Shown: positions 1 to 41,946 of the stretch, piece after piece | How positions within the stretch are numbered: position 1 is the stretch's first letter | How the letters are laid out: the number at the start of each line of letters is the position of its first letter | DNA from: a virus | Strand: one strand, 5' to 3' | Length of the DNA stretch: 41,946 bases | Virus record (IMG/VR): IMGVR_UViG_3300034102_001208 | Location: 1 to 41,946 of that record | Translations under genes and position numbers: made by a program | The notes under the pieces: generated by a model | What the model saw: only the letters and a program-made list of their open reading frames with translations | Databases searched by the model: none | Told to the model about the DNA's origin: nothing

Positions 1-2
1 TT

Positions 3-332
3 GCGACACACGTACTTGGCGAAGCCCAAAACACGAACGTGTCTACCAAGATGCGTGAAGGTTGGGAACCGGTCAAAGCAGTAGACCATCCGGAACTGAT
101 GCTGGAGGGTAATGCAAAAACTGGCAACGTCGAACTCGGCGGCCTCATGCTCTGCAAGATGCCACGTGAACGCGCTCAAGCCCGTGATGAGTATTACGCT
201 AAACAAGCGCAGGCCCAGATGGAATCTGTGGATAACAGTTTCATGCGAAACAATGACCCCCGCATGCCACTTTTCGCTGACCGCAAGTCATCGACCAGTC
301 GCGGTGGTGGTTTTGGTTCTGGTTCAAAGTAA
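3..332 (+). CDS. Small virion-arm protein, C-terminal part (5' end outside window)
   Basis: The reading frame is open from the first bases of the window (first full codon at 3), so the true start lies upstream. A GTG at 39 could start a 97-residue product, but no Shine-Dalgarno sequence precedes it and the residues before it (ending LGEAQNTNVSTK) read as coding. The visible part is hydrophilic, with a KMREGWEPVKA segment followed by DHPEL, and it ends in a Gly/Ser/Arg-rich tail (RGGGFGSGSK). From memory, small proteins with an 'NTNVS..REGWEPVKA..HPEL' segment sit between portal and capsid genes in environmental podoviruses; their role is unknown. It lies 14 bp before the decoration-like gene and is probably co-transcribed with the capsid genes. 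A scaffold-like role is possible but not shown. Confidence 0.8.
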   Translation, partial: ATHVLGEAQNTNVSTKMREGWEPVKAVDHPELMLEGNAKTGNVELGGLMLCKMPRERAQARDEYYAKQAQAQMESVDNSFMRNNDPRMPLFADRKSSTSRGGGFGSGSK

Positions 333-346
333 CAAGGAGTCCTTAA

Positions 347-949
347 ATGGCAACTACAGCTACCCCCTACGGGCTGATCCCCGTAAACCGTATCGACGGC
401 ATGCCTTATGCTGGCGCTACTTCGCAGTTTCTGATCGACCCCGCTGGCGAAGCGACCAACCTGTTTTACGGGCAAGTCGTCATCATCGGTGCCGACGGTT
501 ACATTGCTCTGTCAACCGCTACTGGCGCTGACCTGACTACCAACAACCTTGGTGGTTCGAGTCTTGGCGCTATCGGCGTGTTTGTCGGTTGCTCTTACAT
601 CAACGCTCAAGGCCAGCAAATCTACGGTCAGTACTACCCCTCCGGCACAACCGGCGTGGTGACTGCATACGTGATTACTGATGACAGCGTGACGTTCCAA
701 GCTCAGTTGGACGGCGTCGCCGACCAGTCCGATCTCGGTGCCAACACTTTCTTTGCGGCTGTGCAGTCCACCTCTACTGGTTCTACCCGTACAGGTAACT
801 CGAACAGCGCTTTGGAGTCCACCACCCAGACCGCCGCCGCTGCGTTCAAAATCATTGGCTTTGCATCCCCTGTGACTGACGCTTTCCCAGACGTTCTGGT
901 GAAGTTCAATCCCGGCGCACACGCCTTCAGCAACGCCACTGGCATCTAA
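347..949 (+). CDS. Head decoration / minor capsid-like structural protein
   Basis: A 200-residue protein directly before the major capsid gene, with an AAGGAG ribosome binding site 8 bp before its ATG. It is rich in Thr, Ser, Gly and Ala with alternating hydrophobic residues, as expected for a beta-rich head protein. It begins MATTATPYGLIPVNRIDG and has a mid-region segment, YGQYYPSGTTG, and an end, VLVKFNPGAHAF, of a type I recall from structural proteins upstream of capsid genes in marine and freshwater phages. There are no membrane segments or catalytic motifs. Position and composition point to a decoration or cement protein on the capsid surface. This is inference from synteny; a minor capsid component is the alternative. 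Confidence 0.7.
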   Translation: MATTATPYGLIPVNRIDGMPYAGATSQFLIDPAGEATNLFYGQVVIIGADGYIALSTATGADLTTNNLGGSSLGAIGVFVGCSYINAQGQQIYGQYYPSGTTGVVTAYVITDDSVTFQAQLDGVADQSDLGANTFFAAVQSTSTGSTRTGNSNSALESTTQTAAAAFKIIGFASPVTDAFPDVLVKFNPGAHAFSNATGI

Positions 950-960
950 GGAGCTAAATC

Positions 961-1893
961 ATGGCTATTTCACGCGCACAACTGCTCAAAGAGCTGCTCC
1001 CCGGTCTGAACGCCTTGTTCGGTTTGGAATATGCACGCTACGGCGAGCAACACAAAGAACTGTACGAGACAGAGAAATCTGAGCGTTCGTTCGAAGAAGA
1101 AACCAAGCTGTCCGGTTTTGGCGCTGCTCCTGTCAAGAACGAAGGCTCCGCCATCGCTTACGACAACGCGCAGGAAGCCTTCACTGCACGCTACACTCAC
1201 GAAACCATCGCTTTGGGCTTCTCCATCACGGAAGAAGCTGTGGAAGACAACCTGTACGACAGTCTGTCTGCCCGCTACACCAAGGCTTTGGCTCGCGGTA
1301 TGGCTTACACCAAGCAGGTCAAAGCTGCCTCGGTGTTGAACACAGGCTTTGCTGGTTCCGCTCTTGGCGGCGACGGCGTGTCCTTGTTCGGTAACAACTC
1401 CAGCGGCACTCGCGTTGGTCACCCTCTGGTCGGCGGCGGCGTTAACTTTAACAGCCCCACTACCGGTGTTGACCTGAACGAGACATCGTTGGAAAACGCT
1501 ACCATCCAGATCGCTGCGTGGACTGATGAACGTGGTCTGTTGATCGCTGCCAAGCCCGTCAAGTTGGTGATTCCTCCAGCACTGATGTTCGTTGCCAAGC
1601 GTTTGCTGGACACCGAACTGCGTGTTGGTACTGCTGACAACGACATCAACGCGTTGAAGCAGATGGGCACCATCTCTGGTGGTTACACCGTCAACAACTT
1701 CTTGACCGACACAAACGCTTGGTTCATTTGCACCGACGTTCCAAACGGCATGAAGCACTTCGAGCGTACCGCTCTGTCCACGTCAATGGACGGCGACTTT
1801 GATACCGGCAACGTCCGTTATAAGGCGAGAGAGCGATATAGTTTCGGCTGGTCTGACCCATTGGGTATGTGGGGCTCTTCAGGTTCGACCTGA
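961..1893 (+). CDS. Major capsid protein
   Basis: A 310-residue protein that forms the head shell. The start at 961 follows a GGAG site and lies 11 bp after the decoration-like gene. The N-terminal helix (MAISRAQLLKELLPGLNALF) is followed by an acidic-basic stretch and a mixed alpha/beta body. A segment near residues 95-110 (FSITEEAVEDNLYD) resembles the long-helix region of HK97-fold capsid proteins. The length, the small structural partner just upstream and the strong terminator 10 bp after the stop all fit a highly expressed capsid gene. No separate scaffold or protease gene is visible. The exact capsid family cannot be fixed by reading alone. Confidence 0.8.
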   Translation: MAISRAQLLKELLPGLNALFGLEYARYGEQHKELYETEKSERSFEEETKLSGFGAAPVKNEGSAIAYDNAQEAFTARYTHETIALGFSITEEAVEDNLYDSLSARYTKALARGMAYTKQVKAASVLNTGFAGSALGGDGVSLFGNNSSGTRVGHPLVGGGVNFNSPTTGVDLNETSLENATIQIAAWTDERGLLIAAKPVKLVIPPALMFVAKRLLDTELRVGTADNDINALKQMGTISGGYTVNNFLTDTNAWFICTDVPNGMKHFERTALSTSMDGDFDTGNVRYKARERYSFGWSDPLGMWGSSGST

Positions 1894-1902
1894 TAGAAGC
1901 GG

Positions 1903-1930
1903 AAAAAGGGGCCTTGTGCCCCTTTTTCTT
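1903..1930 (+). terminator. Rho-independent terminator after the capsid gene
   Basis: A 10-bp stem pairs 1903-1912 (AAAAAGGGGC) with 1918-1927 (GCCCCTTTTT) around a 5-base loop. The T run continues to 1930 with one C. The A-tract before the GC stem means the hairpin could also stop transcripts from the other strand. It begins 10 bp after the capsid stop, so it would limit read-through from capsid genes into the accessory structural genes and help keep capsid mRNA in excess. Confidence 0.9.
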
Positions 1931-1942
1931 TTGGTGTATATT
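1914..1942 (+). promoter_or_regulatory. Possible sigma70-like promoter (weak)
   Basis: TATATT at 1937-1942 matches five of six bases of the -10 consensus. TTGTGC at 1914-1919 matches three of six of the -35 box at a 17-bp spacing. The -35 half overlaps the terminator hairpin. A promoter here would restart transcription for the genes from 2033 on. The match is weak and could be chance. Confidence 0.25.
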
Positions 1943-1952
1943 GCCACCACTC

Positions 1953-2007
1953 CCGGACTTTTCCGGTGTATCTGACGGCTCCGGGCCGACGTCATGCAGA
2001 CAGATAC
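1953..2007 (+). ncRNA. Candidate structured 5' leader with nested hairpins
   Basis: Between the capsid terminator and the next gene the RNA can fold in two parts. The first is a 5-bp hairpin pairing 1953-1957 with 1962-1966 (CCGGA/TCCGG). The second is an outer 7-bp stem, 1968-1974 (GTATCTG) with 2001-2007 (CAGATAC), enclosing an inner 4-bp stem, 1976-1979 (CGGC) with 1985-1988 (GCCG). The start codon follows at 2033 with GAGGAAA at 2021-2027 as ribosome binding site. No riboswitch class was recognised. It could be a translational control element, an mRNA stabilising leader or part of a processing site. Confidence 0.35.
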
Positions 2008-2032
2008 GCCTTAACCGCATGAGGAAACTATC

Positions 2033-2260
2033 ATGGCAAGCACTACCTTCTCCGGCCCAGTCACATCGACAAACGGCTTTATTGGCGCTGTTACCGGCGC
2101 TGTCGCTGGCCCTGTTGCAGCTACTACGCTGACAGCTTCGGGCGTTGCCTCGTTGACCAACGCATCCATCTCCATGACCGCACTGCCCACAAGCGACCCG
2201 ACAGTTGCTGGCCGTCTCTGGAACGATGCAGGCACCCTCAAAGTCTCCGCTGGCGCTTAA
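2033..2260 (+). CDS. Small Thr/Ala/Gly-rich virion protein
   Basis: A 75-residue protein starting at ATG 2033 behind GAGGAAA. Nearly all of it is Thr, Ser, Ala, Gly and Val in short alternating stretches, a beta-rich pattern also seen in the fibre genes downstream. The end, RLWNDAGTLKVSAG, resembles the short 'LWNDGGTLKVS' segments found in small phage structural proteins. There is no signal peptide or membrane segment. It is the first gene after the capsid terminator. Likely a minor virion component, perhaps a head fibre or decoration piece; the function is not established. Confidence 0.7.
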   Translation: MASTTFSGPVTSTNGFIGAVTGAVAGPVAATTLTASGVASLTNASISMTALPTSDPTVAGRLWNDAGTLKVSAGA

Positions 2261-2269
2261 TTGATCTCG

Positions 2270-2288
2270 GGGGCTTCGGCCCCTGTTT
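2270..2288 (+). terminator. Weak GC hairpin with UUCG loop between small genes
   Basis: GGGGC (2270-2274) and GCCCC (2279-2283) pair around a TTCG tetraloop, a very stable RNA hairpin, followed by TGTTTTA. The T run is only four bases, so it may attenuate transcription or protect mRNA ends rather than stop transcription fully. The ribosome binding site of the next gene begins at 2291. Confidence 0.4.
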
Positions 2289-2303
2289 TAAAGGAGATTG
2301 ATT

Positions 2304-2582
2304 ATGACAATGCAAACCGATGTCAAAGCCGTATCGTTGGCTGCGTCCGGTGCAGTGACGGATAGCCGCGCACGCCTGCGCAGTTTGGTGATCGAGCCCG
2401 GTGCTTCTGCAGGAAGCGTCATCATGAAAGACGGCGGCTCCGGCGGCACGACGGTCATGACGCTGAACACCACTGCAGGCGGCGAGACTTTCAACATCTT
2501 GATCCCGGCCGAGGGCGTGCTGTTCGCAACCAGCATCTACGCCACGCTGTCGAACACGAAAGTGACGGCGTTTTATGCCTAA
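2304..2582 (+). CDS. Small virion-arm protein (92 residues)
   Basis: I choose ATG 2304 because AAGGAG (2291-2296) lies 7 bases before it; a TTG at 2298 is too close to that site. The 92-residue product has alternating hydrophobic and polar residues with Gly-rich turns (KDGGSGGTTVMTLNTTAGG), suggesting a small beta sandwich. Its end, SIYATLSNTKVTAFYA, fits a final strand. Its last codons overlap the start of the next gene (ATG 2575), which indicates translational coupling. Similar small beta proteins lie near capsid genes in other environmental phages as I remember them. Role unknown, probably a virion component. Confidence 0.7.
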   Translation: MTMQTDVKAVSLAASGAVTDSRARLRSLVIEPGASAGSVIMKDGGSGGTTVMTLNTTAGGETFNILIPAEGVLFATSIYATLSNTKVTAFYA

Positions 2583-2829
2583 GACCGCCGCATGGACACG
2601 CAAAGAAGGCAAGTCCGACAAGGGTGGCTTGAACGCCAAGGGGCGAGCCTCGTACAACAAGGCGAACCCCGGCAAGCCCGGCCTGAAGGCTCCCCAGCCC
2701 GAGGGCGGCAAACGCCGCGACTCTTTTTGCGCCCGGATGGAGGGCATGAAGTCAAAACTGACCAGTGCCAAAACAGCCAAAGACCCGGACTCGCGGATCA
2801 ACAAAAGCCTGCGGGCTTGGAAGTGCTGA
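2575..2829 (+). CDS. Small basic protein, DUF6321-like
   Basis: An 84-residue, strongly basic protein whose start overlaps the previous gene by 8 bp. It begins MPKTAAWTRKEGKSDKGGLN and contains GRASYNKANPGKPGLKAP, then RRDSFCARMEGMK and a final SRINKSLRAWKC. This order matches my memory of a small phage family labelled DUF6321, in which 'W.R..GK...GGLN..GR..Y....G..LK.P' is followed by 'R..SFCARM.GM'. The family has no established function; a basic protein made with the structural genes could bind DNA or sit inside the virion. The family assignment is from recall. Confidence 0.75.
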   Translation: MPKTAAWTRKEGKSDKGGLNAKGRASYNKANPGKPGLKAPQPEGGKRRDSFCARMEGMKSKLTSAKTAKDPDSRINKSLRAWKC

Positions 2830-2832
2830 ATC

Positions 2833-3081
2833 ATGGACTTGCCAGTTTGGAATACCGTACTGTCGTTCGCCTCTGCGGCGTTGCTGCTTTGGGTAAAGGT
2901 CTCACATGACGAGGTCAAGCGCCTGAGCATTTTGCTGAGCAAGACCCGCGAAGAGAACGCCGAAAAGTACGTGACCAAGGCTGATGTGCACAGTGACATC
3001 AATCGTGTTCTGGCCCGGTTGGACCGGCTTGAGGGCAAGATTGATGACTTCATGAAGGAGCAGCGCAGTGCCCTCGGTTAG
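2833..3081 (+). CDS. Small membrane protein with coiled coil
   Basis: An 82-residue protein. Residues about 5-22 (VWNTVLSFASAALLLWVK) form one hydrophobic, membrane-spanning-length segment. The rest (about 25-75) is highly charged with heptad-like spacing (VLARLDRLEGKIDDFM), suggesting a coiled coil. This layout is seen in small phage membrane proteins, including holin-like and spanin-like accessory proteins, but it lies far from the lysis genes at 16-18 kb. It overlaps the next gene by 14 bp. Function unknown. Confidence 0.65.
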   Translation: MDLPVWNTVLSFASAALLLWVKVSHDEVKRLSILLSKTREENAEKYVTKADVHSDINRVLARLDRLEGKIDDFMKEQRSALG

Positions 3082-3397
3082 CAAGAAGCAGCACAACTTC
3101 ATGGCGGCGGTGGCCAACAACCCAGCGTTTGCCAAGAAAGCAGGCGTCCCACAGTCCGTGGGCAAAGAATTCTCCAACGCGGACAAGAGCCGCAAATTCA
3201 AAGAAGGTGGCGATATGGCAACGAAAATGAACCCTGCTTTCAAAGCAATGATCGAGAAGAAAAAGGCAGGCGCTAAGCCTGCTGGCAAGATGATGGAGCC
3301 AAAAGGCAAGCCATTTGCCAAGGGCGGCGGCATCGAGTCCAAGGGTAAGACCAAGGGCAAGATGATCACCATGAAGTCCGGCGGCAAGACCTGCTAA
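3068..3397 (+). CDS. Small Lys/Gly-rich protein, DUF3008-like N-terminus
   Basis: A 109-residue very basic protein with a GTG start at 3068 inside the end of the previous gene. The N-terminus, SVSKKQHNFMAAVANNPAFA followed by GVPQSVGKEF, fits a family I recall as DUF3008, common in phages and of unknown role. The second half is a low-complexity Lys/Gly/Pro tail with KFKEGG (43-48), PFAKGGG (82-88) and an end TMKSGGKTC. The Ala-x-Gly-Gly style motif recurs in other virion-arm proteins here. It may be a packaged, DNA-binding or scaffold-like component; that is inference. Confidence 0.75.
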   Translation: MPSVSKKQHNFMAAVANNPAFAKKAGVPQSVGKEFSNADKSRKFKEGGDMATKMNPAFKAMIEKKKAGAKPAGKMMEPKGKPFAKGGGIESKGKTKGKMITMKSGGKTC

Positions 3398-3406
3398 GGA
3401 ACTGAC

Positions 3407-3592
3407 ATGAGTCCAGCAGAAAAAGAAGCCCGCCAGATGATGGCGGACAAAAAAGCACAAGACGCCGCTACCAAGGCGTACGACGCTGCCAGCACCACGT
3501 CTCCCAAGCCTGCGGACAAAAAAGCCAAAGGCGGTGTTACGCGTGCGGATGGCTGCGTGACCAAGGGCCACACAAAAGGTAGGATGGTCTGA
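3407..3592 (+). CDS. Tiny Lys/Ala-rich protein with GC-TKG tail
   Basis: A 61-residue hydrophilic protein starting 9 bp after its neighbour. The first half is Ala/Lys/Asp-rich and probably helical (EKEARQMMADKKAQDAATKA). The second half has AKGGVTRADGCVTKGHTKG and ends RMV. The ending resembles that of the protein at 5369-5569 (GTGCATKGTTARG), so the two share a 'GC(A/V)TKG.T' element. No enzyme motif is seen. Probably a virion accessory protein; unknown function. Confidence 0.65.
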   Translation: MSPAEKEARQMMADKKAQDAATKAYDAASTTSPKPADKKAKGGVTRADGCVTKGHTKGRMV

Positions 3593-3593
3593 C

Positions 3594-3869
3594 ATGATGG
3601 CCAGTCGCGGCATGGGGGACATCGCCCCCTCCAAAATGCCCAAAGGTGTGCGTAAGGCTCGCCGGGATGACACCGACTTCACGCAGTACGCTGAAGGCGG
3701 CAAAGTCAATGCGGCGGGCAATTACACCAAGCCCGAGCTGCGCAAGCGGATTGTGAGCCAAGTCAAAGCGGCTGCAACGCAGGGCACAGGGGCAGGCCAG
3801 TGGTCAGCCCGTAAAGCCCAGCTTGTGGCCAAGAAATACAAGGCCGCTGGCGGCGGGTACCGAGACTGA
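3594..3869 (+). CDS. Small basic protein, DUF5872-like
   Basis: A 91-residue basic protein whose ATG lies 1 bp after the previous stop. It contains QYAEGGKVNAAGNYTKPELR (31-50) and then KAAATQGTGAGQWSARKAQL, ending KYKAAGGGYRD. The 'P.LR..I...VKA....G..GQWSARKAQL..K.YK..GGGY' pattern matches my recollection of DUF5872, which occurs in phages and may bind nucleic acid, though its role is not established. The YAEGG element is one of several Ala-x-Gly-Gly motifs in this arm. Confidence 0.75.
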   Translation: MMASRGMGDIAPSKMPKGVRKARRDDTDFTQYAEGGKVNAAGNYTKPELRKRIVSQVKAAATQGTGAGQWSARKAQLVAKKYKAAGGGYRD

Positions 3870-3870
3870 C

Positions 3871-4104
3871 ATGAAGGCTCCCCAGCAATCCCTCAAAGAC
3901 TGGGGCGACCAGAAGTGGCGCACCAAGAGTGGAAAGCCGTCTTCAAAAACAGGTGAGCGCTATTTGCCGGAGAAGGCGATAAAATCGCTCAGCCCCGCAG
4001 AGTATGCGGCCACCACAAAAGCCAAGCGTGCTGGTAAGGCGGCGGGCAAACAGTTTGTGGCCCAGCCCAAGACCATCGCAAAGAAAACAGCAGGGTTCAG
4101 ATAA
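3871..4104 (+). CDS. Small basic protein of the KWRTKSGKPSS type
   Basis: A 77-residue basic protein. I place the start at ATG 3871, 1 bp after the previous stop; the frame is open further upstream (to 3823), but that part overlaps the previous gene. The sequence opens MKAPQQSLKDWGDQKWRTKS, continues GKPSSKTGERYLPEKAI and LSPAEYAATTKAKRAGKA, and has a Lys/Ala-rich end. 'S...W..QKWRTKSGKPS..TGERYLP' is a pattern I recall from small phage proteins next to DUF5872 members. The stop shares one base with the next start. Function unknown; the basic charge suggests nucleic-acid binding. Confidence 0.75.
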   Translation: MKAPQQSLKDWGDQKWRTKSGKPSSKTGERYLPEKAIKSLSPAEYAATTKAKRAGKAAGKQFVAQPKTIAKKTAGFR

Positions 4105-4802
4105 TGGCAACTTCAGGGCTCTCCAATTTCAACCTCGATTTGACTGAAATCGTTGAGGAAGCGTTTGAGCGCGTGGGCTCGGAGATGCGCACCGGGTATG
4201 ACCTGCGTACAGCCCGCCGTTCGATGAACTTGATGTTTGCGGATTGGGCCAACCGTGGGCTGAACATGTTCACCTACGAGCAGGGTTCAATCGTGCTGGT
4301 GCCGGGCACGGCCACCTACAACTTGCCAGATGACACGGTAGACTTGCTGGAGCACGTCATTCGCACGGGCGCGGGAAGCGCATCGACACAGGCCGATCTG
4401 ACCATCACGCGTATCAGTGTTTCTACCTACGCCACAATCCCCAACAAGCTGCAGCAAGCCCGGCCCATTCAAGTGTGGATTGAGCGTTTGAACACCCCGC
4501 GCTTCACCGTTTGGCCCGTGCCAGACAACACCCAGACCTACACGTTTGTGTACTGGCGCTTGCGCCGCATCCAGAATGCGGGTGATGGCGTCAACACGAT
4601 GGACATGCCGTTCCGCTTCCTGCCCTGCATGGTGGCTGGCTTGGCCTACTACTTGGCCCTGAAGGTGCCCGGTGGCACAGAACGCCTTGGCGTTTTGAAG
4701 CAGCAGTACGACGAAGCTTGGGAGTTGGCCAGCACCGAAGACCGTGAGAAAGCTGCAGTACGCTTTGTACCGCGCCGTCAATACATTGGAAGCGGGACCT
4801 AA
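4104..4802 (+). CDS. Head-tail connector / adaptor candidate (P22 gp4-like)
   Basis: A 232-residue protein coupled to the previous gene by a TAATG overlap. It has the layout of P22 gp4-type connector proteins: an N-terminal helical region (DLTEIVEEAFERVGSEMRTG, then ARRSMNLMFADWANRG), a beta insertion with GTATYNLPDD (near 68-77) and a C-terminal helical region that includes a conserved-looking YYLALKVPG and a long helix (LKQQYDEAWELAST). Such proteins form a ring below the portal and seal the DNA channel. Gene order (after capsid genes, before nozzle and fibres) agrees. Distinguishing it from other adaptors would need structure prediction. Confidence 0.7.
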   Translation: MATSGLSNFNLDLTEIVEEAFERVGSEMRTGYDLRTARRSMNLMFADWANRGLNMFTYEQGSIVLVPGTATYNLPDDTVDLLEHVIRTGAGSASTQADLTITRISVSTYATIPNKLQQARPIQVWIERLNTPRFTVWPVPDNTQTYTFVYWRLRRIQNAGDGVNTMDMPFRFLPCMVAGLAYYLALKVPGGTERLGVLKQQYDEAWELASTEDREKAAVRFVPRRQYIGSGT

Positions 4803-5192
4803 ATGGGCAATCGGTTTGCCAGCGCCAAGAACTCGATCGCCCAGTGCGATCGTTGTGGTTTCCGTTTCAAGCTCACAGAGCTGCGCAAGGAAATCATCAA
4901 GACCAAGACCTACAATCTCTTGGTCTGCGATTCGTGCTGGGACCCCGATCAGCCGCAGCTGCAACTGGGCATGTACCCTGTGGACGACCCACAAGCAGTG
5001 CGCAACCCCCGCAGAGATACCACATACGTGACGGCCGGACCCAACGTGGCGGGCTTTCCGACAGGCGGTAGCCGGGACATTCAGTGGGGATGGGCCCCCG
5101 TTGGCGGCTCCCGATTCTTCGACGACGACCTGACCCCCAACACCTTGGTGTTGACTTCGGCAATCGGTCAAGTGACAATCTCAACATCTTAA
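4803..5192 (+). CDS. Zinc-ribbon-like virion-arm protein
   Basis: A 129-residue protein starting directly after the connector stop (TAAATG). It has two CxxC pairs, C15-C18 (QCDRCGF) and C42-C45 (VCDSCWD), with the spacing of a zinc ribbon. After the ribbon comes PDQPQLQLGMYPVDDPQAVR, then a Gly/Thr-rich beta part ending in QVTISTS. The presence of a zinc ribbon between two adaptor candidates suggests a small structural connector rather than an enzyme. Family members that I remember in environmental phages are unnamed. Confidence 0.7.
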   Translation: MGNRFASAKNSIAQCDRCGFRFKLTELRKEIIKTKTYNLLVCDSCWDPDQPQLQLGMYPVDDPQAVRNPRRDTTYVTAGPNVAGFPTGGSRDIQWGWAPVGGSRFFDDDLTPNTLVLTSAIGQVTISTS

Positions 5193-5202
5193 GGAGTTCA
5201 TC

Positions 5203-5367
5203 ATGGACGCAAAGACACCAGTGCGCAAGCACGAAGCAAATATGCACCCCGGTGCTAAGCCTACCAAGCTGCGTGCTGGCGGCAAAACCAACAGCGACAT
5301 GCTGAAGATGGGGCGTGGTTTGGCCAAGATTGCCAACCAAAAATCCCCCGGCCGTAAAGGAGCCTGA
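5203..5367 (+). CDS. Tiny basic protein (54 residues)
   Basis: A 54-residue ORF with an AAGGAG site (5191-5196) 6 bases before ATG 5203. The product begins MDAKTPVRKHEANMHPGAKP, has a Gly-Gly at 26-27 (LRAGGKTN) and ends KSPGRKGA. It is strongly basic and Lys/Gly-rich like the other small proteins between 2575 and 5569. The stop lies 1 bp before the next start. Spacing, ribosome binding site and composition support a real gene. Function unknown; perhaps a minor virion or DNA-binding component. Confidence 0.7.
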   Translation: MDAKTPVRKHEANMHPGAKPTKLRAGGKTNSDMLKMGRGLAKIANQKSPGRKGA

Positions 5368-5368
5368 T

Positions 5369-5569
5369 ATGGCAACTTACAACCAACCCAAGGCATCCAC
5401 TCCTGCGGTGCTAAAAAAGACAAACGCCGTGAAAGCTATGCAGGACACCAACGTGTCCGTGGCCAACAACCACAGCAACGAATATCCCGGCGTGAAAACC
5501 TCGGGCATCAAGATTCGCGGCACTGGGTGCGCCACAAAAGGCACCACGGCCAGAGGGCCAATGGCATAA
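5369..5569 (+). CDS. Tiny basic protein with GC-TKG tail (66 residues)
   Basis: Start chosen at ATG 5369, 1 bp after the previous stop and behind AAAGGAG (5356-5362). The frame is open further upstream, but that part overlaps the gene before. The 66-residue product starts MATYNQPKASTPAVLKKTNA and ends in a Gly-rich part, KIRGTGCATKGTTARGPMA, related to the ending of the protein at 3407-3592. No membrane or enzyme motif. The stop codon forms the first bases of a 22-bp palindrome. Confidence 0.7.
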   Translation: MATYNQPKASTPAVLKKTNAVKAMQDTNVSVANNHSNEYPGVKTSGIKIRGTGCATKGTTARGPMA

Positions 5570-5588
5570 GGTAAAAATTTTTACCTTA
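5567..5588. repeat. Perfect 22-bp palindrome between genes
   Basis: TAAGGTAAAAA (5567-5577) is followed at once by its exact reverse complement (5578-5588). It starts at the stop codon of the 66-residue gene and ends 11 bp before the adaptor start. As RNA it could form an AU-rich hairpin, with low stability and a tight loop. As DNA it is a symmetric site that a dimeric protein could bind. It has no long T run after it, so it is not a typical terminator. Confidence 0.8.
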
Positions 5589-5599
5589 CTGGAAACGCT

Positions 5600-6280
5600 A
5601 TGAATTACACCCAGTTGACCGCTGCGATCTGCGATTACACGCAGAACTTTGAGCAGGACTTTGTTTCAAACATCCCGGTGTTTGTGCAACAGGCCGAGCA
5701 GCGCATTTTCAACACGGTGCAGTTTCCCTCGATTCGCAAAAACGTAACAGGCCTGACCTCCGTCAGCAACAAGTACTTGTCGTGCCCCAACGATTTTTTG
5801 GCGGTGTATTCTCTGGCAGTGATTGATGCCTCGGGCAACTACGAGTTCTTGCTCAACAAGGATGTGAACTTCATCCGGCAAGCGTATCCGAACCCGACCT
5901 CGACTGCGATCCCCAAGTACTACGCGCTGTTTGGCCCCACTACTTCCAATGACCCAAACCCACTCATCACGGATGAGCTGACGTTTATCCTTGGCCCCAC
6001 ACCCAACGCGGTCTACAACGTCGAGCTGCACTATTACTACTACCCTGAGTCGATCACGGTAGCGGCTGATGGGCAGACATGGCTTGGGGACAACTTTGAC
6101 TCGGTGCTGTTGTACGGCTCTTTGGTCGAAGCGATCACGTTCATGAAGGGTGAAGCCGACATGGTTGCTTTGTACGACGGCAAGTACAAAGAGGCATTGG
6201 GCATGGCCAAGCGTCTGGGTGACGGCATGGAGAGACAAGACGCATACCGCTCTGGCCAATACCGACAGGCGGTGACTTGA
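5600..6280 (+). CDS. Tail/head adaptor protein (SU10-adaptor-like)
   Basis: A 226-residue protein with a helical N-terminus (MNYTQLTAAICDYTQNFEQD, then FVQQAEQRIFNTVQFP), a central beta region (CPNDFLAVYSLAV; LLNKDVNFIRQAYPNP; TFILGPTPNAVYNVELHYYY) and a C-terminal helical part (LLYGSLVEAITFMKGEADMV). This order matches the phage adaptor family I know from podoviruses such as SU10, whose members bridge the portal and the nozzle. With the gene at 4104 it makes two adaptor candidates flanking the zinc-ribbon protein. The family call is from recalled motif pattern. Confidence 0.75.
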   Translation: MNYTQLTAAICDYTQNFEQDFVSNIPVFVQQAEQRIFNTVQFPSIRKNVTGLTSVSNKYLSCPNDFLAVYSLAVIDASGNYEFLLNKDVNFIRQAYPNPTSTAIPKYYALFGPTTSNDPNPLITDELTFILGPTPNAVYNVELHYYYYPESITVAADGQTWLGDNFDSVLLYGSLVEAITFMKGEADMVALYDGKYKEALGMAKRLGDGMERQDAYRSGQYRQAVT

Positions 6281-6281
6281 T

Positions 6282-6689
6282 ATGGCGTTTGACCAAACTC
6301 TTACCACGCAGGCCAAACTGGTTGCACTGCAGGCGCTGGCCACGGGCACGCTCAAAATGGCCTTGTACACCGCCAACGCGGACCTTGGCGCGGGCACGCT
6401 GGCGTACACCACGACCAATGAGGTTGTCGGTACGGGGTACACCGCTGGGGGCAATGTGCTTACCGGTGTGACCGTGTTGACCTCGGGTACAACCGTGTAC
6501 CTTGATTTTGCTGATGTGGTTTGGAGCCCAGCCAACTTCACTGCGCGGGGAGCCCTTATTTACAATACAAGCCTCGGCAATTTGGCTGTGGCGGTGTTGG
6601 ACTTCGGGGCCGATAAAACGACCACCACAACTTTCACTGTGCAAACACCGGCCAATACGGCTGACGCTGCACTCATTCGTTTTTCATAA
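6282..6689 (+). CDS. Beta-rich virion protein (135 residues)
   Basis: The protein begins MAFDQTLTTQAKLVALQALA, followed by LKMALYTANADLGAGT and a string of Thr/Val/Gly strands (VTVLTSGTTVYLDFADVVW) to the end. The start is 1 bp after the adaptor stop. I recall proteins with 'K.ALYT..A.L......Y....EV.G.GY.AGG' in tail or fibre regions of phages, without assigned function. It may be a fibre-attachment or minor tail protein. There is no signal peptide, membrane segment or catalytic motif. Confidence 0.7.
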   Translation: MAFDQTLTTQAKLVALQALATGTLKMALYTANADLGAGTLAYTTTNEVVGTGYTAGGNVLTGVTVLTSGTTVYLDFADVVWSPANFTARGALIYNTSLGNLAVAVLDFGADKTTTTTFTVQTPANTADAALIRFS

Positions 6690-6698
6690 GGAGCGATC

Positions 6699-7277
6699 AT
6701 GTTTAAAGATCAAGCACATTCCGCCGACAGCACAACTGCTGGTTTGGTGGCCAAGACAGGTTTTGGCGAGTCTGCCAAGGGCGGCGGCGTGTTCCACGTC
6801 CAGTGCTTTGGCGAAGACGGCGTGCTGAAATGGGAAGATCAGATGCACAACCTCGTGGTCAACGTAGGTTTGCAGGACATGAACACCAAGTATTTTGCCG
6901 GTTCTACTTATACCGCTTCTTGGTTTTTGGGTTTGGTGACTGGCCCCGGCTCCGGCACAACTTACGCTGCTGCCGACACGCTGGCTTCGCACGCAGGCTG
7001 GACTGAGTTTACCAACTACTCTGGCAACCGCAAGGCGGTTACTTTCGGTACGGCTACCACCGCCGATCCTTCGGTAATCAGTAGCAGCGCTTCTCCTGCC
7101 CAGTTCAGCATCACTGGCGCTGGCGGTACGGTTGCGGGCGCTTTCCTGTGCAGTGTGAGTTCCGGCACTTCGGGCCTGCTGTTCTCGGAAGCTGACTTCC
7201 AGTCTCCCGGAGACCGCGTTGTGGTGTCCGGCGACACGTTGAACGTAACCTACACGTTCAGCCTCGACGCAGCTTGA
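6699..7277 (+). CDS. Beta-rich virion protein (192 residues)
   Basis: A GGAGCG site precedes ATG 6699. The N-terminal part has GGVFHVQCFGEDGVLKWED, then HNLVVNVGLQDMNTKYFAG and WFLGLVTGPGSGTTY; the C-terminal half is strand-rich, ending in SLDAA. 'GxFHVQCFxxDGxLKWEDxxHNLVVNxGLQDMN' is a phrase I recall from unnamed structural proteins of environmental phages. It sits between the small structural protein at 6282 and the repeat protein at 7290, so it probably belongs to the tail or fibre module. Confidence 0.7.
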   Translation: MFKDQAHSADSTTAGLVAKTGFGESAKGGGVFHVQCFGEDGVLKWEDQMHNLVVNVGLQDMNTKYFAGSTYTASWFLGLVTGPGSGTTYAAADTLASHAGWTEFTNYSGNRKAVTFGTATTADPSVISSSASPAQFSITGAGGTVAGAFLCSVSSGTSGLLFSEADFQSPGDRVVVSGDTLNVTYTFSLDAA

Positions 7278-7289
7278 TAGGCGTAGCCT

Positions 7290-8444
7290 GTGTTCGCAGG
7301 TAGCGCGTTCTCTACAGCCCCTTTTTCGGCCACAGCCGGAGGGGCTGTTTTTGATGTGGCTGTTTTAGAAGCCGCAACCGCCACCGATTTTGAATTTGCC
7401 GCTGCCGTAGACTTTGCATCTTTACAACTTGCATCCGCCTCAATCGGTGGCGTTACGTCTGTAGCCGCTTCTATCTTCAATGCGATTACGCAAGATGAGG
7501 CGCGGTTATCGGATACTACTGCTACCAGCGTAGACTTTGCTGTATTGGTAACCGACACGGCAGCTACGGCGGACACCACTTCTGTGCTGGTTGACTTCAC
7601 AGGTTTGGCGTCCGAACAGCTTTTCGCGCTTGACCAAGCGGCAACAGCCGCAATTTTTGTGAGCAGTGTAGCCGATACTGCCTCCGCACAGGATGCGGCT
7701 TCCGCAGCGGCGGTATTCCCGGCCAGTTTTTCTGACGCAGCCACAGGTAGCGACAACTACGTGCCGATTGGCACGTACAACGTAACCATGAACGAGACCG
7801 CCGCAGGGGCGGATGCAACTGCTATCAGCGTTGATTTTGCCGTATTGATAACGGACACCGCAGCTACGGCGGATACCGTTTTTGCCCTTGCAAACTTTTT
7901 AAGTCTACTCACGGAGCAGGTGTTTTCGGCAGACCAAGTGGCCGCATCAGCAATCTTTGTGAGCAGCGTGACGGACACTATTTTTGCACAGGACGCAGTT
8001 TCGGCTTTGGCGGAGTTCAATGGGGCCATTTTTGAAACAGCCGCAGGGCTTGATTCATACGTCCCAACGATCACGTACAACGTGTTCATGACAGAGACCG
8101 CTGCGGGCGCGGAGACCGTAGCGGCGCAAGCTGTTTTTACCCCTTTGATTGCCGAGACTGTGACGGCTTTGGATACTGCGTTGGTAGCGCCATCGACCTT
8201 TAACGCTCCAGTAAATGAGGCCGCAACGGCAGCAGATTCAATCTTGGCCTTTGCGGTGTTTTTTGCTACTATGACGGACGGGGCCGTTGGGGTCGATCAG
8301 ATCGCAGCGCGGTTGCTCTGGGAGATAATCAACGATTCCCAAGATGCAGGCTGGGCGCAGATCAACGACGTGCAAAACCCCGGCTGGGGTACCATCAACA
8401 ACGCGCAGCCCACCTCTTGGTCTGTTGTAAAGACACAATCGTGA
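7290..8444 (+). CDS. Repeat-built fibre-like protein (384 residues)
   Basis: GTG start at 7290, 12 bp after the previous gene, without a clear ribosome binding site. The protein consists of about 17-20-residue units of the form '(D/E)TA.A.D...A...F......' and holds nearly three copies of a 100-residue block. Almost all residues are Ala, Val, Asp, Thr, Ser or Phe; there is no Lys or Cys in most of it. The last about 40 residues change to three Trp-ended repeats of 11 residues ([22 protein letters not shown] and a similar unit before them). Such a protein is likely an elongated virion filament or spacer. Function unknown. Confidence 0.7.
7492..8310 (+). repeat. Three 300-bp tandem repeats inside the 384-residue protein
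   Basis: Bases 7521-7600 and 7821-7900 align at exactly 300 bp and encode nearly the same residues ([18 protein letters not shown] and [18 protein letters not shown]). A third, more diverged copy aligns at a further 300 bp (MNETAAGAD at 7789-7815 versus MTETAAGAE at 8089-8115). The period is 100 codons, so copy number changes keep the frame. Confidence 0.85.
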
Positions 8445-8451
8445 GTACCAT

Positions 8452-11400
8452 ATGGCCCTTATAGTAAAAGACCGGGTAAAAGAAAGCAGCACCACAACAG
8501 GTACGGCGGACTTCACGCTGTTGGGCGCAGCTTCTGGGTTCCAGACGTTTGCGGTCATCGGCAACAGCAACACCACGTACTACGCGGCGGTCGATCAAGC
8601 CAATGGCACTTGGGAAGTTGGCGTCGGCACTTATTCCAGTACTGGCCCTACCCTGACGCGTGACACTGTATTGGAGTCGAGTAACTCGGGCAGCAAGGTC
8701 AATTTTGCCGCTGGTTCCAAAGAAGTGTTCTGTACTTACCCAGCAGAGCGGTCGGTGTATCTGGACGCAGCCGGTTCCGCCGTTTCTGTGCTGGACATCG
8801 GTACTCTGGGTGTCAGTACAGCTAACATCACCACGGCCAACATCACTGCGGGCACGATAACCACGACCCCTGCAAGCGGGAATGATCTGGTCAACAAGAC
8901 ATATGTTGACACACTTGCGGCATCAGGCATCCACTTTCACGAACCTGTCCGGGTTGAGTCCCCAATCAATTTAAACGCTACGTACAACAACGGTACTGCG
9001 GGGGTCGGGGCAACCTTGACCAACGCAGGCACTCAAGCCGCCTTGGTAATCGACGGCATCACTATGGTGGTGGCCGACCGCGTGCTGGTGTACCAGCAGA
9101 CAAACCAAACCCAAAACGGTGTGTATGTCGTCACGAGCGTTGGCTCAGGCTCAACAAACTGGGTGCTGACTCGCTCCGCCGACGCCAACACTTACGGCAT
9201 TACTGGCCCGAACACACTGAGTGAAGGCTCGACCTTTTTCGTCCAACAGGGCGTAACGGGCGCGGGCGAGAACTACACCTGCAACACCATCGGAACCATC
9301 ACGTTTGGCACAACCAACATCACCTTTGCGCAGATTTCTTCGGCGCAGATTTACTCTGCTGGTACGGGGCTGACTCTGAGCGGTACGCAGTTCAGCATCA
9401 CCAACGTCGGCACTGCTGGCACGTACGGCTCCGCTTCGTCTGTACCTGTGTTTTCTACCAATGCGCAGGGGCAGGTCACAAGCGCTACGCCTACGGCCAT
9501 CGCCATCGCTGCTGCAGCCGTCTCAGGCCTTGCGGCTTCCGCCACAACAGACACCACCAATGCGGCCAACATCACCAGCGGCACACTGCCATCCGGGCGG
9601 CTCAACGGTTCGTACACCGGGATCACCGGAGTTGGCACGCTGGCAGCGGGTACTTGGAACGCAAGCACCATTGCGGCTATTTACGGTGGCACAGGCCTGA
9701 CTTCCTTCGTACAAGGCGACCTGCTGTACGCCACGTCTTCCACGACTGTTGGGCGTTTGGCCGATGAGGTAGCAGGCAACGCACTGATCTCTGGCGGTGT
9801 GGGCGGTGATCCTGCTTGGGGCAAGATCGGCTTGGGCACCCACGTTTCGGGTACCCTTCCCGTGGGCAACGGCGGTACTGGGGCAACAACCCTGACGGGG
9901 TATGTGTTCGGCAACGGCACAGGGGCGTTCACCGCCTCTACCAGCATTCCCAACTCGGCCACGACAGCGACCAGCGCCAACACTGCAAACGCGATCGTTG
10001 CACGGGATGCCTCGGGTAACTTCACTGCGGGCACCATCACGGCGGCATTGAACGGCAATGCCAGCACGGCTACGACCGCTGCGAACGTCAACAACGGCAC
10101 ACTGTCCTTGGCAGTTTCGGGAACGGGCCTGTCTGGCTCCGCTACCTTCACAGCCAACCAGTCGGGCAACTCGACGTTCACAGTCGCTTCCAACGCGACC
10201 AACCTAAACACCGTCTCAACAATCGTTGCGCGTGATTCCTCGGGCAACTTTACCGCAGGCACTGTTACGGCCGCACTAAGTGGCAATGCCACTACGGCCA
10301 CGACTCTCCAAACCGCACGCAACATTGGCGGTGTGAGTTTCAACGGCTCCGCTGACATCAACCTCCCCGGTGTCAACACTGCAGGCAACCAGAACACCTC
10401 CGGCACGGCAGCAAACGTCACGGGCACAGTGGCCATTGCCAACGGAGGCACTGGCCAGACAACCGCCGCTGCAGCCATTACCGCCTTGACTGGAACTCAA
10501 ACCTCCGGCCAATATCTGCGCTCTAACGGAACGGCTGCGGCCCTGTCTGCGATTCAAGCAGCGGATGTTCCAACGCTAAATCAGAACACGACGGGCACAG
10601 CAGCAAACGTCACCGGCACGGTGGCTGTCGCTAACGGGGGCACTGGTGCGACTACAACTGGGGTAGCCAGAACCAACCTCGGGGCTACAACGCTCGGGGC
10701 AAATCTGTTCACGATAGCAAACGTAGCGGCAATCGCTTTCCCGCGATTCAACGCTGACAATACGGTGTCGTCACTGGATGCAGCAGCGTTCCGTACAGCT
10801 ATCGGCGCAGGTACTTCAAGCACCACCGGCACGGTCACATCGGTTGCCACATCGGGCACTGTCAGCGGGCTCACCCTTACCGGCGGCACGATCACCACAA
10901 CGGGCACAATTACTTTGGGCGGTACGCTGGCCGTCTTGCCTTCCAACTTTTCTAGCCAGACAGCGAACACAGTGCTTGCGGCCCCTAACGGGTCCGCTGG
11001 CGTTCCTACATTTCGGGCGATTGTTGCTGCGGATATTCCGACCCTAAACCAGAACACAACCGGCACGGCAGCAAACGTCACCGGCACGGTGGCTGTGGCC
11101 AACGGCGGTACAGGGGCAACCACAAACTCAGCGGCACGCACCAACTTGGGCGCAACAACCCTTGGCGGAAACCTGTTCACGCTTGCAAACGTGGCAGCGA
11201 TTGCGTTTCCAAGGTTCAACGCCGACAACACAATATCCTCACTGGACGCGGCGTCATTCCGTACGGCAATTGGTGCGGGTACATCAAGCACCACCGGCAC
11301 GGTTACAAGCGTGGGCGGCACGGGTACCGTGAGCGGGTTGAGCCTTTCCGGTACGGTGACAACCAGCGGCAACTTGACCTTGGGCGGCACACTGGCCGTT

Positions 11401-12417
11401 CTACCTTCTAACTTTGCAAGCCAGACAGCCAACACCTTCTTGGCCGCGCCAAACGGGTCTGCGGGCACACCCACATTCAGGGCGGTGGTTGCTGCGGATA
11501 TCCCAACGCTGAATCAGAACACCACCGGCACTGCAGCTATTTCGACGGCGGCAACGGTCACCACCTCTGCCACAGCAAGCGCATTCAAAGTCCCGTTTGC
11601 CAACACCACGGCGAGTACAACAGGCAACTACGGTCTGTTGCAAGACTCTGAGGCGACGTTTACATATAACCCAAGCACAAATACGCTGACGGTTGGTACA
11701 GTATCTGGGGCACTGAGCGGTAACGCAACTACATCAAGCAGTACTTCGGGAAATGCCGCTACAGCCACAACGCTTCAAACCGCACGCAATATCGGCGGGG
11801 TGAGTTTTAACGGGTCAGCAAACATTGACCTTCCCGGCGTTAACACTGCGGGTAACCAAAACACCTCGGGTTCAGCAGCTTCCTTGTCTGCCAACCTACC
11901 TGTCTCTCGTTTAAACAGCGGGACAGGCGCATCGTCATCTACGTTCTGGCGCGGTGACGGTGTTTGGGCTGCTGGCGTTTCTGGCCCCACCGGCCCTACG
12001 GGCCCCGCTGGCGGCCCCGGACCAACAGGCCCGACTGGAGGACTTGGACCCGTTGGACCCACCGGACCCACCGGACCGACTGGCGCAAGTGGAGCAACGG
12101 TTGTTAGAGCATGGGTCAATTTTAATGGTACGGGAACTGTGTCAATTAGGGCCTCTAGTAACGTATCTAGTGTCACAGATAACGGCGGCACAGGCGATTA
12201 CACAGTAAACTTCACAACTGCAATATCAGATGCAGACTATTCGGTAGTGTCCACCGTCACGCAGGTTAATGATTCAAACACTTCTGCGGGTAGTTTGCAA
12301 ATAAAATTGAGTGGCTCAACCCCGCAAATGTTTACTACTTCCGTGCGATTCCAAGCGGGATACGGGTCAAACTTTCCGGCAGACCCAATAACGGCTTGTG
12401 TTGCCATCTTCCGTTGA
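8452..12417 (+). CDS. Large tail fibre with collagen-like segment (1321 residues)
   Basis: The N-terminal about 100 residues ([40 protein letters not shown]) form a virion-attachment domain I recall in many phage fibres. The long middle is made of Gly/Thr/Asn/Ala repeats such as [22 protein letters not shown] and GNASTATT, typical of trimeric beta-helical shafts. It contains two direct copies of a block of 155-156 residues. At 1178-1216 lie 13 collagen-like Gly-X-Y triplets, mostly GPT. After this comes a C-terminal domain of about 105 residues starting [17 protein letters not shown] and ending AVIFR-like (CVAIFR), seen at the tips of other fibres. It probably binds the host surface. The last 300 bp are visibly more AT-rich than the shaft. 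Confidence 0.88.
10579..11511 (+). repeat. Two long direct repeats (468 and 465 bp) in the fibre shaft
   Basis: Copy 1 (10579-11046) and copy 2 (11047-11511) each begin with codons for [20 protein letters not shown] and run to ADIPTL. A third start of the same motif follows at 11512 but diverges after [10 protein letters not shown] second repeated phrase, [17 protein letters not shown], occurs near 10306 and 11770. Both periods are multiples of three. Confidence 0.85.
11983..12099 (+). repeat. Collagen-like Gly-X-Y tract in the fibre
   Basis: Thirty-nine codons encode 13 uninterrupted Gly-X-Y triplets: seven are GPT and nine have proline in the X position, with one (GGP) having proline in Y. 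Phage and bacterial collagen-like stretches form triple helices, which fits a trimeric fibre. The tract links the repeat shaft to the C-terminal tip domain. Confidence 0.9.
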
Positions 12418-12426
12418 AAGAGCATA

Positions 12427-12621
12427 ATGAACAATAAACTAATAATCTACCCCACACCCGAAGGTGGTGTGGCCGTCATCACCCCTGCACCCGAATGCAA
12501 CCTTACCATTGAAGAAATTGCCGCCAAGGATGTGCCTTCCGGTACGTCCTTTAAGATTGTGGATGTCACTGACGTTCCGGAAGACCGCACATTTCGCGCA
12601 GCATGGGAGTACGCAGAATGA
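12427..12621 (+). CDS. Small fibre-module protein (64 residues)
   Basis: A 64-residue protein starting 9 bp after the fibre stop, behind AAAGAG. It begins MNNKLIIYPTPEGGVAVITP and continues with IEEIAAKDVPSGTSFKIVDV and VPEDRTFRAAWEY. This 'KLIIYP...GGVAV..P......E.A.KDVP.G..Y.IVD...LP.DR.FR.AW' pattern is known to me from small proteins following fibre genes in phages, where they may assist fibre assembly. Its stop overlaps the next start (ATGA). The assembly role is inferred from position. Confidence 0.75.
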   Translation: MNNKLIIYPTPEGGVAVITPAPECNLTIEEIAAKDVPSGTSFKIVDVTDVPEDRTFRAAWEYAE

Positions 12622-12854
12622 TTACCATCAATTTTGACAAAGCAAAAGCCATTGCCCATCAAATCAGACGTGAGCTGCGGGCAAAAGAGTTTGGGCCATT
12701 AGACGAGCAAATTGTAAAGCAAATTCCCGGCACGTCCGTCCAAGATATTGAAGCAAAACGGCAGTTAATACGTGACAAGTATCACGTAATGCAAGAGCAA
12801 CTCAATGACGCAATAAGCATTGAGGAACTTAAAGCCAAACTTGGAAAAAATTAA
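12618..12854 (+). CDS. Small helical fibre-module protein (78 residues)
   Basis: Start placed at ATG 12618, overlapping the previous stop in ATGA; an upstream ATG at 12603 would lie deeper in the neighbour. The product begins MITINFDKAKAIAHQIRREL and is highly charged and helical to the end (HVMQEQLNDAISIEELKAKL). Pairs of this protein with the 64-residue one before it recur downstream of fibres, as I recall, resembling tail-fibre assembly chaperone pairs. It has no enzymatic motif. Codons here are more AT-rich than in the shaft gene. Confidence 0.72.
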   Translation: MITINFDKAKAIAHQIRRELRAKEFGPLDEQIVKQIPGTSVQDIEAKRQLIRDKYHVMQEQLNDAISIEELKAKLGKN

Positions 12855-12857
12855 AAT

Positions 12858-13403
12858 ATGGCACATCTCCCCATCTGGCACATGGGCCAAGTCCCAACTG
12901 ATATTTGTGACTTGGCAGCGGCGGAGTACATGCAAATTGCACCAAAAGACGCCGCCATGGGCATAGATGGTAAGGTGCTGTCCCATTCGAACCGTAACAC
13001 CACGGTACGTTTTGCTCAACCAGACCATTGGTTTGGGAACATGATGCGCGGCTTCGGGCTCAAAGGCAACAAAGAGTGCGGCTGGGATTTTGATATTACG
13101 GAACACGAGGCTGTTCAGTTTGCACACTACAGCGTGGGGCAGCACTACGACTGGCACATTGATAATTTCCCTTTGGCCGGGGCTCCCACAGACCGAAAGG
13201 TTACCGTTATTTGCCTGATGTCTGACCCTTCAGAATTTGAGGCCGGGGAGTTGCAACTTCGGCTGTATTCGGAGTACACTGCGCCTCTAGTAAAGGGCTC
13301 CGTCATTGCGTTTCCCTCTATTCTTGAGCATCGCGTAGTACCGGTAACTTCTGGCGTGCGAACCTCGGCAACCATGTGGCTAAGCGGCCCCCGCTTTAGG
13401 TAA
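12858..13403 (+). CDS. 2-oxoglutarate/Fe(II) oxygenase, prolyl-4-hydroxylase-like
   Basis: A 181-residue oxygenase. The iron site fits the family pattern Y-x2-G-x2-Y-x2-H-x-D exactly: Y91, G94, Y97, H100 and D102 ([12 protein letters not shown]). The distal iron ligand is H158 (LEHRV) and the 2-oxoglutarate-binding basic residue is R168 (GVRTSATMW), ten residues on. Enzymes of this group hydroxylate side chains, often proline, using oxygen and 2-oxoglutarate. The length is normal for a stand-alone catalytic domain. The gene follows two small fibre-module genes and precedes the second fibre by 8 bp, so a fibre protein is a plausible substrate; this is inference. Other possible substrates are host proteins or nucleic acid. 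It lacks a good ribosome binding site. Confidence 0.88.
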
Positions 13404-13411
13404 GGAACACC

Positions 13412-16009
13412 ATGAGCACGTTCTCACCATCGCTGCGTATTGAACTCATCACGACCGGCACACAAGCCGGTACTTGGGGCAATACCACCAACACCAACCT
13501 TGGTGGGCTGATTGAGTCCGCAATTGCGGGCTACACGTCTGTTTCCGTGCTTGCGACCGATCAAGCGCTAACCGCCCTCAACGGCGCTCCGGATGAGTCC
13601 CGCCACATGACGTTGGCGCTGACCGCGACAACAGGCGCAGCTTTCAACGTATACGCTCCTCCAGCCGAGAAGACCTACGTTATTTACAACGCCAGCGCAT
13701 ACGCTGCCACAATCTTTAACTCCACAGTTCTTGGCAATACGACTGCGGCAGGTTTGGGCGTGTCCATCCCCGCAGGCAAGACCGTAACGGTTTGGTCTGA
13801 CGGAACCAATTTCAGCTTCCAGAACGACCACCTGTCGAGCCTCACACTTGCCACCCCGCTGGCCGCAGCTTCTGGCGGTACGGGCCTTACAGCTTTGGGC
13901 GCTGGCGTAGCCACGTTCTTGGGAACCCCCAGCTCAGCCAATTTACGCGCTGCGGTGACAGACGAGACTGGCACGGGCGCTTTGGTGTTTGCCACCAGCC
14001 CGACACTGGTCACCCCCGCACTGGGCACACCTTCCAGCGGTACGCTCACAAACGCCACGGGCCTGCCTGTATCCACAGGCATTTCTGGTCTTGGTACAGG
14101 AGTTGCCACAGCACTTGCGGTGAACGTAGGTTCTGCAGGTTCTCCGGTAGTTAACGGTGGCGTGCTTGGCACGCCTTCCAGCGGTACGCTGACCAACGCC
14201 ACAGGATTGCCCGTATCCACAGGCATCTCTGGTCTCGGCACTGGCGTGGCTACGTTTCTTGCTACACCATCTTCTGCCAACTTAGCTGCCGCCGTTACGG
14301 GCGAGACGGGTTCCGGCGCTTTGGTGTTTGCTACTAGCCCCACGCTGGTTACACCTGCACTGGGTACACCGGCCAGCGGCGTAATGACCAACGTAACGGG
14401 TTTGCCGGTATCTACAGGCATTTCCGGCCTTGGCACTGGGGTAGCCACGGCGCTTGCGGTAAACGTCGGTTCTGCGGGTGCTCCTGTAGTCAACGGCGGC
14501 GTGCTCGGAACACCTTCAAGTGGTACGCTGACCAACGCAACAGGCCTGCCTGTCGCAACCGGCATTTCAGGTTTGGGTACAGGCGTAGCTACATTTCTTG
14601 CTACACCATCGTCTGATAATTTGCGCACTGCTGTGTCCGACGAGACCGGCACAGGTTCTTTGGTGTTTGCCACGAGCCCTACGCTGGTGACTCCTGCTTT
14701 GGGAACGCCATCTTCCGCCGTGCTGACTAACGCTACAGGTTTGCCAAACGCAGGCCTTGTCAACAGCGCAATCACAATTAACGGCAACAGTGTTTCGCTG
14801 GGCGGCTCTACCACGGTGACGGCCACGGCAGCCAACGCCTTGACCATTGGCACGGGTTTGACAGGTTCAAGCTACAACGGCTCTACTGCCGTAACAGTGG
14901 CCATTGACTCCACAGTGGCAACACTGTCTGGAACGCAGACGCTGACAAACAAAACACTGACCAGCCCAACACTGACCAGCCCAACACTGACCAGCCCAAC
15001 GCTGACCACGCCTGCCTTGGGAACTCCAGCAAGTGGTGTAATGACCAACGTAACAGGCCTGCCTGTATCTACGGGAATCTCCGGCTTCGGCACTGGCGTG
15101 GCTACTGCTTTGGCAGTCAACGTCGGCTCTGCAGGCGCTCCGGTGGTTAATGGAGGTGTGCTGGGTACACCCTCCAGTGGTACGCTGACCAACGCCACGG
15201 GGCTTCCAATTGTGGCAGGAACCACGGGCACGCTTTCTGTTGCGCGGGGCGGCACAGGCGTCACAACGTCTACAGGTACAGGCAGCGTGGTGTTGTCCAA
15301 CAGTCCGACCTTGGTGACGCCTGCTTTGGGTACGCCTGCAAGTGGCGTGATGACCAACGCTACGGGTCTGCCGATTGACGGCGGTACTACCGGCACTCTG
15401 CCAGCGGCCAGAGGCGGTACAGGTGTTACTTCTTCAACAGGTTCTGGCAACGTAGTGTTATCGGTTTCACCTACGTTCACGGGGACGCCAGCAGCGCCTA
15501 CGGCTTCGGTTAGCACCAATACAACTCAGCTTGCTACAACGGCTTTTGTACAGGCCGCGCTTCAAACACTGTATCCCGTTGGTTCGATTTACATCAACGC
15601 GGGTGTGACTACTAACCCAGCTACGCTGCTTGGCTTTGGTACTTGGACGGCTTTTGGCGCTGGCAGAGTCATGGTCGGCCTAAATGGCAGTGATGCTCTG
15701 TTTGATGCGCTTGAGGAAACTGGCGGTAGCAAAGATACTACGCTGGTTAGTCACACACATACCGCTACCTCTACTGTTAGTGATCCCGGCCACGTTCACG
15801 ACCTTACATTTAACTCCAACCTACAGACAGTAGGAACTGCAAGTATTGCGCTCGGCGATGACTTGATAACCAGCCCACTAAATGGGTTTATCGCCAGCGC
15901 CGTGACGGGCATTACAGTTGCTACAACAGTTGCGTCCGCAGGCTCCAGCGCCACCAACGCCAACCTCCAGCCGTACATCACTGTAGCGATGTGGAAGCGT
16001 ACTGCATGA
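13412..16009 (+). CDS. Second tail fibre with gp12-like metal-binding tip (865 residues)
   Basis: The N-terminus, [20 protein letters not shown] followed by [15 protein letters not shown], is an attachment domain seen in many phage fibres. The middle (about 150-690) repeats [20 protein letters not shown] and [16 protein letters not shown], then LTSPT units, a flexible or beta-helical shaft. Near 690-715 [16 protein letters not shown] resembles the helix before receptor-binding tips. The C-terminal part has [11 protein letters not shown], then [15 protein letters not shown] and two His-x-His pairs (H781/H783 and H794/H796), as in T4 gp12-type collar/needle domains where such pairs bind iron. 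It ends [14 protein letters not shown]. It is likely a receptor-binding fibre. Confidence 0.88.
14955..14999 (+). repeat. Three perfect 15-bp tandem repeats
   Basis: The unit CACTGACCAGCCCAA occurs three times without change, encoding repeated Leu-Thr-Ser-Pro-Thr, followed by a diverged fourth unit (LTTPA). It lies in the shaft of the second fibre and keeps the frame, so unit gain or loss would change shaft length only. Confidence 0.9.
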
Positions 16010-16042
16010 TCTCCCACCATTTCAGCGCTGGGATAGAACAGT

Positions 16043-16489
16043 ATGCTGGCCGAACTTGCTGCTGCTAACGCGGCTTTCGCAGTCATCAAAGGCGCTCTAA
16101 ACAACGGCAAGGAGCTGTCTGCGCTTGGCTCACGGGTGTTCGACTACTTCGACAACAAGGCGATCATCCAAGAAAGAGCCACCAAAAAGGGCGGCGGCTC
16201 CGACATGGAAGAATTCATGGCGCTGGAGCAACTGAACGCGCAAGAAGTGGAGCTGCGTGAACGGATGGTCTACGAAGGTAGACCCGGCATGTGGGGCGAT
16301 TGGCAGAAGTTCCAAGCCGCTGCTGCCCGTAGGCGCAGGGAAGCCAAGGAAGAAGCCGCCAGAGAAGCAAAGAGGCGGCAGAAGCAGCTTGAGGACATGG
16401 TTGAGTACATAGCCATCGGATTAGGAGTAATCGTCCTTGCTGGCCTTCTGGTGGGCGGCATCGTTCTTTACATGAAGCACCTGCGATGA
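16043..16489 (+). CDS. C-terminally anchored membrane protein (148 residues)
   Basis: It begins MLAELAAANAAFAVIKGALN and has a soluble part with FDYFDNKAII and GGGSDMEEFMALEQL. A very basic helix follows (about 96-115, rich in Arg/Lys/Ala), and a C-terminal membrane segment spans about 123-144 (IAIGLGVIVLAGLLVGGIVL). The start lies 33 bp after the fibre stop. The phrase 'SD.EEFM.LE.L...E.EL...M.Y.GRPG.W.DW..F' is one I recall from unnamed proteins at this place in podoviruses. It overlaps the next gene by 4 bp. Its place before the holin suggests a lysis or membrane-associated role; unproven. Confidence 0.7.
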   Translation: MLAELAAANAAFAVIKGALNNGKELSALGSRVFDYFDNKAIIQERATKKGGGSDMEEFMALEQLNAQEVELRERMVYEGRPGMWGDWQKFQAAAARRRREAKEEAAREAKRRQKQLEDMVEYIAIGLGVIVLAGLLVGGIVLYMKHLR

Positions 16490-17094
16490 GTGAAAAGCCT
16501 GAGTCCATCATTGACAAGGTGCTGACCTATGTGGACTCGCCGTTCAAGCTGTTTGCTATCCTTGTGATGGGCGTTGTGGCCTTTGCCGGGTACTTCCTTT
16601 GGCAGAACCAGACCTTCATGTTTGACGCTTACAAGGAATCGAAGAAGCTGCCCGAGATCAATGATGCCCGTGCCGATGATGCCAGCTCCATGTTGCTCAA
16701 AAAGACGGGCGCAACCGTGGTGGCGGTGTTTAAGGTTAACCCGCTGTTTAACAGCCGGGTGCTGTACAAAGCCTACACCAAGGACGGACGCGACAAGACG
16801 ATTGAAGACATTGATGTGGGGCTGTTCAGTCAGAACACGGCCAACAACGCTGATGTGGTTAAGTTGATGACCAACGAAATCCCCTGTGGCGACTACCGCT
16901 ATGCTCAGTCTGAGGTGGGGCTTTGGTACTTAGAGAAGGGCGTGACGTTCACCTGCCGGGTCAGCGTACCGCCAGACAGCCACCGCTTTGTAGGACAGGT
17001 CACGGTCGGGTGGGCAGAGCCACCAACAGACATTCAACAGGTAAAATTCATGCTGGAAATCGCCAGCGCAATGTTGACTAAAAGGGGTAACTGA
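16486..17094 (+). CDS. N-terminally anchored membrane protein (202 residues)
   Basis: A short cytoplasmic head (MSEKPESIIDKVLTYVDSPF) is followed by one membrane segment, about 20-39 (FKLFAILVMGVVAFAGYFLW), and a soluble domain of about 160 residues with two Cys (C108 region LMTNEIPCGDYRY, and FTCRVSV). If oriented with the domain outside, the cysteines could pair in the periplasm. Start and stop overlap both neighbours by 4 and 1 bp. I recognise no family. It could be an accessory lysis or superinfection protein; this is only context. Confidence 0.65.
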   Translation: MSEKPESIIDKVLTYVDSPFKLFAILVMGVVAFAGYFLWQNQTFMFDAYKESKKLPEINDARADDASSMLLKKTGATVVAVFKVNPLFNSRVLYKAYTKDGRDKTIEDIDVGLFSQNTANNADVVKLMTNEIPCGDYRYAQSEVGLWYLEKGVTFTCRVSVPPDSHRFVGQVTVGWAEPPTDIQQVKFMLEIASAMLTKRGN

Positions 17095-17618
17095 TGCTTT
17101 CACTATTCTCAACTCTTGGGGGGCTGCTGATCTCTGGCCTGCCAAAACTGCTGGAGTACTTCCAGAACAAGGCTGACCAAAAGCACGAACTGGCACTGGC
17201 GCAGATGCAGACCGAACGCGAGCTGCAAATGGCTGCTGCTGGTTTTGCTGCCCAAGCCAAGATCGAGGAAATCCGCACTGAGCAGGTCGCCATGCAGACC
17301 CAAGCGCAGATGGCCGAGGCCGAAGCTGGCATGGTGCAAGGCGCTCAAGAGCACGACAAGGCAGTGCTTGCCAAGGCATCCACATGGGTGGCCAACTACG
17401 TGGGGACCGTGCGCCCGACAGTGACCTACATCTTTGTGTTCGAGCTGTGCGCCATCAATGCCTTCATGGCGGTCTATCTGTGGAACCATCCTGACCTGAT
17501 CACCAGCATTGACGATGTTGTGAAGTACGCCGACCTGCTGTTCAGCGCCGATGAGATGGCGATGCTGGGCGGAGTCATCGGCTTTTGGTTTGGCTCACGC
17601 GGCTGGAGCAAGAAGTGA
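17094..17618 (+). CDS. Holin, 3-TM (gene transfer agent holin-like)
   Basis: A 174-residue protein with an amphipathic N-terminal segment (about 3-20, SLFSTLGGLLISGLPKLL), a long charged coiled coil (24-95) and two clear hydrophobic segments at about 109-130 (TVTYIFVFELCAINAFMAVY) and 155-170 (MAMLGGVIGFWFGSRGW). The WVANYVGTVRPTVTY phrase before the second segment and the GFWFGSRG ending fit the holin family described from gene transfer agents (GTA_holin_3TM). Holins open the inner membrane for the endolysin at a set time. The endolysin gene overlaps its stop, which supports the call. Confidence 0.82.
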   Translation: MLSLFSTLGGLLISGLPKLLEYFQNKADQKHELALAQMQTERELQMAAAGFAAQAKIEEIRTEQVAMQTQAQMAEAEAGMVQGAQEHDKAVLAKASTWVANYVGTVRPTVTYIFVFELCAINAFMAVYLWNHPDLITSIDDVVKYADLLFSADEMAMLGGVIGFWFGSRGWSKK

Positions 17619-18118
17619 AAACTTCGGACAAAGGCATCCATTTGATGCACGAATTTGAGGGCTACCGAAACAAGCCCTACAAATGCAGTGCAAAAATCTG
17701 GACTGTTGGGTGGGGCCACGCCATGTACGGCGATCAGTTGCGCCTGCCCAACGTGCGTACAGGAACATACACCGGGATGATCCGCGATGACTACCAACTC
17801 AAACCCGAGGACAGCCGGGTCTGGTCGAAAGAGGAACTGGTTGAGCTTTTCAAAGATGATCTCGTCTCTTTTGAACGCAGTGTTCTTCGACTTGCTCCCA
17901 ATCTGGCTGGCCATCAGTGCAAGTTTGACGCTTGTGTCGCTCTGGCCTTCAATGTAGGCTCGGGCAACTTCCAGCGCAGCACCATCCGGCAGAAGATTCT
18001 GCGCGAGGACTGGGAGGGCGCTGCGGAGGCGTTTTTGGCTTGGTCCAAGGCTGGCGGGAAAGTCCTGCCGGGTCTGGTGCGCCGCCGCAAGGCAGAGATT
18101 GCGCTGTTCCTGAGTTAA
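17615..18118 (+). CDS. Endolysin, GH24 lysozyme
   Basis: Start placed at GTG 17615, overlapping the holin stop. An in-frame start at 17585 would add ten residues inside the holin gene. The 167-residue enzyme would cut the glycan chain of peptidoglycan. The GH24 pattern E-x8-(D/C)-x5-T is present as E15, C24 and T30 (HEFEGYRNKPYKC, then WTVGWGHA), so Cys replaces the usual Asp. The fold continues with FDACVALAFNVGSGNFQRST and RRRKAEIALFL. No signal peptide or signal-anchor segment is seen, so release should depend on the holin. An insertion around 40-60 (YGDQLRLPNVRTGTYTG) is longer than in T4 lysozyme. Confidence 0.9.
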   Translation: MKTSDKGIHLMHEFEGYRNKPYKCSAKIWTVGWGHAMYGDQLRLPNVRTGTYTGMIRDDYQLKPEDSRVWSKEELVELFKDDLVSFERSVLRLAPNLAGHQCKFDACVALAFNVGSGNFQRSTIRQKILREDWEGAAEAFLAWSKAGGKVLPGLVRRRKAEIALFLS

Positions 18119-18149
18119 GTGCGAAAATGCCATAAAACTGAGGTAAACG

Positions 18150-20093
18150 ATGCCCCTGCAAAAACTACAACTGCGTCCCGGCGTAAACCGAGAATCGACA
18201 ACGCTGGCCAATGAAGGCACTTGGTTCGAGATGGACAAGGTGCGCTTTCGCTCGGGCTACCCCGAGAAGCTGGGCGGTTGGACTTTGGACACTGGAACAA
18301 CACCAGCTACACTGCAGCCACCTGCAGGGGCATACTGGGGCGTAGCCCGCTCTTTGTGGAACTGGGTAACGCTGTCCGGCTCCAACTTGATGGGGATTGG
18401 GACCAACCTCAAATACTATATTCAGGACAGTAGCGGGGGTAATTTTTATGATGTTACACCCCTACGGGATGTCAACGCCGTTGCTTCCAACGCATTCACT
18501 ACGGTAAACGGCTCTACAACGGTAGTCGTCAATGACGCCGGGCACGGCGCTCAGGAAGGCGACTTTGTCACAATCTCTGGTGTAGCTGGCGCAATCAACG
18601 GCATCCCCGCAGCCGCGTTGAACCGTGAGTTTCGCATCACGTATATTGACTCGGGCACATACAGCATTGCGGTGTCCTCACCAGCCACATCCTCCGGCAC
18701 TACCGGTGCCGCTACCTTCTCGTACCAAATCGCAACTGGCGGTGATATTTTTACAGTCGGTACGGGTTGGGGCGCGGGTGGCTGGGGCGGCAATACCGCC
18801 GGTGTTCTTACAGGCTGGGGTCTTCCTGCCCCTGCGGGTATTGGTGTGGGTATTCAGTTGCGGCTGTGGAGCCAAGACAACTACGGCGAAGATTTAATCC
18901 TCGCTCCCCGTGGCGGGGGGTTGTACTTGTGGAAAGTTAACCCGAGCCCCTCCGTGTATGACCGCGCTGTGCTGCTGGCTTCGACAAGTCCAGCCCCTTA
19001 CACAACCGACACCGCCTGCCCTACGGTGGTCAACGCAGTAGCCGTTTCTGACGCTTCGCGCTTCACAATTGCGTTTGGCTGCAACGACTACGGCTCCGCT
19101 GTTTTGGACCCCTTGCTTGTGCGATGGTCCGATCAGGAGAACTACGCCGTATGGTCCCCGGCAATTACTAACCAAGCAGGCAGCTACCGACTGAGCACAG
19201 GCTCGTCCATTGTTGCGCACCAGCAAACCCGGCAAGAGATTTTGGTTTGGACCGACGCGGCCGTGTACTCCATGCAGTACCTTGGCCCTCCGTTCGTTTG
19301 GGGCTTTCAGATTCTGGGGGACAACATCTCGATTGCGGGACCGAACGTCACCGCAACGGCGTCCAACGTCGTGTACTGGATGGGCTACGACAAGTTCTAC
19401 ATGTACTCCGGCCGGGTAGAGACGCTTTACTGCCCGCTGCGCCAGTACATATTCGGGGACATCAACCTTCAGCAGCAGTACCAGTTCTTTGCGGGTACGA
19501 ACGAAGGCTTTAACGAAGTTTGGTGGTTCTACTGCTCGGCTAACTCGGACGCAATTGACCGCTATGTCATCTACAACCACGTGGAAAAAATCTGGTCTTA
19601 CGGCAACCTTGCACGCACTGCGTGGCTTGACACCCCTCTGCGCACGAGCCCCACTGCTGCAGGCTACAACGGCCAGCTGATTTACCATGAGGATGGCGTG
19701 AATGATGGCACGACCAACCCGCCCAGCCCAATCTCTTCGTTTTGCCAGTCTGCCGACTTCAACATTGGGGACGGCCACAACTATGGCTTTGCATGGCGCA
19801 TGATCCCGGACGTTACCTTTGACGGCTCGACCGTGAACAACCCTGCGGTGACCATGACGCTGCGTCCAAGGCAAAACCCCGGCGCAAACTACAGCGCCGC
19901 TGCGTCTCCCACAGTGACCAGCACGCAAAACTACCAAGCCCAGCGCAACTACACGGTGCAGCAGTTCACCGAGATTGTGTATGTTCGAGTCCGTGGTCGC
20001 CAGATGGCGTTCCGTATCAGCTCGGACGGTCTAGGCGTGCAGTGGCAGCTCGGCGTTCCGTCGCTCGATATCAGGCCTGATGGACGCAGGTGA
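18150..20093 (+). CDS. Tail nozzle / hub-like protein (647 residues)
   Basis: It starts MPLQKLQLRPGVNRESTTLA, then GTWFEMDKVRFRSGYPEKLG and GW, a beginning shared, as I recall, by large tail proteins of many environmental podoviruses thought to form the nozzle. Much of the rest is strand-rich with repeated Trp and Tyr (WNWVTLSGSNLMGIGTNLKY; GQLIYHEDGVNDG). An inserted domain at about 110-195 (FTTVNGSTTVVVNDAGHGAQ) looks like an Ig- or beta-sandwich module. The propeller-like repetition fits P22 gp10-type hub proteins. It follows the endolysin and leads into a further virion protein after 3 bp. The nozzle role is inferred. Confidence 0.7.
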   Translation: MPLQKLQLRPGVNRESTTLANEGTWFEMDKVRFRSGYPEKLGGWTLDTGTTPATLQPPAGAYWGVARSLWNWVTLSGSNLMGIGTNLKYYIQDSSGGNFYDVTPLRDVNAVASNAFTTVNGSTTVVVNDAGHGAQEGDFVTISGVAGAINGIPAAALNREFRITYIDSGTYSIAVSSPATSSGTTGAATFSYQIATGGDIFTVGTGWGAGGWGGNTAGVLTGWGLPAPAGIGVGIQLRLWSQDNYGEDLILAPRGGGLYLWKVNPSPSVYDRAVLLASTSPAPYTTDTACPTVVNAVAVSDASRFTIAFGCNDYGSAVLDPLLVRWSDQENYAVWSPAITNQAGSYRLSTGSSIVAHQQTRQEILVWTDAAVYSMQYLGPPFVWGFQILGDNISIAGPNVTATASNVVYWMGYDKFYMYSGRVETLYCPLRQYIFGDINLQQQYQFFAGTNEGFNEVWWFYCSANSDAIDRYVIYNHVEKIWSYGNLARTAWLDTPLRTSPTAAGYNGQLIYHEDGVNDGTTNPPSPISSFCQSADFNIGDGHNYGFAWRMIPDVTFDGSTVNNPAVTMTLRPRQNPGANYSAAASPTVTSTQNYQAQRNYTVQQFTEIVYVRVRGRQMAFRISSDGLGVQWQLGVPSLDIRPDGRR

Positions 20094-20096
20094 CCT

Positions 20097-20741
20097 ATGC
20101 CGCAGATTAGCCTCAACACGCCGCCACGGCTGCCATCAGCGCCGTCTCAGTACGAGCAGCGGTTTCACGACCAGCACAGTGATGTGCTGCGTCTGTACTT
20201 TAACCAGCTCAACAACGCGGTCGCCACGGTTATTGGCCCCAATGGGGCGGCGTATTTGCAAACCCCACACGCCATGCTGATGAGCGATCAGGATCAGACA
20301 AGTGCAGGGACGACGGTCGCCAACATCCTGACGTACAACCAGCCGGTCATCACACAGGGTATCCGTGTGGAGAACAGCGGCGAGATTTGGTTTGAGCAGC
20401 CGGGGCAGTATTTGGTGACGTTCACCCTGCAGGTTTCAAACCGCAGTAACGCCGTACAGGAGTTTGAGGTCTGGGCAGCGTACGACGGCACAAACTACCC
20501 CCTTTCCAACACGCGTTTCGATGTCCCTGCGAGGAAAAGCGGCTCCATTTGGGCGCACATCGTTCCGGCAATCACGGGCATTTTCACGGTCACCAACCCG
20601 GCCACGGAGTACCTGACGATCAGGTGGTGGGCCAGCAGCACGGATGTGTTCTTGGAGCATTACCCCGTCAACACCAGCCCAACCCGCCCGGCAATCCCGT
20701 CCGTCATCATGACGGTCAACTGCATCTCCCGGCTACCCTAG
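20097..20741 (+). CDS. Beta-sandwich virion protein (214 residues)
   Basis: An AGGTG site precedes ATG 20097. The N-terminal 45 residues are helical (QYEQRFHDQHSDVLRLYFNQ) and may form a trimer stem. The rest is strand-rich: TQGIRVENSGEIWFEQPGQY, LVTFTLQVSNRSN and VFLEHYPVNTSPTRPAIPSV. The pattern of a Gly-Tyr/Phe-rich core ('F...G.Y.VTFTLQ') resembles C1q/TNF-like jelly-roll tips on phage fibres. It is probably a short tail-tip or fibre protein attached to the nozzle encoded just upstream. No catalytic residues recognised. Confidence 0.65.
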   Translation: MPQISLNTPPRLPSAPSQYEQRFHDQHSDVLRLYFNQLNNAVATVIGPNGAAYLQTPHAMLMSDQDQTSAGTTVANILTYNQPVITQGIRVENSGEIWFEQPGQYLVTFTLQVSNRSNAVQEFEVWAAYDGTNYPLSNTRFDVPARKSGSIWAHIVPAITGIFTVTNPATEYLTIRWWASSTDVFLEHYPVNTSPTRPAIPSVIMTVNCISRLP

Positions 20742-20795
20742 ACCTTTGACACCACAAATGTTAGACTCAACCAACCCCTTTTTTGTGAGGCCCCA

Positions 20796-21929
20796 ATGAG
20801 CCTAGAACTTGCTGCACAACACCTTGCCAGTCGTGGGCGCAAAGGCGACTCCATGTTGGTGCATATGGCCCCAGAGGAAGTCTCGGGCCTACAGGCGCTT
20901 GCCATGGCTGGCGGCGGCTCACTGACGCTCAACCCAGATACGGGTTTACCCGAAGCCAACTTCCTTAAGCAGATGCTGCCCATGATTATTGGTGCTGGTT
21001 TGATGTTTGCTACAGGCGGAACTGCAGCACCTCTTATTGCAGGGATGAGCAACGCAGCAACCATCGGTTTGGGTCTTGGCGGCTTTGAAACGCTTCGTAC
21101 GGGCAGTCTTGAAAAGGGTCTGATGGCAGGTCTTGGCGCATATGGTGGCGCTGGCTTGACTGGCGGTTTGATGGGTGCTGCTGCAGCCGAAGGCGCTGCT
21201 GCTGGCGCTGCTGGCGCTACTCCTGCTATGAGCATGGCTCCGGCTGTTGCATCTCCAGCCACCACCGCCCTGACCAACGCAGGGGTTACGGGTCTTGCTC
21301 CCGCTGCTGTACCTGCGGCCAGCACTGCAGCAGCCGCCAGCACAGCCCCCGGAATGATGAAGTACGGTTTGGCCGCACTAAGCCCCGGCATGCAGGAAGG
21401 CCCACAAAAGCCATTTGACGGCGGCGGCCCAAACCCATACGAGTTTGAATACGACCCCAGCAGCCAAACTTACACACGCGTACCTGTCGGCACACGTCAA
21501 CGAGATATTTTGGCCCCAACAACTCAGATGGCTGCCGATGGCGGCATGATGAGCTCTGGTCCACTTGAAGCCATGTCCAACCAAAACCGTATGGACACTA
21601 TGATGGCCAACGGCGGTCAAATGTTTGCTGCTGGCGGTTCTCCCAACCTTGGCGACTACTCCGACGGCGGTCGTCTTTTGAAAGGTCCCGGCGATGGCGT
21701 ATCTGATTCCATTCCTGCAACGATTGCAGACAAGCGCCCAGCGCGTCTTGCTGATGGTGAGTTCGTTGTGCCTGCTCGTATCGTTTCTGAGTTAGGCAAC
21801 GGCTCTACAGAAGCGGGCGCACGCAAGCTGTACGCCATGATGGACCGGGTTCAAAAAGCCCGTGGCAAGACCACGGGCAAAGACCGTGTGGCCGTAAACA
21901 GCCGCGCTGAAAAACTTCTCCCCGCGTAA
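20796..21929 (+). CDS. Internal/ejected-type virion protein with Gly-Gly motifs (377 residues)
   Basis: The N-terminus has GRKGDSMLVHMAPEEVSGLQ and SLTLNPDTGLPEANFL, phrases I recall in large unnamed phage proteins. Residues 60-190 are hydrophobic and Ala/Gly-rich (LPMIIGAGLMFATGG; GLMAGLGAYGGAGLTGGLMG), as in proteins that cross membranes during ejection. Residues 246-295 hold AADGGMM, ANGGQMFAAGG and YSDGGRLL. The C-terminal region, GDGVSDSIPATIADKRPARL followed by ADGEFVVPARIVSELGNGS, is a conserved-looking module. A GTGAGG site precedes the ATG. It opens the block of internal proteins. The ejection role is inferred from composition and place. Confidence 0.7.
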   Translation: MSLELAAQHLASRGRKGDSMLVHMAPEEVSGLQALAMAGGGSLTLNPDTGLPEANFLKQMLPMIIGAGLMFATGGTAAPLIAGMSNAATIGLGLGGFETLRTGSLEKGLMAGLGAYGGAGLTGGLMGAAAAEGAAAGAAGATPAMSMAPAVASPATTALTNAGVTGLAPAAVPAASTAAAASTAPGMMKYGLAALSPGMQEGPQKPFDGGGPNPYEFEYDPSSQTYTRVPVGTRQRDILAPTTQMAADGGMMSSGPLEAMSNQNRMDTMMANGGQMFAAGGSPNLGDYSDGGRLLKGPGDGVSDSIPATIADKRPARLADGEFVVPARIVSELGNGSTEAGARKLYAMMDRVQKARGKTTGKDRVAVNSRAEKLLPA

Positions 21930-21931
21930 CC

Positions 21932-22339
21932 ATGCCGCTGCACCACGTACACCCCAGCACGCTGCCGACCATTTGGCCGATTGCGTTTCCGCTGTTGAAA
22001 AAAGCGATTGACCTTGACCCTGAGGCTTACAACCCGCAGTTCATTGAGTACAGCATCCGTACAGGGCGCGTACACCTGCTTGTGTGGGAAGAGCCGGAGG
22101 TGGGGATTACGGGCGCTTGCACGATTGAAATTATTGATGATCCGTTAGAACGTATTGCGCACGTCCACCTCATGGGGGGAAAAGGCGTTGTGAGGGAGCA
22201 CGTTTTTGACGAAGCCAAAGAGTTTATGCGCCGTTGCGGAGCAACAAAAGCCCAGTGCTGGGCCAAAGGCACGCTGGTCGATATGTACAAAAAAATGGGG
22301 TTGGAAAACACCCACCAAGTAATGAGGGTCAAGCTATGA
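21932..22339 (+). CDS. GNAT-like acyltransferase-fold protein (135 residues)
   Basis: The order of strands and helices looks like a short GNAT fold: IEYSIRTGRVHLLVWEEPEV, GITGACTIEIIDDP, AHVHLMGGKG, then a helix (HVFDEAKEFMRRCGATK), a strand (AQCWAKG) and YKKMGLENTHQVMRV, the last resembling the 'Y.K.GF' element of acetyltransferases. The acetyl-CoA-binding Q/R-x2-G-x-G/A loop is not convincing: only GGKG is seen. It is packed between two internal virion proteins with a 2-bp gap and a 4-bp overlap, so it may act on a virion protein or have only a structural role. Confidence 0.6.
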   Translation: MPLHHVHPSTLPTIWPIAFPLLKKAIDLDPEAYNPQFIEYSIRTGRVHLLVWEEPEVGITGACTIEIIDDPLERIAHVHLMGGKGVVREHVFDEAKEFMRRCGATKAQCWAKGTLVDMYKKMGLENTHQVMRVKL

Positions 22340-24858
22340 AAACGAGCTATTCACGCCGCGAACTTTATGCGTTTGGGGAGCCGCTGGGCGAAGCTGTTAC
22401 CCGCAAAGAAAGTGGCCGCACCATTTATGGTGGCGGCGGAAGTGGTGGCGGTGGCGGTGGCACAAGTACCCAAGTCACTGACTTGCCAGATTGGGCCAAA
22501 CCTACTGCGCAAAAACAGATGGGCCTTGCTGAGGCCGCGACCGACATTAACCAAAATCCCTTCCAATCTTTTGGCGGCATCAAAGATGCGTCGGGCAAGC
22601 AAGTAGGGTTTGACGCCAGCAAAGTAGTTGCTGGTATGGACAAGCTGCAACAAGATGCCTACAAGGGTGCTGGCAACCTGCAAACTTCCCCTCAATTGGG
22701 GATGGCCAGCGGCTTGATGGCGGCTGCGTCGCAGCGTGCACTGAACACAGGTTACCGCCCCGGTCAATTTCAAAATCAATACTATGGCTTTGACCCTTAC
22801 CAGTCTGGTGAGTTTCAAAACCAATTCCAAGCTCCGGGCCAATACCAGTCGGGGCAGTTTGGTGCGGATCGCGTGCAAGCGCAAGACTTACAGAACTACC
22901 AGATGCAGGGTCCTGCGGACGTTCGCTCGCAGGGGTACGATGCGGCTACTATGGGGACCGCGCAGACGCGGTTTGACCCAAACCTGCAAAACTTTCAGAT
23001 GCAGGGGCCTGCCGACGTGCGCTCGCAAGGGTACAACGCGGCCTCTATGCAGGCCGCGCAGTCGGGCTACAACCCCCAGCTTGAAACATTCCAAATGGGT
23101 CCTGCGGAGCGCGTAGCCGGTCAAGGGTATGACGCTGCATCAATGCAAGCTGCGCAGACACGCTTTGCGCCTGAGCTTGAGCGTTTCCAAATGGGCCCTG
23201 CGGAGCGCGTTGAGACGCAGTCTTTTGCACAGCCCGGCTCTGCCGATGCGTACATGTCGCCGTACATGCAAAGTGTGGTGGGCATCCAGCAACGCGAAGC
23301 GCAACGCGCCGCAGACATTGCGGGGACTCAGCGCGGAGCAGAGGCAGCAAAGTCAGGTGCGTTTGGCGGTAGCCGTCAAGCCATCATGGAAGCCGAAGCC
23401 GCCCGTAATCTGGCGCAGCAAAAAGGAGACATCCAAGCGACAGGCCTGCAGTCCGCATTTCAGCAAGCGCAGGGGCAGTTCAACACAGAGCAGCAGGCAC
23501 GCCTTGCTGCCCAGCAGTCAAACCAGCAAGCGGGGCTCACTACGGGGCAACAAAACCTTGCCGCCAATTTGGGCGTGCAGCAACTGGGCACACAAACCGG
23601 CCTGCAATCCGCCTTGGCCAACCTCAGTTCAGAGCAGCAAGCCAACGTACAAAACCAAGCGGCGCAGAACCAAGCACGCGGTATGAACGCGCAGCAAGCA
23701 ATGCAGGCTGCACTGTCTAACCAGCAAGCTGGGCTCACTGTTGGGCAGCAAAACCTTGCCTCGCAGCAAGCAACACAGCAACTTGGCGCGGGGCAAATTG
23801 GACTGCAGACATCGCTGGCTAACCTTACATCCGCGCAACAAGCGGCTGTCCAAAACCAAGCGGCGCAGAACCAAGCGATGGGCATGAATGCCCAGCAAGC
23901 AATGCAAGCAGCGCTGGCCAACCAGCAAGCAGGACTTACCACGGGTCAGCAAAACTTATCTGCGAACCTAAGCACGCAACAACTTGGCACGCAGACAGGC
24001 CTGCAAACCGCTCTGGCTAACCTCAGTTCGGAACAGCAAGCCAACGTCCAAAATCAAGCAGCGCAAAACCAAGCACGGGGCATGAACGCTCAACAAGCGT
24101 TGCAAGCGGCGTTGGCCAACCAGCAATCGGGGCTTACTACAGGCCAGCAAAACCTTGCGGCCAACCTCGGCATTCAGCAACTTGGCGCTGGTCAGAACAT
24201 GCAAGCACAACTGGCCAACCAGCAGCAGAACATTGAAGCACAGCGTCTGGGCGAGCAGTCGCGTCAGTTTGGTGCAGGTCAAGGCTTGACCGCTGCGCAG
24301 TTGCAGGCTCAGTACGGGATGTCGGCCCAACAAGCCGAAGAAGCATCGCGTCAGTTTTCATCCAGCCAAGCAGCGCAGCAAGCAGCGCAAGGCGCACAGT
24401 ATGGTCAAGCCGCCCAGCAGTTGGGCGAGCAATCACGCCAGTACGGCGCAGGTCTGGGCCTTCAGGGTTTGCAGGCGGCTATGACTGGCGCAGGCCAGTT
24501 GGGCCAGCTTGGTAGCCAGCAGTTCGGCCAGCAAAAAGACATCCTCGGCTTGCAGAACCAGTTTGGCGGTCAACAGCAAGCGCAGCAGCAAGCGCTCATG
24601 AACGCCGAAGCACAGAACTTTGCAGCGCAGCAGCGCTACCCGTACCAAAATTTGGAGTTCATGTCGAACATCCTGCGCGGCGCGCCTATGGGGACGGTAC
24701 AGTCTATGTACCAAGCACAACCGTCGGTTGCAAGTCAAGTGGCGGGCGCAGGCACATCTTTGGCGGGCGCGTACATGATGGGCGGCGGCAAGTTTGCAAA
24801 AGGCGGTAGAGTTAGAAAAGCAGCTGGTTTGAACGAGCTGGCCCTGTCCAAAATCTGA
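22336..24858 (+). CDS. Gln/Ala-rich repetitive internal virion protein (840 residues)
   Basis: The start is ATG 22336, overlapping the previous stop in ATGA; the frame is open to 22234, but that would overlap the GNAT-like gene by over 100 bp. After a Gly-rich linker (GGGGSGGGGGG) come four 32-residue repeats (FQMQGPADVRSQGYDAA type), then three 66-67-residue repeats rich in Gln, Asn and Ala (NQQAGLTTGQQNLAANLG) and a Gln/Ala helix to about 800. The end is YMMGGGKFAKGGRVRKAAGL. The helical, repetitive design fits a coiled rod, tape-measure-like or ejected protein. It is rich in Gln and poor in Cys. Function inferred. Confidence 0.72.
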   Translation: MKTSYSRRELYAFGEPLGEAVTRKESGRTIYGGGGSGGGGGGTSTQVTDLPDWAKPTAQKQMGLAEAATDINQNPFQSFGGIKDASGKQVGFDASKVVAGMDKLQQDAYKGAGNLQTSPQLGMASGLMAAASQRALNTGYRPGQFQNQYYGFDPYQSGEFQNQFQAPGQYQSGQFGADRVQAQDLQNYQMQGPADVRSQGYDAATMGTAQTRFDPNLQNFQMQGPADVRSQGYNAASMQAAQSGYNPQLETFQMGPAERVAGQGYDAASMQAAQTRFAPELERFQMGPAERVETQSFAQPGSADAYMSPYMQSVVGIQQREAQRAADIAGTQRGAEAAKSGAFGGSRQAIMEAEAARNLAQQKGDIQATGLQSAFQQAQGQFNTEQQARLAAQQSNQQAGLTTGQQNLAANLGVQQLGTQTGLQSALANLSSEQQANVQNQAAQNQARGMNAQQAMQAALSNQQAGLTVGQQNLASQQATQQLGAGQIGLQTSLANLTSAQQAAVQNQAAQNQAMGMNAQQAMQAALANQQAGLTTGQQNLSANLSTQQLGTQTGLQTALANLSSEQQANVQNQAAQNQARGMNAQQALQAALANQQSGLTTGQQNLAANLGIQQLGAGQNMQAQLANQQQNIEAQRLGEQSRQFGAGQGLTAAQLQAQYGMSAQQAEEASRQFSSSQAAQQAAQGAQYGQAAQQLGEQSRQYGAGLGLQGLQAAMTGAGQLGQLGSQQFGQQKDILGLQNQFGGQQQAQQQALMNAEAQNFAAQQRYPYQNLEFMSNILRGAPMGTVQSMYQAQPSVASQVAGAGTSLAGAYMMGGGKFAKGGRVRKAAGLNELALSKI
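22891..23274 (+). repeat. Four 96-bp tandem repeats
   Basis: Equivalent codons (Q/E-x-F/Y-Q-M) lie at 22891, 22987, 23083 and 23179, a strict 96-bp step (32 residues). Copies 1-2 have QMQGPADVRSQGY, copies 3-4 QMGPAERV. The DNA has diverged between copies while the protein pattern is kept. Confidence 0.9.
23521..24219 (+). repeat. Three full and one partial 198-201-bp repeats
   Basis: Units beginning with codons for NQQ(A/S)GLT start at 23521, 23719, 23920 and 24118, giving steps of 198, 201 and 198 bp (66, 67, 66 residues). Each full unit holds the phrases VQNQAAQNQA and MNAQQA. The fourth copy breaks off after about 34 residues. Confidence 0.9.
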
Positions 24859-24866
24859 GGTAGACC

Positions 24867-26546
24867 ATGATCGACGTCAACAAAATTACCTCCACGCTGG
24901 CCAAGTTGCCGGACCAGCAGCTGCAGCAGTACGCGCAGATGCACAAGAGCGACCCGTACATCATGGCGCTGGCCATGTCGGAGTCCAACCGCCGCAAAGA
25001 AATGCGTGCTGCCGGTCAGGGCGGTCAAGGTGCGCAGGAGCAGCCCAAGGTGGTTGACCAGATGGTGGCGGAGATGGCTCCCCAGCAGTTGCCAGAAGAC
25101 CAAGGCATTGGACAGCTCCCCGCAGGCGACATGAACTTTGCCGATGGCGGCATTATTGCGTTTGCTGGTGGCGGGGATGTGGAGCGGTATCAGTTTGGGG
25201 GTATGCCGCCCCGCACCAGCATGATGGGCGACATCCCCGGTTTTGTGGCGGGAACGCCAATCTTTCAGACGCAGCCCGGCGTCCCGGAAGAAGAACCGTT
25301 TTTCCGCAGATTGTTACGGGAGCGCACAGAAGCAGTAGAGGCGCAACGTGTGCAAGAAGCGCGTGCGCGTGCGATGAAAGGGCAGCCACTGTCGCCCGAA
25401 GATCAGGCCCGTATTGCCAACGCCGATAAAACCAAGGCCGTTGCGGATACGTCTGCGCAAAATCTGGCACAGTTTGATGCCGCGTCCAACCTTTACATGA
25501 CCGAGCGGGCAAACAAGCAAGCTGCCGCTGCAGCTCCCAAAGACGCGCCTGCAGCCCCCAAACCCACTGTCGATCCTACCCGCCGTGTTGTTCCCGGTGC
25601 AGGGCCTGCTGCTCCAATGGCAGGTCCAAAAGCTACGCCCGACACAGGCCCAACAGACATTGACGCACTACAGCAAAAGTACTTTGGCCAAATTGACCAA
25701 GAAGTTGGCGGGTTGCGCAACGCCCGTGCGGGGCTAGTTGCAGGCATTAAAGACTTGACCGAAAAGAACTTGGCCGCAACTAGAGCCGATATTGAAAAGC
25801 GTGGCGACGTGTACAAAGGCCGTGAAGAACGGCTGGCCAAACAGGAAAAAGGTTTGGAAGGCATGGGCGACAAGTACATGGGACTGGCGCTGCTGCAAGC
25901 AGGCGCGGCCATGATGACAACCCCCGGAGGACTGGGCGTTGCGCTGGGCAAAGGCGTACAGGTCGGCAGTGAACGCTATGTCGCAGGTTTGGACAAGATT
26001 GAGGCAGCCAAGTCCAAGTTTGCCGAGGCCCGCGATCGTCTGGACGACTTGCGCATCAACCGCGACGACATGAACAATAAAGACATTCGTGCAGCGGAGA
26101 AAGAAGCACGCGAGTCGGAACTCAAAGGCAAAGAAATGCTGTACAACGGCTTGGTGTCCGATCTGGGAATCAAGCAGAAAAACGTCTCAGCCATTTTTAC
26201 TGCGGCAGCAGGCGCGTTGGAAACCGACAAGAGGATTGCTTCTTCAGAAAAAATTGCCGCAGGGCAAGAGCGCGGGGCAAACGTCCGTGCTGGGCGCAAC
26301 CAACAGCTCGAAACACTCCAAGCTGTTATCAAGGACCCCACTCTTGCAGCGGCCTACAAGGCAATGCACGGGAAGAACGAAGACGTTATGGGTCAGTACA
26401 ACGAGTTCCTGAAAGCAAACCCAACTCTGGCAATGGACCCGCAAAAAGCCATGTCGCAGTTTTTGATGAGTAAATCTGTTTTCTCTCAATTGGGTGCAGC
26501 CCCTGTAACTGAAAAAGCTACTGGACCTGTTCGCAAACAGCCTTAA
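24867..26546 (+). CDS. Internal virion protein (559 residues)
   Basis: The N-terminal helical part (INKITST-like VNKITSTLAKLPDQQLQQYA) is followed by PDQQ/Gln-rich sequence and three Gly-Gly motifs: FADGGII (91-97), FAGGGDV (99-105) and YQFGGM (108-113). A Pro/Ala linker lies near 210-260. Long charged coiled coils extend from about 265 (QQKYFGQIDQEVGGLRNARA) to about 500, with a short hydrophobic Ala/Gly segment near 345-370 (GLALLQAGAAMMTTPGGLGV). It lies between two large internal proteins, with an 8-bp gap upstream. Likely loaded into the head or ejected with DNA. No enzyme motif found. Confidence 0.72.
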   Translation: MIDVNKITSTLAKLPDQQLQQYAQMHKSDPYIMALAMSESNRRKEMRAAGQGGQGAQEQPKVVDQMVAEMAPQQLPEDQGIGQLPAGDMNFADGGIIAFAGGGDVERYQFGGMPPRTSMMGDIPGFVAGTPIFQTQPGVPEEEPFFRRLLRERTEAVEAQRVQEARARAMKGQPLSPEDQARIANADKTKAVADTSAQNLAQFDAASNLYMTERANKQAAAAAPKDAPAAPKPTVDPTRRVVPGAGPAAPMAGPKATPDTGPTDIDALQQKYFGQIDQEVGGLRNARAGLVAGIKDLTEKNLAATRADIEKRGDVYKGREERLAKQEKGLEGMGDKYMGLALLQAGAAMMTTPGGLGVALGKGVQVGSERYVAGLDKIEAAKSKFAEARDRLDDLRINRDDMNNKDIRAAEKEARESELKGKEMLYNGLVSDLGIKQKNVSAIFTAAAGALETDKRIASSEKIAAGQERGANVRAGRNQQLETLQAVIKDPTLAAAYKAMHGKNEDVMGQYNEFLKANPTLAMDPQKAMSQFLMSKSVFSQLGAAPVTEKATGPVRKQP

Positions 26547-26557
26547 AATGCGGGTAC

Positions 26558-26576
26558 GCGCCCACCTTACGGGCGC
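26558..26576 (+). other. GC hairpin before the giant gene
   Basis: GCGCCC (26558-26563) pairs with GGGCGC (26571-26576) around a 7-base loop, 22 bp before ATG 26598. No T run follows, so it is not a classic terminator. It may protect the mRNA end or tune translation of the 2251-residue protein; no clear ribosome binding site lies between it and the start (only GGAA at 26585-26588). Confidence 0.4.
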
Positions 26577-26597
26577 ACACAATTCGGAACACTTGCC

Positions 26598-29500
26598 ATG
26601 GCCAAATATCTGACCCTACCTGACGGTTCTTCGTTTGAAATGAAGGAGGGGCAGAGCCCCGCCGAAGCCATGCAAGCGGCAATCCAGCTGTACCCCGATG
26701 CTTTTGGCTTTGGGGCAACAGAAGCGCCGGAAAAGAAAGGCTCCGGGTTGGGCGACATTGCTCGCTCATTTGGTCTGGGGGCGGTAGGTTCGGCGGGGGC
26801 AATTGCTAGTGCGGCTGGAGCGGACAACGCTGCCGCCCGTGCCCTTGGCCGAGCCGGTGAAAGCCTTCAAGAAGGTCTGAGTGCAAGCCGCAAAGCCGAG
26901 CTGCAAGCGCAAGCCGAGCGCATGAAAAAAGCCGAGGAGTCCGGCTCCACCCTTGAGGAAATCAAAGCTGGTGCGCTGAACGTGCTGGAAGCACCATTGC
27001 AGTCTGCCGCGCAGGCCGTAGGCTCCTTTGCGCCACTCATTCCCACGTTGTTCTTAGCCAAGCCGTTGGCGGCTTTAGGGCTTGGTGCACGCGCCATCAT
27101 GGGTGTTCGTGGTGCTATCGGGGGAGCACAGGGTGCCGGTGCAGTCAAGCAAAATATCTACGACACAGTGCTGGAAGCTGAAAAAGCGGACGGCAAAACG
27201 GACGAGCAAGCTGCCGCTGCCGCCTCGCGGGCACAGTCCTACATCAGCGAAAACGCAGACCAGATTCTTCTGGGCACCGGTCTTGGTGTTGCGGCAGGTA
27301 CTAGCGGTGTTGAACGCATTTTGCCCGGCGGAGTGCGCGGGGCTGCAAGCAAGACGCAAGAAGCACTCGCCAAGCGTCTGGGGGCGCGTACAGCGTCAGG
27401 TATCACTACGGCCGCAGCCGAGATGCCACTGGAAGGTCTGCAAGGCGGGCAAGAGCGACTGGCTGCCAACCTTGCACTGCAACGCACAGGCCGTGACGTA
27501 GATGCGTTTACCGGCGTAGCAGGTCAAGCCACGCAAGAAGCATTGACGGGCGCGTTTGGGGCGGGACCCATCGGCGCACTTGTACCAGATCGCCGTGCAG
27601 AAATTGCAGAAAAAGAGCGTCAGCAAAAAGAGCAAGCCGACGCTGTGGCCGCAGCCGAAGCTGCCAAGAACACCCCTGAAGCCCTGCGCCAGCTTGACAC
27701 CGACTTCCGCACAGCGGATCAGCAACTTCAAGCCCTGAACGCGCAGATCAAAGAAGTTAATCCCGGAAAACTAAAAAAGAAAGCCACGCCGGAAGAAAAG
27801 CTGGCCCACGCACAGGCTTCGGAAACACACGACGCACTCAAAGCCCAGCGCGATGAGCTGTTGACCACCTACAAACCACTGCGCCAAGAGTTCATGCAGC
27901 GCAAAGGAGCCCTCGACAAACTGTACGAAGACCAGCAAGCGCAGATCGAGGGGCAGACTGCGCAAGATCAGACCGCCGCAAAGCTGCCGTTGCCCTCGGA
28001 CATCCCCGGCGCACAACCGTTCCAGTTGTCAGACACCTCGCGTTTGATGAACGACTACGACACCATGCGCGGCCAAGTGTCCGCGTTGGAGCAGCAACTG
28101 GCTGCGGGCCCTGATCTGGATACCCAGACACAACTGACGCAGCAGCGCGGGCAGCTCATGGCGCGTATGAACGAGATGGCTCCGGTCATTGAGGAACGTG
28201 GCGGGGTCACCGACACCGAGCAAGACTTTGCCAAGAAAATGGCTGCGGCCGAAAAAGAACGCCTGCGCCTGCTGGAGATTGGGGACTTTGATGCTGCGGC
28301 AAACCAAGCCGAGAAAGTCCGTGACCTGCAAACACGCGCTCCCTTCTTGCAAGAGCTGAACGACTTCCGCACAAAAGCAGGGCAGAACCGTGCGTTGTTT
28401 GCAGAAGCTCCGGCCCCAGCAGAAACAAAGACAGACGCCCAACTCAAACAGCAAACGCTGCAAGAAGAGCAGCAACGTGCGTTGTACGGCCCAGAGTCGA
28501 AGAAGGCATCGGCAGAGCAAGCTTTTGGGGAAGCTGAAACGGGGCCTCGCGGTCAATTGGAGCTGGCCACGCCCATGCCTGAGCCTACCGCACAGACAGG
28601 CATCAAACCGAAACAGTTGGAGCTGGTTGAGGCTACCAAGGCTAAGGTAGCTACTGCGCAAACCGCTTTGACAGACGCGGCTAAGACCAAAGACACGCAG
28701 GCAATCTACGCCGCTGCCGACACGCTAAATCAAGCGCAAAGCGAAGGCTCTCGGGCGCAAGACGAAGTGGGCCGGGGTATGTTCCGCCCGGTTGTGTTGG
28801 ACTTGTTCAGCCCCGCCAACATCATGAACACCGCCATTCAGAACGGCGACACCAAGCTCATCAACGACATCGCTACCCATGCCGATACTACGGCGCTGCG
28901 GGCAGCCCTCAACCAGAACCTCAGTGAGCGCGAGAAGCTGGTCAACGTGTTGGAGAACCGTGCGGGTGTTGGTGGTGATGAAAAAGCCATCGACCCCCGT
29001 ACCGGCGAGCCCGGCGAGAGGCTCAAGAGCGTCAAGCGCGAACGCGCTGACTTGTTCTCTCAGTTGTACGATACCCGGCAGCAAGCGCTGTTTAAGAACG
29101 GCACGTATCCTGACCAAGATTTACAAACCCTCTACGACAAAGGTGGCCCCGCCGCAGTTGAGTACGAGCGCGTCATGCAAGACGTTGAGGACCTGTCCAA
29201 GAAAGTCACGACCAAGCAAGGCAACGCCAAGAAGTCTTTGTACGAGCAGCTCATTGATTTGGCTGCGCAGCACTCTGCGTTGGTGGCGCAACTGGAGTCT
29301 GGTGTTGCTACACCCAACCTGCGCGAAAAAACTGCTGCACTGCAAGCCAAGGTAGGTAAGGGAGAAGCCCCGGCTGAGCGCCAGATGGATGCCAAGGAAA
29401 AGTTTGACCTCCAGCGCCGCATCGACACGCTGGTTAACAAGTACCGCCTGACCGAAGGCCAGATTGCCCCCATCCGCGAGCAGATCACCAAGTTGTACAA

Positions 29501-32500
29501 CAGCCTGTACAAGACCACGCCACTTGAGAAGACCAGCACCATTGCTGAACGCCGCGCCCGTGAGTCTGATGAAGCTGCTAAAGGGCCGAAAGCTAAGTCC
29601 CGTACCGCCGCTACTGCTACACGTATTGCCAAGGGCGATGTGCGCAAAGAAGCGGAGACCTCGCAGAAGATGCGCGATCTGGCGCGTGATTTGGGCACAG
29701 CGGAGGCAGAGTACAAAAAGTTTGAGAAGGCCCAGACCGATCGTTACACCAAGCTGAAAGAAAAGTACGGCAGGTCTGATCCTGCTGTGGCCGAGTTCCA
29801 GCGCGGCATGGCTGAACAGTTGACAGACAAAGCAATTGAGCTGGGTAAGACTACGCCGGAGTACAAGGCCACGCTGAAAGAGCAGATTGAGTACGTCAAA
29901 GGCGCACTGGCCCAGAGCAAGCAGACAATTCCAAATAAGCGCACAGGGCAAGTTACGCGCAAGCAGTCGGCAGCCCCCAAACGCCTTGTCAGTTCTTCAC
30001 CTGAAAGTAAAGAGCAGTCTGCTGCCGAAGACAAAGCAGTACGGCTTCGTCGCGGCTCACTCAAAGATATGCAAGAGGGTATCGATTCTGAAAAGTACGG
30101 CACTGCCTACCGTTTGAAAGAGAGCGAGTCCGACGTCACTGTTGATGCTGCCGAAGCGCAGACAGTCATCGACGGTTTAAACCTGCCCAAGAACGTCAAG
30201 TTTGTCTACGCCCCTACAGCACGGCAAGTACCCGTAAAACTGCTGAACATGTTGGCCAAAGACAAAGTAGACGTAGGCGATGTTCGCGGAGCGGTGTTCC
30301 CCGATGGTACGGTGCTGGTGATTGGCGAAAACCACGACAGCGTAGTAGCAGTCGAGGAAACGATTGCGCACGAGCTGATCGGCCACTATGGCGTGGATAC
30401 GCTGATCGGTATGGAGCGCCTGAATGAGTTTGCCAAGAACACGGACGTGATTGCTCTAGCTGAAAAGCTCGGCGGTAAAGCGCTTGTTTCCGAAGTCATG
30501 GGCACTGTCCGTGCAAATGCCGACATGGGTCGCAGCGAAGAAGTGCAAAAACTGCAAGCCCTGCGCGAGATTATTGCGCACACAGAAGAAGCGAAGATCA
30601 CCGCTTCGTTCCGCGATAAGGCCGCGCAGTGGCTCAAAGAGTTGGTGGGTATGGTGCGTGCAGGGCTGCGTGAAAAAGGTCTTATAAATTTGGCCAAGCT
30701 GTCCACATCGGACGTGTTTTACATCCTCAAGAAATCGCGCAAAGCGTTTGAGAACAAGACGATCGGGGCGTACCGCGATGCCGCAGGCAAAACGGCTTTC
30801 CGCTTGCGCAAGCAAGAAAGCGAGTACGGTGTCGGCCGTCCTGCCGGTGTGATGGACACACTGATTGGCAACATGCTTGGTCTTGCAGGCCGCGTGCAGT
30901 TCATTGATCAGTACGCAGCTTTGGAAGCGGCGATTAAGAAAGGTTTGAGCGAGGGGGTCATTCGCGCTTTGGAAGCGACCAACATCAACTACCTGCTTCG
31001 TTTTGGCCAGCAGCGCAGCCAGTTTGCCGGTCAGTTCCTGACCAACGGCCCGGTCAAGGCAGAGATTACGCGCAAGGACGGCGGCACTGAGACGGTGTAC
31101 CGCAGCACCAAGGGTGTGTCGATGGTGGACGTGGCCAAGAAGCTCAACGAGGCAAAGATTGGTAACGATACCGAGCAAGAAGACATGTTTACGCTGTACG
31201 TGGCGGGTGAGCGTGCGAAGCAGGTTGGTTGGGATAAGCTGAACTACTCCGACCCTGCCGACGCAAAAGCCAAGTACACAAAAATGATGGCGCGGTTAAA
31301 CAGCAGCGACACTGCTAAGACCGCGTTTGAAGAAGCTGCCAAGCTGTACCAACAGTACAACGCAGGCTTGTTGGACTTCCTTGTCGGTACGGGCGCACTG
31401 ACAGAAAAGAAAGCTGCTGAACTTAAAGCAATCAGCTACGTCCCGTTCTACCGCATCAACGGCAACGGTGAAGTACAGTTGATGGTGGACAAAGAGCGCC
31501 CAGTGCGGATTGCCAACATCAAAGACCAGCCGCAACTCAAGGAGTTGGTTGGCGGCAACACAGAGATCATGCCGATCTTTACCAGCGCTGCGCAAAACAC
31601 GTTCATGATTACCGGCATGGGCTTGCGTAACCAAGCAGTGAAGGAGACCTCCTTCATGCTGCAAAAGCTCGGCATTGCCAGCCGCGTATCGGCAGGTAAC
31701 GGGCCGACAGGGGCCAACGTGGTGCGCTTCTTCAAGAAGGGTGAGCCGCACTACGCCCTGATCGACACCGATGCTTACGGCATCCCGGCTGATCTGATCG
31801 TGCGCGGTATGGAGGGCATCAAGACCACGATGCCTGCGGCCATCAAGCTGATGGGCATCCCTGCCAACATCTTGCGCTCGTTTGTTGTGCGCAACCCCAC
31901 CTACGCTGTGCGCCAGATCATCCGCGATCCGCTCAACGCTTGGCTGACAACCGGCACTGACGCTGTGCCCGTGCTCTCGTCTATGAAAGAGCTGGCCAGT
32001 ATGGTCGCCGGGCGCAGTGAAGCTGAGCGCAAGCTCATGGAGACAGGCGCAATCAGCAGCAACGTCTACAGCGGCGACGACCAAGACATGGCCAAGTTCC
32101 TTAAAGACATGTCGGCAGGCAAGTCTGGTTGGGACAAAGCCACCGCGATGTTGGACACGTTTGCGCTGCAAGGCGATGCGGCTACACGCGCTGTGATCTA
32201 CAAGGACTCGCTGGCCAAAGGCATGTCTGAGCAAGAGGCACTGCTGCGCACACTGGAGTCCATGAACTTCAGCCGCCGGGGTGTATCGCCAAGCATGATG
32301 GCGCTGTCCACGCTCATTCCGTTCTTCAACGCACAGGTGCAGGGTCTGGACGTCATCTACCGCGCCTTCAAAGGCGACATGCCTTACAGCCAGCAGCTCG
32401 ACATTCGTGGAAAGATGGCGCGTCGTGGTTTTATGCTGGCCGCAGGCACGATCGCCTACGCCGCGTTGATGGGCGACGATGAGGCGTACAAACGCGCCAA

Positions 32501-33353
32501 GCCTGAAGAGCGCCTTGCCAACTGGTTTGTGTATGTGCCCGGTATTGACGAGCCTGTGCGTGTACCAATCCCGTTTGAAATGGGTTTCTTGTTCAAGGCG
32601 TTGCCTGAAGCCGTGTACGCCATGGCCATGCAAGACGGTAAAGCGGACGCAGCTCTCAGCGGGCTGTCCAAGTTGGCGTTGCAGACTGTTCCTTTGAGCT
32701 TGCCGCAAGCCGTTAAGCCGCTCACTGAGGCAATACTTGGCAAGTCGTTCTACAGCGGCGACATCGAGTCCACCCGCGAGAAAGACGTGCTGGCCACTCA
32801 GCGATACCGTGACACCTCCACAGAGCTGGCCAAAACAATCGGCTCTGTGACAGGCAACGTGGGGCTCAGCCCAATCACGATTGACTACCTGATTCGTGGG
32901 TACACGGGCGGTCTGGGTATTGCGTTGGTGCAGTTGGCCAACCCGATACTGGCTCCCGGCGACAAAGTTGAGGTTGCGCAGCCTACGACCAAGATCAGCA
33001 AACAGCCGTTCATTGGCGGTCTTTTCCAGCCTGTCGAGGGCCGGGGCACGTTGGACGAAGCCTACGACCGCATGAACGAGATCAGGCAGGTCAAGGGTAC
33101 GTTCAACGACCTTGTGGAGAAAGGCAAGCGGGCCGAAGCGATGGCGTTTGCTCAGGAGTATTCCGACAAGCTGGCCGCAGCATCCATCTCAGGCAGCGTG
33201 CAAAAGCGTCTGGGAGAGTTGGCCAAGCTGGAGCGCCAGATCAAGAGCAGTCCGAACCTGAGCACAGAGCAGAAAGATGTGCGTCTGGCCCAGCTCGACA
33301 AACTCAAGACGGCGACAGCAACGCAGTTTCTTGCAACAACTGCTCAGCGGTAA
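26598..33353 (+). CDS. Giant polyvalent internal virion protein with zincin-like motif and LPD38-like region (2251 residues)
   Basis: The N-terminus (YLTLPDGSSFEMKEGQSPAE, then AIQLYPDAF) is a short domain common on large phage proteins. Hydrophobic Ala/Gly segments at about 57-80 and 144-182 could cross membranes. Coiled coils fill much of 330-1200. At 1258-1263 lies HELIGH, preceded by VVAVEETIA: a metallopeptidase-like motif in the HExxxGH spacing seen in polyvalent-protein zincins rather than plain HExxH. From about 1420 to 2120 the sequence fits my memory of the LPD38 region (NTFMITGMGLRNQAVKETSF; MNFSRRGVSPSMMALSTLIP; FFNAQVQGLDVIYRAF). Such proteins are packed with DNA and sent into the cell. 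It ends the + arm and overlaps the last - arm gene by 10 bp. Confidence 0.8.
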   Translation: MAKYLTLPDGSSFEMKEGQSPAEAMQAAIQLYPDAFGFGATEAPEKKGSGLGDIARSFGLGAVGSAGAIASAAGADNAAARALGRAGESLQEGLSASRKAELQAQAERMKKAEESGSTLEEIKAGALNVLEAPLQSAAQAVGSFAPLIPTLFLAKPLAALGLGARAIMGVRGAIGGAQGAGAVKQNIYDTVLEAEKADGKTDEQAAAAASRAQSYISENADQILLGTGLGVAAGTSGVERILPGGVRGAASKTQEALAKRLGARTASGITTAAAEMPLEGLQGGQERLAANLALQRTGRDVDAFTGVAGQATQEALTGAFGAGPIGALVPDRRAEIAEKERQQKEQADAVAAAEAAKNTPEALRQLDTDFRTADQQLQALNAQIKEVNPGKLKKKATPEEKLAHAQASETHDALKAQRDELLTTYKPLRQEFMQRKGALDKLYEDQQAQIEGQTAQDQTAAKLPLPSDIPGAQPFQLSDTSRLMNDYDTMRGQVSALEQQLAAGPDLDTQTQLTQQRGQLMARMNEMAPVIEERGGVTDTEQDFAKKMAAAEKERLRLLEIGDFDAAANQAEKVRDLQTRAPFLQELNDFRTKAGQNRALFAEAPAPAETKTDAQLKQQTLQEEQQRALYGPESKKASAEQAFGEAETGPRGQLELATPMPEPTAQTGIKPKQLELVEATKAKVATAQTALTDAAKTKDTQAIYAAADTLNQAQSEGSRAQDEVGRGMFRPVVLDLFSPANIMNTAIQNGDTKLINDIATHADTTALRAALNQNLSEREKLVNVLENRAGVGGDEKAIDPRTGEPGERLKSVKRERADLFSQLYDTRQQALFKNGTYPDQDLQTLYDKGGPAAVEYERVMQDVEDLSKKVTTKQGNAKKSLYEQLIDLAAQHSALVAQLESGVATPNLREKTAALQAKVGKGEAPAERQMDAKEKFDLQRRIDTLVNKYRLTEGQIAPIREQITKLYNSLYKTTPLEKTSTIAERRARESDEAAKGPKAKSRTAATATRIAKGDVRKEAETSQKMRDLARDLGTAEAEYKKFEKAQTDRYTKLKEKYGRSDPAVAEFQRGMAEQLTDKAIELGKTTPEYKATLKEQIEYVKGALAQSKQTIPNKRTGQVTRKQSAAPKRLVSSSPESKEQSAAEDKAVRLRRGSLKDMQEGIDSEKYGTAYRLKESESDVTVDAAEAQTVIDGLNLPKNVKFVYAPTARQVPVKLLNMLAKDKVDVGDVRGAVFPDGTVLVIGENHDSVVAVEETIAHELIGHYGVDTLIGMERLNEFAKNTDVIALAEKLGGKALVSEVMGTVRANADMGRSEEVQKLQALREIIAHTEEAKITASFRDKAAQWLKELVGMVRAGLREKGLINLAKLSTSDVFYILKKSRKAFENKTIGAYRDAAGKTAFRLRKQESEYGVGRPAGVMDTLIGNMLGLAGRVQFIDQYAALEAAIKKGLSEGVIRALEATNINYLLRFGQQRSQFAGQFLTNGPVKAEITRKDGGTETVYRSTKGVSMVDVAKKLNEAKIGNDTEQEDMFTLYVAGERAKQVGWDKLNYSDPADAKAKYTKMMARLNSSDTAKTAFEEAAKLYQQYNAGLLDFLVGTGALTEKKAAELKAISYVPFYRINGNGEVQLMVDKERPVRIANIKDQPQLKELVGGNTEIMPIFTSAAQNTFMITGMGLRNQAVKETSFMLQKLGIASRVSAGNGPTGANVVRFFKKGEPHYALIDTDAYGIPADLIVRGMEGIKTTMPAAIKLMGIPANILRSFVVRNPTYAVRQIIRDPLNAWLTTGTDAVPVLSSMKELASMVAGRSEAERKLMETGAISSNVYSGDDQDMAKFLKDMSAGKSGWDKATAMLDTFALQGDAATRAVIYKDSLAKGMSEQEALLRTLESMNFSRRGVSPSMMALSTLIPFFNAQVQGLDVIYRAFKGDMPYSQQLDIRGKMARRGFMLAAGTIAYAALMGDDEAYKRAKPEERLANWFVYVPGIDEPVRVPIPFEMGFLFKALPEAVYAMAMQDGKADAALSGLSKLALQTVPLSLPQAVKPLTEAILGKSFYSGDIESTREKDVLATQRYRDTSTELAKTIGSVTGNVGLSPITIDYLIRGYTGGLGIALVQLANPILAPGDKVEVAQPTTKISKQPFIGGLFQPVEGRGTLDEAYDRMNEIRQVKGTFNDLVEKGKRAEAMAFAQEYSDKLAAASISGSVQKRLGELAKLERQIKSSPNLSTEQKDVRLAQLDKLKTATATQFLATTAQR

Positions 33354-33532
33354 AACCACACCCCGCTGAGTCCTTTGTGGACGGCGGGGTAGGCCTTGGC
33401 GTCAAAGATGCGGCAGCGCAGCGCCTCACTGAGGCCTGCTTTGCGAACTTGCTCAGAGTTGAGGCAGGGGACGAAAAACCCCTGCCCCCGCTCAACCCGA
33501 GACCACGGGAATGCTCTGGAGTACTGAGTCAT
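33344..33532 (-). CDS. Small basic protein at the convergence point (62 residues)
   Basis: Its ATG (33532) lies inside the end of the primase-helicase gene (41-bp overlap) and its stop lies inside the end of the giant + strand gene (10-bp overlap). The product reads as a real protein: FPWSRVERGQGFFVPCLNSE, then VRKAGLSEAL and FDAKAYPAVHKGLSGVWFYR. The phrase 'YPF..V..G..FFVPCL....VR..GL..A......AK....I..GL.GVLFYR' is one I recall in tiny phage proteins of unknown role. The ribosome binding site is weak (GAG), so coupling to the upstream gene is likely. Possibly nucleic-acid binding. Confidence 0.65.
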   Translation of the reverse strand: MTQYSRAFPWSRVERGQGFFVPCLNSEQVRKAGLSEALRCRIFDAKAYPAVHKGLSGVWFYR

Positions 33533-36467
33533 CGAGTGTGCTCATGTTCGCGCTCAGGCGCAGTGTGGACACACGCATCGGCGGGCCATCCGTCTTGGCC
33601 AGCATGTCCTTCTTGGGGACCTGAAGTACGATAAACGACTGGGCGATGTCCTGCTTGAACGTGGAGTAGCTGAAGCTCATGTTGGAGCAAAACGCACGGA
33701 GCAGGCGCTCCTCGATGTAGTAGTCGATGTACCCCGGATTGACGCCGTGCTCGACCCGGCCCATGATCTCTTGCCGCGTGGTGGTCTTGCCCACACTGGT
33801 GCCGTCCCCGAACATAGCCGCAGGGCCCGCCTTCTCGCCATACTTGACGATGACGAACTTGCCTTGGAACTCTTGGGTGAACGCGTTGAGCACATCTTCT
33901 GCTGTGCGCTTGCCGCCCTTGATGGCCTGACGCTGGTGGTCGATCTGGCGGCGGTACGACTCGATGATCTCTTGCAAGGGGATGTTGACGATGCCCGTGT
34001 GCTTGTCACTCAGAAGCAAACCCGCCGCAACAATCGCGCCCACACCTGCCATCCAGTACCGCTCATCGTTGGGGGCTTTGTACTCGGTGTACATCCGGCG
34101 TACGCACTCAGGCACCAGTTCCCGCAGCATGCTTGCGTTGTCCACCAGATACTGCGACAAGATTTCGCCTGCTACGCCAAAGTTAAATGGCAGCGACTTG
34201 ATGATCTCGATCTCGTCTTGCGTCCATTCCAGCTTCACGTCCATGTTGAACTCGATCATGCGGCGCAGCTCACCTTCGGAGGAGTGCTTGCGCTCACCTG
34301 TCATGTAGTCAACGGCCGGGCGGTTGGAGGACATCAGCGCCAGCGTTGCCCATGTGGACAGGTTCAATCGTTCCTTGTTGGTGCCCGACTCCATGCGCTC
34401 TTTGCCGCGCCCCTCGCTCATGCTGAACAAGAAGGCAGGGAACCACTCAAAGTCCTTGCGGTTGTTGGTTGTGATCTCGTCCGTAATCAGCGGCAAGCTG
34501 CGCAGGTGCCCAAGGCGTTGCTGCATGGCAACAGGCGATGTGCCCGAGCCTGTGCGGTAGTGAATCGGATGCCCCCAGATGGACGCTGCTGCGTCCAGCG
34601 ACAACGACTTGCCTGTACCTGACTCAGTGGACGCTACGTGCACGGTCATGCCCAGCAGGCCTGTGAACTTCATCAAGGGGGCGGCGGCGCCCGCCAACAC
34701 CACGGCCAACTGATCCCACATCTTGCGCCGCACCATCATGTTGATGACGTTTCTCCACGCATCCAACGTGCCAGTGGGTTTGGTGCTGCTCACAATGTTT
34801 TGCAACTCTGTCATTGGCACCATGACGGGCTGGCGGTTTGCGCTGTACACGCGGCTTGCAAACACAAATGTGCCATCGTCTTGCCAGCCATAGCTGGGCG
34901 GCATGTTGATAGGGGATCGCTCCACGCTAATCTTCTCAACGCTGGCGCGGACGTAGTCGTAGAAGTTCTTGTCGTTGCCGGAACCAAACGCAGCCATGAC
35001 GTTCTGGTTGGCCAAGTGCTTGATCGTCTCGTCCTTGCTGGCCAGACATTTTTGTGGCACCAGCACGTTGTGAAGCTGCTTGTTCTTGATAACGCAAAAG
35101 TGCACCTCATGGCTGCCGTTGTTGTTCAGCACGTCCACCGGGAAGATAGTGTTGGAGCACAGCAACAGTTGCTTGGTCACCTTGTGGCCGTCAGTGTCTT
35201 CCTCGATGCGTTCCAAAAAAACACCTCCCCTTGCGCCAAAGGCGTAGCCCCGTGGGGGCTCTGGCTGGGCGATGCGTACCGTGTCGGCCTCCGTATCGTC
35301 ATCGGACGCTGCACTGCTTTCGACCTCGACCGTAGTCTTGGCGGTGGTCAGCGCCATCTCCCGGCCCCACAGCAGTGGGTTGGTGATCTTGCCCCAGTGC
35401 GGGCACTTGCGGCACACGCCGGGGTTCATGTCGTCCATGGCAGCGCATGAGTACGGCCCTCTGATCTCGGCCAGCTTCTGGTGCATGCGCTCGTGTGGGT
35501 AGGGGTGCAGGTCACTCAGCCATGTAGCTGCCTTCTCACCGTCTGCGCAGACCTTGGCCCAACTGAGCATCCCGCGCCAGATCGGCTCCATGCCATCGTC
35601 CGATGCGTTCTCCACGTAGTTCTCAAGCTGGGCGCATCCTGAGCCGTGTTTGGTCTTGACCAGAATTTTCTTGAACAACGTCACGCTGTTTTGTGCAAGC
35701 GCCGTCAACGTGGACGGTGCACTGACACCCGTTGGCCTCTGTCCGGGCAGCGCCAGCGTGGAGCTGGTGGGCTTCTTCACAAAGTCTGGGCCGAACCCTT
35801 CGGCCGTCAGGATGGCCTCGATGTCAGCCACCTCAAACCTGCCGCCGTCAGCAATGCTGCGCACACGGGTAGCTGCACGCACAGCCTTGCCGTTCTTCAC
35901 GCCCGTGTTGGTGCTGTCAGGCACCCGCAAGACTCGGGAAGCATCGCCTGTGACAGCGGTGTCGATGGCCAGCCCGTGCTTGATGCACAGCTCTTTGAAA
36001 CGCTTGGCCAGCGGATACCAGTCCTCTTTGAACAGCATCTCATCGAGCGGCCAGTAGGCGTGTATGCCGCCGCCAGAGTGAACCAGCCAAGGGTCGCCCA
36101 GCGCAGCCAGCCCCGTGTCCTCACAGAACTTCTGCAAGGCTTGCGCCGCAGCTTTGGCGCTCGGGTATGCCTTGGGCTTGATGACGCCCTCTTCGTTGGG
36201 GATGTCCTTGGGGTGGTTGCAGTCAAGGTCCACGGCCAGCACTTGACTGCCGTGCATGTTCTCCTTGGTGCGGTCCTTGTCCGTGCCGAACGTGCCCAAC
36301 GCAAAGTACGTGTCAAGCCCCGCCTTCGCCCACTTCTCCACCGTGGGCATGAGTTCCTCAAGTGTTTGTCCGTAGACGTGTTGTTTTTTCTTTGTAAGCT
36401 CTACCGCGCAGTAATAGCCATTACCCGGAGACGGCAAAACCGCCGCCATCAAATCGAGCGGAGTCAT
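33492..36467 (-). CDS. Primase-helicase (AEP-like primase plus SF3/DUF927-type ATPase, 991 residues)
   Basis: Initiates and drives phage DNA replication. The N-terminal 250 residues resemble an archaeo-eukaryotic primase/polymerase: D80-x-D82 (LAVDLDCNH), SGGGIHAYW (131-139) with H136, and D175 in TGDASRVLRVPDST. A Cys cluster follows at about 345-365 (CAAMDDMNPGVCRKCPHWG). The C-terminal half is a helicase-type ATPase with Walker A ESGTGKS (615-621, K620) and a likely Walker B at PLITDEITT. An AAGGA site lies 5 bases before the ATG. Downstream in the arm it is followed only by the 62-residue gene. T7-type DnaB helicase signatures are absent. Confidence 0.85.
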   Translation of the reverse strand: MTPLDLMAAVLPSPGNGYYCAVELTKKKQHVYGQTLEELMPTVEKWAKAGLDTYFALGTFGTDKDRTKENMHGSQVLAVDLDCNHPKDIPNEEGVIKPKAYPSAKAAAQALQKFCEDTGLAALGDPWLVHSGGGIHAYWPLDEMLFKEDWYPLAKRFKELCIKHGLAIDTAVTGDASRVLRVPDSTNTGVKNGKAVRAATRVRSIADGGRFEVADIEAILTAEGFGPDFVKKPTSSTLALPGQRPTGVSAPSTLTALAQNSVTLFKKILVKTKHGSGCAQLENYVENASDDGMEPIWRGMLSWAKVCADGEKAATWLSDLHPYPHERMHQKLAEIRGPYSCAAMDDMNPGVCRKCPHWGKITNPLLWGREMALTTAKTTVEVESSAASDDDTEADTVRIAQPEPPRGYAFGARGGVFLERIEEDTDGHKVTKQLLLCSNTIFPVDVLNNNGSHEVHFCVIKNKQLHNVLVPQKCLASKDETIKHLANQNVMAAFGSGNDKNFYDYVRASVEKISVERSPINMPPSYGWQDDGTFVFASRVYSANRQPVMVPMTELQNIVSSTKPTGTLDAWRNVINMMVRRKMWDQLAVVLAGAAAPLMKFTGLLGMTVHVASTESGTGKSLSLDAAASIWGHPIHYRTGSGTSPVAMQQRLGHLRSLPLITDEITTNNRKDFEWFPAFLFSMSEGRGKERMESGTNKERLNLSTWATLALMSSNRPAVDYMTGERKHSSEGELRRMIEFNMDVKLEWTQDEIEIIKSLPFNFGVAGEILSQYLVDNASMLRELVPECVRRMYTEYKAPNDERYWMAGVGAIVAAGLLLSDKHTGIVNIPLQEIIESYRRQIDHQRQAIKGGKRTAEDVLNAFTQEFQGKFVIVKYGEKAGPAAMFGDGTSVGKTTTRQEIMGRVEHGVNPGYIDYYIEERLLRAFCSNMSFSYSTFKQDIAQSFIVLQVPKKDMLAKTDGPPMRVSTLRLSANMSTLDDSVLQSIPVVSG

Positions 36468-36486
36468 GGAGGTCCTTGGGAATGGG

Positions 36487-36636
36487 TTACTTGAGGTCGT
36501 CTTCGGCTACATCCAGCAGCGCAGAGAAGCGCTCATAAAGTTCTCGCACGACTTCGGCAGGCACGTTGTAGTTGGCCATGTAAATGTGTGTCAGCAGTTC
36601 TTCGTGGCTCAGGGTTTCAGGTTGTACTCGTGACAT
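36487..36636 (-). CDS. Tiny acidic protein (49 residues)
   Basis: Start chosen at 36636 because GGAGAAGAAT directly precedes this ATG. The ATG 12 bases upstream (36648) contains that site, and longer versions would overlap the HTH gene heavily. The product begins MSRVQPETLSHEELLTHIYM, continues ANYNVPAEVVRELYERF and ends LLDVAEDDLK. It is helical and acidic. It overlaps the end of the HTH gene by 28 bp and lies 19 bp before the primase-helicase start, so it is translated in the same operon. Function unknown; an antirepressor or inhibitor is possible but not supported by motif. Confidence 0.6.
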   Translation of the reverse strand: MSRVQPETLSHEELLTHIYMANYNVPAEVVRELYERFSALLDVAEDDLK

Positions 36637-36887
36637 ATTCTTCTCCATGCTTCGTCCGCTGTGTTTGAGGACTGCATTATTGTTAAAAGGGTTTCCACGC
36701 GGTGGCGGTACGCGACAAAGACTTCTGATCCGTTGAACCAGTTGTAGACAGTCTGTCGTGTGACGCCGAGGGCGTAGGCGATTTTGGTGACAGGGAAATC
36801 CAAGTGGATAGCCCAACGCCCAAGCTGGTTGCCCAGAGACTTGGGAGTCTTCATCACGTCATCAATGATTTTTTGTGAGTAGGCCAT
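36609..36887 (-). CDS. Helix-turn-helix DNA-binding protein (92 residues)
   Basis: A small protein with one HTH at about 32-53 (PVTKIAYALGVTRQTVYNWF): 'IAYALGVTRQTVYNWF' has the turn Gly and the recognition helix form of Cro/XRE-type repressors. The C-terminal helix (HRVETLLTIMQ; DEAWRRICHEYN) may dimerise. Likely regulates phage gene expression by binding an operator. It lies between a homing endonuclease and replication genes. Its frame is open for about 30 codons upstream without any start codon, right up to the endonuclease stop. No clear ribosome binding site precedes ATG 36887. Confidence 0.75.
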   Translation of the reverse strand: MAYSQKIIDDVMKTPKSLGNQLGRWAIHLDFPVTKIAYALGVTRQTVYNWFNGSEVFVAYRHRVETLLTIMQSSNTADEAWRRICHEYNLKP

Positions 36888-36977
36888 GGTGTTTAGGTGG
36901 GGGTACTCGCTGCGTCTGCTAACTCGCTCGCCGGAGCCTGCGCAGTCTGGGCAGCATCCGCTTTCCCCCCGATTCAG

Positions 36978-37469
36978 TTACTCGATTGTGTGGTGAACGG
37001 CCTTGGCAGCGTTGTATGCCGACGCTGCCTCTTCGACAGTGTCGAACGCGCCGAGACGTATACGCCTGCCGTCTACGCCAATCTGTGCAATAAACATTCC
37101 GTCCATCTCACAAACACCCAACACACCCGTTTTGTTGTTTCGCATAGCGCCCTTTCGGTTCCACCCGTTCTCAGCCACAGACACGTCCCGTAGGTTGATG
37201 ATGCGGTTGTCACTGGGGCAACCGTTGATGTGGTCGATCTCGGCAGCAGGCCATGTGCCGTACGTCAGCAACCACGCAAGGCGGTGTGCCTTGAACTCGT
37301 AGCCCAGCAGTCGGATGCGAACGTAGCCTTTGTTGTCGAGCCTGCCTGTGGCAGCGCCAGCTTTCCGCTTGTGGCCGTGCACCTTGTGGGTGAACAACCC
37401 TGTCTGCGGGTCGTAGTTCAGAAGTGCGGAAACTTCTTCTCGGGACACGTTGGTGTTGTACTGTTTCAT
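36978..37469 (-). CDS. HNH homing endonuclease with AP2 domain (163 residues)
   Basis: Free-standing homing endonuclease. Residues about 48-105 hold an HNH_3-type nuclease: HRLAW (62-66), the catalytic DHING (79-83), N88 and N92 (NRIINLRDVS). Residues about 110-160 match an AP2 DNA-binding domain (NKTGVLGVCEMDGMFIAQIG, then RRIRLGAFDTVEEAASAYNA). Such genes cut homologous DNA lacking them and spread by repair. It is preceded by a good GGAG site and sits between the ssDNA-binding candidate and the HTH gene. A hairpin with a short T run overlaps the upstream side. Its neighbours do not need it, so it is likely a later insertion. Confidence 0.88.
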   Translation of the reverse strand: MKQYNTNVSREEVSALLNYDPQTGLFTHKVHGHKRKAGAATGRLDNKGYVRIRLLGYEFKAHRLAWLLTYGTWPAAEIDHINGCPSDNRIINLRDVSVAENGWNRKGAMRNNKTGVLGVCEMDGMFIAQIGVDGRRIRLGAFDTVEEAASAYNAAKAVHHTIE

Positions 37470-37477
37470 AGGTTCTC

Positions 37478-37499
37478 CAAAACAGGGCCGAAACCCTGT
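37478..37499 (-). terminator. Weak terminator-like hairpin after the ssDNA-binding gene
   Basis: On the - strand ACAGGG (37499-37494) pairs with CCCTGT (37487-37482) around TTTCGG, followed by TTTGG. It lies 18 bp after the stop of the ssDNA-binding candidate and directly before the ribosome binding site of the homing endonuclease. With only a short T run it may lower, rather than stop, read-through into the endonuclease. Confidence 0.45.
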
Positions 37500-37516
37500 A
37501 GTGTAGGTACAAAGTT

Positions 37517-38500
37517 CTACTCATCATCCCAATCGGACACGATGTCAGCCAGCTTGGACTTCTTGGCTGGCACAGCAGCGCCTCTGGCACCTTCTTTGCG
37601 CACTTCCGGCTCGTCCGCTTCAGCTTCGGGTTCAGCCTTGGCTTTGGCCTTGGGCTTAGCGGCCTTGACTTCAGCCACAGCCTCAGCCGCGTCCTCGTCC
37701 ATCAGCTCGCCCATGGGCTTGGTAACGGGCTTGGGGGCAGCGCCGGGGATAGCCATCGGTGCGGCCTTCACGCCGTCAGCTTGCGCCACGGTCAAGGTTG
37801 TTGCCTTCTTGGCATCGTCAGAGTCGCCTTGGGTCACAGCGATCGGGTACTCATCATCTGTCAGCCAGCGCGTAGGCGCGAAGAACAGCTTGGGAGACTC
37901 GGCCTTGGTGTCGAACTTCATGCGCGTGACGATCTGCTCGGGATTAACCGGAGGTGTCTGCGCTGCCAAGAAGCGGGCGTAGGCTTGCAGGGGACGCTTG
38001 TCGCCATCTTCCTTGCCGAAGATGCTGGTAGCTGGGAGTGTCAGTTGCAGCACATCACCTTCAGGGTTGTCGGCCAGCACAACAGCAAGGCGCTGTTGGA
38101 AGCGGCAGGCACGGCTGTTGCCGTTACCGGAACCGGCTTCGTTCTGTGGGCAACCCATGCAGGTCTTGCTCTGTGGAGCAGCGATGCTTGTGTCAGGTTT
38201 CTCGCCGTCATTGCTCCAGCAGTCAGGACGCACAATCGCTTCGGCGTTGTAAGCGCCAGCGTAGAAGATGCGGCTGACCTTGGGGGCAGCACGGACGATG
38301 ATGACATCAAGGTGACGGTCTTCGATGGCGGCGACTTCCTTGCCACCTGCCACCAGACGGAACACGCCGCCTTTGATGGAGATGCGCTTGGTCGATACAC
38401 CAGCACCGCCGCCCGTCAGGGCCTTGGCTGTGTCAGACAACTCGTTGTTACGAGCAAATGCGGGGACGTTGGACGAATTGAAAAGCGTAATGTTGCTCAT
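37517..38500 (-). CDS. ssDNA-binding protein candidate with zinc site and acidic tail (327 residues)
   Basis: The N-terminal about 210 residues form a beta-rich core with a four-Cys cluster, C94, C114, C117 and C132 (RPDCWSNDG; TCMGCPQN; SRACRF), likely a zinc site. After about residue 240 comes an Ala/Lys/Pro/Glu linker and then a short acidic C-terminal tip, DIVSDWDDE. A folded core, flexible linker and acidic tip is the layout of phage and bacterial SSBs, in which the tip recruits partners. The 'CWSNDG.KPD' and 'C..CPQN..GSG.G..RACR' phrases are ones I recall from replication-region proteins of environmental phages. It would protect ssDNA made by the helicase and polymerase. Confidence 0.7.
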   Translation of the reverse strand: MSNITLFNSSNVPAFARNNELSDTAKALTGGGAGVSTKRISIKGGVFRLVAGGKEVAAIEDRHLDVIIVRAAPKVSRIFYAGAYNAEAIVRPDCWSNDGEKPDTSIAAPQSKTCMGCPQNEAGSGNGNSRACRFQQRLAVVLADNPEGDVLQLTLPATSIFGKEDGDKRPLQAYARFLAAQTPPVNPEQIVTRMKFDTKAESPKLFFAPTRWLTDDEYPIAVTQGDSDDAKKATTLTVAQADGVKAAPMAIPGAAPKPVTKPMGELMDEDAAEAVAEVKAAKPKAKAKAEPEAEADEPEVRKEGARGAAVPAKKSKLADIVSDWDDE

Positions 38501-38507
38501 GATTGCG

Positions 38508-38924
38508 TTACTTTCTTGCTTTGGTTACACGAATGTCGAACTCAGTGACTGAGTTCAGCCCCGGCGGCAGAACACCGGGGTTCTCTTCCAGAAACTGTGC
38601 CATGTTGGTTTGGGCGATGCGCTTCTCCAACAGGTCCACGACTTGATGCTCAAGCACGAATGCTTTGAACGAGTCCCAGTCCTGTGTGTTGTAGCGCGTC
38701 TTCTTCATCAACGACACGGTTCCCGTGGAGGTCTGGACCGATGTCAGGCCGAGGGCCTTCATCTGGTCTTTGATAGCGAGGCGCACCTGTGTGCGCTGCT
38801 CATCCAGCTCAGCGAGCTGGCGATCAAGGCCTTCCATCTTGGCCTTGATCTTGGTGTGAATGGCGACCAGCTTGTCGAGCGGAATTGCTTCAACTTCCGG
38901 TGCTTCTTCGATGTCTTCAGTCAT
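38508..38924 (-). CDS. Coiled-coil protein of the replication arm, Gp157-like layout (138 residues)
   Basis: An acidic start (MTEDIEEAPEVEAIPLDKLV) leads into a long helix with heptads (IHTKIKAKMEGLDRQLAELD, then EQRTQVRLAIKDQMKALGL). A beta unit (VQTSTGTVSLMKKTRY) and a final helical part (FKAFVLEHQVVDLLEKRIAQ) follow. This is the same general order as Gp157/Gam-like phage proteins; I cannot fix the family. The start follows GGAGAAAGCA, a site repeated before other early genes. It lies 7 bp before the ssDNA-binding candidate, suggesting a joint role in DNA metabolism. Confidence 0.65.
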   Translation of the reverse strand: MTEDIEEAPEVEAIPLDKLVAIHTKIKAKMEGLDRQLAELDEQRTQVRLAIKDQMKALGLTSVQTSTGTVSLMKKTRYNTQDWDSFKAFVLEHQVVDLLEKRIAQTNMAQFLEENPGVLPPGLNSVTEFDIRVTKARK

Positions 38925-38992
38925 TGCTTTCTCCTATATTTTTGTCAAGCGTTGGACAGTTTACATGGGTTTTTTGGTGGCGCAACCCCCTT

Positions 38993-40552
38993 TCAAGAAT
39001 TTATTTCAAGGGTAAACATCTCAGTCAGAAGTGAGCTATCGCTTACTTTCGCTCCGAGGGCTTTGAACATCTTGACCTCCACTGGGGAGCTCTGGATGTG
39101 GAAGACTGTCACCTTGTCGGAGTTCTGGCCCTTGCGGTCGGCACGGGCAATGCACTGGATGTACTGCTCCACGCTCATCAACGGGCCGTAGAACACCACG
39201 GTGTCAGCGGCAGTCAGCGTAATGCCGTGCGCTGTGGCCGCAGGCTGCATGACCAGCACCCTTGGGTCGGGGTCGGTCTGGAAGCGGTGGATGATGTCGC
39301 CGCGCTTGTTTGCAGACACGCCGCCGTGGATGCACTCGTTGGTGATGCCCTTGGATGTCAGGTGCCGCTGGATGGTCTCGATGCTGGCGCGAAACAACGC
39401 GAAGATGATGACCTTGCGCGATGTCTCCTCCAGAATTTCTTCCAGCACGCCAAGCCGGGGGCTGGCGTCGAACTCCACCACCTCTTTGGTATCCGTGAGC
39501 GCAGCGCCGCAACTGACTTGCAGCAGCTTACTCAGCATAGCAGCGGCATTGACCGCTGTGATGACCTCTCCAGCCGCCTGCACTAGCATCTGGTCCTTGA
39601 GCAGGTTGTAGTACTTGGCCTGCTGCGGAGTCAGCGGCACCTCACGGGTAAGCGTCATCACTGGCGGCAAGTCAAGGCACTGGTCTTTGGAGTACCGGAT
39701 CGCTGGCTGCAGCGCATTGAACACACGGTCACGCGCATCAGGCTTGGGGGCCCACTTGTACAGCGTGATCTTGTTCATCACCGAGTCACGCCATCCTGTG
39801 TAAAACATCGGCACGTTGTCGGGGTTGACCAACTTGGCCAGCCCGTACGCATCAGCAGGCGACTGCGATGCCGGTGTGCCCGTCATCATCCACAGGTGGG
39901 TCTTGGGTGTGAGGATCGACTTGAGCGTCTTCCAGCGCTTGGTGGTCACGGTCTTGTAGGCGTTGGCCTCATCGACAATCACCAGATCAAAGCGGCCGTC
40001 GTTGACGATCTCCTCGGCAATCAGGTTCAGCCCATCGTAGTTGCATATCACGAACTCGTAGTCTTGCTGGATCATCTCGATCCGGCGTGATGCCTTGTTG
40101 TGATGCGCCACGATGGCCGAACGATGAATGATGCTGTTGTTCAGATCACTGAGCCATGCTGAGTGCATGATTGACAGTGGGCACAGTATCAACACACGCC
40201 GCACGAAGCCTAGCTTCATCAAGTAGTCAGCGGCCCACAGCGCTGCAAGCGTCTTGCCTGTGCCGGGATCGTTGAAACAAAACGCACGCTTGTGCATGGT
40301 GAGGAACGATGCGGTATCCACTTGGTGCTCCATCGGCTTGTAACGCCCCGGCCAGTCGTAGCGCCGAGTGATGGGTGACCGAATGTCTTTCACGCCTAGA
40401 TTCTTCAGGACACGCGCTTCGTCCAAGCCCCAGTACACAGCAACATCGAAGCTGCCGTCATCGCGTTCGATGACTTTGTGCTTGGGGATGATGCGGTACT
40501 TGTCGGGGTTGCGCGTTCTGAAGACAACGGCTTTGTTGTCGATGATGTCCAC
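38993..40552 (-). CDS. SNF2-family (SF2) helicase/ATPase (519 residues)
   Basis: GTG start behind GGAGAAAGCA. ATP-driven DNA translocase of the SNF2 type. Motif I is DPGTGKT (95-101), motif II DEAN (194-197) in place of DEAH, motif III TGTPAS (224-229) and motif VI QCIARADRKGQ (466-476). EHQVDTASFL (75-84) fits the Q/Ia region before motif I. The length is near the minimal two-RecA-domain core with no extra DNA-binding domain. Phage members sit in replication regions and may help recombination, replication restart or removal of bound proteins. Upstream (by transcription) is the HNH gene, 15 bp away; 68 bp separate it from the coiled-coil gene, where I see only a weak GGGTT/AACCC pairing. Confidence 0.88.
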   Translation of the reverse strand: MDIIDNKAVVFRTRNPDKYRIIPKHKVIERDDGSFDVAVYWGLDEARVLKNLGVKDIRSPITRRYDWPGRYKPMEHQVDTASFLTMHKRAFCFNDPGTGKTLAALWAADYLMKLGFVRRVLILCPLSIMHSAWLSDLNNSIIHRSAIVAHHNKASRRIEMIQQDYEFVICNYDGLNLIAEEIVNDGRFDLVIVDEANAYKTVTTKRWKTLKSILTPKTHLWMMTGTPASQSPADAYGLAKLVNPDNVPMFYTGWRDSVMNKITLYKWAPKPDARDRVFNALQPAIRYSKDQCLDLPPVMTLTREVPLTPQQAKYYNLLKDQMLVQAAGEVITAVNAAAMLSKLLQVSCGAALTDTKEVVEFDASPRLGVLEEILEETSRKVIIFALFRASIETIQRHLTSKGITNECIHGGVSANKRGDIIHRFQTDPDPRVLVMQPAATAHGITLTAADTVVFYGPLMSVEQYIQCIARADRKGQNSDKVTVFHIQSSPVEVKMFKALGAKVSDSSLLTEMFTLEINS

Positions 40553-40567
40553 TGCTTTCTCCGGTGA

Positions 40568-40801
40568 TTATTTGTTGTCGCCTTGATTGGCTTTCTTGGC
40601 ACGCAGTCTCAGGTTGCCCGGCGTTGACTTGCCGCCAGCCCGTAGGGGCTTGACGTGGTCGATGTCTTTGCCTGCACGGTCAACGCCTTTCTTGTCATAT
40701 GCACGCCGCGCACGTTGGCGCTCATGCTGGTCCGATTCGGGGCCGGACTTGCCGGTCTCCAGATCACGCTTGTATTCCTTCTTGTAGTCTCTCGTTGCCA
40801 T
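40568..40801 (-). CDS. Small HNH nuclease-like protein (77 residues)
   Basis: Start chosen at ATG 40801, which follows GAGAGATTGAT and lies 1 bp after the nuclease stop. The frame extends upstream to 41005, but only as overlap with that gene. The product is very basic: MATRDYKKEYKRDLETGKSG, then a core DIDHVKPLRAGGKSTPGNLR (46-65) and KKANQGDNK. The D-H, then N63 and N72 match the HNH beta-beta-alpha metal site of tiny phage HNH proteins ('DVDH....NLR..SK..N'). It may nick phage DNA during processing or be a mobile nuclease; the first is favoured by its tight packing in the operon. Confidence 0.78.
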   Translation of the reverse strand: MATRDYKKEYKRDLETGKSGPESDQHERQRARRAYDKKGVDRAGKDIDHVKPLRAGGKSTPGNLRLRAKKANQGDNK

Positions 40802-40802
40802 A

Positions 40803-41468
40803 TCAATCTCTCTTTCGGTTGTGTTCACAGGTTTTAACGGCACACCAGCCGCATAGCGGTGTGGGCTTGGGGTTCCATACCCCGGTCTCATGCGCCTTTT
40901 CAATGCGGGCGACGCGTGTCCGGTAATCCCACCAGTACTCCTCGGCTTCACCGCGCAAGAAGCTGGCCTTGACCAAGTCGTTCTTGACCACGAACAGCAG
41001 ACCACCGCTGACTTTGCGGATGTGCGGGAAGTGCACGAACACCATCAAAGCCATCAGCCGTAGCTGCTCCCGATCAGGGTACTTGTTGTTCCCCGTTTTA
41101 TAGTCCACCACGCGAGCTGTCAAGTTGTCATCGTCGATGATGAGCAAGTCGGCAATGCCGCGCACCCACACATCTTTGTCCATGAACCCGCAAGGGCGCA
41201 GATCGGCCGTCACGCCCATCTCGTGCTCACACAGCTTGCGACCGGGCTTGGACTTGAGCGCATCGAGCATGTCCTTGACGAACTCAAACTGGGGCGGCAG
41301 GGGCTTGTCGTCCTTGATGTAGAACTCCGCTGCCGCGTGCAGCTCCTTGCCGTACAGGATGGCTTCAGTCTCTGGGAAGGGGTACTTCTTCAAGACCTTC
41401 ACCTCGTGGTAGCGCCGGGGACAACCTTCGTAGTCCTTGAGCGCTGAATGTGACCATTTAACTGTCAT
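40803..41468 (-). CDS. RecB/Cas4-like PD-(D/E)XK exonuclease with Fe-S cysteines (221 residues)
   Basis: Start at ATG 41468, sharing bases with the peptidase stop (TGATG) and 5 bases after GAGG; a TTG one codon upstream is too close. The nuclease core has H44 (YGKELHAAAEF), D107 (RGIADLLII) and D122-Y-K124 (VVDYKTG), the PD-(D/E)XK pattern of RecB-family exonucleases. C16 (EGCPRRY) with C206, C209 and C214 (LCGWCAVKTCEH) is the one-plus-three Cys layout of AddB/Cas4-type 4Fe-4S clusters. A likely role is degradation or end processing of DNA during phage replication and recombination. Confidence 0.88.
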   Translation of the reverse strand: MTVKWSHSALKDYEGCPRRYHEVKVLKKYPFPETEAILYGKELHAAAEFYIKDDKPLPPQFEFVKDMLDALKSKPGRKLCEHEMGVTADLRPCGFMDKDVWVRGIADLLIIDDDNLTARVVDYKTGNNKYPDREQLRLMALMVFVHFPHIRKVSGGLLFVVKNDLVKASFLRGEAEEYWWDYRTRVARIEKAHETGVWNPKPTPLCGWCAVKTCEHNRKRD

Positions 41469-41776
41469 CAAAACCTCGCAGATTGAATTGCTTTGCTGAG
41501 CCTGTTGCTGAACTCTTCGACGAAGTTCTCGTCGTTGTTCAGGTCAGGGCGGTCCATGCTCTCAAGTATGGCGTGTGTCAGCTCGTGCCAGAACGTCTCT
41601 TGCAGTGCCGAGAGTTTCAGCGGTATGCCGTGGTACGACTTACGCGCCAGTGTGATGGTGCGCTTGGCGTAGTGCACCTCGCCCATGTACAGACGCTCAC
41701 GCATCGCTTCCGCGATCTCCACGCTGTACCAGTTCTCCCCCACTTTGATCTTCTTGGGTAGTGTCAGTTGCTTCAT
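41468..41776 (-). CDS. Small zincin metallopeptidase-like protein (102 residues)
   Basis: Start at ATG 41776 behind AGGAGAAAGCGA; the frame is open further upstream to 41827, but that part overlaps the polymerase gene. The product has HELTH (64-68) in TFWHELTHAILESM, the HExxH zinc motif, followed by an acidic stretch with a possible third ligand (E84-E88, NDENFVEEF). The rest is short strands. The size resembles tiny ImmA/SprT-like phage peptidases. Its substrate is unknown; a host regulator or repressor is a common target in such families. It sits between polymerase and nuclease genes. Confidence 0.75.
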   Translation of the reverse strand: MKQLTLPKKIKVGENWYSVEIAEAMRERLYMGEVHYAKRTITLARKSYHGIPLKLSALQETFWHELTHAILESMDRPDLNNDENFVEEFSNRLSKAIQSARF

Positions 41777-41792
41777 TCGCTTTCTCCTGTTG

Positions 41793-41946
41793 TTAACCTT
41801 TTGCCAATCCATAACGGCGGTGTGCACCGACCTCTGAGTTCAGCGGTATGCCGGGCATGTACTTGGGCTGAGCGATCATCTGCTCCAGCACCCAGTCCTT
41901 GGCTCCCTCGACCTCAGCGTCAGGCACGACACAGAGCAACTCATCA
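41793..41946 (-). CDS. Family A DNA polymerase, C-terminal end only
   Basis: Reading right to left from the window edge, an open frame runs 50 residues to TAA at 41793. It begins DELLCVVPDAEVEGAKDWVL and ends HRRYGLAKG. The base before Asp (T on the - strand) allows a His codon, which would give the HDE of motif C in family A (Pol I/T7-like) polymerases, where 'HDE' carries a catalytic Asp. The following helix (AEVEGAKDWVLEQM) and final 'G.....Y.' fit the family's C-terminus. The rest lies outside the window. It is followed by the peptidase gene after 16 bp. Confidence 0.8.
   Translation of the reverse strand, partial: DELLCVVPDAEVEGAKDWVLEQMIAQPKYMPGIPLNSEVGAHRRYGLAKG

What the first reader, a model, noticed from the sequence alone, without database searches (positions are those of the whole stretch)
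11983..13403. Prolyl-4-hydroxylase-like oxygenase beside a collagen-like tail fibre
The oxygenase at 12858-13403 matches the Y-x2-G-x2-Y-x2-H-x-D pattern with distal H158 and R168 and lies between two fibre genes. The fibre upstream has 13 collagen-like Gly-X-Y triplets rich in GPT. Collagen is a classic substrate of prolyl hydroxylases, so the phage may modify its own fibre to stabilise it or alter recognition. Caveat: nine prolines are in the X position and only one in Y, unlike the usual animal target. Oxygenases near fibres are known in phages; hydroxylation of phage collagen-like tracts is not something I know to be shown.
Basis: partly seen in the sequence, partly recalled or inferred. 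Interest (0 to 1): 0.72.

Follow-up and report, generated by a model that had tools for sequence, protein, structure and literature searches.

The report
Phage collagen-fibre hydroxylase gene pair
A lake-type phage carries, next to a tail-fibre gene with a short collagen stretch, an enzyme gene of the kind that hydroxylates proline; in related phages the two are gained and lost together, so the phage probably modifies its own collagen, as animals do.

Summary
ORF 12858-13403 is an intact 2OG-Fe(II) oxygenase (H100, D102, H158, R168 invariant in 39 homologues), and the fibre upstream carries 14 Gly-X-Y triplets (9 Pro in X, 1 in Y). Comparative tests support the enzyme-substrate link. All 24 closest oxygenases in IMG/VR have a Gly-X-Y fibre just upstream. 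Among loci fetched only by a neighbouring gene, tract and oxygenase were both present in 6, both absent in 53, never discordant (p 2e-8). On the neighbour-gene tree both change 11 times, always together. The fibre heads between them fall into 10 unrelated families, so simple hitchhiking is unlikely. The model resembles prolyl hydroxylases most. Limits: no biochemistry, no isolate, one linked locus (L270) lacks Y-proline, and most wider family members (PHROG 61, cyanophages) have no Gly-X-Y neighbour. Viral collagen hydroxylases are known in PBCV-1 and mimivirus; I found no report of one dedicated to a tailed phage's fibre.

The parts
8452..12417 (+). Tail fibre 1, 1321 aa, with a collagen-like tract near its C terminus
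   Evidence: PHROG tail fibre families, best E 6e-30; collagen match below cut-off
11974..12099 (+). Collagen-like tract, 14 Gly-X-Y triplets: [42 protein letters not shown]
   Evidence: longest shuffled run 8 in 5000
12016..12018 (+). Codon of the only Y-position proline of the tract (G-G-P-G-P-T, Pro1189), the predicted target residue
   Evidence: X-Pro-Gly context; Y-Pro enriched in oxygenase-linked tracts; read from the sequence
12100..12414 (+). C-terminal head of fibre 1 (105 aa)
   Evidence: phrog_11355 tail fibre match residues 1212-1284; one of 10 unrelated head families in linked fibres
12427..12621 (+). Small ORF, 64 aa, possible fibre assembly protein
   Evidence: homologues in other oxygenase-linked and unlinked loci; function inferred from position
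12603..12854 (+). Small ORF, 83 aa, possible fibre assembly chaperone
   Evidence: phrog_20196 E 3e-5, unknown function; other loci carry Phage_tail_APC chaperones here
12858..13403 (+). 2OG-Fe(II) oxygenase, prolyl-hydroxylase-like, 181 aa
13412..16009 (+). Second fibre, 865 aa, Gp10 C-terminal domain
   Evidence: PF21939 E 1.2e-23
6699..7277 (+). Upstream virion gene (192 aa) used as a neutral marker to collect related phages
   Evidence: phrog_8123 E 6e-21; used

Best explanation
The gene encodes a phage prolyl-hydroxylase-type 2OG-Fe(II) oxygenase whose main substrate is the collagen-like tract of the co-encoded tail fibre. The most likely site is the Y-position proline in X-Pro-Gly (here GGP-G), giving hydroxyproline before the three chains zip up, so that a short, GPT-rich triple-helical stalk just before the receptor-binding head is more stable. 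Shown by computation: an intact active site under purifying selection, a prolyl-hydroxylase-like fold, co-gain and co-loss with the tract, and a motif that predicts the oxygenase. Inferred: the reaction, the target residue, and the benefit (stability rather than recognition).
For: (1) All 24 closest oxygenases (57-77% identity) have a Gly-X-Y tract in a fibre 0-1.4 kb upstream. (2) Loci fetched only by neighbour genes, non-redundant, at least 5 kb downstream: tract+/ox+ 6, discordant 0, tract-/ox- 53, Fisher p 2e-8. (3) On the neighbour-gene tree both traits change 11 times and agree in all 71 rows; 5 of 5 independent pairs on well-supported branches agree. (4) 26 contigs of 30-68 kb that lack the close oxygenase have no GPT tract anywhere; the 4 with it do. 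(5) The heads between tract and oxygenase fall into 10 unrelated families and the gap is 0-1403 nt, yet tract and oxygenase persist. (6) Y-Pro per triplet 0.132 against 0.014; 17 of 18 linked tracts have it against 14 of 44 unlinked (p 9e-6). (7) Search by motif GPTG[S/A]PGPTG: oxygenase within 4 kb downstream in 43 of 74, against 4 of 43 GPT tracts without it (p 8e-8); without the close clade 23 of 54, p 2.5e-4; 45 of 47 hits on the same strand. (8) dN/dS 0.05-0.12. (9) Model pLDDT 91; best PDB folds are prolyl hydroxylases: P. putida PPHD, Dictyostelium PHD, algal P4H, PHD2, PBCV-1 vCPH; the profile also finds vCPH and P4Hs.
Against: No biochemical or mass-spectrometric data. One linked tract (L270) has no Y-proline although the enzyme is intact. 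Several deeper relatives sit beside tracts with X-Pro or Lys and no Y-Pro (L095, L103, L139). The sister enzyme in L198 has no Gly-X-Y neighbour. Most GPT tracts in phages have no such oxygenase, and a prophage collagen domain melts at 42 C as a recombinant protein (PMC3368898), so hydroxylation is not generally required. In the plain GPT sample, Y-Pro alone did not predict the oxygenase (p 0.09-1). Linked tracts may share descent, so p values overstate independence.
Confidence: 0.62

Rival explanations
1. Cassette hitchhiking: tract, head, chaperone and oxygenase move as one fibre module by recombination; the oxygenase does something unrelated to the tract.
For: The genes are adjacent; tracts may share descent (similar [10 protein letters not shown] starts); 2OG oxygenases occur as cargo in fibre regions of related phages.
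Against: The middle of the supposed block (head, chaperones) varies across 10 unrelated families and 0-3 genes while both ends persist; no tract without the gene in the lineage; the motif predicts oxygenases also outside the close clade.
Confidence: 0.14
2. The fibre is the substrate, but another residue is modified: X-position Pro of GPT, Thr/Ser, or a residue of the head; the Y-Pro enrichment is a by-product.
For: X-Pro and Thr dominate the tract; L270 has only X-Pro; B. anthracis P4H hydroxylates X as well as Y prolines of PPG peptides (cited in PMC8968730).
Against: Y-Pro is the feature that distinguishes linked from unlinked tracts; the heads are unrelated.
Confidence: 0.13
3. The enzyme hydroxylates a host protein (for example EF-Tu or a ribosomal protein), as PPHD does, and helps takeover of the cell.
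For: The best structural match is the P. putida PPHD-EF-Tu complex.
Against: Does not explain strict co-occurrence with collagen tracts; the gene sits in the structural region between fibres.
Confidence: 0.07
4. Small-molecule or nucleic-acid oxygenase acting as an ordinary auxiliary metabolic gene.
For: PHROG 61 is filed as moron/auxiliary metabolic gene, and related phage oxygenases have been ascribed to DNA repair (PMC11288001).
Against: The fold is closest to protein prolyl hydroxylases; tract linkage is unexplained.
Confidence: 0.04

Closest known systems
PBCV-1 viral collagen prolyl hydroxylase (vCPH, PDB 5c5t)
   Same: Virus-encoded, same fold (TM 0.74), profile match E 1.1e-10; a viral prolyl 4-hydroxylase with characterised peptide substrates (Eriksson 1999, cited in PMC9301287)
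   Different: Algal virus; from general knowledge it uses Lys to bind 2OG (here Arg) and is not tied to one adjacent fibre gene; about 20% identity
Mimivirus collagen lysyl hydroxylase/glycosyltransferase L230
   Same: A virus that modifies its own collagen-like proteins (Luther 2011, cited in PMC8968730)
   Different: Lysine hydroxylation, giant virus of amoebae, unrelated gene context
Bacillus anthracis P4H (PDB 3itq, 5hv0) with collagen-like BclA
   Same: Prokaryotic prolyl hydroxylase active on collagen-like peptides; profile match E 5e-9
   Different: Cellular gene; both X and Y prolines hydroxylated in vitro (PMC8968730)
Pseudomonas putida PPHD (PDB 4iw3)
   Same: Closest solved fold (E 5e-13, TM 0.77)
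   Different: Crystallised with EF-Tu as partner; 21% identity; cellular
PHROG 61 phage 2OG-Fe(II) oxygenases
   Same: Family of this gene (E 4e-31); already noted to resemble human prolyl hydroxylase EGLN3 (PMC12774648)
   Different: Most members, in marine cyanophages, have no Gly-X-Y fibre nearby among those examined; no substrate known
Phage collagen-like tail fibres (EPclA of E. coli prophages)
   Same: Collagen triple helix in a trimeric fibre stalk (PMC3368898)
   Different: Triple helix forms in recombinant protein without any hydroxylase; longer tract

Membership tests
2OG-Fe(II) oxygenase superfamily (PF13640) | Match above family cut-off and HxD...H facial triad | tested here: met
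   57.5 bits against 27; H100, D102, H158 invariant
2OG-Fe(II) oxygenase superfamily (PF13640) | Double-stranded beta-helix fold | tested here: met
   AlphaFold2 pLDDT 91; Foldseek E 5e-13 to PPHD
PHROG 61 | Profile match | tested here: met
   E 4.2e-31
Collagen-type prolyl 4-hydroxylase (C-P4H, vCPH) | Lys at the 2OG 5-carboxylate site, about +10 from the distal His (rule from general knowledge) | tested here: not met
   Arg168 at +10, invariant in 39; Arg is the PHD/PPHD/PKHD state
Collagen-type prolyl 4-hydroxylase (C-P4H, vCPH) | X-Pro-Gly substrate available and linked | tested here: met
   GGPG in the adjacent tract; Y-Pro in 17 of 18 linked tracts
Collagen-type prolyl 4-hydroxylase (C-P4H, vCPH) | Catalytic formation of 4-hydroxyproline | not testable with these tools
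   Needs enzyme assay or mass spectrometry
PHD/PPHD-type protein prolyl hydroxylase | Fold closest to PHD/PPHD, Arg at 2OG site | tested here: met
   Best folds 4iw3, 4j25, 6t8m; Arg168
PHD/PPHD-type protein prolyl hydroxylase | Peptidyl-proline hydroxylation | not testable with these tools
   No assay possible
PKHD-type hydroxylase (YbiX/PiuC) | NCBIfam equivalog cut-off | tested here: not met
   55.5 bits against 143
Collagen-like protein | Uninterrupted Gly-X-Y run beyond chance | tested here: met
   14 triplets; shuffles give at most 8
Collagen-like protein | Pfam Collagen cut-off | tested here: not met
   23.3 against 27.2 bits; tract is short
Collagen-like protein | Triple helix formed | not testable with these tools
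   Needs CD or structure

The most novel reading that the evidence does not exclude
A widespread group of tailed phages carries a dedicated fibre-modification module, a collagen-like stalk plus its own prolyl hydroxylase targeting a Y-position proline in GPT-G[S/A/G]P-GPT. Phages would then have their own hydroxyproline-stabilised collagen, acquired many times as a unit and used with interchangeable receptor-binding heads.
Probability: 0.55. Interest if true: 0.85.

Novelty: new variant of a known kind. Interest (0 to 1): 0.72.

Why it matters
Phage 2OG oxygenases are abundant and have no known substrate; one study of viral genes says how viruses use prolyl 4-hydroxylase 'remains cryptic' (PMC9301287). 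This pairing gives one clade a specific, cheap-to-test substrate. If true, hydroxyproline-stabilised collagen is not only an animal, algal-virus or spore matter but part of phage fibre assembly, and the enzyme and its short GGPGPT/GSPGPT target could be a compact tool for making hydroxylated recombinant collagen in bacteria.

Tried and rejected
(a) A wider rule that these oxygenases go with any Gly-rich adhesin (suggested by L198, L442, L444): 19 of 48 distant oxygenases have such a neighbour, but so do 15 of 49 fibre regions without oxygenase, p 0.4; rejected. (b) Y-Pro as a strict requirement: rejected by L270 and by deeper relatives beside X-Pro or Lys tracts. (c) Any Y-Pro predicting the oxygenase in the plain GPT sample: not significant. 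(d) Bacterial genome relatives: 7 found, none with a Gly-X-Y tract nearby, so no cultured cellular counterpart. (e) Isolated phages: closest oxygenases in 50,697 records are about 30-40% identical, mostly cyanophages; no isolate of this clade. (f) Two apparent exceptions to co-occurrence were artefacts: L011 has the gene beyond the distance cut, and L321 ends inside the fibre. (g) Scans of isolated relatives by capsid protein: pelagiphages HTVC023P, HTVC027P and 023Pt_psg01 have distant 2OG oxygenases in the structural region but no GPT-type Gly-X-Y tract. (h) No paper linking a phage oxygenase to its own collagen tract was found in the text searches; subscription journals are not covered. (i) The claim that hydroxyproline in X stabilises Gly-Pro-Thr peptides (Bann and Bachinger, from memory) could not be sourced, so it is not used as evidence.

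Full report
What is there. The window is a 41,946-base virus record of a podovirus-like lineage of about 60-65 kb. Its capsid protein is 71% identical to that of Planktothrix phage Pag-Yong1 and Synechococcus phage MinM2 and 61-62% to pelagiphages HTVC023P and HTVC027P. In the structural region lie, in order and on one strand, fibre 1 (8452-12417), two small ORFs, the oxygenase (12858-13403) and fibre 2 (13412-16009).

The enzyme. Pfam places it in 2OG-FeII_Oxy_3 and PHROGs in family 61. H100, D102, H158 and R168 are invariant in 39 homologues. Pairwise dN/dS among close relatives is 0.05-0.12, so the gene is kept for its function. AlphaFold2 gives a confident model (pLDDT 91, pTM 0.88). Foldseek ranks protein prolyl hydroxylases first: P. 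putida PPHD with EF-Tu, Dictyostelium PHD, then (with PiuC interspersed) Chlamydomonas P4H, human PHD2 and PBCV-1 viral collagen prolyl hydroxylase. A profile search of the PDB ranks PKHD-type enzymes first and then viral, algal and Bacillus P4Hs. That PHROG 61 resembles human EGLN3 is already published (PMC12774648). The residue expected to bind 2OG is Arg, as in PHDs, and not the Lys of collagen P4Hs (the Lys rule is from general knowledge).

Co-occurrence. A scan of IMG/VR with the enzyme gave 24 loci at 57-77% identity; each has a Gly-X-Y tract in a fibre 0-1.4 kb upstream. Because those loci were chosen by the oxygenase, I built cohorts chosen by other genes: the 192-aa gene upstream of the fibre, its homologue in L005, and the fibre N terminus. 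After removing near-copies and requiring 5 kb of downstream sequence, 6 have both traits, 53 have neither and none is discordant (p 2e-8). With 3.5 kb the only discordant locus (L321) is a contig that ends inside the fibre. The phages lacking the pair still have the same fibre: its N terminus is up to 91% identical to the window's (L208). On a tree of the neighbour gene the two traits change 11 times and agree in all 71 rows; 5 of 5 independent pairs on starred branches go the same way, too few for the sign test to reach 0.05 by itself (p 0.06). Long contigs confirm it: 26 contigs of 30-68 kb without the close oxygenase contain no DNA coding GPTGxxGPTG on either strand, while the 4 with it do; two of the 26 carry a more distant oxygenase.

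Is it only linkage? Adjacent genes can move together. But between the tract and the oxygenase lie the fibre head and 0 to 3 small genes, and these vary: 20 linked fibres have heads of 10 mutually unrelated families (BLAST E 1e-3) and gaps of 0 to 1403 nt, while all oxygenases are mutually at least 48% identical. In several cases the small genes are tail assembly chaperones (PF16778). A block that hitchhikes would bring its middle along. Either the tract needs the enzyme or both ends are kept for another shared reason.

Which residue? Across 18 non-redundant linked tracts, Y-Pro occurs in 17 and makes up 13.2% of triplets, against 14 of 44 and 1.4% in GPT tracts without the oxygenase. The context is G[S/A/G]P-GPT, that is X-Pro-Gly, the recognition triplet of collagen P4H (X-Pro-Gly preference as tabulated in PMC8968730). 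I then searched IMG/VR for DNA encoding GPTG[S etc.]PGPTG and GPTGAPGPTG with no reference to the enzyme. Of 111 non-redundant motif tracts with 2 kb downstream, 52 have an oxygenase-family ORF there, against 10 of 75 GPT tracts without the motif. With 4 kb it is 43 of 74 against 4 of 43 (p 8e-8). Excluding the window's own oxygenase clade it is 23 of 54 against 4 of 43 (p 2.5e-4; at 2 kb 22 of 81 against 10 of 75, p 0.046). Hits are on the same strand in 45 of 47 and lie downstream more often than upstream (22 against 4 where both flanks exist). In the plain GPT sample, Y-Pro of any context is not significant, so the signal is the specific motif. One linked tract, L270, has no Y-Pro although its enzyme is identical to that of L252, whose longer tract has one; the site is therefore usual, not obligatory.

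Scope. The oxygenase tree shows the Gly-X-Y-upstream state in one large group (26 of 30 rows) and a second, separate clade with Gly-X-Y fibres (mostly GPQ) downstream (11 of 13 rows). The remaining relatives have none within 4 kb. Seven bacterial-genome relatives have none. So the link is a property of particular clades, not of all phage 2OG oxygenases. A tempting wider link to Gly-rich adhesins did not survive its control.

Mechanism proposed. The fibre is made together with its chaperone and the oxygenase. The enzyme, needing O2, Fe(II) and 2-oxoglutarate, hydroxylates the Y-proline of the unfolded chain; the chains then trimerise. A 14-triplet helix is short and rich in GPT, and hydroxyproline in Y is known to stabilise the triple helix (PMC4518226), so one to five such sites per chain could set the stability of the stalk before the head. 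Alternatives are that the mark tunes flexibility or recognition. Unmodified phage collagen can be stable (EPclA collagen melts at 42 C, PMC3368898), so the benefit may depend on the short length or on temperature.

Known and new. Viral collagen hydroxylases exist: PBCV-1 P4H (Eriksson 1999, cited in PMC9301287) and mimivirus L230 (Luther 2011, cited in PMC8968730); B. anthracis P4H hydroxylates collagen-like peptides (Schnicker and Dey 2016, cited in PMC8968730). Phage collagen fibres are known (PMC3368898). I found no report of a tailed phage with a hydroxylase dedicated to its own collagen tract. I file it as a new variant of a known kind. What is shown is genetic coupling and a motif; catalysis is inferred.

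Limits. Loci share ancestry, so p values overstate independent evidence; non-redundancy used k-mer overlap. Oxygenase detection relied on two profiles built here and could miss other 2OG families. The motif was chosen from linked tracts, and some of those contigs recur in the motif cohort; the test without the close clade addresses this.

Noticed in passing
L198:12233-13617: Sister oxygenase (about 47% identical) whose gene overlaps the end of a 284-aa Gly-rich adhesin-like ORF by one base, without a Pro-rich Gly-X-Y tract.
   Followed up: partly
L095, L100, L139, L145: Collagen-like fibres with repeated GxKGQKGEVG, that is Lys in X and Y positions, with a related oxygenase close downstream; lysine hydroxylation is conceivable there.
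   Followed up: no
L057-L076: A second oxygenase clade with giant GPQ-repeat collagen fibres (hundreds of triplets, almost no Y-Pro) 2-4 kb downstream.
   Followed up: partly
L442, L444 (phage 023Pt_psg01, pelagiphage HTVC023P): Sequenced relatives of the window's lineage, one of them isolated on Pelagibacter, carry 2OG oxygenases (E 3e-60 to the profile) after Gly-rich structural proteins; material for testing the enzyme family.
   Followed up: partly
L252 and L270: Two near-identical phages with the same oxygenase and tracts of 22 and 13 triplets; the shorter one lacks the only Y-Pro. A natural length variant.
   Followed up: partly
window 22234-33353: Three large ORFs (874, 559 and 2251 aa) with no PHROG match at E 0.01, probably virion proteins.
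   Followed up: no
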